NCBI GenBank assembly: GCA_030068145.1
Contig: JAPJBO010000004.1
Location: 62,001-126,000 of the forward strand
DNA: 64,000 bases
Direction: 5' to 3'
From: Diplonema papillatum
Taxonomy: Eukaryota > Euglenozoa > Diplonemea > Diplonemida > Diplonemidae
Shown here: piece by piece, positions 1-64,000 of the stretch
Numbering within the stretch: the stretch's first letter is position 1
Layout of the letters: every line of letters begins with the position of its first letter
The notes under the pieces: model-generated
The model's input: the letters and a program-made list of their open reading frames with translations, nothing else
Database searches by the model: none
Told to the model about the DNA's origin: nothing
Position numbers and translations under genes: made by a program

Positions 1-1958
1 AGGACAATTTCGGGTAATTCGAGCGTATCAAGATCAAAGACCCCAGGAGACAAGCAGGCCAAAATCGGTGAATTTCGCGGGGTAATTCCTTTGTGGCGAT
101 CACTTTGTGCAGTCGGCCCTGGCGAAGGTGGGGCGGAAGAGCTACAAAGGTGCAGTATTACGGCCCCAACTTGCGCAGAGCGGCCATGTGCTATGCGTGC
201 CCCGAAGAGGAAGGAATAGGATAAGAAGGAAGGACAGACTGGGAGTCACGGTTTGACAGGCAACTGAGCTTTTCGTTCAGTCCTCTTGGGGAACGTTGAA
301 GGGGGCCCGGTAGCGAGCTTTACTTAGGTTCCTGCGAGCGTGAGCCAACCGACATCTGCGAGTCCTACGATAGCGTTCGAGTCTACTTTCCAACGAATCC
401 TTCATGCCACGGCGTCACGAAAGCACCAACCCCGACACCCCGAAGGCTCCATTTTCAAAAGGCTTGGCCCTTCTGTGGAAAGCCCAAGCAAGAGGAACCG
501 TTTTGCTCACTCCAAAGCTCCCGGTTTGGTGGCGTTTGAAAAAGTCCACCACAAAAAACAAGACACCCCAAGGTCAGTTCCCCGTAGTTCCCCCGTAGTT
601 CCCCCTGGCTATACCGACCACACCAATAAATGTTGTATTATTCCTGTCGCCATCCGACATCATTGACGTCATAATTACCGCCCGCACTGCACTGTGATGG
701 CAGACCCACAATAAAAGACTTGTGAGACAAAATTCTTCCTGGAAACCAATTAGTGGAGGTTTCCCGTGGCAGAAAGTGCACTCGGCTAAAGACCGGCGCG
801 GGTCGGGCGATGCTAAGTTCTGGTGAAGCTCAGTTCGGACGACGCTAAGTTCGAGTGATGCCAAGTTCTGGTGAAGCTCAGTTCGGGCGAAGCAAGTTCG
901 GCAGAGTTCAAACCCGGGCCTACCGGCCTGAAGGCCGACACCGGGTCACTCTGCCACCCCTATGCATTTTGGCAGGGGAAAGAAAGCTAGCTCCACACAA
1001 TTATCTAGTTCAAAAACAATACACTTTTCGCAACTTTAAAAGCCGGGTTGGCTCGAATAGAGGCTATTCACATTGCATGTTCACAGGACCTCCAGTCTCG
1101 AACTATTTCACAGCACGGAATTTCTTTCAACTGGTGGATTAAAGCTGGGAGGAAATCTTCTTCTGTAGAGGTATGGAAATCTTCTTCCGGAACGCCCGAA
1201 TATAGGCAACTTCATCAACTCACATGAAGTGCTTCCCTCTGCTTCGGCCGGGAAACCTCACGTCTTTTGTCTGTAGCCCTCGGTCACGGACCCGGCGAGC
1301 GGCTCTGACTCTGACATTGCAACCTCCCGCAGCCAGGAGCCAGCTCGGTGGAGCGAACATCCAAGGACGCCGCCCGCTCGGCCCTCGTAGAGCTGGGTGC
1401 GCTCCCGAGCTTCCCAGATGTTTTCTACTCTGTTTGGCTTCATCCGACGTTGTCGTTCATGCCACGTCCGTCACGGGGGACCTCAAGTGCATGCTTAGAG
1501 GCACGAACTCAATTTCTGCCGTGGCGGCCACCTTGTGTAAGAATGTTGGAAAAAAGGGAACACTGCACCAGGACCATAACCCTGAAACAGACATCGAAGT
1601 GTGGATTGTAGGTTTTTAGAGTGAAAGGGCACAACAAAAAAGAGAAAAAGCACAGTCTGGGGCAATAGCAAAGGTCCCCGGTCAAGATGCAAAGTAGCGG
1701 ATGTCTTTTTTTTCTGTTTTTCTGCTTTGTCGGTGTGTGTGCTTTCTGATATTTGACACCCGGGGATGCTGAGGACTTTAACACACAGGCACGTGGCTCT
1801 GCAAATCCGACAAGGGTTAGCTCCCTCGTAGCAGGCCGTTTCTGATGAACTGCGTCCTGCCAAATGCTGAAGATCACGCTGTATCGTGCGGGAAGGAACA
1901 AGACAGAACTGCAAACGTTTGCTTAAAGCTTCCCCAGCTTCGAGTGATATACTGGCGT
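1..1958. other. Intergenic spacer with repeat fragments
   Basis: I see no convincing gene. Short open frames on both strands lack recognisable domains and overlap one another. Bases about 60-245 are a dispersed-repeat fragment listed separately. Around 809-905 a 48-bp unit (aagttctggtgaagctcag core) occurs twice in tandem. The rest is unique-looking sequence that ends at the 103-bp repeat bordering the first LINE. Confidence 0.6.
60..245 (+). repeat. Dispersed repeat R1, left-end fragment
   Basis: This stretch carries the same ordered words as about 36440-36640 and 52410-52570: a TTTGTGGCGA block, a CGGCC..GGCGAAGG block and a TTGCGCAGAGCG block. The copy at 36.4 kb also shares the GAAGGAAGGACAGA block. 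The copies are diverged and carry small indels. No coding function is apparent; it looks like the left part of the larger R1 repeat. Confidence 0.6.
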
Positions 1959-2061
1959 AATTTCGCAGAAAACGAACGGAAACACACCAAAATGCTTATG
2001 AGGCCTTGAACAGGTTTGTATGCCCTAAAAAATAATGCAGGTAGATACTTAAAAGAAGAGA
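1959..2061. repeat. 103-bp direct repeat, LINE 3' side (target-site duplication)
   Basis: Bases 1959-2061 match 8505-8607 exactly over 103 bp. Left of the block the bases differ (T versus A) and right of it they differ (G versus C). The two blocks bracket the two-ORF LINE, so the simplest reading is a target-site duplication made on insertion. That is much longer than the 5-20 bp usual for LINEs. Confidence 0.85.
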
Positions 2062-2140
2062 GAGAGAGAGAGAGACGAGTTAGAGTGCAGGGACCATCTC
2101 TCCGAGGAGTATCCGGTCGCCCCACTACTATCCCGTACTA

Positions 2141-5100
2141 CTACGGCGGGCGCAAGTCGTTGCGCCGTGGGCGCGGAGCGAGCCGTGGCCCTGTCAAAGA
2201 TGATTGTTGCACCGATGGTGGCGCAGCCGGGGGCGTTCTGACTGGCGGACGAGACCGCCTGGCAGGCGTGTGTTGGCACGTTGTTTCGCGGGCTCTCCTC
2301 CTTTTGGCAATAGCCCGCCCTATGGCGGCGGCTAGCATCTTGACAGAGAATCTCAACTCCCACTGAACATAGGGTACGTCGTGCGGATATTCAGGCACGG
2401 CATCGTTCCAGCTGTTACGGGCGCAAATTGTTTCCAGCTTGCCCAACATCCACTCGGTCTTCCGTCCAGCCGCAAAGCGTGGGCGGTGGGTACAACCCGG
2501 CATAGCCGGCGCACCAAAACAGCGGAGGGAACAGACCCCCTGCCGCCACTTCCCAGGGAAGGAGGCGACTCCTGAGTCGGCGCAGCACAGGTCGTTGATA
2601 GCTCGCATAAGGTACCCAATTTGCAGCCCCTTCTCGGCGAAGGTTCTCCCTGGGAGCTTCGAACGCGTAAATGCCTCAAAATCAAGCGCGAGTTCCACGC
2701 CTGTCGTCGGGAGAGGGTTGGAGCTGACCCATGATAGACTCCGCAGCCAGAAGACCAACGTCGCTGCGAAGCGGGTTCCGATGTTGGTCGTTAGCAACTT
2801 ACGACTGTCCGTTGCTAAGTGTACGTCGTATTTCGTCGACGCACCTGAGGCGAGTTCCCAAGGGCGTGTTGCCGCAAGGCTCCGCTGCGCCTGCGCCATC
2901 TCGATTGAGATCGTACCGATCAGCCTCTGGATCTTCTCCAGGAGGTCAGGAGGGGTCCCGTAGGGGGGTATCCCTCTAATGCACAAGCACTGGGGCATGT
3001 CCCGGACCATCGCCTCAGCAATGCAAAACCGGGATCGCAGCTCGTTCCATCTACAACCTGGGCCCGGACATTGCCAGTAGTAATGCCACAGGGTCCCCGT
3101 CGCACCGCTGTCGCAGAACTCGCAGTCGCCGCTCCCCGAACCCCACTTCCTGCGGCACCATTCCCGTGAGTACACCGCTCCCCCAATACATCGACTGATC
3201 GCGGAACTCAATTTGTGGTCCGTCGCGCGGTTCAGCCAAAGCCGATTCATGGCACGTACGTCCACCCCTCCTTCGATTCCGTCAAATCCTTGTCTCTGTG
3301 TGGTCAAGTAACGCCACGCGCGCAGACGCAGGCCCTCACGAAAGAGGTGTGGGGCTTCTTTACCGAGTAGCGACACGGGAGTCCCGTCGAAAGACAGGGA
3401 CTGGAAGCTGTGCTGCGTGGCCCGTAGGAATCTTATCTCCCGCAGAAGATTAGCCATAAGACCTACGGGACCCTTGATAGACGAGTCGGCTCCCACGCGA
3501 AGGAGAGCGTCCATCCTCACCCGAAACCTCTCTTTCCCGTATTGTTTCACGAACGTGCGGAATAAGCTGAAACCTGAGGCGCATGCCGGATCACACAGGT
3601 GTGCTTTTGCAACCAGGGAGAGAACCGCAAGAGGGCTCTTCGCCCGGTTAGATCGAGGGATCACGCAAGCGGAGAGTGCCGTTCGGAGCGTTGAGCTGTT
3701 GACGAAGCCACCTGTTGTATTCGTGCAGTAGGCCGCCCCGTAATACGCGGAGGCTGCGATCGTCTGCATTATGCGGAACTTCGTGCGATGCATGAGCGGC
3801 GCCGCCTCAAGTCTGGCCGCGGCCTCGACCGTGGCGTTGGCCCTGCGGTTGTCAACGGGTCCCTCTGTGCCCAGGGGGACACCCAAAACCTTCACTATTT
3901 TGCTCGATCGAATTATTTTGCGACCGATCACGAGGCGAGGAGGCTCTGGGGACGTCGAGAAGGAGACCGACTTGTCCTCGTTGAGGGCAAAGCCTGTCAG
4001 GCTGTCGAACACCTCTGTGGTTCGAATTCCCTCTTGGAGTAGCCTCGCAAGTTGCGACAGCAGGTACAGATCGTCGGCGAACGACTTCGGACTCACCCGA
4101 GCTCGGCTGACCAAGGCCTTCGAGAGAACAGAGAGGAGCGCGTTGATCAGGACCACTGATATCGGGCAGCCCTGGAGAATTCCGTTGGTGACAGTGAACA
4201 TCTCGCCGACTCCCAAGGGGTACCGGAAGCGACGCCGCAGGTGCTTGTATATGTGGCGTAAGGGTGCCAGCACACGCTCGTGAAGCCCAAGCGCCTCCAT
4301 CAAGTCGAGCACCAGGGCCTGAGGGACGCGGTCAAAGCACTTGGCAAAGTCGAGTGCGACCCCGCACAGGGGTGTACCGTTCGTCAGTGATTCCTCTATC
4401 GACAGGGCGATATCCATGACCACGTCGTCGCAGGAGTGGCCGTGCCGGAAACCATGTTGCGACCCGTGAATCCATAGCTCTTGCCAGAGCATGACATCCT
4501 GTAGGCGCACGCTAGCCCAGAGTCGGTATACTACGCTCGAGACAGTAATCGGACGCAGCTTCAGTGGATCACTCCCTTCTCCTTTAGGAATTAAGGTGAC
4601 CATTGCGTCCAGGACTCCGTCGGGCCAGAAGCCGGTTTCCTCTACCTCGTTGAGCACCGCGACAAAGCTTTCCAGGATTGCATTCGGCAGAACGGCGATT
4701 TCACGCATGCGCCAGCCGTCGACACCGCAAGACGTCTGTACGCTCTTCTTTTTCGCCACCTGACGAAGCCGCTCGGCCGTGATCGGATTTAGATTGCATG
4801 GGTGTTGCGTGATAAAGTCTTTGTACTCCTGGAAGAAAGGGGCAAACTCGGGTTCCCTCTTCTCGGCGTACATGCGGAGCACTGGATCCCAACTCCTCCT
4901 CACCAACGCGTCAACTTCTGCCAAGTTCGCAGTGAGCCGCCCATCGGCCCCAGTTACAAACGATAACCCCGATGGCGCGTCTTTCTTCACCCAAGCGAAC
5001 GATTCCTTCCCCAGGGGGTCGCGAAGCTCCCGCTGACTCCTCGCGCTCTTCAGGTATCTCGAAGTTAGCGTGCTATGCGCCAGGTCACGACACAGTCCTG

Positions 5101-6520
5101 AGACGGTAAACGCGAGGCCTCTTCCGATTTTCGCTGACGGCGGCTCGGGTGGCAGAGCACACTTCCCATCCGTGCGCAGCAACACGAAACTTCGAAAGGA
5201 GCGTATTTTCGTCCACTGTCCCTCAAGCTGGAAGGGCAAAGGGCCAGGGGAGACGATTGTGCTTTCCCATTTGGCTCTGGCGGCTGCGTACTCCCGTATG
5301 CGCCCAAGGAGACACCTGGCTCTCTTCAAAGAAGCTGTATCGGCTCCCGCACCTTCAGGGGACGGCCTCGCCGATACTCGCTGAGAGTTCAATTCCCGAC
5401 GTACGCCACGGCCACAGTACCCGGTTAGGTTGCCTTCGATTCCGGATTTGAGGATGAGGTACTCTTCCGCAGCTCGCGAAGTCCGTTGCCAGAGGAAGTT
5501 CACCCGGGGGCTACCTTCGAGCCCGGGGGGGCAAGGGTCCCCGAGGCGGTACTTCTCAGAGACGTTCCGGAGGGCATTCGGGTCGTCCAGGCCGCTCAGC
5601 CCGGTGCTTGGAATTGCCCGGGGGTACCGGAGTACCGGGTTCAGTTGTTGGAATACTGCAAGATTAAAGGTGGCTCGGACCGCCTTGTGCGTAGGGAGGC
5701 CGGCTTCGAAAGTCTCCACGCGACCGAGAGCGGCAGAAGCGACTTCGTTGGTGAGAAGAAGGTCGATGCGTGACGGCTGACCGTGGTAACATGTAAACTC
5801 TGCAGGACTTCCCAGGGCTTCAGCTTGCAGCTCGGCAGAGTCCGACCAGCCGTTGCGCAAGGCGAATCGGAGCGCCGGGGAACCGAGGGGGGTCGTGTTG
5901 AAATCGCCGGCGGCGACAAGGGGCACAGCACCCAAGCGCTGGCGCAATCCCCACAGGGATCCCTCGATCAACCTTTCCCGCTCGGGTTTTTCGGAAATGC
6001 CACAGTGACCGTACAATGACACCACGTGTACGGCTCCTTTACCTACACCTGTCGCGACACGTACATGCAAGAAGCGGGCCGATTCGTAGGCACGTTGCTC
6101 GGCTGCGTCAAAAGGCTCGACGATACATGCAGGCAAGCCTTTCTTGACGAAAATCGCGACTCCTGCACTACCTCCTGTAACCTGGGATGGGACGCTGTTG
6201 CCGCACTTCCGCCCAACACAGCAGCTGCCGAAGAAGGGTTGCCATACATCAAGGGCGCCGGCTTGTTTCAGGGCCATCCGGATACTTCTCTGCCCGGCAC
6301 TCGTCAACTTCGTTTCTTGAACACAGATGATGTCCGCCGCTATGCAGATGAGGAGGTACAGGTTCTTCATCAAGGACGTGACATTTATAGTCACAATTCG
6401 AATTGGTGGAGGGCCAGGGTTGGGTTCGATACCTTGAGTCACGAGAAGCGCGTACGCTACGAGGGCCAGATAGAACTCTCTCGTCGGCTGGGGGGACAAA
6501 TCGTTGGCGTGGATCACCAT
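2141..6520 (-). CDS. LINE ORF2: 2A-like leader, APE endonuclease, reverse transcriptase, zinc knuckle
   Basis: The 1459-aa polyprotein should nick target DNA and reverse-transcribe the element RNA in the nucleus. Residues 15-28 are hydrophobic and lead into GIEPNPGP (30-37), a 2A-type motif. Residues 40-290 form an APE-type endonuclease, with N47, E69, Y170, GDFN (205-208), RID (251-253) and THK (277-279). Reverse transcriptase spans about 560-900, with LDFAKCFD (723-730), the NGILQGCPIS block (779-788) and catalytic FADD (814-817). A CX2CX9HX4C knuckle lies at 1133-1151, followed by about 300 residues resembling the tail of the neighbouring OTU-LINE family before its RNase H. The start ATG at 6518-6520 overlaps the ORF1 stop, which supports this start. 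No break is visible, so the element may be competent. Confidence 0.93.
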   Translation of the reverse strand: MVIHANDLSPQPTREFYLALVAYALLVTQGIEPNPGPPPIRIVTINVTSLMKNLYLLICIAADIICVQETKLTSAGQRSIRMALKQAGALDVWQPFFGSCCVGRKCGNSVPSQVTGGSAGVAIFVKKGLPACIVEPFDAAEQRAYESARFLHVRVATGVGKGAVHVVSLYGHCGISEKPERERLIEGSLWGLRQRLGAVPLVAAGDFNTTPLGSPALRFALRNGWSDSAELQAEALGSPAEFTCYHGQPSRIDLLLTNEVASAALGRVETFEAGLPTHKAVRATFNLAVFQQLNPVLRYPRAIPSTGLSGLDDPNALRNVSEKYRLGDPCPPGLEGSPRVNFLWQRTSRAAEEYLILKSGIEGNLTGYCGRGVRRELNSQRVSARPSPEGAGADTASLKRARCLLGRIREYAAARAKWESTIVSPGPLPFQLEGQWTKIRSFRSFVLLRTDGKCALPPEPPSAKIGRGLAFTVSGLCRDLAHSTLTSRYLKSARSQRELRDPLGKESFAWVKKDAPSGLSFVTGADGRLTANLAEVDALVRRSWDPVLRMYAEKREPEFAPFFQEYKDFITQHPCNLNPITAERLRQVAKKKSVQTSCGVDGWRMREIAVLPNAILESFVAVLNEVEETGFWPDGVLDAMVTLIPKGEGSDPLKLRPITVSSVVYRLWASVRLQDVMLWQELWIHGSQHGFRHGHSCDDVVMDIALSIEESLTNGTPLCGVALDFAKCFDRVPQALVLDLMEALGLHERVLAPLRHIYKHLRRRFRYPLGVGEMFTVTNGILQGCPISVVLINALLSVLSKALVSRARVSPKSFADDLYLLSQLARLLQEGIRTTEVFDSLTGFALNEDKSVSFSTSPEPPRLVIGRKIIRSSKIVKVLGVPLGTEGPVDNRRANATVEAAARLEAAPLMHRTKFRIMQTIAASAYYGAAYCTNTTGGFVNSSTLRTALSACVIPRSNRAKSPLAVLSLVAKAHLCDPACASGFSLFRTFVKQYGKERFRVRMDALLRVGADSSIKGPVGLMANLLREIRFLRATQHSFQSLSFDGTPVSLLGKEAPHLFREGLRLRAWRYLTTQRQGFDGIEGGVDVRAMNRLWLNRATDHKLSSAISRCIGGAVYSREWCRRKWGSGSGDCEFCDSGATGTLWHYYWQCPGPGCRWNELRSRFCIAEAMVRDMPQCLCIRGIPPYGTPPDLLEKIQRLIGTISIEMAQAQRSLAATRPWELASGASTKYDVHLATDSRKLLTTNIGTRFAATLVFWLRSLSWVSSNPLPTTGVELALDFEAFTRSKLPGRTFAEKGLQIGYLMRAINDLCCADSGVASFPGKWRQGVCSLRCFGAPAMPGCTHRPRFAAGRKTEWMLGKLETICARNSWNDAVPEYPHDVPYVQWELRFSVKMLAAAIGRAIAKRRRARETTCQHTPARRSRPPVRTPPAAPPSVQQSSLTGPRLAPRPRRNDLRPP
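6410..6433 (-). other. 2A-like ribosome-skipping motif in the ORF2 leader
   Basis: The codons read Gly-Ile-Glu-Pro-Asn-Pro-Gly-Pro at ORF2 residues 30-37, directly after a hydrophobic helix-forming stretch. The family consensus is D(V/I)ExNPGP; here Gly replaces the first Asp and the rest matches. Skipping would fall between G36 and P37, releasing a 36-residue leader and an endonuclease/RT protein that starts with proline. N-terminal 2A sequences are known in trypanosome L1Tc and sea-urchin LINEs. Activity here is inferred, not shown. Confidence 0.8.
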
Positions 6521-8316
6521 TGTGACTCCGGGGGGGGGACGTCGGCGGTCGCCTGCGCGGGCGAGGGAGATGAAGTTGGCGGCGTGGCCCGCGACTTAGT
6601 CCAGCATGCGTGACAGATTGCAGCCTGGCAGGGGCCGTGCGCGCAAAGCCGCTTGGCTTGTCCGACCTGCATGCCTTTGGCGCAGACCACGCAGAGGAAA
6701 GCTTCGGCGTTCGAGTGTGCTTCCTGCCAGCTGGTGTGCCGGCAGTCGGTGACCATGTTGTCCTTGCCGTCCACCCGTGCTAGCTTTTCCTGGGACTCAG
6801 TTGTCTCATCCTCTGTGCGTCCCCTCTTTTGGCCCGGAGACGGCTCGGGCCGTTCGTTGAGGCTAGCGAAGAACTCGGGTGGGAGTTTGACCTTCTCCCG
6901 CTGACACTGCGTGGAGAATCCCTTCCGTTGCCTCGCGTCAGTGGAGCGGTCGTATTTCCTTATCGAAATAGACGCGCGATCGAGCCGGAAGAACACGGGT
7001 GCAGGTGGGCCCGTGTCGGCGATGACGATGCACACGGTCTTACCTTGTCGCTTGAAGGCCCCGGCTTGTTCGACCTTCCAGCCGGCAGCAGCGCAGGCGG
7101 CAAGGAGGTCGGTCGCGTGTTCCGAAGCGCACGCGGTGGTGACCACGTATTTGTCGCCACGCAGTTGGCGCTTCGACAGCTTTTTTCCGACCGCGGATTC
7201 GGTGGCGGCAACGTGTTCCGGGGTCGTCCGAATGCCGAAGACACCCGTCTTTGTGCCCGCGATTACCCCGAACGTATTCGGAGTCAGTGCCGCCAGCCGT
7301 CGCGCCTCTTCAAGGGTGCAGTCACTCACCCACACCGCCGGCATGGTGTCCGTCCCGTTGACGAAGGACAAGGCCTTCCAGAATGTTCCGGCTTTGCCGG
7401 AGCTCCGCAGCAGCTTCTGCACGTCAACGATCGGGACGCGCACGCTCACCTCACACACCCCCTGCCGGCGGTGCACCTTTGTGAACACTGCGCTCCAATC
7501 CATGCGCAGTCCTTCCGCTTCTGCGGCCTTCTTCGCCATAATCCGCACAGATTGTGCGGCCTTCATCGCGGTATCCCAGGTGGCCGCGTGGACGTAGGCG
7601 GCGCGCACCTGGAACAGGCAAACCTGTGTCGTCGGCTGGAGGGTGTCGACTGCTTTGCAATGCACCGTGGGCAGGGCCAGGTTTTGGAACCGCGACCATA
7701 CGTCCTGATGACCGCCGTCAGACAAGGTGACGAGGTGCCTCACCGAACCGTCCCACGGAACGCTGCAGACGACGGCAACCTTCGCTTCGGGGTAAACCGC
7801 GACGGTGTCGAGGGCCGCACCCCATGCGGATTCCGCATCTTCGACACTTGCAGCCACGAGTAGGCCGCCCTTTCCGCTCCTCAACTCGTCGGTAGACCCG
7901 ACCTTCGCCACTTGCCAGTCATGGAAGACCATACTGGCCTTCGGACGGGTGCGGCGCGTCCTCTCCGACCACGTGCTAGGCACCTGCGGTTGCTTCGTCG
8001 ATGTAGAGCGGCGCATCCTTTCCGCCCATGAATCTTCGGTGGAGGGGTCCGGTCGCTTCTCGGATACCGGTCGCTTATCGGACACCGAACGCTTCTCGGA
8101 TACCGGAGGTCGAGCCTCTTGTGCCCCGGAGCCATGCGTCGAAGGGGGCGCGGGTTTCTGGGCGCCAAGCGGTGCGGGCGACGATCCGGCCATCCCTGTC
8201 TCGACCAAGGACAGGATGACGTCTAAGATAGACAGCAGTTGCTGCCTCGTCTTTTTGTCATGGCACTTCCCAGCCAAGGCGGATGCCCTGGCGATCAGTG
8301 CGTCGACGTCATCCAT
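6514..8316 (-). CDS. LINE ORF1: putative nucleic-acid-binding protein
   Basis: The 600-aa protein precedes ORF2 in the intact LINE and by position should be the RNA-binding/chaperone component. Its N-terminus is helical. A low-complexity segment at about 75-110 repeats SEKRPVSDKR-like units and is rich in Ser, Lys and Pro. Near the C-terminus (about 525-575) His and Cys cluster as CRH, CVVC, CAHGPC and CHAC, which looks like a zinc-binding module of RING or PHD style; I cannot assign the exact class. The stop TGA lies within ATGGTGA, shared with the ORF2 start, pointing to termination-reinitiation. The gene is intact. Confidence 0.85.
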   Translation of the reverse strand: MDDVDALIARASALAGKCHDKKTRQQLLSILDVILSLVETGMAGSSPAPLGAQKPAPPSTHGSGAQEARPPVSEKRSVSDKRPVSEKRPDPSTEDSWAERMRRSTSTKQPQVPSTWSERTRRTRPKASMVFHDWQVAKVGSTDELRSGKGGLLVAASVEDAESAWGAALDTVAVYPEAKVAVVCSVPWDGSVRHLVTLSDGGHQDVWSRFQNLALPTVHCKAVDTLQPTTQVCLFQVRAAYVHAATWDTAMKAAQSVRIMAKKAAEAEGLRMDWSAVFTKVHRRQGVCEVSVRVPIVDVQKLLRSSGKAGTFWKALSFVNGTDTMPAVWVSDCTLEEARRLAALTPNTFGVIAGTKTGVFGIRTTPEHVAATESAVGKKLSKRQLRGDKYVVTTACASEHATDLLAACAAAGWKVEQAGAFKRQGKTVCIVIADTGPPAPVFFRLDRASISIRKYDRSTDARQRKGFSTQCQREKVKLPPEFFASLNERPEPSPGQKRGRTEDETTESQEKLARVDGKDNMVTDCRHTSWQEAHSNAEAFLCVVCAKGMQVGQAKRLCAHGPCQAAICHACWTKSRATPPTSSPSPAQATADVPPPESQW

Positions 8317-8504
8317 ACTCGAATGAGAGCGGGGATGGACCCCCCTTCACGCTTCTCTTAGCTGATACTTATCTTATACTCGTTCTCTCTTTTTCTGATC
8401 TGATATCCCACCACTTCTTTTTTCTTCACCCGAGGTGTTTCCGGGCAGAACCCGGAGCCGCTTTCCTTCAAGGGTAGCCACGGCAAGCCACCAATAAAGT
8501 ACAA
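8317..8504 (-). promoter_or_regulatory. LINE 5' leader with presumed internal promoter
   Basis: This 188-bp segment lies between the 103-bp repeat and the ORF1 ATG. Non-LTR elements normally carry an internal promoter here. It is pyrimidine-rich on the plus strand, but I recognise no specific motif. The role rests on position only. Confidence 0.4.
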
Positions 8505-8607
8505 AATTTCGCAGAAAACGAACGGAAACACACCAAAATGCTTATGAGGCCTTGAACAGGTTTGTATGCCCTAAAAAATAATGCAGGTAGATACTTAAAA
8601 GAAGAGA
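8505..8607. repeat. 103-bp direct repeat, LINE 5' side
   Basis: Exact copy of 1959-2061, directly abutting the 5' end of the intact LINE. See the partner entry for the boundary bases. Confidence 0.85.
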
Positions 8608-9066
8608 CAAAAAAAGATGGACAAAAGTAGAACGGCAGAACGTGTGCTTTGTGCGGCTGCTCTGCACTTTCGTGTGGTGTCGTTGTTGTTCAGGATAACC
8701 CCATAATATATTGGTACGACAAATACCAAAGGGTTTTCCGGGTCGAGGGTCTCATACACGGAACACCGAATGCGACTGTAATAACTGTTCCTACCACAAG
8801 TCCAGAATGATAGGCGCTCTGCAACTCTGCGCTGGGTTGGGATCCCCATCAAGGTAGTGAAAACAAAAGACCCGCTGAGGGTGTATTCATGCGTACGCAA
8901 CGTTCAAGAACGAGTACGAAAGACTTCGGGGCAGCTGGACAGAGATTGGTGCGAACACATTGAGAATGACCTGCAAATCAAAAGATGGAACTTCGAAGCG
9001 ACGGCCTTATTCTTCTGCGGCTTCTTGAAACCAGCATCACGCTGTTGTTTGTGGGGAGCTTTGATT
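8608..9066. other. Spacer, no feature recognised
   Basis: Only short overlapping frames are present. I see no domain, RNA gene or repeat. Confidence 0.5.
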
Positions 9067-9890
9067 TTATGATGTCGAGCTAAGAAGAAAAAGTCGCTGC
9101 AGGACAAGCGCAACAGTCAACTCTATGAAATTGGCGGCGATTTGACCAAAACACCTGGGCACCGCCGCGACAAGTGAATCATGGCCTCCGCGGCCGCCAT
9201 GACCACCGCTACCCCCGTCGCCACTGCTGCTGTCGCGGCCAGCACCACCCCTGTGATGCCCCCGTCCGCAGCACGCGTCGGCGTTCGGGCAGGTCCCGCA
9301 CCGCGTCAGCCGGTGCGCCCGACAACACTGCACGCGCAGGCCGTCGTCCGGTCGGTGGTGGACCAGGCAACACTGGTCCACAACGAGGCTGAAATTCCTG
9401 CGCATGCCCGAGCATATTGCGCATTTCTGCTTCGCGCACGCGTGACCCACGGACTGTGAGCGGAGCAGGGGGTCTGCCTGCGACTCCGGGACGAGCACCG
9501 AGGCGTGGTCGTTGTGGCATTGGTGTGGGCTCGGCCCAGCGCGTCGAACGCTGCGCTCGCCTCGTCGCATCATAGAGCGGGAACACGTCCCCGCCCCAGT
9601 TCTTTTTCCGTCCCCGAGCGCCGCACGCGGGAAGTTCCTCTCCAAGACTTCAAACGTCTCCTCCCCCCCAGCGAAATGCGGCCGCGGTGTCAGACCACGC
9701 CACAGCATCGTCCTCATCGAGCCCACCCGGTCCTTGCGTTCGGCCGGTAGCGGCGACGGCAGCTGCAGTTCCCGACACAGGCGGCACAGCGTCGCTAGCA
9801 TCGTCCAAAGGGTCTTCCCCCTTCGGTTGGCGGCGAGGTTCGGGGGGTCCAGGATGTCGTGCCCGGTGTAGACCTCGAAGTATTTTATTC
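9067..9890 (-). pseudogene. Cys-rich open frame, possible gene remnant
   Basis: One minus-strand frame stays open from about 9067 to the 3' edge of the neighbouring LINE at 9893. It has a YFEVYTGHDIL-like start, a stretch with two CRLC/CREL-type positions, and a Cys/His cluster (CAIC, QCC, HH, QCC, CGTC, ACC) at plus-strand 9255-9420 that could bind zinc. Past the cluster it becomes Gly-rich and less protein-like. The frame runs into LINE sequence, so an insertion may have cut a host gene or an older element. I cannot assign a family. The GC-rich sequence keeps several frames open, so chance is a real alternative. Confidence 0.3.
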
Positions 9891-9943
9891 GTCTTCTTGT
9901 TGCGTTAGTGGTATAGTCCTTTGACAGAGTGAGCCGATGCCTC

Positions 9944-12900
9944 TCATCTCACCTTAAAACACGGCTGAGTCACATTTCGCACACGCGTCGCAGTCGTTGA
10001 GTGGTATTGACAAGGGGTTTCATCGGACACTCGGATGAGCTTCGTTACTTCACTGCCGCAGGTTCCTGCCCTGGGAGGTACGCTTGGCTGCCTTCGAGTT
10101 GCGTTTCCGCGTTGGTGTTGTTGCTTCGCTTTTGGACTCCTTCTTCGACTTCGCACGGTCCCAACGTCCTGGTCTGCCCTTGGTGACGTCTTGCGCTCAG
10201 TCTGCGCAGTTCGTCTCTCCTGCTTGACTTCGTGCTTCCTGCTTGCGCTCCCATCCCGACGGGTATTGCGTCTGCGGTCGAAAACTGCCATTCAGTGTTG
10301 CAGCTTTGCGGAGCCCAGCCTGCGGTACGGCTCGCACCTTGTCGCCGGCCTTCTTCGCCGTCTGCTCTCGTGCGGCGGCTTCGTAGGCGCGCATCACAGC
10401 TTCAAACGCCTGCTGGTTCGCTATTTGTGGTCTCTTGTTGAGTCCGGCCATGTTCCCGCCTCCGAGAGACGTCAGGACGTTGACTTGCATCTCAAGCGCC
10501 GGGTGAATCGGCGTCTGCACGATACTCGTCAGCCGTCGCATCGCGCTCTTCATCGCGTACGATTTCGCGGTCGCCGAGTCCCGATACTCGGCTGTCGCTC
10601 GTCTCTGAACCTCATCCATCGCGCGATTCGATAGAGCATCGGCGTCGATATTCTGCTCGCGCGGCACGTGCTCCAACTTGATGTCGGTGCCTTTCTGCCG
10701 CAGTTCCGCCACCTCTGCCTGCGCCCTCGTCTTGTACGGTCGCAGAGCTTCGGAACAGCGCGCGTTTCCTGTCATCTGGTCAACGACAAGTCCGCTGTCC
10801 CCCCGAACAACCAGCTCTCCGCTCAGCCCTGGCTGGTCTTGCAGTCGGTGCAGTGCCTTGATCAGAGCCGTGTACTCCGCGACGTTGTTAGTCGCTCGCT
10901 CTTCGATCGGGGCACAAATCTCCCATTGTTTCTTCCCCGCGAGGTAGTATACGGCTCCTGCACCCGAAACGGCCCCACGCGTCCCGTTGTTCCGCGAGCC
11001 GCCGTCGAAGAAGACTGCTGTCAGCGGTTCGGGCAGTTCGTCCCTCGCCAGCCACTGTTTCTCTCTTTCTTCCGTGTTGCGTTTCTCTCGACGCCGAGTT
11101 TTGAGCGGCGTCAGCGTCAGGCCGCTAAAAAGCTCGAAGTCAATTGCGAGTTCAAAGAACGTCGCAGAGGCGTCGCCTCCTTGCTCCGCCCATCGCTTCG
11201 AGGAGCTCCATTTTGCCATCGCTACGAGCATCTCTTGCGAGTCGGGCCACGCTGTGGTGCTTGGCCGGGCTCCCTGCACATCGATGGGGTACACAGCAGT
11301 CGGTGGTTTCGGGCACCATCCCCACGGGTAGGTGTCGACAGAAAACTCCTTTCTCCGACAATCCTTCTCAACTAATCCTTCCACCTTCTGTCGGTCGAGC
11401 AGAATGCGCGCACACATTAGCTGAATCGACCCTGCCATGTCCGCCGCTTGGTCGTGTTGCGCCTGTTTCGGCACGACGCCACAGAGAGCGAGACATTTCG
11501 GCATGTTCGGAAGACTGGCGACGAGGTGCGGGTACTCATTCCTGATTGCTGTCCACCTCGTGCAGTCCCACCACATGTGGTGCTCGTCTTCCGGTACCCC
11601 CGCGTCGCAGTACTTGCAGACATCGTGCCCAAGCCGCTTTCCCGTCAAAACAGCGTTAGTGATGACTGCGCGCACCAGCCCTTGCTGGTATCCGGTCAGC
11701 CCTCCTTCCGTCAACAATCGTCGTGTCGCCGGACCGTCGATGCCGTGGGCAATCCCCTCGAATTGTCCTCGCACGATCTTCGCATACCTGCTGGTGCGGA
11801 CGGCCTCCCTCACCGCGTGCTGAAACTCGTCTCTCGCAACTGCCGCCCGCCTCTTTGCGCCTGTTTTCTGTGTCGATGTCACAGAAGGTTCCATTCCTCT
11901 GGTTGCGCCGGGTCTCGTAGACGTCCAAGCTCAGTCCACGTCCAGCCTACCTCTCCGACAGCCTCCTGGAACAGGGCTACCGGTCCCTCTTCAGTTCTCC
12001 GCGCTCCTCTCTTTCGCGCCTTATTGCTCGTACCTCTTCCGCAAATCGCTTGAGTCGCGGTCGTCTGCCTAATTCCTGCCCGAGCGTGAGCAGCCGCCGA
12101 TGCAAAACGACAGAAGCCGGGTCCAGCCGGTGTCCGCGGCACAACACATTCAGCACTATTGCGCCGTTCCGGCGTGGGCTTTCGGACCAGATCCCCGCCA
12201 TTGTTGCTCTGGGCGATGGCTTGTGCCTTTTCGTGTCGCCCCTTTATGCGCTTGCTCGGCGATCCTTGACCTACCGAAAGCATCGTCCCCAACACGTCGA
12301 AAGTCTGCTGTCTCTCTATCGTCTTCCCTTGCACTTTCACCGTCCTCTCACGGCTTTCACACGTTGTGTACCAGTAGGATTTTGCGGCTCCGACTCCCAA
12401 GTCTGCCGCGTTTGCGAATCGTGTTGTTGTTTGTGTGGCCGCTTTGAACTGTTTCTTGTCGCTCGTCATGGCCTGGGTGTCGTCCAGGAAGGCCAATGCA
12501 CGTACAACTTCTTCCTCGCTTCCGAGTACCTCTACCGCTCGGATCATACTGCAACAAGCGCATTCAGCAGCAAGACACTCAAGGGACACCCCTGCAAAAC
12601 GCCGTTTGCTGCGTTGAAGGCCTCCCCTATTCCGCCCGCGGTTTTAAAGTGTCTCCTGATGGCAGAGTATACCCCTCTTAGCGCTCAGGACCCCTTTGTC
12701 GATTCCCATGTACTCCACCAGTCTGGGAGGCGATCGAAGCACTTCTCGTAGTCTACGGACAACCCATACAAAGGCCGTCCGCACTCGATTGCATGCTCGA
12801 TCCGCAAGGCTGCTTCGAACATGACGTCATCCGCCCCTCTCAGAGGCACCGCCCCGCGTATTCCATCGGGTATCCATTGGCAGACCCACTCTCCCAGCAT

Positions 12901-13290
12901 CCGAAGCCGCGTCGCCGCCCAGAGTCGGTAGACAGCACTTGTCACCGAGATTGGGCGCAAGTTCATCGGTCCCGCCTCTCCCTAATTCTTTGGTATGAGA
13001 GGTATCAACGCCGTCAGAAGTGTCCGAGGCCAACGGCCAGTCTCTTCGACTGCCCTAAACAATTGCGCGAACCGCTCAATCGCTTCATCTGGCAGCGCCG
13101 CCAATTCGTGGACTCGCCAGCCTTCTGTCCCCGGTGCGATAAGAGTTTTCAAGAGATCTCCCTTCCGTATCGGCGCAAGTGCAACCGGCTCTGTCCGCTT
13201 GATAGATGCCTCAAACTGCTCCTTGAAGTCATCCCATCGCGGCGCCGAGTTCCGGAAGTGTCTCTGAATAACTCCCCCCCTGGGGTGGCC
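9944..13290 (-). pseudogene. Frameshifted ORF2 remnant (RT, zinc knuckle, RNase H), copy A
   Basis: The ORF2 product is spread over several frames. Segments 12982-13290 and 12685-12966 hold the RT N-terminus and the VDYEKCFD block. Segment 11879-12589 holds FLDD and downstream RT. Segment 10197-11894 holds the knuckle and RNase H, and 9944-10291 the basic C-terminus. Copy B carries RT and RNase H in one open frame, so at least three frameshifts separate this copy from function. About 80 codons around the 12600-12690 junction are rearranged or missing: the LPHEV block of copy B is deleted. It cannot make a working polyprotein. Confidence 0.85.
10197..11894 (-). pseudogene. Longest open part of copy A: zinc knuckle plus RNase H
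   Basis: This 565-codon segment is the best preserved part of copy A. A CX2CX9HX4C knuckle sits at residues 93-111. RNase H type I spans about 290-430 with an acidic set D297 (FFDGGS), E340 (NNVAEY), D366 (RGDS) and D417/D419 (NIDADALSN). The NNVAEYTAL and NIDADALSNRAMD wording resembles the archaeal/plant-type RNase HI known from plant LINEs rather than the I-clade type. Its start and stop are products of neighbouring frameshifts, so the limits are not biological. Confidence 0.85.
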
Positions 13291-13379
13291 GGCTACATTG
13301 GACGAGCACACCTTTCCACAAAACTTCCCAGAAATTCCCAAAAACTCGTTCTCTTTCACGCTTTTTCATGCTTTTTCGT

Positions 13380-13398
13380 CTTCTTGTTGCGTTAGTGG
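13380..13398. repeat. 19-bp terminal word of OTU-LINE (3' end copy B)
   Basis: Same 19 bases as 9893-9911 and 20882-20900. It is either an element terminal repeat or a shared target sequence; the flanking bases differ between copies. Confidence 0.7.
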
Positions 13399-13562
13399 TA
13401 TGGTCCTTTGACAGAGTGAGCCGATGCCTCTCATCTCACCTTTAAAACACGGCTGAGTCACGCATGCTCTTGACAGACGCTAGCGTCCGACATTTCGCAC
13501 GCGCGTCGCAGTCGTTGGGTGGTATTGACAAGGGGTTTCATCGGACACTCGGATGAGCTTCG

Positions 13563-13868
13563 TTACTTCACCGCCGCAGGTTCCCCCCTGCCCTGGGAGG
13601 TCTGCTTGGCTGCCTTCGGTTTGCGTCTCCGTGTTGGTGTTGTTGCTTCGCTTTTGGACTCCTTCTTCGATTTGGGACGGTCCCAACGTCCTGATCTGCT
13701 CTTGGCGCCCGTCTTGCGCTCATTCTGCGCTGCTCGTCTCTCCTGCATGGCTTCGTGTTTCCATCGGGACTGCTTGCGTTCCCATCCCGACGGGTAATGC
13801 CTCTGGGGACGAAAGCTGCCTTTCAGCGTCGCAGCCTTGCGGAGTCCTGCTTGCGGTTCGGCTCGCAC
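13563..13868 (-). pseudogene. OTU-LINE ORF2 basic C-terminus, shifted frame (copy B)
   Basis: About 100 codons rich in Lys and Arg continue the polyprotein after RNase H but in a different frame from the main RT/RNase H ORF, which ends at 13823 after AGLNKRPQMSNQP. The equivalent region of copy A follows its RNase H in frame (PQAGLRKAATLNGSF). A deletion and frameshift near 13870-13900 therefore removed about 20 residues here. The tail is basic and may bind nucleic acid. Confidence 0.65.
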
Positions 13869-16800
13869 CTTGTCGCCGGCTGGTTCGACATCTGCGGCCT
13901 CTTATTGAGGCCGGCCATGTTTCCGCCTCCAAGAGATGTCAGGACGTTGACGTGCATCTCAAGTGCCGGATGCACTGGCTTCTGCACAATCTTTGCCAGG
14001 CGTCGCATCGCGCTCTTCATCGCGTATGACTTCGCGGTCACCGAGTCGCGATATTCCGCCGTCGCTCGTCTTTGAACCTCGTCCATCGCGCGGTTCGACA
14101 GAGCGTCGGCGTCTACGTTCTGCTCGCGTGGCACGTGCTCTAATTTCACGAAGACGCCCTTCTGCCGCAGCTCCGCTTCCTCCGCCTGCGCTCTCGCCTT
14201 GTGTGGGCGTAACGCTTCGGAGCAGCGCGCGTTCCCTGTCATTTGGGAAACGACAAGTTCGCTGTCCCCCCGTACTACCAGCTCTCCGCTCAGCCCCGGT
14301 TGGTCCTGCAGTCGGTGTAGTGCCTTGACTAGAGCCGTGTACTCTGCGATGTTGTTCGTCGCTCGCTCCTCGATCGGAGCGCAGATTTCCCACTGTTTCT
14401 TTCCCTCGAGGTAGTACACAGCTCCTGCACCCGATACGGCCCCTCGCGTCCCGTTGTTCCGCGAGCCGCCGTCGAAGAAGACTGCCGTCTGCGGCGATGG
14501 TAGTTCGTCCCTCGCCACCCACCGTTTCTCCTTCTCTCCCGGATTGCGTTTCTCTCGCCACCGAGTTTTGACAGGTGTCAGCGTCAGCCCGCTGAACAGC
14601 TCGAAGTCGATCGCAAGCTCAAAAAATGTCGTCGAGACATCGCCTCCTTGTTCCGCCCATCGCTTCGAAGAGCTCCACTTTGCCATCGCCAAGAGCATCT
14701 CGTGGGAGTCGGGCCAGGCCGTAGTGCTCGGTCGGATTCTCTGCACATCGATTGGGTACACGGCCGTCGGGGGCTTCGGGTTCCACCCCCACGGGTAGTC
14801 GTCGACACGAAATTCTTTTCGCCGGCAGTTCTTCTCAACCAATCCCTCCACCCGTTGTCGCTCAAGCATTATGCGCGCACACATAAGCTGGATCGGGCCT
14901 GCCATGTCTGCTTCCCCGTCTTGGTGTGTCTGCTTCGGCACGACGCCACAGAGAGCAAGACATTTTGGCATGTTCGGGCGGCTTGCGAGAAGGTGTGAAT
15001 ACTCGCTCCTCACTGCGGCCCATCTGGTGCATTCCCACCACATGTGCTGCTCGTCTTCGGGTACTCCTGCATTGCAGTACTTGCAGATTTCGTGTCCGAG
15101 CCTCTTCCCCGTCGAAACTGCGTTGGCGATGACTGCTCGCACCAGCCCTTGCTGGTACCCTGTCAGCCCACCTTCCGTCAGCAATCGTCGGGTTGCCGGT
15201 CCGTCTATGCCGTGTTCGATTCCCTCGAGCTGTCCTCGCGCGACCTTCGAGTACCTGTGTGTGCGGACGGCCTCCCTTACCGCATGTTGAAATTCGTCTT
15301 TCGCCACTGCCGCTCGTCTCCTTGCGCTCCCGTCCTCTGCGTCGTTGTCGCAAAAGAGGTTCCAGTTCCCTTGGTGCGTCGGGTCTCGTACAAGTCCAAG
15401 CTCTGTCCATGTCCATCCCACCTGTTCGACAGCCTCTTGGAACAGAGCTATCGGCCCCTTCTTTTTGACATGGAGCTCACCTCGTTCCTCTCTTTCTCTC
15501 CTCTCCGCCCGTATCTCCTCTGCTAACCGCCTAAGTCTCGGCTGTCTACTTAACTGCTGCCCGAGCGTCAGCAGCCGTCGATGCAAAATTACGGATGCTG
15601 GGTCCAACCGATGGCCTCGGCACAGCACATTCAGTACAACTGCGTCGCTTCGCCGTAGACCTCCGGACCAGACTCCCGCCATCGTCGCCCTCGTCAGCGC
15701 CTGGACATACTTCTTAGGCGGCTGCCATACCGCGGTTCCGTACAGCGCTTTGGTCGTCGCTGCAGCGGCGACGAAGCGTTCTCGCTCCTCCATCGGCACC
15801 GGTAGGTGGCGAGCTCGGCGGGCTATAGCTTGAGCCTTCTCGTGACGCCCCTTTACCCGCTTACTCGGCCTCGACGCCCCTTGCCCCACAGAAAGCATCG
15901 TTCCTAACACGTCGAACGTCTGTTGTCTTTCTATCGTCTTTCTTTGCACCTTCATCATCCTCTCTTGGGATACACAAGTTGTGTACCAGTAGGACTTCGC
16001 TGCCCCAACTCCCAAATCCGCAGCATCTGCGAACTCCGTGGTTACTCGGGCAGCCGCCTCGAGCTGTCCTTTGTCGTCTGTCATGGCCTGTGTGTCATCT
16101 AAGAAGGCCAACGCGCGCACTACTTCTTCTTCGGTGCCGAGTACCTCGACTGCTCTGACCCATACTGCGACGAGCGCATTCAATAGTAGAACACTCAGAG
16201 GGCACCCTTGCAAAATTCCGTTTGCGGCGCTGAATGCTTCGCCTACCCCGCCGGCAGTTTTGAAGTGCCTGCTGATGGACGCGTACACACCCCTTAGGGC
16301 CCTGAGGACTCCTTTGTCTATTCCCATGTACTCTACCAGTTTGAACATCACCTCGTGTGGGAGGCGATCAAAGCACTTCTCGTAGTCTACAGACAGCCCG
16401 TACAATGGCCGCCCGCACTCGATTGCGTGCTCGATGCGCAAGGCGACTTCGTACATGATGTCGTCCGCTCCTCTGTGATGTACTGCGCCGCGTATCCCGT
16501 CGGGTATCCACTGGTGTACCCATTCCCCCAACATCCTCAGCCGTGTGGCAGCCCAGAGCCTGTAGACTGCGCTCGTTACAGAGATTGGACGCAGACTCAT
16601 GGGTCCAGCGTCTTCCTCGTTCTTCGGTATGAGCGATATCAACGCCGTGAGGAGCGCCCGTGGCCAGGTTCCCGTCTCTTCTACTACTTTGAACAGGTCC
16701 GCGAATCGGTCCACCGCTTCGTCTGGCAGTGCCGCCAACTCGTGGACGCGCCAGCCTTCTGCCCCCGGGGCCGTTCCTTTGTTCAGTTTCGTTAAGGTCT

Positions 16801-16963
16801 TTAGGAGCTCCTCCTTCGTTAGCGGCGCCAGCACGATCGGTCCCGTTCGTTTGATGGATGCCTCGAACTGTTGTTTAAAATCTTCCCATCGCGGCGCTGG
16901 CTTTCGGAAGTGCCTCTGGAAAACTGCCCCCCACGCGTTAGGCCCGCGTAGGATTCTGTCCAT
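13823..16963 (-). pseudogene. OTU-LINE reverse transcriptase, zinc knuckle and RNase H (copy B)
   Basis: This 1046-codon open segment is the catalytic core for target-primed reverse transcription. RT motifs include SLRPISVTSAVYRLW (123-137), VDYEKCFDRLP (192-202), NGILQGCPLSVLLLNA (248-263) and FLDD (287-290), where Leu replaces the usual Ala of FADD. The CX2CX9HX4C knuckle is downstream. RNase H lies at about 800-935 with FFDGGS, NNIAEY, RGDS and NVDADALSN. The FELAIDFELFSG segment between knuckle and RNase H is homologous to VELALDFEAFTR in the intact LINE. The ATG at 16961-16963 is internal to the ancestral ORF2. The segment is open but cut off from its endonuclease. Confidence 0.9.
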
Positions 16964-17410
16964 TTCTTCTGGGTTCCATGTGACGTTCCCATCCGTCCTT
17001 AAGAAACCGCACCTGCTTTCTGTCTTCCTGCTTCAGCCATGCAAAAATCCATCCTGGCCGCGTCGTCACCGCAAGCTGCATGCGGTCACGCCATTCACGT
17101 ACGCGCGCGTCTCTCACTCACCCATCACGCGCATAAGGTCTGCCCCTACAGGCGGGCTCGCTCGCCCCCATACTTCCTCGTATGGCCCCTCTGGCATCAG
17201 ATGCGTTCCCACCCTTTTCGCTTTCTCCCATCGCCGCGTCCTCATTCGGTCCGTCTGCATGCTCGTCGGGCCGTTTCCTCCATCGTCGGCAATGGCCTGC
17301 AGCTGGCGAATAAGCCGCGAAGTCAAACGCTCCGTTACGCCCGCTGCCACCCCATAATGTCTGCCTTGGGGTGCCGAGATTGGTCGGCTTCGGACTTTTG
17401 CTTCGCTTGT
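16964..17410 (-). pseudogene. OTU-LINE linker between endonuclease and RT, shifted frame
   Basis: Codons in a third frame (about 17114-17350) read through a basic stretch with RTRRWEKAKRVG and MPEGPYEEVWG wording that looks like genuine protein linking the endonuclease at 17411 to RT at 16963. Frame changes occur on both sides. I assign it by position and composition only. Confidence 0.5.
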
Positions 17411-18157
17411 TCAGTCGGTATACTTCTTCTCTATTCTCTCCGATCGTTTCGCCAGATACTCCTCAGCGGGTCCCGACACCAGCCTCCACGCCTTCTCCAC
17501 CGTCTTCTCCTCGACTGCTTGCACAAACCCCGTTCTCGTCTTCGCTAGAGTCTCCTCGATGAGTGACCTCTCCCCTTCCTCGCTTAGAAATGGCATCCGT
17601 CTCGGGAATGCGGCCGGCCTTAGCACAGTTCTTTGTCGGTCGTGGAACCTGTCCACACTCATCCGGACAACGACTGCGTGATGTGTCGGTATCGCTTTGA
17701 TTTCAATCACCTCCACAGTTTCGACTGCTTGCAGGGCGGCCTCATTCGCTAGTATAAGGTCGATCCGTGTGCCCCCTTCTGCCTGCCAGCAAGTATTTTT
17801 CGGTTTCGTCCCGTTCCTCATCGCCACATGCTGAGCCACGTCGGTCCACTGTCCGATCGTTGTCGCGGCTCGCAAGGTCCGTGATGCTTCCACCGACGTG
17901 TTCAGGTCGCCCAGAATCAGCGTGGGAACGCTACCGAGGGCGGCGGCGGCCTCGAAGACCTTCTCGAACAGGTTCTCTCTTGATTCCTGCTTGCCGGAGT
18001 GCCCATATATCGTTTTCATGTGTAGCATGGTCTTCCCCCCTCCGATCGGCGTGGCCACGTGATGCCATCTCCCCGTATCCCATAGCGATCTTTCCGGTTC
18101 TTGGTCTTTTCCGGGAATCCAAACCCGCTCTTCTCCTGCCCGGGTATAAAACCCCAC
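17411..18157 (-). pseudogene. OTU-LINE APE-type endonuclease segment
   Basis: The segment carries the second half of an APE-like fold: KTIYGHSG (48-55), LILGDLNTS (80-88), GGTRIDLIL (128-136) and a TTHHAV-like block with His (IPTHHAVVV). These match the Y, D/N, D and H catalytic positions of LINE endonucleases. The first half (ITVATVNVTS and ADFVAMQELRLD) is in the overlapping OTU frame, so the domain is cut by a frameshift near 18155-18165, where the plus strand has a CCCCCC run. An indel in that run is the simplest cause. Confidence 0.85.
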
Positions 18158-19038
18158 CCCCCGGGCATCGTCTGCGTTCCTCCCCTCGCCGCCTTGGTCG
18201 TCGGTTGAGGCTTCGCCGCATAGAGCCGGCCCCCCAACTCTCTTTGGACAAGTTGGGAGTACACCTTCGTCGACGGCGCATCCAACCTCAATTCCTGCAT
18301 CGCGACGAAGTCGGCGTCAATCGTGGTGACGTCTAGGTAGTGCTTCCGGTAGGAAGTCACGTTTACCGTCGCGACGGTTATCCCCCGCGGTCGGGTTGTC
18401 GTTCGCTTTGGTCTTTGTGAGGGCAGTGCCTGTTGTGGCTGCCGTGGCTGCGGGCTCGACTCCTCTCGGTGCGGGTAAGGTTGTTGTTGTGGGGGCGGTG
18501 TCCGTCGGGGTGCGATTAGCAGCCTGGCGAGAGGCACTGTGTTGGTGTCTGCCCGTTCCAGCAACTGTAGACTCTGCAAGGGGAGCTGGAGCCGGTCGTA
18601 GTGTAATGGTTGGTAGGTTATCACTACTGTCCGGTCCGCCCCGTCCGACCTCCACCGCTTCACCGTTCCACGATGGGCGGCATTCACCACCCAGATGTCG
18701 CACTTCAGCACTTGTGCCGCTGCGTTCAGCGTCAGCTCGTCTCCGTACGTCCGGTCAGTTCCCATCCTCTGCAGGTACTGCGCCATCTCTTCTCCTCCCA
18801 AGTAGTCGTAGTATCTTGCGGTGTTCGCCTCGATGTTCCGGACCACTCGCTCCCTTAACGTCCCTGCGTCGATTCCGCCGTAGCTGTCCGCTATCGCCGA
18901 GAACTGGCAGTTCCCGTCTCCCGGAACCTGTATGTACCTTGCGCACATACTGCGCGCCGTTCGCTCTATCCACTCACAGTCGTTGTCGTTGTCATCGGTC
19001 CTTCCGGTTACATCTCCTCCGACCAAGCTAGCCTCGCT
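18016..19038 (-). pseudogene. OTU cysteine protease domain plus start of endonuclease (OTU-LINE ORF2)
   Basis: Residues about 30-146 form an ovarian-tumour (OTU) protease domain: VPGDGNCQFSAIADS with D37 and C40, a YGDELTLNAAAQVL helix, CDIWVVN strands, and LHYD with H142. All three catalytic positions are present. OTU enzymes are cysteine proteases that usually remove ubiquitin. A Pro/Gln/Arg linker follows, then the start of APE (ITVATVNVTS, VAMQELRL). There is no ATG at the N-terminus: the frame opens immediately after TGA at 19039-19041, and upstream of that stop the same frame continues into the PIP-like segment. OTU modules are known in Dualen/RandI LINEs. Confidence 0.88.
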
Positions 19039-19221
19039 TCATTTCGCGGTCGACGATACAAAACCGGCCAGCGTCGACTGCCTATCCGGCTTTTTTGTCG
19101 AGGATGCAGCGGAGTTCTGCATCTTCGCTGGTGGCTTCGCCTCGCTCCGTTCTTTAGACGCCGACTCGGTGCCGGACCTCGCCCTCTTCTTCGCCCCCGT
19201 CTTCGGGCCCCGGTTTGGCAC
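19039..19221 (-). other. Basic open frame with PIP-box-like end, overlapping ORF1 3' end
   Basis: The frame is strongly basic and ends QSTLAGFVSSTAK followed by TGA. QSTLAGFV resembles a PCNA-interacting (PIP) box, Qxx(L/I/M)xx(F/Y)(F/Y), but lacks the second aromatic residue. It overlaps the last 68 bases of ORF1 in another frame and is in the same frame as the OTU segment, separated by a single TGA. It may be the true ORF1 end after a one-base shift in the AAACCGGGGCCC region, or the N-terminus of ORF2. There is no ATG. Confidence 0.45.
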
Positions 19222-20836
19222 TTTTCGTCTTCTTTGTCTTCCCCTCCTCGCGGTCCATGCTCGGCTGTCGCCGCGGTGCTGGCGACTTCTGCGCTCCGGC
19301 CTGTTTCGTCTGCATCTCCGCCAGTCGCTTGGTGAGGTCCTCGATCCGGCGCAGGGCCTCGTTCAGCTGCGCTCGCAGCTGCTCTACCTCGGTTGCCTCT
19401 AGTGCGCTGGTTGGTTTAAAGCCTGCTGGCACGGTCGCCGCTTCAATGTTGACGTTCTTCCCGCCTTTCCCGCCCTTCATAGTATTGCCCTTCTTTCCGC
19501 CGTCGCCACTCACGCCCTTCGCTGCAACCCCTGTCTCGGGCAGTTGTTTCCCGGCCTCGCGCCACTGATCAGTCCCCCGTTTCTTTCCGTAGCAGCGCAA
19601 GAATTCCGCCCAGGTGTACCTTTCCTGCTCTCGTACTGAGCCGACCTCTGCAGGATCACGTCTCTTCTCCGGAGCTGCCATCTGCACCCACCTCTGCTCC
19701 GCATCGGCGATTGGCCGGGCCGTGGACACTTCGATGCTGGTGTCCGAGTCCGCGACTCCGAAGACCCATGCCGGCGGTTCCGAGCCCCTGACCACCGCGA
19801 GAGTCCTTCCTCTCTTTGGGATGACCTTTATCGCAGTCACTCCTTCCCATCCCGCATTTCTCAGGAAACCCTGAGCTTGGGCGGTGGTGGTTCGTCTGGC
19901 AAAACCGAACACGTCCCACGTCTTGCCGTCCACTCTGGGTACGGACCTCTCCCCCGCCGCGGCTCGCACCTGTTCTTCTGCGCCTGTTGCCACACGAAGC
20001 CCAAGTCCTCGCCTGTTTACGGCGAGTCTTCTAACCTGTGTGGGTAGACGGCCCGCGAGTGCCTTCGCGTCGGCCAGCGTTGTCTCCGCGGACAGCCAGA
20101 CGACCGGGCCCGCATCCTTTTTCGGGACCACGAAAACGCCACGGTGACCCGACGCCGCTTCCAATCTCCTTGCCTGTTCCGCGTTGACGCGGATCAGCGC
20201 GCCGAGAGAGCGCGCTGGATCCTCGGCCCTGCCCCTCGTTTCGACGCCCGTGATGATGACGTCGCCTCTACTCACGCCCTGTTCCGCGGCAAACTGCCCG
20301 AGGTAGGCCCTCAGGTTGGCCGTCGCCTCTCCCCACTCGGTTGCCGTGGTGTATCGTCGAGGGACACATACCGACAGCCTCTGCACGTCCGGTTCGCCCG
20401 CGTCTGGCATCGCCACGCGGTTAAACGTCATCTTCGAGCTGACCTTCTTCTCGCCCAGTTGAAAGACGGTTCCAGTCGTCGACTCGATGCGGGTTCCGCG
20501 CCTGACGACGACCGAGCACATCTGCCCTGCTTGGCCAGCTAATTCTGGCAACGCGGCCAGCACGACGACCGCACACGCCTCTTTCCGCTTGCCGTCGTCG
20601 ATGGCCTTCTTGGCTTCCGAGCGGCTCGCGATGGCCACTCCCGCTTCGTCACAACTCCGCAGTTTCTTCAAGTCGACGACTGGAACATCCCAGTCTTCGC
20701 TTCGCAGCTGCGCGGGTTGCCGTTCTCTCTTTGCTGGCACCCACTGCCATGGGGCCTCCGTCCCGGTCTGCGTCGGCCGCATAGCCTCATCAGAGGCAGT
20801 GCGTTGCCCGGGACCACCGCTTGGAGGTGCAGACAT
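19154..20836 (-). CDS. OTU-LINE ORF1, putative RNA-binding protein with coiled coil
   Basis: A 560-aa open frame with ATG at 20834-20836, preceded by a 45-bp leader. The middle part holds alternating strands and helices with LSAETTLADAKALAGRLP and FARRTTTAQAQGFLRNAGW, possibly two related alpha/beta units; the intact LINE's ORF1 has similar wording (VSDCTLEEARRLAALTP), so the two ORF1 proteins are homologous. A Gly/Lys-rich segment (about 430-455) precedes a heptad-like stretch (EVEQLRAQLNEALRRIEDLTK) that should form a coiled coil, then a Lys/Glu-rich tail. No Cys/His cluster is seen. The C-terminus may be altered by a frameshift. Confidence 0.8.
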   Translation of the reverse strand: MSAPPSGGPGQRTASDEAMRPTQTGTEAPWQWVPAKRERQPAQLRSEDWDVPVVDLKKLRSCDEAGVAIASRSEAKKAIDDGKRKEACAVVVLAALPELAGQAGQMCSVVVRRGTRIESTTGTVFQLGEKKVSSKMTFNRVAMPDAGEPDVQRLSVCVPRRYTTATEWGEATANLRAYLGQFAAEQGVSRGDVIITGVETRGRAEDPARSLGALIRVNAEQARRLEAASGHRGVFVVPKKDAGPVVWLSAETTLADAKALAGRLPTQVRRLAVNRRGLGLRVATGAEEQVRAAAGERSVPRVDGKTWDVFGFARRTTTAQAQGFLRNAGWEGVTAIKVIPKRGRTLAVVRGSEPPAWVFGVADSDTSIEVSTARPIADAEQRWVQMAAPEKRRDPAEVGSVREQERYTWAEFLRCYGKKRGTDQWREAGKQLPETGVAAKGVSGDGGKKGNTMKGGKGGKNVNIEAATVPAGFKPTSALEATEVEQLRAQLNEALRRIEDLTKRLAEMQTKQAGAQKSPAPRRQPSMDREEGKTKKTKSAKPGPEDGGEEEGEVRHRVGV

Positions 20837-20905
20837 GTTGTTGGTGAATCGTTTGAGTGATTTTCTTTTTCTCCCAGTCCCCTTCTTGTTGCGTTAGTGG
20901 GGAGT

Positions 20906-20921
20906 CATTTGCATGCAAATG
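20906..20921. other. 16-bp perfect palindrome with two ATGCAAAT octamers
   Basis: CATTTGCATGCAAATG is a perfect palindrome six bases outside the 5' terminal word of copy B. It contains ATGCAAAT on each strand. It may be incidental or part of the insertion site. Confidence 0.6.
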
Positions 20922-20949
20922 AGAACCACACTGACCACGCTTTTTCACG

Positions 20950-23060
20950 TGGGCACGCCTTCAATGATGAGGTCTGGGATGGACGTATTTTCCACGTATG
21001 GGGAGGAAAGGATTGGACGTGCTGGTGGGATGCCTTGAAGACGGCACCTCCGGCAAGAAGGGGCAGAAGAGGGTAAATTTAGTGGGCGGCGGAGACCCAG
21101 CGCATGGAGATAGGCGTGCCCAGGCCACCACCACGGATGCCTGCAGCACGATATGCCGATGTGCGGAGTCGGCGGCGAAGAGACGGAAGCGCGGACCTTC
21201 GCCCCCGGGGACGCCCGAAGCGACACCGAAGTCGAGACGCAAGCTGCGACCATCGGCCCAAAGCGCCACAAGGGAAGCGGCGGATGCCGGCGCCAACACC
21301 GCCATCGAGAACGCCGCAGAAGGCGACAGAAGGCGACGACACTAGGACGGCTGCTGGCAACGAAGCGGCGTAAGGACTCGCCATCATCGAAGACAGAAAT
21401 GTGCACTCCGTGGCGGGCAGAGGTGCAAGATAAAGTGCCAGTAACGAAGAGAGGTGGCACGAAGAGATAGTCACGAAAGAGAGCAGATGCAGATTATCGC
21501 CACAGGCTCTTTGCATGCTAACCCTAACCACCAGGACCAGGGGCAGCTACCGTCCGGATACAAGGTATTCTTTCCAGCCGAGCGTCTACCACTCACCAAT
21601 GAGTGCGTTCTTGTTTACGGTCGAAGACGGCAATTCGAGTGAGGAGTAAGGTTGATAACCAAAATGTGAGGCACGATGGCCATCCTGAAAGCAGGGTGAT
21701 GCGTGGCCGAGGGTAAAGTTGCTATGGCGACTGGGACAGAGAGATAACGCAAGATAGAGAGGCCTCCTTATGGGGTGGTCACGCCTTCGCAGTCCCAGGG
21801 CCTTCACCCACCTGCCTACGGATGTCGACTGACCTTTCCCGAGACGAGTTGGAATGCGGGTACCATCTTTCCGGTGATTTCCGGTTCCTCCCGTACTCTA
21901 CAACTCCCCGCGTAAGTGAACGTGGACTCCGAAGTGTGACTCCTTTCAACCGGGTGCACGAATTCAGAATTCCGGGATGGGTTGACCCACTGTTTCCGAT
22001 GCGGCTTCCAATCATCGAAGGCTATTCTCGGGTGCAAGAGCGGTGCTCGTCGTTCGGGGACCAGATGGGGAAAAACGACTGGGTCTGCCCGGTTTACACG
22101 TGACTGCTGCAGTGTGGTCAGATTTGGGAAGGCCATCGGAGATGGCGGGCGTGAATACTTCTTGCCTCCACCCACCTGCATACGGTCGTCGACTGACCAT
22201 TCCCGAGACGAGTTGGAATGCGGGTACCATCTTTCCGGAGATTTCCGGTTCCTCCCGTACTCTACAACTCCCCACATAAGTGGACTCCGAAGTGGACACT
22301 CCTTTCAACCGGGTGCACGAATTCAGAATTCCGGGATGGGTTGACCCACTGTTTCCGATGCGGCTTCCAATCATCGAAGGCTAAACTCGGGTGCAGGAGC
22401 GGTGCTCGTCGTTCGGGACCAGATGGGGGACGACTGGGTCTGCCCGGTTTACACGTGACTACTGCAGCGTGGTCAGAAGTGGGAAGGTCATCGGGAGATG
22501 GCGGGCGCGAATACTTTTTGCCCAAACCAAAACCCAAGAGGGGATTGGAGAGTTTGACATAAGAATGGCAAACTCGTGGTACCGAAGGTTGCAACCGCAA
22601 ACAGAAGAGTCAGATGATGGTTGAACCTGCGCACATGCACACGACGCGTCCTGTTCAGACTCCTCCCTGTGTCCAAGGACTCAAAGGCAGGTCCTGTAGG
22701 TTTTCCAGCAACTGCTGGTTCGCCTTGAGGCCCTCCGAATCCGCAGGCTGAAGGGTGTGCCTCAACAACTGCCCAGGAGTCCAAGCTACAGTTGGTAGAT
22801 GCATCCGGTTAGTAGAGGAAGAGGATCGGAGGAGGAGGAACACGGACGGCTCAAGAGAGTCGCGTCCGAAGCACACTAGCTACCTGCACACCTCACCCAC
22901 TTGCCCGCACCCGTCTACCCAACTACCCACCTGTTCACCCATCCACCGACCTGCCCACCACCATCCACCCATCTGTCCACTCAACTACCAACCTGTACAC
23001 CTGCCCACCAGGGTGGAACATAAGATCTGGGCCTCGGGGCCAAGGGCCAAGCAGGGGTTT
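20950..23060 (+). repeat. Dispersed repeat R1, copy 1 (with internal 364-bp tandem duplication)
   Basis: Bases about 20954-22880 are collinear with 36750-38395 at high identity. This copy lacks about 200 bp corresponding to 36920-37125, the part carrying Cys/His motifs. A block starting at 21827 is repeated at 22191, a 364-bp tandem duplication absent from the second copy. The right end (22880-23010) is a degenerate CCACC/CCTGCCCACC tract also present at 52867-53045. I find no intact ORF conserved across copies. The insertion of copy B lies just upstream of this repeat's left end. Confidence 0.75.
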
Positions 23061-24185
23061 TAGGTTTTTTTTGGGTGGACACCAGATTCTCTAAGGTGAA
23101 ATGGTCAAAACCTCCTGGGAAATTGGGGCGAAAAAAAATTTACGAAGCGCGGTTTTTAGGTCATTCCGGCACTCAAAAAAATTTTTTTTTCGCTGACTTT
23201 TTCCGTACAGACCACCTTCGCCGTCAGGTTTTACCGGTAGGTAGGTTTCAGTAAAAATGCAAGTACATGGCCCTACCCGCACGACTCCGGGTCCGAGCTT
23301 CACCCCCCGCCGAACGGTACGGTAAATCAAACTGCTTGCATGGGGGGTCCGGGGGGCAGCCCCCCCGGGGCACGGTACGGTACACAACAAACAGGTGGCC
23401 TTACACTGTGTGACGGTCGAATTTGGCGGTTCGTGATGGTCGAATTTGGCCTGTTTACGTCGTGCGATGCTGTGTGACGGTCGATATTGGTCTTTTTACG
23501 CCGCGTGATGCTGTGTGACAGGGGAAGTCGGGAGGGCTCCATCCGGCGCACGGTAGAAGGAATGCTGGCTTGGCAAGCTAGCTGAGATTTCCGGCAGAAT
23601 TGTCCTGTTAGCCGTTTGGCCAGCTGTTAGATGGTACGAAATGTCCTTCGCTTGACGAGACGAGCCATTAGCACGTCTGAACTTCACCAGGGCTTTCGAT
23701 ATTGACTTTTCTCTAGGTTTTTGCAGAAAGGTATGCTCTGTACCGACACCTCGCAGACAATACTCGAAGCTCATGCATGTTCATCGGCTCTACCTCATGA
23801 AGGATTCAGACACACGTTGTAGACGAGCCTGCCGCCCTCGTTCGCCACTGGCCAAGGCTCACTGGTGTAGCTCGGTTGGTTGCAGATTAGGCTCATCTGC
23901 ACCATCGGGGAGGTGGATGTGTTTGGTCGTTCCATGCCTGTACAGGATGGTCTTATTGCACCTTGCTGAAGAGCTAAGAAAAAAACGGCGAGAGCACGAA
24001 GGCTTCTGCGTCATCAGACGAGACTGTCTCCCAGCGTCGGGCTTGCACAAAAAGTATGCCGCGGTTAGTACGTGATCGTGAAGCTAGTTTCCTCCAGAAT
24101 ACGCTAGCAAAATCATTTGTTTAGTTTCTGCAATCACAGAGCCCGAGCTCTGTTATTGCAGAAACTATCTCTGCGTCACCTCTGC
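23061..24185. other. Spacer with GC hairpin and satellite-like word cluster
   Basis: No gene is recognised. At 23345-23385 on the minus strand there is a GTACCGTACCGT word followed by a CCGGGGGG/CCCCCCGG hairpin, one of three copies in the window. At about 23408-23520 a word ACGGTCGAATTTGG and the unit GCTGTGTGAC recur; CCAAATTCGACCGT on the other strand is an exact word of the 41-bp satellite. Confidence 0.55.
23313..23385 (-). repeat. GC hairpin repeat, copy 1
   Basis: Stem CCGGGGGG (23349-23356) pairs with CCCCCCGG (23361-23368). The flank carries GTACCGTACCG on the minus strand. The same order of flank, stem and CGGACCCCCC tail occurs at 34208-34250 and 38939-38985. Confidence 0.7.
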
Positions 24186-26600
24186 TCATTCGTCGGACCG
24201 GGACGAAGACGAGGACGAGGACGAGGACGAGGAAAGGGAAGAGGAAGAGGAGGACGAACTGGAAGACGTAGAATCTTCCTCTGTCTCTTCTTCAACTTCT
24301 TCAACTTCTTCAACTTCTTCTTCTTCAACTGCCGTCAACACTGAAACTGCCTTATTGAAGAGAAGTTTTCCGTCAGCGGCAAACCTGGCATTCACTGCCT
24401 CCAGTTTTTCCCACTTGGAATCTGGCGCCGGTTCTGTTTTCTTCCGGCCGTCACCAGCGGCTCGTCGACGTTTCTGCGCCCACCAAAGTCTACTCCCGGT
24501 CTCGATGAGCTCCCTTGCAGCAGCATCATCTCTCGGACCGTTCTTTACCAACATCAGCTCTGCACTGACGCTTGGCACTTTCGTCCGGTTGCGTACTGAG
24601 GGCAGTCGCGCCCGCATCTGACCGAAGTCACGCTCTACGCCGGCGCTACTAGCGCACGTGCAGCAGATGGCAACTTGCACCACGCGCGGGACATCTTCTG
24701 TCATGACCGCGTACGAGGCCAGTCGCTCCGACCAGAACTGCAATGGGTTCGGTGCGCCCGAACTCTTCTTGAAGGCTATGGCTGCAGCCTTTAGAGTCTG
24801 CCACTCCTGCAACAGACTTTTTGGCGGTACGCCAGCAAAGGAGCACAGCCTCTCCCACGCGTCATCCCTGAAGCCTGGTTGCCGTAGTTCCGCCTCTTTG
24901 CAGAGAACACAGCTTACGACCAGGTTCGCAAGCACCACGTGTTCCGAAAGAACTACTTCCGGGACCATAAGTTTGGTTATGTCCTGGTGAATAGCCCGAA
25001 ACCTTTTCGGCACGGTGTTGTCGATGGCCATTTGGCACAGTCGCATTTGAGTATTGCGAACTGCTGCTTCTATCTCGCAAGCCAGTCCTGCTTCAAGCTG
25101 GGCAACAAGCTGCGGGGAGGCAATTGCGCGAAATAATTCGTGCAAATACGTCAGATCCGAAGCGAAGGAGGCTTTCTTCACGCGGTCACAGAGCTTTCCT
25201 CTTTTACCTTCGTGTCTGGAGCTTGGCTTTTTTTTGACTTCTTCGCCCGGCTGAAGAGTTCCCTGTCACTCAATACAGCCAGCCATCCCTCCAGCATGCC
25301 AGGGGTGCAAGCGTTGGCGAAAGACCTCTCCCACTTCTTCATCCAGCGAATGCGCCAGCTCGCGTCCGGCTTTGGCATCTTATGGCCCATCGCGTCCTCG
25401 AGAGCCCGGCGAAGAAGATTGCTTCCCCGAAAGATGCTGTTAATCTGGCGGAGCACAGACGTCATGTCTTTGAACGCTGGGCAGTCTAACAAGATTTTCA
25501 TCTTGGTCTGCATTCTGTGTGCAGCGTCCATGCTCATCGCCAGAGACCGCCCAGCCGCCTTCCCCATCAACGCCGCGGCACCGTTGTCGCGACCTGTCAT
25601 CGTCGATCCGTCGTCCGAGCTCCACCCATACACGTGACGAGGATGCAGACTCATCTGCTTCAAGACCTCGTCTATGGCGTCGAAGGCTGCCTCTCCAGTT
25701 GCACCAAACTTCTTCTTTTTGTGCCCCTTAGCAGTTGAGCCCTTCGGAGCTGGCTTGGCAGCAGCTTTTCTGTTCGAGCTTTGCACGTTCGGGGTTGGTG
25801 CCGGCTTGGCAGCAACCTTCTCGCTCGACTTCGAACATCGCGCTTTCGAGGTTGTCGTTGCTTGCCCCTTTGCAATTGTCGGCTTGACAGTGACCGCAGG
25901 CTTGTTCGCGGACGAGGGCTCCGACGCAGATGGAGGTGGCAAGGGTCCTCTGGCAGCGAAGAACGCGGTGATGGGTTTGACGCCTAAAGCAGCTGCGACG
26001 GCAGACGGGGTTTGTACCTCCGCCTTCGGTTTCTTCGCCGTCGGTTGAGCAGCTGCGTTCTTCTGCTTGGGGATCTTCGTGCCCTTAGGCCTCGGTTTTC
26101 GTCCTAGAAGCGACGGCCGGTACTAGGCCGACGAAAACTTCCTTCACCAGCAGTGGCGACGACAAGTCTACCCACCGCAACCGGACGGCCAAGACTTCAT
26201 CACCACAATGCGGCAACGAGGAACCGTCGACCACAACGAACAAAGGCGGTACGCACTTCGGTCCACGTGACAGTAGATCCTGTCGCAGCCGAAACAAGAG
26301 CAGTTTCGCCCACACGCCGATGAGCTCCCGGATGTCTCGTCGGAGCCCGTGCCTCTTTGTGACGGCGGTTCCTTGCAGCTGCTCGCCCCACAATTGGTGA
26401 GCGATCTGGCGGTGGCTGAGACCACCCATGACACCGACATAGGCACGGGCATTCAGATTGTAGAGCGGTGTCTCAAGCCTTTCATCTGTACGCAATGGCA
26501 AGATGCGGTCTTCGGTGTTGGAATGCCGCTCGGGCCGGGAGGGTACGCCCGCTACCGCAGTGCGGACGTGGCGGTGAGCGTGACATACTAAAGATGACAA
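24186..26600 (-). pseudogene. hAT-family transposase, frameshifted
   Basis: Three frames together carry a hAT-like transposase. Segment 26085-26600 has LFVVVDGSSLPHCGDEVLAV and a following VDLSS..FVGLVPA block (first catalytic Asp region). Segment 25178-26084 has WSSDDGSTMTGRDNGA and MSMDAAHRMQ (second Asp and conserved His). Segment 24186-25200 ends with SSAGVERDFGQMRARLPSVRNR, the hAT C-terminal dimerisation signature. Frameshifts lie near 26085 and 25190-25200. Unusual points: a long Ala/Lys/Pro linker with an AT-hook-like GRKPRPKG is inserted between the first two blocks, and the C-terminus ends in Glu/Val repeats and a poly-Ser tract. Terminal inverted repeats were not found. Confidence 0.8.
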
Positions 26601-29600
26601 TATATTAGCGTTACACGAGCGTTACCAGCCAAATTCGACCGCAAAGTAGCGTGACACGAGCGTTACCTGTCGAATTCGACTCTAAAGTAGCGTGACACGA
26701 GCGTGACATGTCAAATTTGACTGTGCAGTAGCGTTACATGAGCGTGACATACTAAATATGACAATATATTAGCGTTACACGAGCGTTACCAGCCAAATTC
26801 GACCGCAAAGTAGCGTGACACGAGCGTTACCTGTCGAATTCGACTCTAAAGTAGCGTGACACGAGCGTGACATGTCAAATTTGACTGTGCAGTAGCGTTA
26901 CATGAGCGTGACATTCTAAATATGACAATATATTAGCGTTACACGAGCGTTACCAGCCAAATTCGACCGCAAAGTAGCGTGACACGAGCGTTACATGTCG
27001 AATTCGACTCTAAAGTAGCGTGACACGAGCGTGACATGTCAAATTTGACTGTGCAGTAGCGTTACATGAGCGTGACATTCTAAATATGACAATATATTAG
27101 CGTTACACGAGCGTTACCAGCCAAATTCGACCGCAAAGTAGCGTGACACGAGCGTTACATGTCGAATTCGACTCTAAAGTAGCGTGACACGAGCGTGACA
27201 TGTCAAATTTGACTGTGCAGTAGCGTTACATGAGCGTGACATTCTAAATATGACAATATATTAGCGTTACACGAGCGTTACCAGCCAAATTCGACCGCAA
27301 AGTAGCGTGACACGAGCGTTACCTGTCGAATTCGACTCTAAAGTAGCGTGACACGAGCGTGACATGTCAAATTTGACTGTGCAGTAGCGTTACATGAGCG
27401 TGACATACTAAATATGACAATATATTAGCGTTACACGAGCGTTACCAGCCAAATTCGACCGCAAAGTAGCGTGACACGAGCGTTACATGTCGAATTCGAC
27501 TCCAAAGTAGCGTGACACGAGCGTGACATGTCAAATTTGACTGTAACGTAGCGTTACATGAGCGTGACATACCAAATATGACTGTAAATTAGCGTTACCC
27601 GAGCGTTACCTGCCAAATTCGACCGTAAAGTAGCGTGACACGAGCGTTACATGTCGAATTCGACTCCAAAGTAGCGTGACACGAGCGTGACATGTCAAAT
27701 TTGACTGTAACGTAGCGTTACATGAGCGTGACATACCAAATATGACTGTAAATTAGCGTTACCCGAGCGTTACCTGCCCAATTCGACCGTAAAGTAGCGT
27801 GACACGAGCGTTACATGTCGAATTCGACTCCAAAGTAGCGTGACACGAGCGTGACATGTCAAATTTGACTGTAACGTAGCGTTACATGAGCGTGACATAC
27901 CAAATATGACTGTAAATTAGCGTTACCCGAGCGTTACCTGCCCAATTCGACCGTAAAGTAGCGTGACACGAGCGTTACATGTCGAATTCGACTCCAAAGT
28001 AGCGTGACACGAGCGTGACATGTCAAATTTGACTGTAACGTAGCGTTACATGAGCGTGACATACCAAATATGACTGTAAATTAGCGTTACCCGAGCGTTA
28101 CCTGCCCAATTCGACCGTAAAGTAGCGTGACACGAGCGTTACATGTCGAATTCGACTCCAAAGTAGCGTGACACGAGCGTGACATGTCAAATTTGACTGT
28201 AACGTAGCGTTACATGAGCGTGACATACCAAATATGACTGTAAATTAGCGTTACCCGAGCGTTACCTGCCCAATTCGACCGTAAAGTAGCGTGACACGAG
28301 CGTTACATGTCGAATTCGACTCCAAAGTAGCGTGACACGAGCGTGACATGTCAAATTTGACTGTAACGTAGCGTTACATGAGCGTGACATACCAAATATG
28401 ACTGTAAATTAGCGTTACCCGAGCGTTACCTGCCCAATTCGACCGTAAAGTAGCGTGACACGAGCGTTACATGTCGAATTCGACTCCAAAGTAGCGTGAC
28501 ACGAGCGTGACATGTCAAATTTGACTGTAACGTAGCGTTACATGAGCGTGACATACCAAATATGACTGTAAATTAGCGTTACCCGAGCGTTACCTGCCCA
28601 ATTCGACCGTAAAGTAGCGTGACACGAGCGTTACATGTCGAATTCGACTCCAAAGTAGCGTGACACGAGCGTGACATGTCAAATTTGACTGTAACGTAGC
28701 GTTACATGAGCGTGACATACCAAATATGACTGTAAATTAGCGTTACCCGAGCGTTACCTGCCCAATTCGACCGTAAAGTAGCGTGACACGAGCGTTACAT
28801 GTCGAATTCGACTCCAAAGTAGCGTGACACGAGCGTGACATGTCAAATTTGACTGTAACGTAGCGTTACATGAGCGTGACATACCAAATATGACTGTAAA
28901 TTAGCGTTACCCGAGCGTTACCTGCCCAATTCGACCGTAAAGTAGCGTGACACGAGCGTTACATGTCGAATTCGACTCCAAAGTAGCGTGACACGAGCGT
29001 GACATGTCAAATTTGACTGTAACGTAGCGTTACATGAGCGTGACATACCAAATATGACTGTAAATTAGCGTTACCCGAGCGTTACCTGCCCAATTCGACC
29101 GTAAAGTAGCGTGACACGAGCGTTACATGTCGAATTCGACTCCAAAGTAGCGTGACACGAGCGTGACATGTCAAATTTGACTGTAACGTAGCGTTACATG
29201 AGCGTGACATACCAAATATGACTGTAAATTAGCGTTACCCGAGCGTTACCTGCCCAATTCGACCGTAAAGTAGCGTGACACGAGCGTTACATGTCGAATT
29301 CGACTCCAAAGTAGCGTGACACGAGCGTGACATGTCAAATTTGACTGTAACGTAGCGTTACATGAGCGTGACATACCAAATATGACTGTAAATTAGCGTT
29401 ACCCGAGCGTTACCTGCCCAATTCGACCGTAAAGTAGCGTGACACGAGCGTTACATGTCGAATTCGACTCCAAAGTAGCGTGACACGAGCGTGACATGTC
29501 AAATTCGACTGTAACGTAGCGTTACATGAGCGTGACATACCAAATATGACTGTAAATTAGCGTTACCCGAGCGTTACCTGCCCAATTCGACCGTAAAGTA

Positions 29601-30183
29601 GCGTGACACGAGCGTTACATGTCGAATTCGACTCCAAAGTAGCGTGACACGAGCGTGACATGTCAAATTTGACTGTAACGTAGCGTTACATGAGCGTGAC
29701 ATACCAAATATGACTGTAAATTAGCGTTACCCGAGCGTTACCTGCCCAATTCGACCGTAAAGTAGCGTGACACGAGCGTTACATGTCGAATTCGACTCCA
29801 AAGTAGCGTGACACGAGCGTGACATGTCAAATTCGACTGTAACCTAGCGTTACATGAGCGTGACATACCAAATATGACTGTAAATTAGCGTTACCCGAGC
29901 GTTACCTGCCCAATTCGACCGTAAAGTAGCGTGACACGAGCGTTACATGTCGAATTCGACTCCAAAGTAGCGTGACACGAGCGTGACATGTCAAATTTGA
30001 CTGTAACGTAGCGTTACATGAGCGTGACATACCAAATATGACTGTAAATTAGCGTTACCCGAGCGTTACCTGCCCAATTCGACCGTAAAGTAGCGTGACA
30101 CGAGCGTTACATGTCGAATTCGACTCCAAAGTAGCGTGACACGAGCGTGACATGTCAAATTCGACTGTAACCTAGCGTTACAT
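26577..30183. repeat. Satellite array, left block: 41-bp monomers in 164-bp higher-order units
   Basis: About 22 tandem units of 164 bp, each made of four diverged 41-bp monomers in fixed order. Units starting at 26607, 26771, 26935, 27099, 27263 and 27427 form one variant class (CAATATATT and TGTGCAGT words). From 27591 on a second, very uniform class takes over (TGTAAATT and TGTAACGT words). Monomers two and three contain the palindromes GTCGAATTCGAC and GTCAAATTTGAC. The array starts at the end of the hAT frame with no spacer. No coding capacity. Confidence 0.97.
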
Positions 30184-30793
30184 AATCCGTCACGGGGAGA
30201 AGGCCCCTACAACCGTGTCTGAGCAATCAGTTAAAAAACTCAGGGCACTCGCCCTGATTGTGACTGCAACTTGCTAGGCAGCACTGACTTGTTAAGACTT
30301 GTGAAGGGGGGGTCGAATAATAATAGTTATTTGACACACGTCTGGTTGTCTAAAGACACTATTTGATCCTGCTCGCCTACCCGGAACCCTTTTTTATTAT
30401 TACTATTCGACAAATCGAATAATAACACGGCTGTTATTATTCGACCCCCCCTTCAAGAGTTGTGGTTGTGACAAACGGGTTTCTTCGGGCGTGCCTCGGG
30501 CACACCCTTCAAACTCCAGCTTCTGAGGCTGGATTCCACGTGTAGGAAACTCTGAGTTGGAAATGGGTACTCCCCTCCTCATCATGGGATGTCCGACCAA
30601 CGAGTGACAAGTCTGGGGTGGTTGTGATCCGTACAAGGACAAACTAGCCCACACTCTGCATCCGGGGTTGGAATTCGGATTAGATCCTGCATCGGCACCA
30701 GCCGCATAACAAACACAGGAATCAGCTGCCGGGGGAAAAATAGGAACGTGTTGGGGGAGCTTTGAGGACGTACTTGGATTGACCTGTGCCAGC
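30184..30793. other. 610-bp insertion splitting the satellite
   Basis: The left array stops after gcgttacat and the right array resumes at gagcgtgac, exactly the next base of the unit, so no satellite base is lost or duplicated. The insert has no array similarity, no recognisable gene and no clear terminal repeats of its own. It contains the 152-bp MITE-like element at 30303-30454 and a short hairpin near 30487-30507. Confidence 0.85.
30303..30454. mobile_element. MITE-like element with 21-bp perfect terminal inverted repeats
   Basis: Bases 30303-30323 (GAAGGGGGGGTCGAATAATAA with its last bases) are the exact reverse complement of 30434-30454. The 152-bp unit is AT-rich inside and non-coding, with secondary short inverted repeats (TTATTACTATTCGA and TCGAATAATAA). 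Flanks AAGACTTGT (30294-30302) and AAGAGTTGT (30455-30463) match at 8 of 9 positions and could be a 9-bp target duplication as made by Mutator-like transposases. Non-autonomous if real. Confidence 0.7.
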
Positions 30794-33700
30794 GAGCGTG
30801 ACGTACCAAATATGACTGTAAATTAGCGTTACCCGAGCGTTACCTGCCCAATTCGACCGTAAAGTAGCGTGACACGAGCGTTACATGTCGAATTCGACTC
30901 CAAAGTAGCGTGACACGAGCGTGACATGTCAAATTTGACTGTAACGTAGCGTTACATGAGCGTGACATACCAAATATGACTGTAAATTAGCGTTACCCGA
31001 GCGTTACCTGCCCAATTCGACCGTAAAGTAGCGTGACACGAGCGTTACATGTCGAATTCGACTCCAAAGTAGCGTGACACGAGCGTGACATGTCAAATTT
31101 GACTGTAACGTAGCGTTACATGAGCGTGACATACCAAATATGACTGTAAATTAGCGTTACCCGAGCGTTACCTGCCCAATTCGACCGTAAAGTAGCGTGA
31201 CACGAGCGTTACATGTCGAATTCGACTCCAAAGTAGCGTGACACGAGCGTGACATGTCAAATTTGACTGTAACGTAGCGTTACATGAGCGTGACATACCA
31301 AATATGACTGTAAATTAGCGTTACCCGAGCGTTACCTGCCCAATTCGACCGTAAAGTAGCGTGACACGAGCGTTACATGTCGAATTCGACTCCAAAGTAG
31401 CGTGACACGAGCGTGACATGTCAAATTTGACTGTAACGTAGCGTTACATGAGCGTGACATACCAAATATGACTGTAAATTAGCGTTACCCGAGCGTTACC
31501 TGCCCAATTCGACCGTAAAGTAGCGTGACACGAGCGTTACATGTCGAATTCGACTCCAAAGTAGCGTGACACGAGCGTGACATGTCAAATTTGACTGTAA
31601 CGTAGCGTTACATGAGCGTGACATACCAAATATGACTGTAAATTAGCGTTACCCGAGCGTTACCTGCCCAATTCGACCGTAAAGTAGCGTGACACGAGCG
31701 TTACATGTCGAATTCGACTCCAAAGTAGCGTGACACGAGCGTGACATGTCAAATTCGACTGTAACGTAGCGTTACATGAGCGTGACATACCAAATATGAC
31801 TGTAAATTAGCGTTACCCGAGCGTTACCTGCCCAATTCGACCGTAAAGTAGCGTGACACGAGCGTTACATGTCGAATTCGACTCCAAAGTAGCGTGACAC
31901 GAGCGTGACATGTCAAATTTGACTGTAACGTAGCGTTACATGAGCGTGACATACCAAATATGACTGTAAATTAGCGTTACCCGAGCGTTACCTGCCCAAT
32001 TCGACCGTAAAGTAGCGTGACACGAGCGTTACATGTCGAATTCGACTCCAAAGTAGCGTGACACGAGCGTGACATGTCAAATTTGACTGTAACGTAGCGT
32101 TACATGAGCGTGACATACCAAATATGACTGTAAATTAGCGTTACCCGAGCGTTACCTGCCCAATTCGACCGTAAAGTAGCGTGACACGAGCGTTACATGT
32201 CGAATTCGACTCCAAAGTAGCGTGACACGAGCGTGACATGTCAAATTTGACTGTAACGTAGCGTTACATGAGCGTGACATACCAAATATGACTGTAAATT
32301 AGCGTTACCCGAGCGTTACCTGCCCAATTCGACCGTAAAGTAGCGTGACACGAGCGTTACATGTCGAATTCGACTCCAAAGTAGCGTGACACGAGCGTGA
32401 CATGTCAAATTCGACTGTAACCTAGCGTTACATGAGCGTGACATACCAAATATGACTGTAAATTAGCGTTACCCGAGCGTTACCTGCCCAATTCGACCGT
32501 AAAGTAGCGTGACACGAGCGTTACATGTCGAATTCGACTCCAAAGTAGCGTGACACGAGCGTGACATGTCAAATTCGACTGTAACCTAGCGTTACACGAG
32601 CGTGACATACCAAATATGACTGTAAATTAGCGTTACCCGAGCGTTACCTGCCCAATTCGACCGTAAAGTAGCGTGACACGAGCGTTACATGTCGAATTCG
32701 ACTCCAAAGTAGCGTGACACGAGCGTGACATGTCAAATTTGACTGTAACGTAGCGTTACATGAGCGTGACATACCAAATATGACTGTAAATTAGCGTTAC
32801 CCGAGCGTTACCTGCCCAATTCGACCGTAAAGTAGCGTGACACGAGCGTTACATGTCGAATTCGACTCCAAAGTAGCGTGACACGAGCGTGACATGTCAA
32901 ATTCGACTGTAACCTAGCGTTACATGAGCGTGACATACCAAATATGACTGTAAATTAGCGTTACCCGAGCGTTACCTGCCCAATTCGACCGTAAAGTAGC
33001 GTGACACGAGCGTTACATGTCGAATTCGACTCCAAAGTAGCGTGACACGAGCGTGACATGTCAAATTCGACTGTAACCTAGCGTTACATGAGCGTGACAT
33101 ACCAAATATGACTGTAAATTAGCGTTACCCGAGCGTTACCTGCCCAATTCGACCGTAAAGTAGCGTGACACGAGCGTTACATGTCGAATTCGACTCCAAA
33201 GTAGCGTGACACGAGCGTGACATGTCAAATTCGACTGTAACGTAGCGTTACATGAGCGTGACATACCAAATATGACTGTAAATTAGCGTTACCCGAGCGT
33301 TACCTGCCCAATTCGACCGTAAAGTAGCGTGACACGAGCGTTACATGTCGAATTCGACTCCAAAGTAGCGTGACACGAGCGTGACATGTCAAATTTGACT
33401 GTAACGTAGCGTTACATGAGCGTGACATACCAAATATGACTGTAAATTAGCGTTACCCGAGCGTTACCTGCCCAATTCGACCGTAAAGTAGCGTGACACG
33501 AGCGTTACATGTCGAATTCGACTCCAAAGTAGCGTGACACGAGCGTGACATGTCAAATTCGACTGTAACCTAGCGTTACATGAGCGTGACATACCAAATA
33601 TGACTGTAAATTAGCGTTACCCGAGCGTTACCTGCCCAATTCGACCGTAAAGTAGCGTGACACGAGCGTTACATGTCGAATTCGACTCCAAAGTAGCGTG

Positions 33701-34146
33701 ACACGAGCGTGACATGTCAAATTCGACTGTAACGTAGCGTTACATGAGCGTGACATACCAAATATGACTGTAAATTAGCGTTACCCGAGCGTTACCTGCC
33801 CAATTCGACCGTAAAGTAGCGTGACACGAGCGTTACATGTCGAATTCGACTCCAAAGTAGCGTGACACGAGCGTGACATGTCAAATTTGACTGTAACGTA
33901 GCGTTACATGAGCGTGACATACCAAATATGACTGTAAATTAGCGTTACCCGAGCGTTACCTGCCCAATTCGACCGTAAAGTAGCGTGACACGAGCGTTAC
34001 ATGTCGAATTCGACTCCGAAGTAGCGTGACACGAGCGTGGCATGTCAAATTTGACTGTAACGTAGCGTTACATGAGCGTGACATACCAAGTATGGCTGTA
34101 AACTAGCGTTACACGAGCGTTACCTGCCCAATTCGACCGTAAAGTA
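30794..34146. repeat. Satellite array, right block
   Basis: Twenty full 164-bp units (starts at 30825, 30989 and every 164 bases to 33941) plus partial units at each end, in the same orientation and phase as the left block. All belong to the second variant class. A minority of units carry GTCAAATTCGAC and TGTAACCT in monomer three, interspersed with the main form. The last unit (33941-34146) has extra substitutions, as expected at an array edge. Confidence 0.97.
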
Positions 34147-34608
34147 CCTGCTGGAACGGGTCGCCGAGTGGTGTGGCCCCCGGACCGCTCATTTCGAGCA
34201 AACTCATGTACCGTACCGTTCGCCGGGGGGCGAAGCCCCCCGGACCCCCCCATTGTCGTGAGGCTGGTAAGGCCACCAAAAAAAACCCCCAAAAAGGACC
34301 TCACCGTAGGCGGGGGTCAAGGGCCAAGCAAAGTTCCAGGCTGCTGCCCACCCACCGGCACCCACTTTTTCCCACAGAAATCGGGCTGAGTATCGGGGAG
34401 TTTCGGGGAGTTGCGGGGAGTTTCGGGGAGTCTCGGGGAAGTGTCGGGGAGTTTCGGGGAACTTACCAGGAGCCCGGACCAGGTAGTATGTGGTATGTGC
34501 TCAAAACCATCCTGCAGTGGAGGCTGGTCGTAGCTGGCAACCAAGACTGCGGGACTGTTTGCCTCCTTCTCCGACGTACAGGAGGGATAGGCACAAAAAT
34601 GCGCATAC
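34147..34608. other. Spacer with GC hairpin and GGGGAGTTTC repeats
   Basis: A GTACCGTACCGTT word (34208-34220) leads into the stem CCGGGGGGC/GCCCCCCGG with loop GAA (34223-34243). From about 34391 to 34465 the word CGGGGAGTTTCGGGGAGT recurs as a short degenerate tandem array; the same word appears near 36420-36465 and 53085-53105 next to R1 copies. The 3' part of the secreted-protein frame may run into this region. Confidence 0.6.
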
Positions 34609-35035
34609 CTTCGCAGTCGTGGCGACCAGCGGCAAGGGCCACTGAAGCTTCAGACATTTCAACAGCGACTGAGCCGAGCGCGCCCAAGCAGGTCTTCTTG
34701 TTCAGTCTGCAAACTGGAGGGGCGCTGATGCTGGCCAAGTAGCCCTTTGCCAAAGCTCCCTGCATTTTGGTGACATCTTCGGTGCAACCAGAGGACACAT
34801 TGTGGCACGCCGATCCTACTGCTCCGGCCGTCATGTTCGCGGTCGCGAGATGAGTCTTAAGGCTTTCAGCATCGGGAACACATTCCTTGGAGTCTGCGCT
34901 GCAGCTCGCTAAAGCCTGCGCCAAAGACGCAGACGCTGCCGCGAGTTCGCTCGTTTCCTTAACCAGCGAGAGCTGGCACGGAGTTACCGCCATCGCGACG
35001 ACAGCGAACGCAACAAGCAGCACTGAAGTATACAT
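34609..35035 (-). CDS. Small secreted Cys-containing protein, first exon
   Basis: The ATG at 35033-35035 opens a frame with a typical signal peptide (MYTSVLLVAFAVVAMAV, residues 1-17) followed by an Ala/Ser-rich helical region with Cys at about 20, 44, 52, 79, 86, 108, 116 and 141, compatible with disulfides in an extracellular or lumenal protein. A GTATGC donor-like site follows CGAAG at 34608, so I end the exon there; beyond it the frame becomes Arg-rich and less plausible. AT-rich sequence (TTATTTAAATCA) about 50 bases upstream of the ATG could hold a promoter. I do not recognise the family, and the downstream exon is not identified. Confidence 0.55.
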
Positions 35036-35040
35036 CTTCT

Positions 35041-36419
35041 TAATTTTCTTGTTCTATGTCCTTTTCTGAAAGTTCAAGAAACTTATTTAAATCATACATG
35101 CTACATGCTACGCACAGGCCCGCATTTTCTGAAACCTGAACGACAACAGGGGAACTCCTGCAGTCTTGGTACAGCCTGTACTCATGTCCGCATGTGGTCT
35201 GGGCTCGTGTGAAGACCTGGACGTACGGCTTCTTCGTGTCCAAGCTGGACTGACGCAGTAAGGAGACAAAGAGCAAGTGTGAAAAGTAGAAAGGCGGGCT
35301 GCTTCACTGCGACGTGCCGAATCTTCAGTTAAGCTAGTGATGCGAGTAGCCGTGAAAGACTCCCGTTCCTGTTGCAGCACCTACGGCAGGCTAGAGAAGA
35401 GCTGCGTTGTGTGACCCGTTCACAACTTTCACCTCGGAGCTACGTGTCCAGAATCGCTCGCGCGCCTCGCCGTGTCGCCTGAGCAATAACGTGTGGCAAA
35501 ATCCACATACCCAGGACTCCGGCACAAGCTGGTTTTTAAACAGTCCGGCCAGAAGCCCGGAGCTGGGACCCGAGCCTGATCCTGGCAGAGGGCTAAGGTT
35601 AACCTGAGCCAAGCCACCTGAGCTACAACACACCCGGGCAGATTTTTCAACGTCGGGGCGCTCCTGCAAAGAGCCCATCGAAAAAGAAGTTGGAGATCTC
35701 TCCCGGTTGGCGCGCACCGCCCCACCTTCCTGTCCCCGAGTCCGAGGCTGTCTTGTAATCTGCCGTGCTGGGAGTTGTGAGGACAACTATTTGACCAACT
35801 GGTAAGCCCTGGTTCGGGGTGGAACAGGAAGCCTCTTTTCGGGCCTACATTTGGCGGCAGCGCAATATAGTTGCGAGTAAGTGCAACAGCTCTAAGCTGG
35901 CCCCCTGTGCAAATACGATGCGGAAGGCAAACGCGTTACCGAGAAATCGACCCATGGGTAAATGCCAAAACCCCCTCCCCCCTTTGCAACTAATCAGCCA
36001 AAACAAATTCTTGGTCAAAACCCCCCAATGCGTCCCAAACCCCCTTATTAGCACACCGGACAGACAGTGGCTGGTGTGGTGAACAGGCAGGAGTCTTGGG
36101 AGCTGGCAATGAGGAATCTGCGCGTAAAAACAGGAGTCTCCAAGGCTGATTTGGTGTGCCCGTGGTCACCCGGAGCAGAATCACCACGTTTTTCTCCAGG
36201 TGCTGACCCTTGCCGCCCATTCCCACACCACAGTGAAAAATCAGAAAAAATGCCTGTTTGTGACCCTATTTTGGATCACACCACGAGGGGTAGGGGTACC
36301 ATACGCCGGGTTTGTGAGCTGATGTGCATGGCACAGGGCCCATCTAGTGAAAAATATCACTCAGAAGTTGTTTTGGGGGTGATCCTGGGCCAGAAATACC
36401 TGGTCCAGACGGAAATATC
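35041..36419. other. Spacer, no gene recognised
   Basis: Several frames of 60-130 codons exist on both strands but none shows a domain or consistent composition. A minus-strand frame at 35391-35786 has a CGFC pair near its end, which is not enough to call a gene. Confidence 0.45.
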
Positions 36420-38400
36420 GGGGAGTATCGGGGAGTTCCGGGGTTTCCGGGAGTTTCGGGGTATTTCCTTTGTGGCGACCACTTTCCCTGCAGCCGGCCT
36501 TGGCGAAGGCGGGGAGGGGCTACGCTATTATGGCCCTACCTTGCGCAGAGCGGTCCCGTGTTTGGCTATGCCCCGAAGACGAAGATAGAGGCTGAGAAGG
36601 AAGGACAGAGTGGGAGGTACAGGTTGGCACGGTTTGACACACGTAGCGACAGGATCCGCTGCGGCAAGGAGAGCAGGAACCGTTCCACCAGAGGTCGTGC
36701 GGGTACAGAGACGATGCTCGTGCTCGAGTCGCAGCTGGGGACGAACAGGCACGCCTTCAATGATGAGGTCTGGGGGATGGACGTATTTTCCACGTATGGG
36801 CGGACGTGCTGGTGGGACGCCTTCGAAGACGGCACCTCCGGCAAGAAGGGGCAGAAGAGGGTAAATTTAGTGGGCGGCGGAGACCCAGTGCATGGAGGTA
36901 GGCGTGCCCAGGCCACCACCAAGGACGAGAGAGTGTGCACGAGACATCACAAAGCGAAATGCGAAGAGTGCAAGCATCGGCAAGCGTCGGTAGCGCGCTG
37001 CTGCCGAGGCACACCACGCGACAGGGGACGGCCTCGCCGTGAAGTATTGCGAGAAGCACAGGATGACGCAGTGCGGGACGTGCAAGACGATCGCGGAATG
37101 CTGCAGGAACTCACACCGCGGATGCCTGCCTGCAGCACGATATGCCGATGTGCGGAGTCGGCGGCGAAGAGACAGAAGCGCGGGCCTTCGCCCCTGGGGA
37201 CGCCCGAAGCGACACCGAAGTCGAGACGCAGGCTGCGACCATCGGCCCAAAGCGCCACAAGGGAAGCGGATGCCGGCGCCAACACCGCCATCGAGAACGC
37301 CGCAGAAGGCGACGACACTAGGACGGCCGCTGCAACGAAGCGGCGGCGTAAGGACTCGCCATCATCGAAGACAGAGACGCGGCGGGCAGAGGTCAAGATA
37401 AGGTACCAGTGACGAAGAGGTAGCACGAAGAGGTAGTCACGAAAGAGAGATGCAGATTATCGCCACAGGCTCTTTGCATGCTACCAGGACCAGGGGCAGC
37501 TACGGTCGAAGGCGGCAATTCGAGTGAGGAGTAAGGTTGATAACCAAAATGAGAGGCACGATGGCCATCCTGAAAGCAGGGTTGCAGGATGATGCTTGGC
37601 CAAGGATAAGGTTGCTATGGCGACTGGCAGAGAGATAACGCAAGATAGAGAGTCCTCCTTATGGGGTGGTCACACCTTCGCAGTCCCAGGGCCTCCACCC
37701 ACCTGCATACGGTCGTCGACTGACCTTTACCGAGGCGAGTTGGAATGCGGGTATCATCTTTCCGGAGGTTTCCGGTTCCTCCCGTACTCTACAACTCCCC
37801 ACATAAGTGAACGTGGACTCCGAAGTGGACACTCCTTTCAACCGGGTGCACGAATTCAGAATTCCGGGATGGGTTGACCCACTGTTTCGATGCGGCTTCC
37901 AATCATTGAAGGCTAAACTCGGGTGCAGGAGACGAGTGGATCAGAGAGAGAAAACCGGGTCTGCCCGGTTTACATGTGACTACTGCAGCGTGGTCAGAAG
38001 TGGGAAGGTCATCGGGCGCGAATACTTCTTGCCCAAACCAAAACCCAAGAGGGAATTGGAGAGTTTGACATAAGAATGGTAAACTCGTGGTACCGAAGGT
38101 TGCAACCGCAAACAGAAGAGTCAGATGATGGTTGAACCTGCGCACATGCACACGACGCGTCCTGTTCAGACTCCTCACTGTGTCCAAGGACTCAAAGGCA
38201 GGTCCTGCAGGTTTTCCAGCAACTGCTGGTTCGCCTTGAGGCCCTCCGAATCCGCAGGCTGAAGGGTGTGCCTCAACAACTGCCCAGGAGTCCAAGCTAC
38301 AGTTGGTAGATGCATCCGATTAGTAGAGGAAGAGGATCGGAGGAGGAGGAACACGGACGGCTCAAGAGAGCCGCGTCCGAAGCACACTAGCACACCTACC
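36420..38400 (+). repeat. Dispersed repeat R1, copy 2
   Basis: The most complete R1 copy. It has the left block (TTTGTGGCGAC, TTGCGCAGAGCGG, GAAGGAAGGACAGAG), then a GC-rich block with Cys/His codons, then GTATCATCTTTCCGG and CCTCAACAACTGCCCAGGAG blocks shared with copy 1. The 364-bp duplication of copy 1 is absent. Short indels between copies break all frames, so the repeat as it stands is non-coding. Confidence 0.75.
36927..37112 (+). pseudogene. Two decayed CxxHxxxxCxxCK modules inside R1
   Basis: One frame reads CTRHHKAKCEECK and, after about 8 residues, RCC; a second frame about 100 bases on reads CEKHRMTQCGTCKTIAECC. The shared pattern is CxxH, four residues, CxxCK, then a CC pair. This points to tandem zinc-binding units that once lay in one frame and are now split by a frameshift. 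Downstream codons are basic (AAKRQKRG, TKRRRKDS). The family is not identified; it recalls short Cys/His repeats common in algal genomes. Confidence 0.45.
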
Positions 38401-38525
38401 TGCAGGGTAATATATGAGTCGATGCCAAAAGGGGGGGGGGGTTTGGGCGGAAAAATCCCCGCATAGTTCACCAGGGTCTGACGGGTACTGAGGCCCCATA
38501 CCCTTCCTAAAACATCATTCTGCGT

Positions 38526-38818
38526 GGTTACAGCGGTTACATCCCGGTTACAGACTGGTTACACCCGGTTACAGTGGTTACATGCTGGTTACAAGTGGCT
38601 ACAGCGGTTACATCCCGGCTACAGACTGGTTACACTCGGCTACAGTGGTTACATGCTGGTTACAAGTGGTTACAGCGGTTACACCCCGGTTACAGTGGTT
38701 ACATGCTGGTTACAAGTGGTTACAGCGGTTACATCCCGGTTACAGACTGGATACACCCGGTTACAGACTGGATACAGTGGTTACAGACTGGTTACGCACT
38801 AGTTAAACTCGGTTACAG
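38526..38818. repeat. GGTTACA minisatellite with 71-bp higher-order unit
   Basis: GGTTACA (sometimes GGCTACA) recurs every 9-11 bases. Seven such words form a 71-bp unit starting at 38526, 38597 and 38668; the next start at 38718 follows a 21-base deletion. Frames through it look like Tyr/Thr/Leu repeats, but all are by-products of the DNA repeat. Confidence 0.9.
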
Positions 38819-39882
38819 GTCTCGTTGGTGGGGGACTCGAAACTAAGAAATACGAGTGTGAGAAGGTTCGTAAAGCTTCACAGATTCCCTTGGAAATCCG
38901 TGAAGCTTGAGGTTTTTCACCGCACGATCTGTGTCGCTGTACCGTACCGTTCGGCCGGGGGGCGGTGCCCCCCGGATCCCCCCCTCTTTTTTGGAAGGAT
39001 TGGTGCAAAGAAAAGCCGGGCTTCGCCCGTTTAGATTCGGAGGTGTGTATATTCGATCGGGAAAAAGGACCAGCCGCCCACCAAATACTAGGTGTCTGGT
39101 GGCCTTGGGTTTTGGGTTTTATGTTTCCATCTATGGTAGGGGGGGTCAAACTAAAGGCAAAAAAGTGTCCCATTGGGGTATTTTTCTCTTGGTCACTGCT
39201 GTGGAAACCACCTTAGAGCGGTCACCACCCAGGGTTAGCAACTTCGTTTTGGGTCTCAGGATTAGTATCAGCACTGCCAATGGTCTAGCTTGAAGGGAAG
39301 GTGGGGTTTCGGCATTTACCCATATGGGTTGGCCGTGTACATAATTGGCCGGCCTGATGAGTTGGTCGCACCTTCGAGTGAAAGTGGGCTTGGACATCAA
39401 GGACCGTTTGTTGCCGATGCCTTTGCAGGAAGTCTTTTTGCGACAACGCTCAACTTCATGCTCTCGAAGCTGCTTTGTGACCTTTTCACCGGGACTGTCT
39501 CGCTGTCCCCCTTCAGTCTGGTTGCACCGTCGGGCAGAGAGTAAGAACAAGGCCTCGGCCCGTTATGGAAACCTTCTTTCTGTCCTGCTTTTCAATGACT
39601 GTTGACAGACTTAGCGAAGCCCTTCGCAGTTCGCTCTCGAGTCAGGGTGGAAACCCAGGCTCTCGCGGCCAGTACCCCGCGGGTCTCGAGATGGGAGGAG
39701 CCTTCCTCTACGATTACCACAACTTCGTTTGAGAGCCCGAACAATCGGAGCTACCTCTACAACAAGTGCCCGAACACTGGGACTGCATCTTTCCCGTAGC
39801 TACGAACTCAATTCGACCACCTGTCGCAACAACGACGCAGAGAGGGTGTGGGCTATGTGAAAATACGACTACGGTTCGGATG
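38819..39882. other. Spacer with GC hairpin
   Basis: A GTACCGTACCGTT word (38939-38951) leads into CCGGGGGGC/GCCCCCCGG with loop GGT (38955-38975), then CGGGC TTC GCCCG at about 39017-39031. No gene is recognised in the rest. Confidence 0.5.
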
Positions 39883-40473
39883 TCATGCTGATAGCTTTTC
39901 TACCGCAGGCAGACACGCGACGTCGAAGTCTGCCTTGACAACATCGGACATTCGAATGAGAACCTCTGGGACACGACCGCCGCGCGTGTCCAGATTGCGA
40001 ACGAGCATATGACGAAGGTCGCTTTCAACGGCTTCGAACTTGCCACTACCTGAGTACTGCTCGTACATTGCCACCGTCGTATCCACGTTTCCAGACTGAT
40101 CAGCGGCTTCGCAAACGAGCCAGTTCCAGAACTTCAGATGCTGCAGCCGCAACGTCGCGAGCTCTGCGGGCTGGCCGACAGTCTCTGTCATTGCAGAGAA
40201 CAAGCGGCTGCGATCAACCAAAATATGCCCCGGTTTGCTTTTCTTCCTCAATGGAATGAAAGCACCTGCTTGGTTTCTATGGAACATGCGGAGTAGCCTC
40301 CGTGCAAAGTACCAACGTCGATACGTGCGGGAAGCACAGAAGCTTTGTGCGGTGTAAGGGTTCAACCAAACAGACTCGTTTGGGTCTTCTTTTTTAAGGT
40401 GCACGTGGCTTGTTGGTATTCTTCGTATCTCCCTTGCATTACGCCCACACCTGTCGCCTTGTGGAAGCTTCAT
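39883..40473 (-). CDS. Hypothetical protein, 196 aa
   Basis: From the ATG at 40471-40473 the frame runs 196 codons. The upstream extension starts with a non-ATG codon and I do not use it. The protein is basic in its first half (RRIPTS, YRRWYFARRLLRMFHR) and has a Trp/His-containing helix (LQHLKFWNWLVCEAAD) and a C-terminal stretch resembling a regulatory helix bundle. There is no signal peptide or membrane segment and I recognise no family. It lies upstream of nothing on its strand and is separated from the TPR gene by about 0.8 kb. It could be one exon of a larger gene. Confidence 0.5.
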   Translation of the reverse strand: MKLPQGDRCGRNAREIRRIPTSHVHLKKEDPNESVWLNPYTAQSFCASRTYRRWYFARRLLRMFHRNQAGAFIPLRKKSKPGHILVDRSRLFSAMTETVGQPAELATLRLQHLKFWNWLVCEAADQSGNVDTTVAMYEQYSGSGKFEAVESDLRHMLVRNLDTRGGRVPEVLIRMSDVVKADFDVACLPAVEKLSA

Positions 40474-40533
40474 CACGACGACAAAAAAGAGAACGATTCG
40501 GGCAACTAACAGGCGCCACCGTGAGGAGGTCAA

Positions 40534-41287
40534 ATTTCACAGCAAAGAGAGAGCGTTTGAACAATACATGATGCGACACGACCATCTTTCAAGGATGGAA
40601 AAGGGGCTGGATAGAAAAACGCTTTGTGATCACTGCGGATGTAAAGCTTCGTCAGCAATAACAAAGGATCTGACTCCGAGTCAACCGAGGTGATGGAAGG
40701 AAAACGATGACTAGGTTTTGGTAGTGCGTGGGCTTGAGCGTAGAGATCTTACACACATGACCACAAATAATCTTGCGTATGGGTTCCGCCCAGCCCAAGC
40801 CGAGCACTTTCAAGATTCCAGCATTTCTCGAATTTCATCTTCGGAAACACGGTTGGCTGAAATATTCCAACCCGCATTCGGATTCCAAATGGTGCAGTGA
40901 GGTCTTGGAGAATCTCAGATCAAATCTACTTTTTAACCTTTCTGGGATCTCTCCTTTTTCAAAGCACCCTGATGGGGTTTGTTGAAGCCATCCTGGTCTA
41001 TTCCGCGAAATCTTCAGAAGCCATTGAAGTAAGTTTTCGTGGAGCTCTGCCAACCTACCCAAGGAGGATCGAAGCTGCTGTTCCTTGGCTGGCGCTGGCT
41101 GCCAGGCTAACATTGACTTCGCTAGCCGGATTGGAAGACCTCAATACGCCATCAGAACGAGGAGACGGCGTGATTTGCAATCGGAGGAGATACGTTAGGT
41201 GTGGTGCGCACCACGAACGGAACTAAAACCTCTGCTTCGCATGCACACACCCCTGCTGTTTTGTCCGTACCGCATGTCCAAAACTCT
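40534..41287. other. Spacer, nothing recognised
   Basis: No domain-bearing frame, repeat or RNA gene is visible between the 196-aa ORF and the 3' end of the TPR gene. Confidence 0.5.
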
Positions 41288-44200
41288 TCAGAACTCCCAG
41301 CACTCCTCGACATCCGTCCATGGAAAGTTGTTTATCTGTGCGCTGCGGTTGAAGGCATGCATGCGCGTTGTCTGGAGGCCCGCATCGTACGTCCAAGATA
41401 GCAAAATAACTGATGAATGCGACGGGTCGGCTCCGTTGAACGTCTTTTTGAACGATGTTTCCCCGGCTTTGAACCCCCGGTTGCTCTGTGCACACGAGGT
41501 GTGGATTGCGTTAGGCGCCCAAGCCTTCTCGTAGAAGTGTACAGGCCAGGGGGCATACAAGTAAGGAGATAGTAACCTGGGAACCGCGTTGAGAACTGAC
41601 CCGTATGGGGGCCAGGTGTGGATGGGTGGGTTTCCCATCTGCCGCAGCTTCGCAACCTGTGGGTCGAACATCATGTCAAGGATCGGGGTCAGTGTACTGC
41701 AACCCATAAGGCAGGAAAAGTCGACCAGCCCAACTCCCAGAACCTCAGTGCACCAGTTCATCGAATATGCGGAGTGAACGGTTTCTCCCTCCGCCGCAGA
41801 GCAGGCACGCGCAGTCGCATGGAAGCTCTCGTATGGCATGATGTGATCAACACAATTCGACCAGTCGATTGACCACGGCTTCCAGCCTGCAATTGCACTG
41901 ACTACGGAATCATTCTCGAGTAAAACTTCACCGCAGAACAGAGAAACAGACAGCAATCCTGCCTTCAGCATGTCTCGGGTAAGGGTGAGAGCACGAAGGC
42001 GGATAGCCACGGCGAGGCCGAAGATGTCTGTTGGCGCTTTCCGGCGTTTGATGTCACGTTCGTACTCTGCAATCATCTGCTCGTCCGAAACTGTGCGCAG
42101 GAAATTATCATCCGACTCCGGCCCAGCCCCTTCCGGGTACCTGAACATGCACACACTTCCCGTCGCTGGTTTCTCCGGACTCTGACTGCGAGGCTTCAAG
42201 GCCTCATCCCTTCCTTCTGCAAAAGAAGCGAAAACATCCCCTGTGAAGGCGTAGTGGACGGCAGCCATGCGGTCCACCTTTCGTTCCAAGCCGAAGGCAT
42301 AAGTCAACCTCTGTGTGGCTGCCCGTTCTAAACGGGTCATCCACAGGCGGCGAGCTTCGGCTAGCGACGGCGGTTCGGCATCAATCCACAACCGGAGATA
42401 AATCATCACTGCTTTGTTGATGGGAAAAGCCTTCTTTTCATTTGCGGTCAGTTTTGTCTGGTCGCGGTACACCTTCAATGCGTGCTTCACGCCGAGCCGG
42501 AATGCAGTGAGCGTAGCAGCAGTCCACGTCGATGAGTACCACACCTGCAAAACGTGCGAGACTGTAACGTTTGTACTCGGAGTGTCCCCTGCAAGCTTTA
42601 GCATCTCCACAATAACTAGATACTTCGCGATCGAAAATTCGTTGAGATCGACTCCCTTGAAGTCAACGGCTCCCTGGCTTTCGGCTTCTTTCTTCAGTGT
42701 TTCGGTGCACAGAGCTGTCATGCAACCAAGGTCATTGAAGCCGACGGCAACGTGGGTATTCCCTGGTGTCAACCGGTGGTTGAGGACGGTTACGTTCACA
42801 AACGCCGCTCGACTCTGAGGGGATTTGGCGCTCTTGAAATAGTCAGCATTCTCCGGTAAGCTCTTGTAGTCGAGAACACCGATCGACCTCCACTCGCGTG
42901 GGACGTCCGATAGCTGCCGTAGCTTACTATGTAGGTACGTAACTGCCTCAGAAGCATGAATAAAACGGCCGTCGAGCTCGCTGAGACCTCCTACCTCGTA
43001 CTCTCTGTAGTCACCCTTTGCCAGTTCACCTTCCATGACCATGCAGGATATCCACGGTTCGCTGGAGCAGGATGAATAGGCCTCGTAAAGGCACTTGCTG
43101 GCCAACGTCGTGTCGACGCCTCCCGGAAATCCGCACGTCTTTGGAAACGAGATGTGGAGGGATTCGGGGAACCTTTGGACCAAGGGTAAAAAAGCCGGAG
43201 AAAGTATTTGAGTCACGACTTCCGGTTTGGAGCGGAGCTTCAGACTAAGCAGCTCGGACGCTTGCGGCTCACCCGACTCGTTCTTGTCGCCTCTGGCGCA
43301 TTCCAGCTGCTTGCCCTGTTCCTCCGTCGTCGTTGTTGATATCTGCGGTATCGTCTTGACCGGTTTTATCAACTCATTCAGCTCGTTCTGCAAGGCAGCA
43401 GCAATACTTTCCCTCGTCTCGGCCACGGGTTTCCCCACATTCATGCATGCTTCATCTTCGAAATAGGCGAGGGCTGCTTGAACTAGCTTCGTGCAACAAG
43501 CTTCCAGACCGAGTTTGCGCAGAGCGCGCGAGAAGCGAATCCACGATTTGCTGGTGTGGGGGTTCAACATCGTGGCCACGCAAGCATCAGAGGCAGCGCG
43601 CATGAGCAGCAGCTTTTCCACGGGCGACAACGCCTTGTTGCGGAAAGCGGTGCGCAGGTCTTCAGCGGACACGAAGTCGCCGAGAATTTGGCCCATGGGT
43701 GGGCCGTCTGGAACCGAACGCTCGGCTACGGCTCCACCGTGCGCTGTCTGAAGGAACGCAGCACTGCGGTTGTTCAGCACCACGCCGAGCTCAGCCAGCA
43801 CTTGGCCATGCCCAGATACTAGAGTGATCGCACGCAGAAAATGGCGCAGCGCTTCAGTATATTCTCCGCCGGCGAAAGCCTTCCGGCCTTCTTCCTTTTC
43901 GCTCACCCACGTCATGATTGTGTCTGTGCTATGGCCGGCGCGGAGCATTTGCATCAGGTCGTCGCCTCCAGGTTTCCACACCTCATCGCACGCCACCGCC
44001 CAGAGTAGCGTTTGTTCCTTCGTTGGTTGTCGCGCTGCCGTAGTAGCATTCTCGGAATGCGGCTTCGTCTCTTTGATGATGTCATTAAACGATGCTACTT
44101 CTGCCGACGACGCGCCGAGCACTGTCCGCCACTTGCGAGCTTGGTACTCAGCGATCCACAACGCAAGTGACCGTGTGCTAGGGTGTTTGGCTAACGCTTG

Positions 44201-45403
44201 CACGAGCCTATGATTGGCTTTCACGTTGTGAGGGTTCAACGTGCAGGAAACGGCAGCGTACCGGACAGCTTCGGGCAGTCTCTCGAGCTGCAAGCAGCAG
44301 ATCGCTGCATTCGAGTACAGTACTGCAAGCATGCGGACTGTGTTCTCGTTCAAAACAGCCTTGTCGCCAGTCTCCCCCAGGGAGGAGGCATCCGGAATGC
44401 CAGCAAACGACGGCGCAATTCCGCTGGCCGCGTTGAGCTCACTGAGGACCCCGCGGGTCATAAATGAAAACTCCTCAATGTCGATCGGCCGCTTCTTCGG
44501 CTCGAGAGCAAAGATCCCTCCAGGGCATCCAGCGCACACATCGTCGAAGTCGACGTAGATGCTTGTGGTGCCTCTATCTGGGTAGCTGATCAACAGCGCT
44601 CTGTTGTAGCAAAGTACGGCTTTTTGCAGGCTCCGCGGATCCGCGCTGAGTTGCTTGAAAAACGCGTTTCCGAGGCCTTTCCACGACAAAGAGTACTCCC
44701 TGGCGTCTCCAATGACAAGGTTCGATCGCATATTGCGAGGGAGGGGCTTGTTGGTTGCAAGGTGCCGTTTTGCATCGTCAGCCGCACGTGAGCACTCGGC
44801 GAAGTGGTGCTCATCCGGGTAGTTGATAACTTCTTTCGGGTCTTCAATTCGAATGACGAACTGCCCATCAGCACCTTGTTTAAAAAATGGCTCATGCACT
44901 GCAATCAGGCGGCCTTCGTGGAAGAGCGAGCTGCAGACTTCTTCCGCCCTCGGGACGTTGTAGACTGCCGTCGGCAAAACCTGGCCCTGGAGGTCTTCCA
45001 AGAGGAAGACACAACTGGACCCTGTGAAGAACGCGTCGGCTTCGACGATTCTGCCTGGTAGATACGCACCACGGTGGGTGCTCTGCAATGTGAGGTCGTG
45101 GCGAGTTAAAGGCCTCAAACTGGTCAATGCGCTCAGCTGAGCTGCGGACTCGGGCTTCGTGTTGAGTCCAAAGCTCATTGGGGTCTTGACGGTGCATCCC
45201 TTGTACGACTTTAGCTCGAAATGTCTCTTCGCATCTAGGAACTTCTTCACCGTCGCCGAGCGGTCCTTGTACAAATCAATGCCGCTGCGCTGCATCTGCA
45301 GGCCACCGATGAGATCACTCTCCTTCACATGGGACATAAGCTTGACCGGATCGAACCCATCAACGACAAGTCCTTCAGCCCATCCCTTGGATAGGTCTTT
45401 CAT
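41288..45403 (-). CDS. Large TPR protein of unknown function, single exon
   Basis: An uninterrupted 1371-codon frame from ATG 45401-45403 to TGA 41288-41290; the five codons upstream begin at GTG and are excluded. TPR-like helix pairs occur at about 250-275 (GNAFFKQLSADPRSLQKAV), 360-410 (YSNAAICCLQLERLPEAVRYA) and 500-640 (GRKAFAGGEYTEALRHFLRA, LNNRSAAFLQT). The C-terminal half holds a conserved-looking region with VAVGFNDLGCMTAL, SIAKYLVIVEMLKL, VLQVWYSSTW and near 1210 DWSNCVDHIMPYESFH. The SNxxDH block recalls the C-terminal domain of TPR/MYND proteins of algae and fungi, but no MYND finger is seen. Likely a cytosolic adaptor. The intronless structure is striking beside the multi-exon gene at 53-55 kb. 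Confidence 0.85.
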   Translation of the reverse strand: MKDLSKGWAEGLVVDGFDPVKLMSHVKESDLIGGLQMQRSGIDLYKDRSATVKKFLDAKRHFELKSYKGCTVKTPMSFGLNTKPESAAQLSALTSLRPLTRHDLTLQSTHRGAYLPGRIVEADAFFTGSSCVFLLEDLQGQVLPTAVYNVPRAEEVCSSLFHEGRLIAVHEPFFKQGADGQFVIRIEDPKEVINYPDEHHFAECSRAADDAKRHLATNKPLPRNMRSNLVIGDAREYSLSWKGLGNAFFKQLSADPRSLQKAVLCYNRALLISYPDRGTTSIYVDFDDVCAGCPGGIFALEPKKRPIDIEEFSFMTRGVLSELNAASGIAPSFAGIPDASSLGETGDKAVLNENTVRMLAVLYSNAAICCLQLERLPEAVRYAAVSCTLNPHNVKANHRLVQALAKHPSTRSLALWIAEYQARKWRTVLGASSAEVASFNDIIKETKPHSENATTAARQPTKEQTLLWAVACDEVWKPGGDDLMQMLRAGHSTDTIMTWVSEKEEGRKAFAGGEYTEALRHFLRAITLVSGHGQVLAELGVVLNNRSAAFLQTAHGGAVAERSVPDGPPMGQILGDFVSAEDLRTAFRNKALSPVEKLLLMRAASDACVATMLNPHTSKSWIRFSRALRKLGLEACCTKLVQAALAYFEDEACMNVGKPVAETRESIAAALQNELNELIKPVKTIPQISTTTTEEQGKQLECARGDKNESGEPQASELLSLKLRSKPEVVTQILSPAFLPLVQRFPESLHISFPKTCGFPGGVDTTLASKCLYEAYSSCSSEPWISCMVMEGELAKGDYREYEVGGLSELDGRFIHASEAVTYLHSKLRQLSDVPREWRSIGVLDYKSLPENADYFKSAKSPQSRAAFVNVTVLNHRLTPGNTHVAVGFNDLGCMTALCTETLKKEAESQGAVDFKGVDLNEFSIAKYLVIVEMLKLAGDTPSTNVTVSHVLQVWYSSTWTAATLTAFRLGVKHALKVYRDQTKLTANEKKAFPINKAVMIYLRLWIDAEPPSLAEARRLWMTRLERAATQRLTYAFGLERKVDRMAAVHYAFTGDVFASFAEGRDEALKPRSQSPEKPATGSVCMFRYPEGAGPESDDNFLRTVSDEQMIAEYERDIKRRKAPTDIFGLAVAIRLRALTLTRDMLKAGLLSVSLFCGEVLLENDSVVSAIAGWKPWSIDWSNCVDHIMPYESFHATARACSAAEGETVHSAYSMNWCTEVLGVGLVDFSCLMGCSTLTPILDMMFDPQVAKLRQMGNPPIHTWPPYGSVLNAVPRLLSPYLYAPWPVHFYEKAWAPNAIHTSCAQSNRGFKAGETSFKKTFNGADPSHSSVILLSWTYDAGLQTTRMHAFNRSAQINNFPWTDVEECWEF

Positions 45404-45418
45404 ATTCCCCCTCAGCAC

Positions 45419-46384
45419 CTTTCTTGTTGGGGATGGCAGTGGATTTCACTCACGTTTCAATTGTAACAGGCAAGGAATCAGGCATATGATGTACGGCTAC
45501 CGTCAGAACGGCTGCAGCGTTTTATTCCAACCACCTCTCTTGCGAAAGGAGCACTGCAAATACGATTCTTTCAGGTGGTTCACCTTAGCGTTCCCAGCAG
45601 TTGTTCCTCTCTAAGTTCGTCGCTGCCGCGGGCGTTTGAATACTGAAAAAAAACGGTGAAAGCGTAGGTGCATAACCGTTAGAACTGAATGCAGGCGAAC
45701 AGCGGCTATATGAGCACGAGGTTTTGAATAGCTTTCATTGAGTTGCTACGGGCCAGGGCTCTAAGGTTATTCGTCTCCTCGATGGCCACATTCTGTTTTC
45801 TAGACGTTTCTTAAAGATTGTTTCGATCACGGATTTTTGCCGCATAGACTTGCTCGTGTCTTCTCGGCCCAACAATCTTACTACCCGCAAACCCGGGTCC
45901 ACGAACACTTCCCAAAAAAGATACTTCCCTGAAATTGAACGCACGGGCGAGAAGCTGCAGACGGGGTACTTCGCTTTTTCGACCACTGAGTTTGCTCTCA
46001 CAAGGAGAGACGGTGAAAGCACTACTAGTCATATTCACCCACACCTAGCAAAAGCAAGAGACGCATCCCGCAGTTGTCTCGGTCTCCTTTTTGCTCACGT
46101 GTTCGATGGTACTGCAGAGGCACGTGGGCTACATGCTAAGTAGCTGTCGACTTGCTTGCCACAGGGCAGAGCAGAAGACGGGGGCGGATGGAGACGGATT
46201 GCATCTCATGCTCAAGCTTTACTTGCTGCCAAGTATTTGAGGTTCAGAAAGCCGAAATGTCTTTCTATATAGTGACACTGAACAGCGGTTGTTGCTACGT
46301 TGTCGTGACGAGAACCAGAGAAAAGTTCTGCTTCACGAAGTTTCTACTAGCTTGGCATCCTCAAGGCTTCACGAACTGGTGTGA
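45419..46384. other. Spacer between TPR and hotdog genes
   Basis: About 0.97 kb with no recognisable gene. It must hold the TPR gene's promoter and the hotdog gene's 3' end, but I see no clear TATA box or poly(A) signal. Confidence 0.45.
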
Positions 46385-46795
46385 TCACAGCTTTTGTGGC
46401 TGATCGAGGACGTGCTGCGGGAGTACAAAGCACGTGAAGGTCCCACTAAAGACTTCGTCACCGTCTCGCTGGATGGAAACCTTCACTGAGCGCTTCTTCC
46501 CTGTCGACGAGCCTGCTTCTACACTGGCTCGAGCGACAAGCTTGTCACCGACAACGACCGGCTTCAGAAACGAGCAGCTGGAAGACCCGAGAACAACGTT
46601 TGGGTCGTTGATTGCCACCATAGCCGCGTAGTCCGCAGCCCCGAAGCAGAATCCCCCGTGCACGAGCCCTCTATCGTCTACTGCCATTTCCTCCGTGGTA
46701 TGAAGCAGAACCGTTGCCGAGACGCCGCTTTCCACGTCTTCGACGTCTCCGCACAAGCGGTTGCTGATTCTCTTGTGTGTTTGAACCCCGGACAT
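46385..46795 (-). CDS. Hotdog-fold thioesterase-like protein
   Basis: The 136-aa frame from ATG 46793-46795 has the hotdog signature: TVLLHTTEEMAVDDRGLVHGG (about 29-48) with HGG at 46-48, then FGAADYAAMVAINDPNVVLG (51-70) forming the hot-dog helix with D55, SFLKPVVVGDKLVARASV strands and a VFSGTFTCFVLPQHVL end. PaaI/FapR-like hotdog proteins act on acyl-CoA thioesters or bind acyl-CoA. The HGG and Asp/Asn positions support catalysis, but the substrate is unknown. Length equals a bacterial single-domain hotdog, and the gene is intronless with no targeting peptide. A bacterial origin is possible. Confidence 0.85.
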   Translation of the reverse strand: MSGVQTHKRISNRLCGDVEDVESGVSATVLLHTTEEMAVDDRGLVHGGFCFGAADYAAMVAINDPNVVLGSSSCSFLKPVVVGDKLVARASVEAGSSTGKKRSVKVSIQRDGDEVFSGTFTCFVLPQHVLDQPQKL

Positions 46796-49700
46796 CGACG
46801 ACGTGTAGATTTAACGCAGGCAGGAGAATCTAGGGTGTTTCGAGTTTGGAAAGATGCGTCCCTGATTCGTTTCTCTTCCTCAAAAACCCTAAGGGCCCAA
46901 GCTCTTCCCAACTTCATCCAGCATGCGCAGACAAATGAAGACCTAAAGCCAGAGAAACGACCGACAGCTCAGACAAGACCAGTGCAGCCACCAATGGTCC
47001 GCTAGCAATTCAGTTCATCATCATCATCGTTACAACATCATCATAAGCATCGTCATCATCAGCGAATTCAAGCAATTCACATGAGTCCGGCAAGTAATGA
47101 ATAAAGGATGAGCAATCTTTTCGCGGGACTTTTGGTTCCATCGGTCCTGAAAGGACTGCCAAGAAAACGAAGTAAAAAGAAAGGTGAACGGAAAGAATGA
47201 AAGGAGACTGAGAAAACAAAAGAAGTCAGAACGCGTGATACACGGTGCACCAGGCATTGACATGACTGGAAAGGTTTACAAGTTAAGACCTGATTTGAAA
47301 CCGGTACAGTTTGAGTGTCGACAATACTGACCACAATACTTAGAGGTGCCGCCTGCCAAACCCTGAAAGAATGCACCGTGTACTTGCCGGATGCGGGCAG
47401 GTGGGGAGGACCCGGGACGGGTCCTCAACCATCATGAATGAGGGGAACGCGCTGAGACTTTTCTGAATGTTCCCCACTTTTCCCTCCCAAGGAAACGAGT
47501 ACCGGATGGAGCCGGAAACCCTCGAACCAGCTTGGGGGGGCATAAACCTTGGTCCAATCTACTGCCTAAGATAATACGCGGTCGAAAGATCAACACGTGG
47601 AGGCGGCTATACGGTATACCGCATGCAGCAAAGCAGGAGTCCCAGCTAGCACAACACCACCTCCATGCAAACAATAGCAGGTTTGCTCCCGTAGCGTCCT
47701 GGCTGACAAGCTGCCGCGCTACCAAAAAGGAAAAGACATTGAAGAGACAGAGGCTACAGAGAATCTTTCACGACGATTCTCGCGGACCTTCGCGCACATG
47801 CTTCTTTGCCAGGAAGTCCTTGCCATGCGATACATGAATCATGCGCACTGTCACATTCACACACCGTCAACACTTGGATCAGGGGGAGAGGGGAGGTGTG
47901 TATGTGTGCTTTGCATCGAAAACGATGGCAAGCTGAGGCTAGCTAAAGATGAAAAGAAATGGCCCTTTCCCCAGGTATTCAGCGAGCCCCATCGGATGCA
48001 GGTTAGCCCCACCTGATCTTAGGTTCTAGATCGGTTTCACAACAGTAACCAATGCTTATGCCGTTGACTTGGTACGAATCTGCAGTTGAGTCTTGGCAAA
48101 GCTACTTGCATCTAGCTTTTGTGCTGTCTTGGGCTGCCGACGGCTTAATGAGAAAAAGAGGTCGTCTCCACAAAAACCCATTAATCTACCCCGTCGAGAT
48201 CTCTGGTGACAAGACCTTGTTCTTCGTCGTGTGGACCCGGGGTTGCGTCTTGCGGCAGACGTGGCGTGCCGCCTACATGAACATCTTTCTCGGCCTTTGC
48301 TATGGGTACGGACTCTTCATCGACGGTGTCAGCGTTGAGGGCAGGCAGCGCACATATCTACGTGGTTTTAAATTTGAGGGTCCCACGCAAGAGTAGTGAC
48401 AGCTTGGGCTCGGCCTTTCACCTTGAACAAAAACAATGTGGTAAGTCATACCACTAACTAAATATGAAGGTATATGTGTGTATTCGAAGCAGGGTTTTTG
48501 AGATTTATGGTGCTCACTGTACTCCCCTTCCGCAGAGAAGTAGTCACCCAGCCAAAGCCAGCAAACGAGCGAGCCAAACCAGGCAGTCAGCCCCTCTTCA
48601 ACAGTCTTTCCCTCAACCGGCCTGAGCCAGCCGAGCCCAGCCATCCAGAGCCAGCTTTCCACCCAAGTCTGACAAGTCAGCTGGTGAGTCAAACCAGTCA
48701 GCCAAAACAAGGCAGGCCCTGTTACTTTCGCTCATGCCACCTATGCATAAAAAAAAGGTTCTCGGAGGAGAAACCAAACATGAACCGGCGGGCCGAGGGA
48801 GCCATTTATTTCTTGTCTCGAACACCTATCCTTTTCGATGCTCAGAAAAGCCGACTAAACCAAAACCGGAAAATCCCAAAATTTAAGACGAAATTGTGCC
48901 CAGCACTTAGGTGGAGCTGTTCTGGCTACCACCCAAGCTGGCCGTTGAATTGCCAAAAAACAAGAAACCTGTCCGGACTTATCTGTTACATGACAGAAAC
49001 CCTGCTTCAGAAAGGTGATCACATGAAACCATCTATCACCAAGGAACGCACGAGAGCCACGAATATGGACCGATGCTGTCCTGCAATTCCTTCCCTCTTT
49101 ATCTCTGGCTCCATTAAAGTCCAGCAGTGTACACGTTTTCTGTTGTCAGTTTTTGCACTGGTGGTGTTCGTTGGTTTGCCTATGACTGTTGAGCATGAGC
49201 CAGAACCTACAACACAAATTTTTTAAGCGTAACCTTTTCTGGGCAAATTGGTCCGAGACGACGCAGTTGTTTCTGGGACCTGACATGTTCCAGGATGTCT
49301 GCTTTCATCTTCTTTGCGGCGCAAGAAGGGGGGGGGGGGGGGGGGGGGGGAGAGGAAGTTCAGATGTTGTATGAGCTTGTCAGAAAGCCTGCTTGGAATC
49401 TCACTACTTCAGATAAGCAATCACGCCTGCTGGCTAACATACACAGTTGTTTGCAGCTAAAGGGGAAAGACGGAGAAGCGAAAGACGAGGGTTGTGCGAG
49501 GGACCTTTTCTACAGTCACCCCGCCAATCAAGGTGCTTCAGGAAGAACGCGTGAGGTATCAATATGAAGCTCATCGTACCGATCACTATGGATGCTTGAC
49601 CTGCACGCCGCTGCTGCAAAGCCGCGCACTGTCGGCAACTGGTGCTGAGACGTAGCACTCGAGAGGTCAAATCACTTCACAGCCTTTTGCGCTTTCGGAC

Positions 49701-50560
49701 TCAGGAAGTGCAGGTTGTCTGATGAGGAGAGCGTTCTTCCCGTGGCTCAAGTTCTGCACGTGTCGGGAGGCCGTGCGCGTTCGGTAAGGTGCCGGCCCTT
49801 GCCGCGTGGAAGAGGCTAGAAGACGACGGCACACAGGCCAGCGAGTTGTTTGTCTCAGTCAATGTCGTTGAGGTCGGTGAAAGGGGGGTCAGTGCCGTCT
49901 TTCGGAGGATTGCCTTCTGGGTCGCGCTGTTCGGCTAGTGGCCGCCCGGCTTGAGGGTGCACGCTGTCAGACCCCATCGGCGTTTTCTCATCGGCATGCG
50001 CAGCAGAGCTGTTTCCGGGCTCAACATTCGCAGCGCCAAACAAGGGAATCTTTGTGTGATTGGTTAAGAATCACATACAACTCTAGGCTCGGCAAAACGG
50101 ATCTGATAATTGTGCCCACGTACGCAAGAATTCTTCATCTAAGGGGAGTGCGGACGGTACACTGCCATCGCTCGGTTTTTGACCTTGACAATTTGCATTT
50201 GTAGACGCAACAAATTGTTTCCACCCATGTGAGGCCTTTTGTATTTTTCACGCGTTTTTGTGGAAAGCACCCTGCTTTTCAGTAGAGCTTTTTAAGGGCA
50301 GAGCTGCTCCTGGCAGCGCCAAACATGGGACATGTGAGTGACCAGCTTTTAATCCCATAAAACCGTAGACTGACCGACGGGCACCATTTCACGGTCGGAA
50401 AACCCCTAGGCTCCATTGGCTGCAATTATTAAATATGAAGACCGTTTGTTTTTCTTCCGCACCTTTTGTAAAGCATCGAGCAGAACTGTTTGATTCTCAA
50501 TGTAAGAACCAGGTTTAAGGTCGACCGTTCTCAGGGGGTTCGCCTTGGGGGGGGGGGGTG
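46796..50560. other. Long spacer with simple repeats
   Basis: No gene is supported. Visible simple sequence: ATC repeats near 47027-47065, a G-run of about 25 near 49328-49351, and a G-run at about 50547-50558. A plus-strand 114-codon frame at 48052-48396 contains hydrophobic and basic patches, but no family or splice context supports it. Confidence 0.45.
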
Positions 50561-51125
50561 TCGTTGTATAATGGTTTAGCTTGAAGGGTATTGGAAAGGT
50601 TGAAAAAGGTTTTGGGGGTCACCGTCGGTTTGTGCTTTTATTTTATTTTTTTCTGTTTTTATTTTTTTGGGGATCATTATTTTTTCGGGGGTTCGCGTAA
50701 CCCTTCTTTTCCGGAAGATAACGTTATCTTTTCTTTTCTCTCTGGCGCTCTTTTTCTCTCTATCTCCCTTGGCTAGCAAAGCGACTATTGCGACCGACAC
50801 CACGACCACACCCGTAATGAATGTGATCAAGGGCCCGGGGGGGGGGGTCGTTGTATAATGGTCTAGCTTGAAGGGAATTGGAGAGGTTGAAAAAGGTTTT
50901 TGGGGTCTTCGTCGGTTTGTTTTTTTTTATTTTTTTCGGATTTTTTTGTTTTTTTGTTATTATTTTTTTCGGGGGTTCGCGTAACCCTTCTTTTCCGGAA
51001 GATAACGTTATCTTTTCTTTTCTCTCTGGCGCTCTTTTTCTCTCTATCTCTCTCTTTGGCTAGCAAACGACTGTTGCGACCGACACCACGATCACACCCG
51101 TATTGAATGTGACCAAGGGCTCCCC
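50561..51125. repeat. 287-bp tandem duplication
   Basis: TCGTTGTATAATGG begins at 50561 and again at 50848. The two units align over their whole length, including GTAACCCTTCTTTTCCGG, a GATAACGTTATC palindrome and a GGCTAGCAAA word. Each ends with CACCC..AATGTGA.CAAGGGC. Differences are mostly in T-runs and G-runs. Frames in both units are hydrophobic by T-richness and not convincing as genes. Confidence 0.85.
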
Positions 51126-51175
51126 ACGTTCTACATGTTGAGCAGGAGTTGCCATGTAGCCCGTACCGGTCTAAG
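51118..51175 (+). repeat. Short dispersed repeat (pair with 61025-61076)
   Basis: The words CCCCACGTTCTACA, GTTGAG, GTTGCC and TGTAGCCCGTACCGGTCT occur in the same order at both places. It is non-coding, and the origin is unknown. Confidence 0.6.
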
Positions 51176-51520
51176 CCTTCATTGTAACTTCCATAAGTAT
51201 CCCCGTTGGGACGGGTCCGACGGTCCGTTAGTCATCAGCGACATCGGGCGAAAAAAAAAAAAAAAAGAATTTAGAAGAAAGGGGAAAAAGTTGGGTGTGT
51301 GGGTGGATAAGCTCGTGGTAGGTTGTTCGAAATAAGTACAACCTAAAACTACGCCTAGCACAGGGCCAGGCGGGATATGCGTGCCTTCATCCTCTCATGA
51401 TAGTGCGCATTCACCCGTATAGAACACTTCGAGTTGTTTCCCGTTAGTCAGGGTGAACGGGTGCAGAGCGTAAAATAGACCAGCCAACAGTCAGGAATTC
51501 GATGAGGCCCAAACGACGGT

Positions 51521-52020
51521 TCAGAGTCTTTCACTCGCGAGGCGGCAACGTCTCTCATGTGCACGGAGTCCCTTCAAACCCTGAAACTTCTGCCCATCTT
51601 TGGTACACTCGATGGCGCAGTGTTGACACCGCAGCGCAGGGGATCCCGCCCACTGCTGCTCCAACAGCTGACCATGCGGGGTCGGGCATAAGGAGTCCGG
51701 CAAGGGCGGGCAGGGCAATGGACTACCAGGTTAGGTGATTCTTCCGACTGTCGGTTCACCACAACACCGGCAGAATTTGGGGGCGTAGACGAGCCGCGTA
51801 GCTGATCTTGAGCAGGAAGTACCATGGAGGGTGACGGCGCACGGACAGTCATGCTGTGGGCAATCTGGGGGACCCGGACAAAGGCCGCGAGGTAAACATT
51901 GTCCCAAGGAATGTCCTCGACGAGGCTGACCCGTAGATCGTCGAAGAGGATCCAACCCGAGTCTTGCGCAACGTGCGTGACGAAGTGCCCACTAGCCGTA
52001 CTCTCCCCCAAGTGCACCAC
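51521..52020 (-). pseudogene. USP-type peptidase fragment with C-terminal zinc finger
   Basis: One frame (51730-52020) reads VHLGESTASGHFVTHV, then GWILFDDLRVSLVED and YLAAFVRV, which matches the His box and C-terminal strands of ubiquitin-specific peptidases (family C19): GHF with the catalytic His, followed by the DD pair. A second frame (51521-51718) carries RCQHCAIEC and LKGLRAHERRC, a C-x2-C...H-x3-C finger. A frameshift separates them. The Cys box is not visible upstream, where poly-G (about 52030-52047) interrupts. The same domain pair occurs at 61255-62173, so this is a truncated relative. Confidence 0.6.
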
Positions 52021-52399
52021 GACTGCAGCGAGGGGGGGGGGGGGGGGGTTACTGACGAGCCGGCGCCATGTTTTCGATATCGCGGGACATCTGCTGCATA
52101 ACTTTCTGGGTCCGTAGGAGGATCACACCTTCCCAATCCTCCTTCAGGTTTGTTTGCGTTTACTCCTAAAAATGCCGAGTATGGCTTGAGGTCTTTTGGA
52201 CGTGTTCCCAGAAGACCTGCTCCCGAAAGGCTTCCTCTCAAAATGCTCTTCCTGTGGTCAGGATGCACCCTGGATGGGCCAGCAGACGCATCTTTCGTAG
52301 CCCACCTCATCATGCCTTGCCTTTTACTCCGCGACTTTTCTTTGACCAGCTGCAGCCACCTGCCAGATGCAATCAGTGGTCTTTCAAAACTCAGGGGTC

Positions 52400-53110
52400 T
52401 GGCCAGGAGAAATTATCGGAGTATCTGGGGGTTCGAGGAATTTCCTGTGGCGACAACTTCCCTGCAGCCGGCGAAGGCTGGGCGGGAGACCTACAAAGGT
52501 GCACGTTTACGGCCCCACCTTGCGCAGAGCGACCCTGTATTTATCTACGCGTGCCCAAGTCGGGACAGGATCGGGTACCCATCTTTCCGGAGATTCCGGT
52601 TTCTTCCCGTACTTATACAAGACTCCACCTGAGTGGACGTGGACTCCGAAGTGCACCTTTCAACCGGTACGCACTCAAAATTCCCCTCCTTACGTACCTG
52701 TCAGGTCTACTCGGCGAATCTGCACCTGCACCCTGAACCCGATGATATCAGAACGCGCGTTTGCCGCTTGTAGAATGGTCCAAGAGTTCAACGGAGACTT
52801 CTCCAGCCTGAACTCCAGGCCTTATCTTGTCTAGGGTTCTTCCCGTTACTGAACACCTACACTTGCGCCAACTGTTGACCGGCCCCGTCCACACCTGTTC
52901 ACCGACCACCCACCCATCCACCTACCGCCTGCACACCTGTACACCTGCTCACCGACCTGCCCGCCCATCCTCTCCCCGTCTACCCAAGAACCCATCTGTC
53001 CGCCCAACTATCAATCTATCCAGCCACCTGTTCACCTGCCCACCCCGCAGCAACATTTTTCCCAAAGTCGGGCTGATTATCAGTGAGTTCCGGAGTTTCG
53101 GGGAACTCAC
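52400..53110 (+). repeat. Dispersed repeat R1, copy 3 (diverged)
   Basis: It shares the left block (TTTCCTGTGGCGAC, TTGCGCAGAGCG), the CATCTTTCCGGAGATTCCGG block and the CCACC/CCTGCCCACC tract (52867-53045) with copies 1 and 2, in the same order, but about 1.3 kb of the middle is missing. It ends next to CGGGGAACTCACCAGGAG, a word also found at 34456. Confidence 0.65.
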
Positions 53111-53219
53111 CAGGAGTCCAACAGGCAGTTTCCACGCTTGCATGACTAGTTGCATGTGGAAAAGAAATGAGAACTGCGCAGTTCTGTTCTCTTCTGTTCT
53201 TGTGTTTGATGATGCCTAC

Positions 53220-54889
53220 TGGTAAACGAAAGAAGCTAAAGCATACGATACAGCAACCGCAGCCGATGACAGCCCAAACGGGGGTGAACGCGGCGGCGAG
53301 GGAGTAGTCACCGCCGGCCGCCTTTGCGATGACGAGGAAGAACGTCGAGAACATGAAGACCATCCCGATGATCTTGGCAACCAACGGTCCGAGCTCGGCT
53401 CTGAAACCGGCTGGAGATATGCAGCTGTTGACGATCTCGGTCAACACCATGAGCGAGAACTGGATGAAGTACGGAATTCCGACAACGAACCATGAGGCGT
53501 CCAAGTCGCCGCTCAGCTTCCCAGCCAGAAGCCCGACGAAGATGGGCAGCCGGATCACGTCGAACCCGACCCAGAACACATACATCAAGTACCCGCGTTG
53601 GCTCGGCTGCTGCCCCACTTCTGAGCAAACAAACTCGTAGAACGAACGTCGCAGTTTGCTGGAGGTGATGAGAGGGTGAGCTTTTTTCGCCGAGTTTTGA
53701 CTCTTTTGCTGCTGGAAATAGCAGTCGACTTCGCGCCCGGATGCGGAATAGCGAGATTGAAACCACATCCCCACTTGCAAAATACATTGGAACAGAGACA
53801 TACTTGACGCAGAACAATAAATCCAACGCAATGAAGATCCAAGCCGGGACAAAGACCGTGTACCAAGTTAGGCCGTCAAGATCATCGAGCTTTTGGCTCA
53901 GCAACGCAGTGAATGCAATGAAGCAGACCAGCTGCGTTCCGAAGGAGAATGCAGTCCACCGGTGCAGCCATTTATTCTTGTCATCACTTCCGTCATCTAT
54001 CTTCGCACTGTGTATTGTGTAGTTGATTTCGTTTCAAAGATGAATTGCAAGTCGAAAGAGAACGCCTACAGATTATTGCTCGTGGTTCTGATCTTCAAAT
54101 GAGCTGGCTTCGATTTCTGGCCGGCTGCAGGGACAACGATTCGATAACGCGGAGCGAGGGAGCTCACAGCTGGTCCAGCCGTGCGAAAGAAAAACACATA
54201 CAATACAGTGCTGAGCGACAGGCAAGCAATGCATCCAAGAATTCCGTCAATCACCCAAAGCGGAACAAAAACGTTTTTCCACTCCCAGTCGGTATGACCG
54301 TCCACTCGCAGGCAGACGAAGATGAGGAACAGCTGTTTGTCGTGTAGGTAGTGTCCACGCTCTTTCCGCACATGCATAAAACTGCTTGTAAGGATCACAT
54401 ACAATCTGTTCTTTAATAAGACTTATTCGCAATTTCTTGTTTGTTCATTCTGGTTCACAGTATATTCCAACAAACAAACCGTTGTTGTATCAGAAGAGTG
54501 GACGTGTGCGTTTTCAATATTCTGCGTGTCAAAATGGTCTGGCAATTACTATAGAAATGTGTGCATACAATCAACGGAGCCGAAGCCGTGCAGAAGAAGC
54601 AGCCGATGAACGAGGCATCGAGGGCGCCGAAGGTAGCAGCACGTTCGCCACCCTGCGACATGAGGATGAGCCCTTTTTCACCAAAACGGTCGTAGATCTT
54701 CCGCTTGTCGGGGTCACTCAGGATCTCGTACGCGCCTTGCACCTCTTTGAACTTTGCCTCACTGGCCTCGCCGCCTTGCCTGTCTGGGTGATACCGCACG
54801 GCAGCTTTATGGTACGCCTTCTTGATCTCATCATGCGAAGCCTTCGCATTGACATCGAGCACCGAGTACAGCCGTGTGCTGATCGGCAT
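53220..54889 (-). CDS. J-domain protein with multipass TMEM185-like membrane region (multi-exon)
   Basis: Exon 1 starts at ATG 54887-54889 and encodes a J domain at the N-terminus: [23 protein letters not shown] in [11 protein letters not shown], and [21 protein letters not shown]. The likely donor is GTATGC near 54566. Exon 2 (about 54390-54169) has [19 protein letters not shown] and a membrane helix. Exon 3 (about 54007-53830) has [20 protein letters not shown] plus a helix. Exon 4 (about 53670-53220) has three or more helices. The recurring L-LDG...W..VF.PLW wording matches the TMEM185/TMEM60 group. J domains recruit Hsp70, so this would tether it to a membrane, with the N-terminal J domain facing the cytosol by inference. 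Exon limits are approximate. I do not know of this pairing as a named family. Confidence 0.7.
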
Positions 54890-55177
54890 TTTCCGCGTTC
54901 CGTACCCGCCCTCCCCTCAGTGCCCCTTGTCCTCCTGTAAACCATGGCACTCTTGTTTGTGTGTATAATAAACAGTCTCCAGTCGAACAGGGCAGGAGAA
55001 TCAGGTGCAGAAGATAATACACAACCACCAGGCTAAAGGGTCGACTCCGTCTGCTCACGGTATCCCACTCATGCCTTGGTGATGCTCTTTTGGGAATCGG
55101 TGGCCACCTTCTGCGTGGTAGTCGTGTACAAAAATATGACCCAGAGGAGGTGCGCCCAGGCGGACCGTCGCAGCTTC
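54890..55177. other. Spacer between J-domain gene and BRCT-like frame
   Basis: Short, contains the presumed J-gene promoter; no motif recognised. A minus-strand frame ends near 55069 without a domain. Confidence 0.4.
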
Positions 55178-55445
55178 TCACCACATGGTGCCGCTCGCCC
55201 CGCTTGTCCAGCAGGACCCGCCCTTGCACCTGTATTCGGCTCCAACCGGGGGGTGCAGCCCATCTGTGATCGCGATACCGACGAGTCCCATCCACCGTCC
55301 GAACATTCCGCCTCGTTCGCCATCCAGCCGGCAGATGCTCTTCCTGCGGTCGCGCAGCGAGCACAGCACCCAATGAGGGTGTACTAGGATGGGGTTGACC
55401 CGGCGGCCCTTCGCCAGGATGGTCAGGTGTCCGGCCGAAAGACCC
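55178..55445 (-). CDS. Possible exon with BRCT-like C-terminal motif
   Basis: One frame reads GHLTILAKGRRVNPILVHP then HWVLCSLRDRRKSICRLDGE, resembling the end of a BRCT domain (hydrophobic strand, HP.W, then a helix). It continues to a stop near 55178. No ATG is present, so it would be an internal or terminal exon. The match is to a loose motif, the GC-rich region keeps other frames open, and no other BRCT element is visible. Low confidence. Confidence 0.25.
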
Positions 55446-55867
55446 CTGTATTGTGCAGTTTAACCCATCCTGTTTGCACCAGGTCCACGTCGACACCAGG
55501 CAATAGCAGTCCTTTCATGATGTTTTCGCAGTTATCACTGGCTAAAGTAAGTGCAGTAAGCTATTTGTACATTCAGCCACCAGTTCTTTCACACACATTC
55601 GTGGTCACAGATACTGGACATCACTTCGCAAGAAAGCAACTTTGCATGGTTCGCCTGAGGAAATAAAGCGCAGATGGGGATGAACAGTGTGGTTCTCCTA
55701 AGATGAAGTAGAGAGCAAGTGGATGAAAAGGAAGGAAGGCGCGTACAAGGACGGCACGTCTGTGAAAAATACAAGAGCCACACCCCTTTGTTTGCAAGAA
55801 AAAAGGCAAGAAACGTAACGAATTCGGTATCTACCGATGAGAATTGCCGGGCACAACCGAGGGGGAA

Positions 55868-55929
55868 TGAAAGACGTGGAATGGATATGCGCTCAACAAT
55901 TTGAGCACATATCCATTCCACGTCTTTCA
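55868..55929. repeat. 62-bp near-perfect hairpin
   Basis: TGAAAGACGTGGAATGGATATG (first 20 bases shown as 55868-55887) pairs with 55908-55929 over 22 bp. After one C/A mismatch GCTCAA (55891-55896) pairs with TTGAGC (55901-55906), leaving a CAAT loop. No downstream T-run suggests a classical terminator. It could fold in DNA or RNA. Confidence 0.9.
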
Positions 55930-57029
55930 CTCTCGGCCCGCCGCCTTCAAAAAACGCAGAGAGTGCGGAGAAAAAAGCGTTCTGATATGAATCCGGGCTG
56001 AATCCAGTGGTTCTTCAGACAACACGTGACGGGCCGTTTAGGCCAATGTAGAAGATGATGTCTGGTGAATGACGTCGAATCTCAGAAGCTTCGCTCAAGC
56101 CAGCAAAATCGGCGCCACATCAGTCGTCATTTTCACCACTTCTACCGCTTCCCCCGCTTCTTCGGAGCAGTGGCTGCCGAAAAAGCGGGGTCTCTGCGTT
56201 TTTCGGTAGGTCAGGGGACTTTAAAAACCCGGTGTCCCGGTGTCAGACACCGGGAAAACCCGGTGTGTCAAAAAAAGAGGGGGAAAAAAAAAAGTCAGAA
56301 AATTTCTGGGAATTTTTTTTTTCCAGATTTCTGCGGGGGTTATTCTAATCCCCGAAATTCTGAAAAATCCCGGTTAAAAAATCTTTGATATGGCCAGAAA
56401 ATTTTTTTCCCCACGCTGCGCGTGGGAAAGCTGGGATTGCTGAAGCAAGCAGTGTCCCAAAGAGCTGCGCCTTTTTCAACCTGTTCGTCCGGTTCCCTGC
56501 TGGACACCTCTCAGGAGAGCCTGTTTCTCCAACTTCGGTCCCTTCCAGTTGCTGTAGTCGTACTGCAATGTATTGTCATCAGGGCTAGTGGCAGCACCAC
56601 TAAAACCAAATGCGGCGAGCGACATCTCTTTTAGTTTCAAAATCCTTTCAGGCCTGTGAGCTTCAGGATAGCAAACGATCCTCCAGTGACTGATTACTGG
56701 GTGTGGTGGGTGTGATGGAAAACACAATCTGGCTGCTGCTTCTCCACTTAGTTGTAGCCTTCACTTGTCAGTCCCAGTGGGCACTACGGCACTACGGCAT
56801 GATGGCCTCAACGCCTTTCAACGAATCGAGGCAGGGCGAAGCTGCTCACGACAGGCGCCCTCCAACACGCTAATCCCAACGCCCCTCATGGCCCCAGAGA
56901 TATTTCTGGACCACATCGCTGGCAGGCTGTACACAAAACAGCAACTACGCCTCCAGGATCTGAGCCTGTAGCCTGGGTCCCTTGCCAAAAAGTTTTCACC
57001 AGAAATCCCCATGGTTAAAAAATCTTTTT
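55930..57029. other. Spacer with CCGGTGTC hairpins
   Basis: At about 56229-56270 CCCGGTGTC, GACACCGGG and CCCGGTGT recur close together and can pair; related CACCGGGTTTTC words occur at 58283-58310. No gene is recognised. Confidence 0.45.
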
Positions 57030-57640
57030 TCACCGGCCGGAAAATATTCTCACGACAGAAAACTGATGGAAATTTTCTCGTGGAAACTACTGGCGGATAT
57101 TTCCTTTGTGGAATACTGTCGGTGGAAATTTTCTCTTACGACAGAAAAGTGATGGGAATTTTCTCGTGGCGTAAACCTGGCGGAAATTTCTCTCGTGGCG
57201 GAAACCTGATGGAAATGTTCTCGTGGAAACTACTGTCGGAAGTTTCCTTCGTGGGAAACTGTTGGTGTAAATTTTTATCACGACAGAAAACTGATGGAAA
57301 TTTTTTCGTGGCGGAAACTACTGACGGACTTTTCTCTCGTGACAGAAACCGATGATGGAAATGTTCCCGTGAAAACTACTGGCGGAAATTTCTTTGTGGA
57401 ATACTGTTGGTGGAAATTTTCTCACGACAGAAAACTGATGGAAATTTTCTCGTGGCAGAAACCACCGGCGGAAATATCTTTCACGGGAAGCTTGGCGGAA
57501 AACTTTTTTAACAGAAATTGTTGGTGGAAATGTTTTCTAACGGAACCCATCGGTGGAAATTTCTCGTGGCAGAAACCTGATGGAAAAAATCTTCTCATAG
57601 CAGAAACCACCGGCGGAAATTTATTTCACGGAAAACTGTT
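57030..57640. repeat. Degenerate minisatellite, roughly 30-bp units
   Basis: About 20 units of the type CGACAGAAAACTGATGGAAATTTTCTCGTGG with alternations (GGCGGAAAC, CTACTGGCGG, TGTGGAATACTG). Units vary from about 26 to 34 bases and some alternate in pairs. Long open frames through it (57294-57848 plus strand) reflect the repeat and are not called as a gene. Confidence 0.85.
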
Positions 57641-57669
57641 TTGCGATGGCTGGCCAGAAAGGCGCCAAA

Positions 57670-57998
57670 AAACTTCCGCGCCTGCGGCGCAGGTATTTTG
57701 GCTGAGTATCTTTTCCGTAATGGGGCTACCGCATTATTTGCATTCTGTTCACAGTGTTCCACCGTGGCAGGCAATGCAGGGGCGTTCTGCAGGACGAAAA
57801 CCTGCTGCAGCCGGTGAACAACCAACGTGTTTCCGTCCATCTGTTTAGCTGTAAGTGCGACCGTCAAAATTTCCGCGCCTGCGGCGCAGGTTTAATTGAC
57901 ATGTCAGCCAACCTAGTTGTGACGAGCCACCCTAGTGCCCATCTGCTTTGATCCGTAAGTGCGACCGTTTAAAAGTTTCCGCGCCTGCGGCGCAGGGC
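57670..57998 (+). repeat. Three copies of a CCGCGCCTGCGGCGCAGG hairpin
   Basis: TCCGCGCCTGCGGCGCAGG occurs near 57676, 57871 and 57978; GCGCC TGC GGCGC can form a stem-loop. The last two are both preceded by GTAAGTGCGACCGT, so they belong to a unit of about 107 bp. Confidence 0.8.
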
Positions 57999-58844
57999 TT
58001 CTTAAGAAACACAAAACCGCCACAAGAAGAGTTGCTGGATCGGTGTTCCGGAGTTTAACGCTGGTTCAATCGTGCACCAGAGGCGGCACACGCACGCAGA
58101 AACCAGAAGGTGGCTCAGGTCTCCCCCCACCCGAAGCGTCAACACAGCCTACTGTGCGGGTCGGGGCTACAGTAGGGTCACCGCTGAATGCCGTGTGATT
58201 CCCCAAAACCCCGGTTTAGAGCGTAGATTTTCGTCCCAAGGCATCCCTGCTGCCCAAGTGTTGGAAAAAAAAATTTGACCTCACACCGGGTTTTCGGCTG
58301 ACACCGGGTTTTCCGTTCCAACCCCCAAACTTTTAAAGACCCCTGGGTAGGTCCGTGTAAAAAAGAAAAGCGTAGTTTTTTTTTGTGCGATTTAACACAT
58401 GTGTTCTCGCACATATCCCTAACTCTCGGCGGCCGGGACCCTCTTGCAACGATGCAAAAAAAATATCTGCATACTGCCCAAAGACGAATAATTACTAGTA
58501 CACGTCTTCTTGGCGGATAGTCACCGTGAAGCCAAACCTCGAGAGACCAGCAGCGGCCTTTCGCACTTTTCCTGTCTTTGCGGTTGGTGCAGATGCCTGG
58601 GTCAGCAACGATTCTGGCTCTGTATTCACTGGTGCAGGGGTCACTTCTGGAGGCAGGACTTGCACGGGAACGCGCGATTGCGAAAGAGGTTTCTCATCAA
58701 GAGATGAATCGTCGTCGTCTGCCGAAAGAAGTGTCATCCACCAAAGAGTCGCTCACGTCGCTGTCACTGGCTTCATCAGCCGACACGCCAGCTCATCATC
58801 ATCATCATCACAGGTAGTTGCAACAACATACTGAACCAACCAAC
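57999..58844. other. Spacer with a weak acidic open frame
   Basis: A minus-strand frame at 58495-58737 starts with ATG and has DDDDSS near the start and GLSRFGFTVTIRQEDVY at the end. It could be a terminal exon, but nothing identifies it. ATC repeats lie near 58794-58812. Confidence 0.3.
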
Positions 58845-59046
58845 CATTGCATCGTTGCATGGTGTCCTATAGTTGCACTACTGCTGCATACGCAGTTCAA
58901 ACCTATGGTTTGTTACTCCTATCGTTGCACGACATCGCATCGTTGCGATACATCGCTGCACTACATCGTCGCATTACATCGTTGCACTGCATCGTTGCAT
59001 GGTTGCCCTATGCCTACCATAGTGAGCAACGATCATGCAACGATGC

Positions 59047-59047
<1 letters not shown>
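58845..59047. repeat. CATCGTTGCA short tandem repeat
   Basis: CATCGTTGCA or close variants (CATCGTCGCA, CATCGCTGCA) recur about every 10-14 bases. The LINE 3' fragment that follows is inserted within this repeat, since TGCAACGATGCA lies on both sides. Confidence 0.75.
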
Positions 59048-59081
<34 letters not shown>

Positions 59082-59263
59082 CGAGTTAGAGTGCAGGGAC
59101 CATCTCTCCGGGGAGTTTCCGGTCTCCTCACTTCTCTTCGCACTGCTACGGCGGGCGTAAGTCGCTCCGGAGGCGCGCTGCAGGTTGCGGCTCTGCTACA
59201 GTGAGTGGCGGCACCGGAGTTGGTGCTGCAGCGGGCGTAAAAAGAAAAAAAACCATGATTTCC
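59048..59263 (-). mobile_element. LINE 3' end fragment (relative of the intact 2A LINE)
   Basis: The plus strand reads a long GA microsatellite (about 59055-59088), then GACGAGTTAGAGTGCAGGG and ACCATCTCTCC, matching 2062-2110 of the intact LINE, and then CTACGGCGGGCGTAAGTCG, matching 2149-2167 with substitutions. Similarity fades by about 59230, a 5' truncation. TGCAACGATGCA at 59036-59047 and 59264-59275 is a likely target-site duplication. The (CT)n tail is conserved between the two copies. Confidence 0.8.
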
Positions 59264-59544
59264 TGCAACGATGCAACGATGGTTAGGGGTATGTGCGATG
59301 TGTTCTGGTTAAACCGCGCCAACGTTCTTGTTAGCTGAGTGTCTCCAGGGAAGCAGAAATTGGTTGTTGCAACTATTAACTAATTCCCTGATGCTGGCAA
59401 TCTCGTCAAGGCATGGGGTGCGGGGGAAAACGAGCTTGGAAGACGGTTGATCCGCACCTGAACCCATGGGAGCTTACAAGTGCTGCAGCTGAGCCTTGGC
59501 AGCCTTTTGCATGCATGACCACTGGTGACTATCGATTCCAGTCC

Positions 59545-60814
59545 TCAAGCTGTCGTACGATCGAAACGCCGGTTTATTGGCGCGTCAAGGGGCAGCTCAC
59601 ATAATTTCATAAGGGTCTTCTTAACCGCGCTCAGTATGTCGTCAGCACTGCCAATCCAACTCGGCGTGCCCTCCACTACCTGCACCAGAACGTTGACCAG
59701 CAACACAGACCGCATTGGGAAGTGGTCGTTACATTTGAGACCGTTCCAGACTTTAAGGTAGATTACGGCTTTCTCGATGAACTTGTACTTTCGTCTTTTT
59801 TCGGCGAACCAGTTCAGCTCATCCTGGGTCACCTCTGTGTTCAGCCCGCTGTTGCGCGAGCTGACAGAAACGTCAAAATCGTGGCCTTCTCGTACGAACT
59901 GGAGAAGAGTCGCATCCTTTCTCTCCAGTTCGGAGATCAAAACGCTTGGGAACTTCGCCGCTATGCCAGCGACAGCTGCCCTTCGGGTGTGTTCAGATAC
60001 AGTCACAACAAAGTCGTGGTCGGAGCCACGGACGGCTGTTTTCATCTTGTGCGATCCCGATCGGACCACTTTGAAGCCGCTGTACGGTCGAGCTGCTTCG
60101 TTCAAGAGCTGTTTCACGGCCGTCACTATAGTGCCAGACGTCTCGGTGTCGCGGAAACGGTGAAATCCAACCTCCTTTTCGACGTCTGCCGAGAGGTAGT
60201 GCCTCAGACTCAACAGGTGCAGCGCTAGCCGGTCCTGGTGCAGTGTTTCCGCCAGACCTGCGCAATCCCGCAAAGGGCCGGGTATCGGGGTTGGTTTGTG
60301 AACTGGACCTTCAAGAGCCAGCGCCTGCTGGAACGACTTCGCGCCTGACGTTATGAGCTTGTTCGCGTGGAGCTCAGTCGCGTGCTTGTCTACCATATGG
60401 TGCAACGCTCCTTTACTGGTTGTGAACTCCTTGTTGCCGCAGCCTACGGGGCACTTTCCTGGTTTTTTAATTGCAGTTGACGATGATAGCGCCATCTCAG
60501 AACAGCCAAGACGACTGGAGAAGGCATGGAGGTCTTTGAAGTGTTGCTGCAGACCAAAAAGCGTGCTCAGGGACTTCGCGCACATCTTGCACTTGTATTT
60601 GCCTAACGTCGATAATGCACACTCATGGTTTCTCACGAGATGACATTTGATGTCTTCGTTGGCTCTGCGCAAATGCCACTGCACAAGTTCGCATGCTCTC
60701 TGTGGCGTTCGCCCATATTTTGTGGAAGTCCTGACAGCTTCCTTTTTTTGACTTCCCCATGGTGTTTTCTTCTGGAGGCTCGCAAGTTTCTTTAGGGTCG
60801 GATACAGAACCTGC
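59545..60814 (-). CDS. C2H2 zinc fingers joined to an OAS/CD-NTase-like nucleotidyltransferase
   Basis: The frame of about 423 codons begins after CTTGCAG at about 60815, a likely splice acceptor, with no ATG near its start, so an upstream exon is probable. Zinc fingers: CKMC..H92-FKDL-H97 (CX2CX12HX4H) and CPVGC..H-MVDK-H145; a third, looser pair lies near C42/C58/H64. The nucleotidyltransferase has VVRSGSHKMKTAVRGSDHDF with G254-S255 and D266/D268, and HDFDVSV with D315, giving three metal-binding Asp. A helix with YLKVWNGL (353-360) and FPMRSVLLVNVLVQVV (366-381) matches the LxKxWN...S..LE.L pattern of OAS/cGAS/CD-NTase enzymes. Such enzymes make oligoadenylates or cyclic nucleotides upon nucleic-acid sensing; the product here is unknown. 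TRF4-type polymerases are the alternative. Confidence 0.75.
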
Positions 60815-60816
60815 AA

Positions 60817-61254
60817 GATTTTAGAGTTAAAGTTCGCTTGAGATTCCGGGGTTTTAGGGTCACCGTGTGACCGTTCTTGAATGGGTTCTCTTAGAGCAAG
60901 AAAGGGCCATATGGTTACGGGTTGTATATTAGGTGCACGCTTTCGTTATGGGTTATGGCTAGCCATGTCCGGGACTGTTTGTGACCGACAGCAAGTACAT
61001 TCCTTCGTGGAGTGTAGTCATGGGCCCCCCACGTTCTACAAGTTGAGGGGTTGCCTTGTAGCCCGTACCGGTCTGTTGTCCGCGTTTATATGTATTTTCT
61101 CGTAGTAGTGCTTGAGTTTCGTGGCACTTGCGGCACTTCACGTGGTGCGGGTTGTTTCCGCCTCAAAATAAGGTTTTTCTTGGGTATATTTGCAGGGTAA
61201 AACTGTTCGTTGCTCGCCACAGTTAAGGCACTCTGGGCACACTGGTTAGTGAGG
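60817..61254. other. Spacer upstream of the nucleotidyltransferase exon
   Basis: It should contain the intron and possibly the first exon of the nucleotidyltransferase gene, but I cannot place them. A short dispersed repeat lies at 61025-61076. Confidence 0.4.
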
Positions 61255-62256
61255 TTATTTGTCTGATGGAGTCGTCGTTGCTGTGCGTCGTATACGGTGC
61301 TTCTTTTTGCACCAGGGCTTATGGTGGCGTAGACTTTTGAAGAGTGGTTTCCCCACGGTTCGTCCGTCGCTGTTGCAGTAGGGACATCTCTCTCGTTTCT
61401 GGGTGGTGCTTCGCAGCGTTGTTTCTGCTTGTGCCTTAGTTCTAGGTGGTTTTTTCTTGCAGTAACGTAGGTGCGTCCGTAATCCTTGTTTTCCCTTCAA
61501 TTTGAGGCCGGTGGTTGTTGTGCGTGTGTGGCAGTGGGGACATCGTAAGTCGTCTTCACTGTTGGTCTCTGTTTCCGCGGTGGAGGTCTGTGACGTGCCT
61601 GGTGTTCTGGGTGTTCGTGTGGGGTGTGTGCTGTCGTGTCGTTGTGTGGGTGTGTCGGTAGATGTCTCGTCTCCGCGCATGGCCCTAAGTATGCTTTGAG
61701 TCGAGTCCGGCTCTTGTGCTGTGGTTCTGGGCGTGGCAGGCTTTGGGGGCTCATACTGGTTGTGGTATGATGCTTCAATGGGTGGCGGGACATCCGTCTG
61801 TGGGTTGTCTTTGAGCTGGTAGACGCAGAGGTCAACTTCGTTGTCGGTGTAGTTTTGCGTCGAAGTGGAGTGCGTCTGTAGTCCGTCGAAGCGAGCCATC
61901 GTTGGTTAGCGTCGATGCCGTTGAGGGCGTGGATGACGTAGTGCCCTGGCCGGAGTGTACTGCTACGGCTCTGAGAATGAGTGGTGTGTTTTGTCCTGGT
62001 AGCGTATAGCGGTACGTACGGTTCGTCGCTTCGTGTCTACGGGCTCTTTGAAGCTGTATCAACGGCATTGAATTCATGCGGTGAAATGTTGTTGTTGTGA
62101 GGGTGGTGTCGGTGATTTTGCAGACTTCGCATCTGTAGTCGGTGGCGGGGCCAGGTTTGATGTGATTGTTCAAGCACCGTTGAATCGAGTTGTCGATTGA
62201 AGGTAGAAAGGTTACCGTATGCGGGTTTAATATGAAACGTGTTTAGTACGAAACGG

Positions 62257-62332
62257 TTTTAATACGAAACGTGTTAACTAAGAAACACCCCGGATCTGAA
62301 GCTATGAAACATTAGCACGTTTCGTATTAAAA
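62257..62332. repeat. 17-bp inverted repeat with ACGAAACGTG words
   Basis: TTTTAATACGAAACGTG (62257-62273) is the exact reverse complement of 62316-62332. Two further direct copies of the word (AATATGAAACGTG and AGTACGAAACGG) lie just left. It could be a protein-binding cluster or a small palindromic element. Confidence 0.8.
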
Positions 62333-62637
62333 ACTGCACTTCCATAGGGGGTTTGAGGGGTTATGTACTTAGAAAATCTGAACCCGTCAAAAAAGAACGA
62401 AGCAGATTCGACAATCCGGGCGAGTTTCGTGGTGACCGGGTTGAGTGCCGCAAATTTACTGGAAGAGAAAGTTTCCGATCCAACAGGAGATGAGGCCGAC
62501 CAAGGTCTTCGTTGAAGACAGCCCCCAGGCAGTGTTGGCGGTGGGTCCCAGCTCTTGGGAGCTGGGAAGAGCCAGCGGGAGCTGGGTTTCTGGTGAAAAT
62601 TTTGCTCGTGCGTGCAGCGGACCTTTTTTGATGATTT

Positions 62638-62912
62638 TTAGAGATAAGCTCCGATGAAGAGAACCGTGAAGAATGGACCCGGGGACCAAGAAGTATGTGC
62701 GTGGTTCGCCGGTCTTTACGAGATGCAGGGCACCGGACATGGAAACCACCAGGTTTGTGACGGGAAGGACGGGAATCGATCCCCTGGGTGCCGTTTTTTT
62801 CGCTGTCCACGGAGCAGACCTTTTTCGACGACTTTTTGCTCGCGATCAGCTCCGATGAAGAGAATCGCGAAAATTAGACCTGGGGCTCAGAAAGTACGTG
62901 CGTGGTATGTCG
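62638..62912. repeat. Diverged direct repeat, about 200 bp apart, inside the USP locus
   Basis: GCTCCGATGAAGAGAA, then GGGG and AGAAGTATGTGCGTGGT at 62648-62704 correspond to GCTCCGATGAAGAGAA and AGAAAGTACGTGCGTGGT at 62848-62907. On the minus strand both read RTYFL..S....SLHRS. The copies are about 80 percent identical by eye. Confidence 0.65.
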
Positions 62913-63352
62913 TGGACTTCGGGGGGGTTGGTTTTGTTGTGGTTGCAGTTTTCAGATGTAGTTGTCGTTGTCGTTGTATATCGTAGGCCGATGAAAGCGT
63001 CCAGGCGATGTTGTTGACAAGCTTGGTGTGCGAGGTTTTCGTCAAGAAGTGCTGTAGTGATGGCTCTCGGCACTTCGCTGAGGTCGCATTGCTGCCCGTT
63101 GCTGAAAGGTCCGTCGATGTTCGCGAAAACGTGCAGCAGTGTTGCATGCGTCCGTTTTCCTGTCCCCCAAGCGTGTACGGCTGCCGCGCATTCGCCTTTC
63201 GTGTAGTCGTGGTATGTGACGACTTGTTGTGCCATGTCTGTGGCGGCGATCAGGTTGAGGGCAGCTTGCAGGAAACAGGAATTTGCGGTGCTGTATCTCG
63301 TGAGATTAGACATGGTCCGTGCAGCGGCTTTGGGAGAACACAGGTACTGCAA

Positions 63353-64000
63353 GGCAGTGGTCGTTTGATTCTTTCATTTTCCTCTTTCCTTTTCCGGGCT
63401 AGCTGACAGTCTCACGGCAGGAAGCAGCCACGTGGGGGACGTGGGGGGTTCGAACAACGTGCTCAAAGTAGTTCACTCGCAACAAAGAACAAACATCACG
63501 AAAAACCTACCTTCTGGTATCAGGTAGGGAAATACAACCAGCAATTGGATCACAAAATCCGAACCAACGAATGCAACATCCACGAATAAGCATCCATGAA
63601 TAAGCGACGACGAATATACTCAGGTCGTTGTCGGCTTGCTGTGTCCAGGCATTCAAGCCAGAGAGAGCGATGTGACAAGCATACAAGCATAAGATTGATT
63701 TGGCAGTGTCACTCCCACCTGCTTGGATTGGGCAATTGGGCAGTCTTTCCCACCAAAATATAAATAGCTGTGATTGTCGGGTATCACGCCGGGATTCTCG
63801 CCATTTCTAAGATTGTACTCAAAGACCTTACTTGCTTGGGCTAGTCGAAGGAAGCTGCAGGCCGAGATTGTGATATTGTTCGAGCTAACCAGCGGCCTAG
63901 CGACGCCTGGAAATGGGCTTCCGCGAAAGTGCGTTCTTGGTCGTTCCCACGAGGAGCTGGAGAACGCCCTCCGGTTCGCGTAGCAACCTCACTCGCGGGG
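63353..64000. other. Right-end spacer
   Basis: No gene is recognised. The word ACGAATAAGC and relatives recur at 63575-63620. A short plus-strand frame near the end (63774-63983) has no recognisable domain. Confidence 0.45.

Follow-up and report, generated by a model that had tools for sequence, protein, structure and literature searches.

A Diplonema papillatum gene with C2H2 finger patterns and a Pol-beta nucleotidyltransferase domain outside the named groups

C2H2-type zinc fingers generally bind nucleic acids. ZFR joins zinc fingers to a DZF domain, and DZF domains are not known to be catalytic. In TUT1 and TUT4/7, a C2H2 finger and a nucleotidyltransferase (NTase) are found in one protein, according to PMC6232586. 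The combination of C2H2 fingers and an NTase in one chain therefore already has precedents in TUT1, TUT4/7 and ZFR. In the main text of a paper on eukaryotic CD-NTases (PMC10732462), the families OAS1_C, Mab21 and SMODS serve as definitions for OAS, cGLR and eSMODS, respectively, and the term "zinc" does not occur there. We found no C2H2-CD-NTase protein in the literature, which was searched by titles and abstract starts and mostly outside subscription journals.

The gene described here was compared with these systems. It shares with OAS, cGLR and eSMODS a Pol-beta NTase with GS, DxD, a third Asp and a K-x-W helix, together with a similar predicted fold and weak profile matches to bacterial cyclases, but it has no OAS1_C, Mab21 or SMODS row and carries C2H2 fingers in front. 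It resembles TUT1, TUT4/7 and TRF4-type enzymes in its C2H2-NTase chain and modelled palm fold, and differs from them in having no PAP_assoc row, a sub-cut-off match to MTPAP-like_central, another motif spacing and no recognition by a TUT profile. Like ZFR and NF90-NF45, it combines zinc fingers with an NTase fold, and ILF3 (NF90) was level with its best fold matches; in contrast to these DZF proteins it keeps all of the catalytic residues.

The gene lies in a window of 64,000 nucleotides, part of contig C4 of the 271-Mb assembly. Its coding exon (59545..60810, minus strand) is terminal or internal and has an in-frame stop at the 59545 end. Read from codon 60816, where the numbering of core residues starts, the frame holds 423 open codons, versus a maximum of 311 when the region was simulated 1000 times with a first-order Markov model. 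GC1/2/3 of the frame was 0.56/0.42/0.61, the same order as in two intact relatives in the genome, L011 and L012. Just upstream of the frame stands cttgcag (60811..60817, minus strand; AG at 60812-60811), which by its sequence resembles a 3' splice acceptor and suggests an upstream exon. This exon was not found, and inspection by eye of 63319-64000 revealed no convincing minus-strand candidate.

The stop-to-stop ORF extends further, to 60945. Its part from 60819 to 60945 is formed by the terminal stretch of a multi-copy transposable element, and the first ~42 residues of the ORF match about 90 other places in the genome. Residues 1-42 of the ORF were thus rejected as part of the gene because they are repeat-derived. 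The original prediction had placed the upper limit at 60814, which was right to within a few bases, given the acceptor AG at 60812-60811 and the repeat from 60819. In-frame ATGs occur at residues 78, 108 and later but none ahead of the first finger, and the ATG at 60760 is in another frame than the gene. A protein with an intact first finger therefore requires a different start or an exon further upstream. At the other end, atGTGAGCT (minus strand, GT at 59600-59599) is a possible 5' splice donor, inferred from sequence and alignments. Similarity of the window protein to its relatives fades near this site in the alignments, and part of the C-terminal tail may be encoded by a further exon.

Two matches to the pattern C-x2-4-C-x12-H-x3-5-H were detected in the window protein. 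The first (60526..60591, minus strand) reads C76-x2-C79-x12-H92-x4-H97, and the second (60382..60453, minus strand) reads C122-x3-C126-x12/13-H139/H140-x5/4-H145. When residues 1-214 were shuffled 20,000 times, two or more such patterns arose in 0.14% of the trials. The Pfam C2H2 models stayed below their cut-offs (zf-C2H2, the model matching finger 1, 19.3 bits versus 25.2; zf-C2H2_4 17.8 versus 27), and the finger region had pLDDT below 50 in the AlphaFold2 model. C2H2 fingers ahead of the NTase, as originally predicted, are thus borne out by two patterns in the same frame, at sub-cut-off Pfam scores. We also considered that the fingers and the NTase belong to separate genes. This was rejected, since one uninterrupted frame spans both, barring an unseen intron between them; the possibility that the fingers come from a different gene had been raised at the outset.

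The nucleotidyltransferase domain occupies 59548..60144 (minus strand; core residues 225-423). Pfam NTP_transf_2 (PF01909) matched it over the cut-off of 21, with 23.2 bits for the full ORF and 26.1 bits for the domain alone. An AlphaFold2 model built from a four-row alignment contained a palm with block-mean pLDDT of 71-92 at residues 231-350. The GS motif (G254, S255; 60052..60057) is invariant in the window protein, L011 and L012. A predicted metal-binding DxD (D266, D268; 60013..60021) and a predicted third catalytic Asp (D315; 59872..59874) were assigned by motif, all on the minus strand. With the NTP_transf_2 match, these residues bear out the GS, DxD and third Asp that had been read from the sequence. 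The helix after the palm had been described as KVWNGL with a conserved Ser. Its KVW (K355-V-W357; 59746..59754, minus strand) held up, K355 and W357 being invariant in the same three proteins, but the Ser, in FPMRS, does not fall in a conserved column among the relatives. Taken together, the sequence features mark this as a real eukaryotic NTase gene, unclassified and probably active, whose fingers share an exon with the enzyme.

The full-length finger-NTase gene was found at a single place in the genome. A decayed fragment at C4:698004 shows 66% identity over about 60 residues and contains a stop; a 176-bp stretch of it has 83% DNA identity. The next genome matches were L011 (690-aa frame, E 0.003) and L012 (675-aa frame, E 0.018). 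L011 (49-2118, plus strand) and L012 (1384-3408, minus strand) are 43% identical to each other, and their NTase domains, whose catalytic residues are intact, are 22 and 24% identical to that of the window protein. They are its closest NTase relatives and share its motif spacing, but carry an N-terminal GHKL ATPase-like region (HATPase models below cut-off) where the window protein has C2H2 fingers, with the NTase at the C-terminus. A search with L012 in turn recovered L023, a locus with two tandem NTase-like frames on contig C652 (973-2304 and 2308-3018, plus strand). The first of these lacks GS, DxD and the third Asp, and L023 is a probable pseudo-enzyme duplicated in place.

A profile built from L011, L012 and L023, with the window protein left out, gave the window protein 35.4 bits (E 1.1e-10), while the best of 20 TUT/PAP-like loci of the same genome reached 8.7. 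This is the strongest evidence for kinship between the window protein and these three loci. In the window protein, L011 and L012, the spacing from D1 to D3 is 48-49 and that from D3 to K is 40-41. In eight controls, D3 to K was 31-36 in seven and 62 in one, and D1 to D3 was 50-83. A shallow tree joined the window protein to L011, L012 and L023 at 0.934, its deeper nodes being mostly weak. Judged by sequence, the window NTase is one of a small family in this genome, and the other intact proteins of the family have a GHKL ATPase-like region and no fingers. What sets the gene apart is an NTase outside the named groups that occurs, within a single genome, with fingers in one version and with GHKL in another.

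The controls were taken from the large set of TUT/PAP-like NTases in the genome. Thirty places were scored with MTPAP-like_central (PF22600), 24 of which were over the cut-off, some as near-identical copies, and these gave 20 loci; the controls were hence chosen by PF22600 itself. Ten of the loci were scanned with PADLOC, nine with Pfam and six with NCBIfam. For the tree and the spacing, eleven were tried and eight kept, as L039, L044 and L047 were missed by the motif filter.

On a TUT profile built from L031, L037, L039 and L044, every one of the 20 control loci outscored each of the 200 decoys. The window protein scored -1.2 bits on this profile and ranked 37th, among the decoys. MTPAP-like_central was its second Pfam match, with 17.7 bits, and L012 reached 23.0 bits; these two proteins and L011 were all below the cut-off of 27. 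The same model was over the cut-off in 9/9 controls, though these had been picked with it. Neither PAP_assoc (PF03828) nor PAP_central gave a Pfam row for the window protein, whose C-terminus is perhaps incomplete, or for L011, L012 and L023. One or the other model was over the cut-off in four of the nine controls; PAP_assoc itself was so in three (L031, L039, L044) and below the cut-off in L038. Judged from these scans, the window protein is no ordinary tailing enzyme.

On the cyclase side, all three PADLOC matches of the window domain were Cyclase models, which touched both halves of the domain (best E 6.5e-4), and the full-length window protein matched a Cyclase model at E 0.0044. The best PADLOC matches of L012 and L011 were to Cyclase PDLC00803, with E 1.5e-7 and 5.8e-7. 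Eight of the ten TUT/PAP-like controls had no Cyclase match; the other two were L040 (E 0.0029) and L043 (E 0.0016). With the NCBIfam model CBASS_cyclase_a, the window protein scored 13.3 bits against a cut-off of 200, and L040 and L043 scored 16.1 and 15.6. On the NCBIfam cGAS equivalog it had 11.7 bits versus a cut-off of 150. The leaning to cyclases therefore owes more to the relatives than to the window protein, which L040 and L043 outscore both on CBASS_cyclase_a and, when taken at full length, on the PADLOC Cyclase models. These two controls (L040:214-1974, minus strand; L043:1369-2235, plus strand) combine weak cyclase matches with scores over the MTPAP-like_central cut-off and pair in the tree at 0.989. 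In a PDB profile search OAS2, OAS1 (three) and CdnD took the top five rows, at non-significant E values of 0.14-0.35.

The models that define the eukaryotic CD-NTases gave no rows. OAS1_C (PF10421) was absent from the Pfam rows (E<=10) of the window protein, whose C-terminus may be incomplete, and a genome search at E<=0.1 found none either, though the positive control likewise gave no match there. Mab21 (PF03281, for cGLR/cGAS) had none for the window protein in Pfam scans at E<=10. SMODS (PF18144, for eSMODS) had no Pfam row for the window protein and none in the genome at E<=1, where the positive control matched in 3/14. The sequence comparisons place the window protein, L011 and L012 in an NTase family separate from the TUT/TRF4/PAP proteins of the genome and leaning to the CD-NTases (OAS, cGAS and bacterial cyclases). 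An OAS/cGAS/CD-NTase placement had been proposed from the sequence; the leaning persists through the relatives, and the models defining OAS, cGLR and eSMODS do not match. Since none of the tested OAS1_C/Mab21/SMODS or TUT/PAP definitions applies, we file the gene under Pol-beta NTase only and leave the subfamily unspecified.

The original prediction had also called for structure prediction and fold comparison, which were performed with models built on four sequences and against structure listings rich in TUT entries. In VIA-align, the four-sequence window model scored 10.3 with cGLR, 10.1 with ILF3, 9.9 with TUT4 and 9.8 with both CdnC and OAS1. Foldseek ranked CCA-adding enzyme, TRF4, TUT7 and Cid1 first for this model; OAS3 and CdnE followed at ranks 21 and 31. 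For the better model of a relative (pTM 0.67), VIA-align gave Tailor 14.8, ILF3 14.4, Cid1 14.1, CdnC 13.8 and OAS2 13.1, and Foldseek put Cid1 first, CdnE at rank 11 and CdnD at rank 39. The comparison therefore left cGLR, ILF3, TUT4, CdnC and OAS1 level for the window model and TUT slightly ahead for the relative. On these predicted structures, the fold evidence decides for neither side and leans slightly towards TUT/Cid1.

Outside the genome, short-peptide scans, which reach close relatives only, returned 1, 33, 0 and 113 pattern matches in viral contigs and 55 and 596 in a prokaryote genome collection, and none of them was confirmed. Scans of this kind confirmed no relatives of the GHKL-NTases L011 and L012 in prokaryote or viral contigs either. 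Phages yielded no relatives at E<=1, plasmids yielded 6 and 1 records at E<=10, all with E of 1 or worse, viral structures gave no match to the relative's model at E<=0.001, and phmmer against PDB sequences found nothing meaningful.

The multi-copy transposable element next to the gene covers 60819..62214 and, after a 691-bp interruption (62214/62906), 62906..63318. Its first part was scored at 39 other places, 90-93% identical and some of them partial. The constant end of the element, at 60819, is seven bases away from the acceptor-like AG. Frames within 60819-63318 weakly match zinc-ribbon models, and the element diverges from its relatives beyond 63318. Elsewhere in the genome, 19 of the 30 listed matches of the window protein have one and the same score and fall in a frame of 422-661 aa (L013-L020), which is probably a mobile element; the L013 frame ends in C2H2 fingers weakly resembling those of the window gene. 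Three other minus-strand features were seen in the window: a non-LTR retrotransposon frame with RT and endonuclease (2141-6595), a non-LTR retrotransposon with an RT-like frame recognised by eye (13823-19038), close to which another frame (18016-19038) has an OTU protease domain, and one open frame of 1385 aa (41288-45445), where TPR models match weakly and Pfam gives nothing further at E<=0.01.

Because a nucleic-acid-binding type of finger stands together with an intact catalytic triad, an NTase that responds to or modifies nucleic acids is the natural reading. Our first choice, held tentatively and at somewhat less than an even chance, is a signalling NTase that makes a linear or cyclic oligonucleotide signal. 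The C2H2 fingers would bind DNA or RNA, and this binding may order or localise the NTase. D266, D268 and D315 would then hold metals and join NTPs into the linear or cyclic product. The main competitor, on the unlikely side but to be taken seriously, is a divergent RNA-tailing enzyme of the TUT or non-canonical poly(A) polymerase kind, in which the fingers would hold the RNA to be tailed, as they do in TUT1 and TUT4/7 (PMC6232586). TUT, Cid1 and TRF4 were first or level in the fold comparisons, MTPAP-like_central was the second Pfam match, and cyclase models were also touched by some TUT/PAP-like controls, all of which fit a tailing enzyme. The MTPAP-like score below the cut-off, the empty PAP_assoc and PAP_central scans, the TUT profile that recovers every control locus but not the window protein, and the different motif spacing argue against it. 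A sensor or an RNA-modifying enzyme had originally been suggested. This interpretation is supported in part.

Like ZFR/NF90, the gene product could instead act as a scaffold or bind RNA, or it could transfer a nucleotide to protein or a small molecule; with every catalytic residue kept, we consider this improbable. Decay was weighed as well, as a gene cut by the transposable element or a transposon-derived frame. The element end close to the acceptor AG, the missing in-frame ATG ahead of the first finger, the stop-containing fragment elsewhere on contig C4 and the weak resemblance of the C2H2 region to the fingers of a multi-copy ORF (E 0.22; single pair E 4e-4) are in its favour. However, only one full-length place was found, and the frame has kept its 423 codons open next to an element copy that is ~9% diverged from its relatives. 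In neutral simulations, which used substitutions only and assumed an element-like age, the frame stayed open in 1.4% at 9% per site, 12% at 4.5% and 21% at 3%. Selection on the finger-NTase frame is thus suggested, and we regard decay as very improbable.

A more specific form of the signalling NTase can be proposed, which we think unlikely as a whole: a further eukaryotic CD-NTase-like signalling lineage outside OAS, cGLR and eSMODS, in which the sensor was swapped between C2H2 fingers and the GHKL ATPase of L011 and L012, so that synthesis of an oligonucleotide second messenger would be triggered by nucleic acid or gated by the ATPase. Should the gene encode a tailing enzyme, it would be a divergent case within a well-known group, and its interest would be modest. 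If the signalling NTase is true, D. papillatum would have a CD-NTase-like family, eukaryotic and equipped with a nucleic-acid-binding region of its own, that the usual OAS1_C, Mab21 and SMODS models miss here, and this family would allow a direct test of whether domain swapping gave NTase immunity new sensors outside animals.
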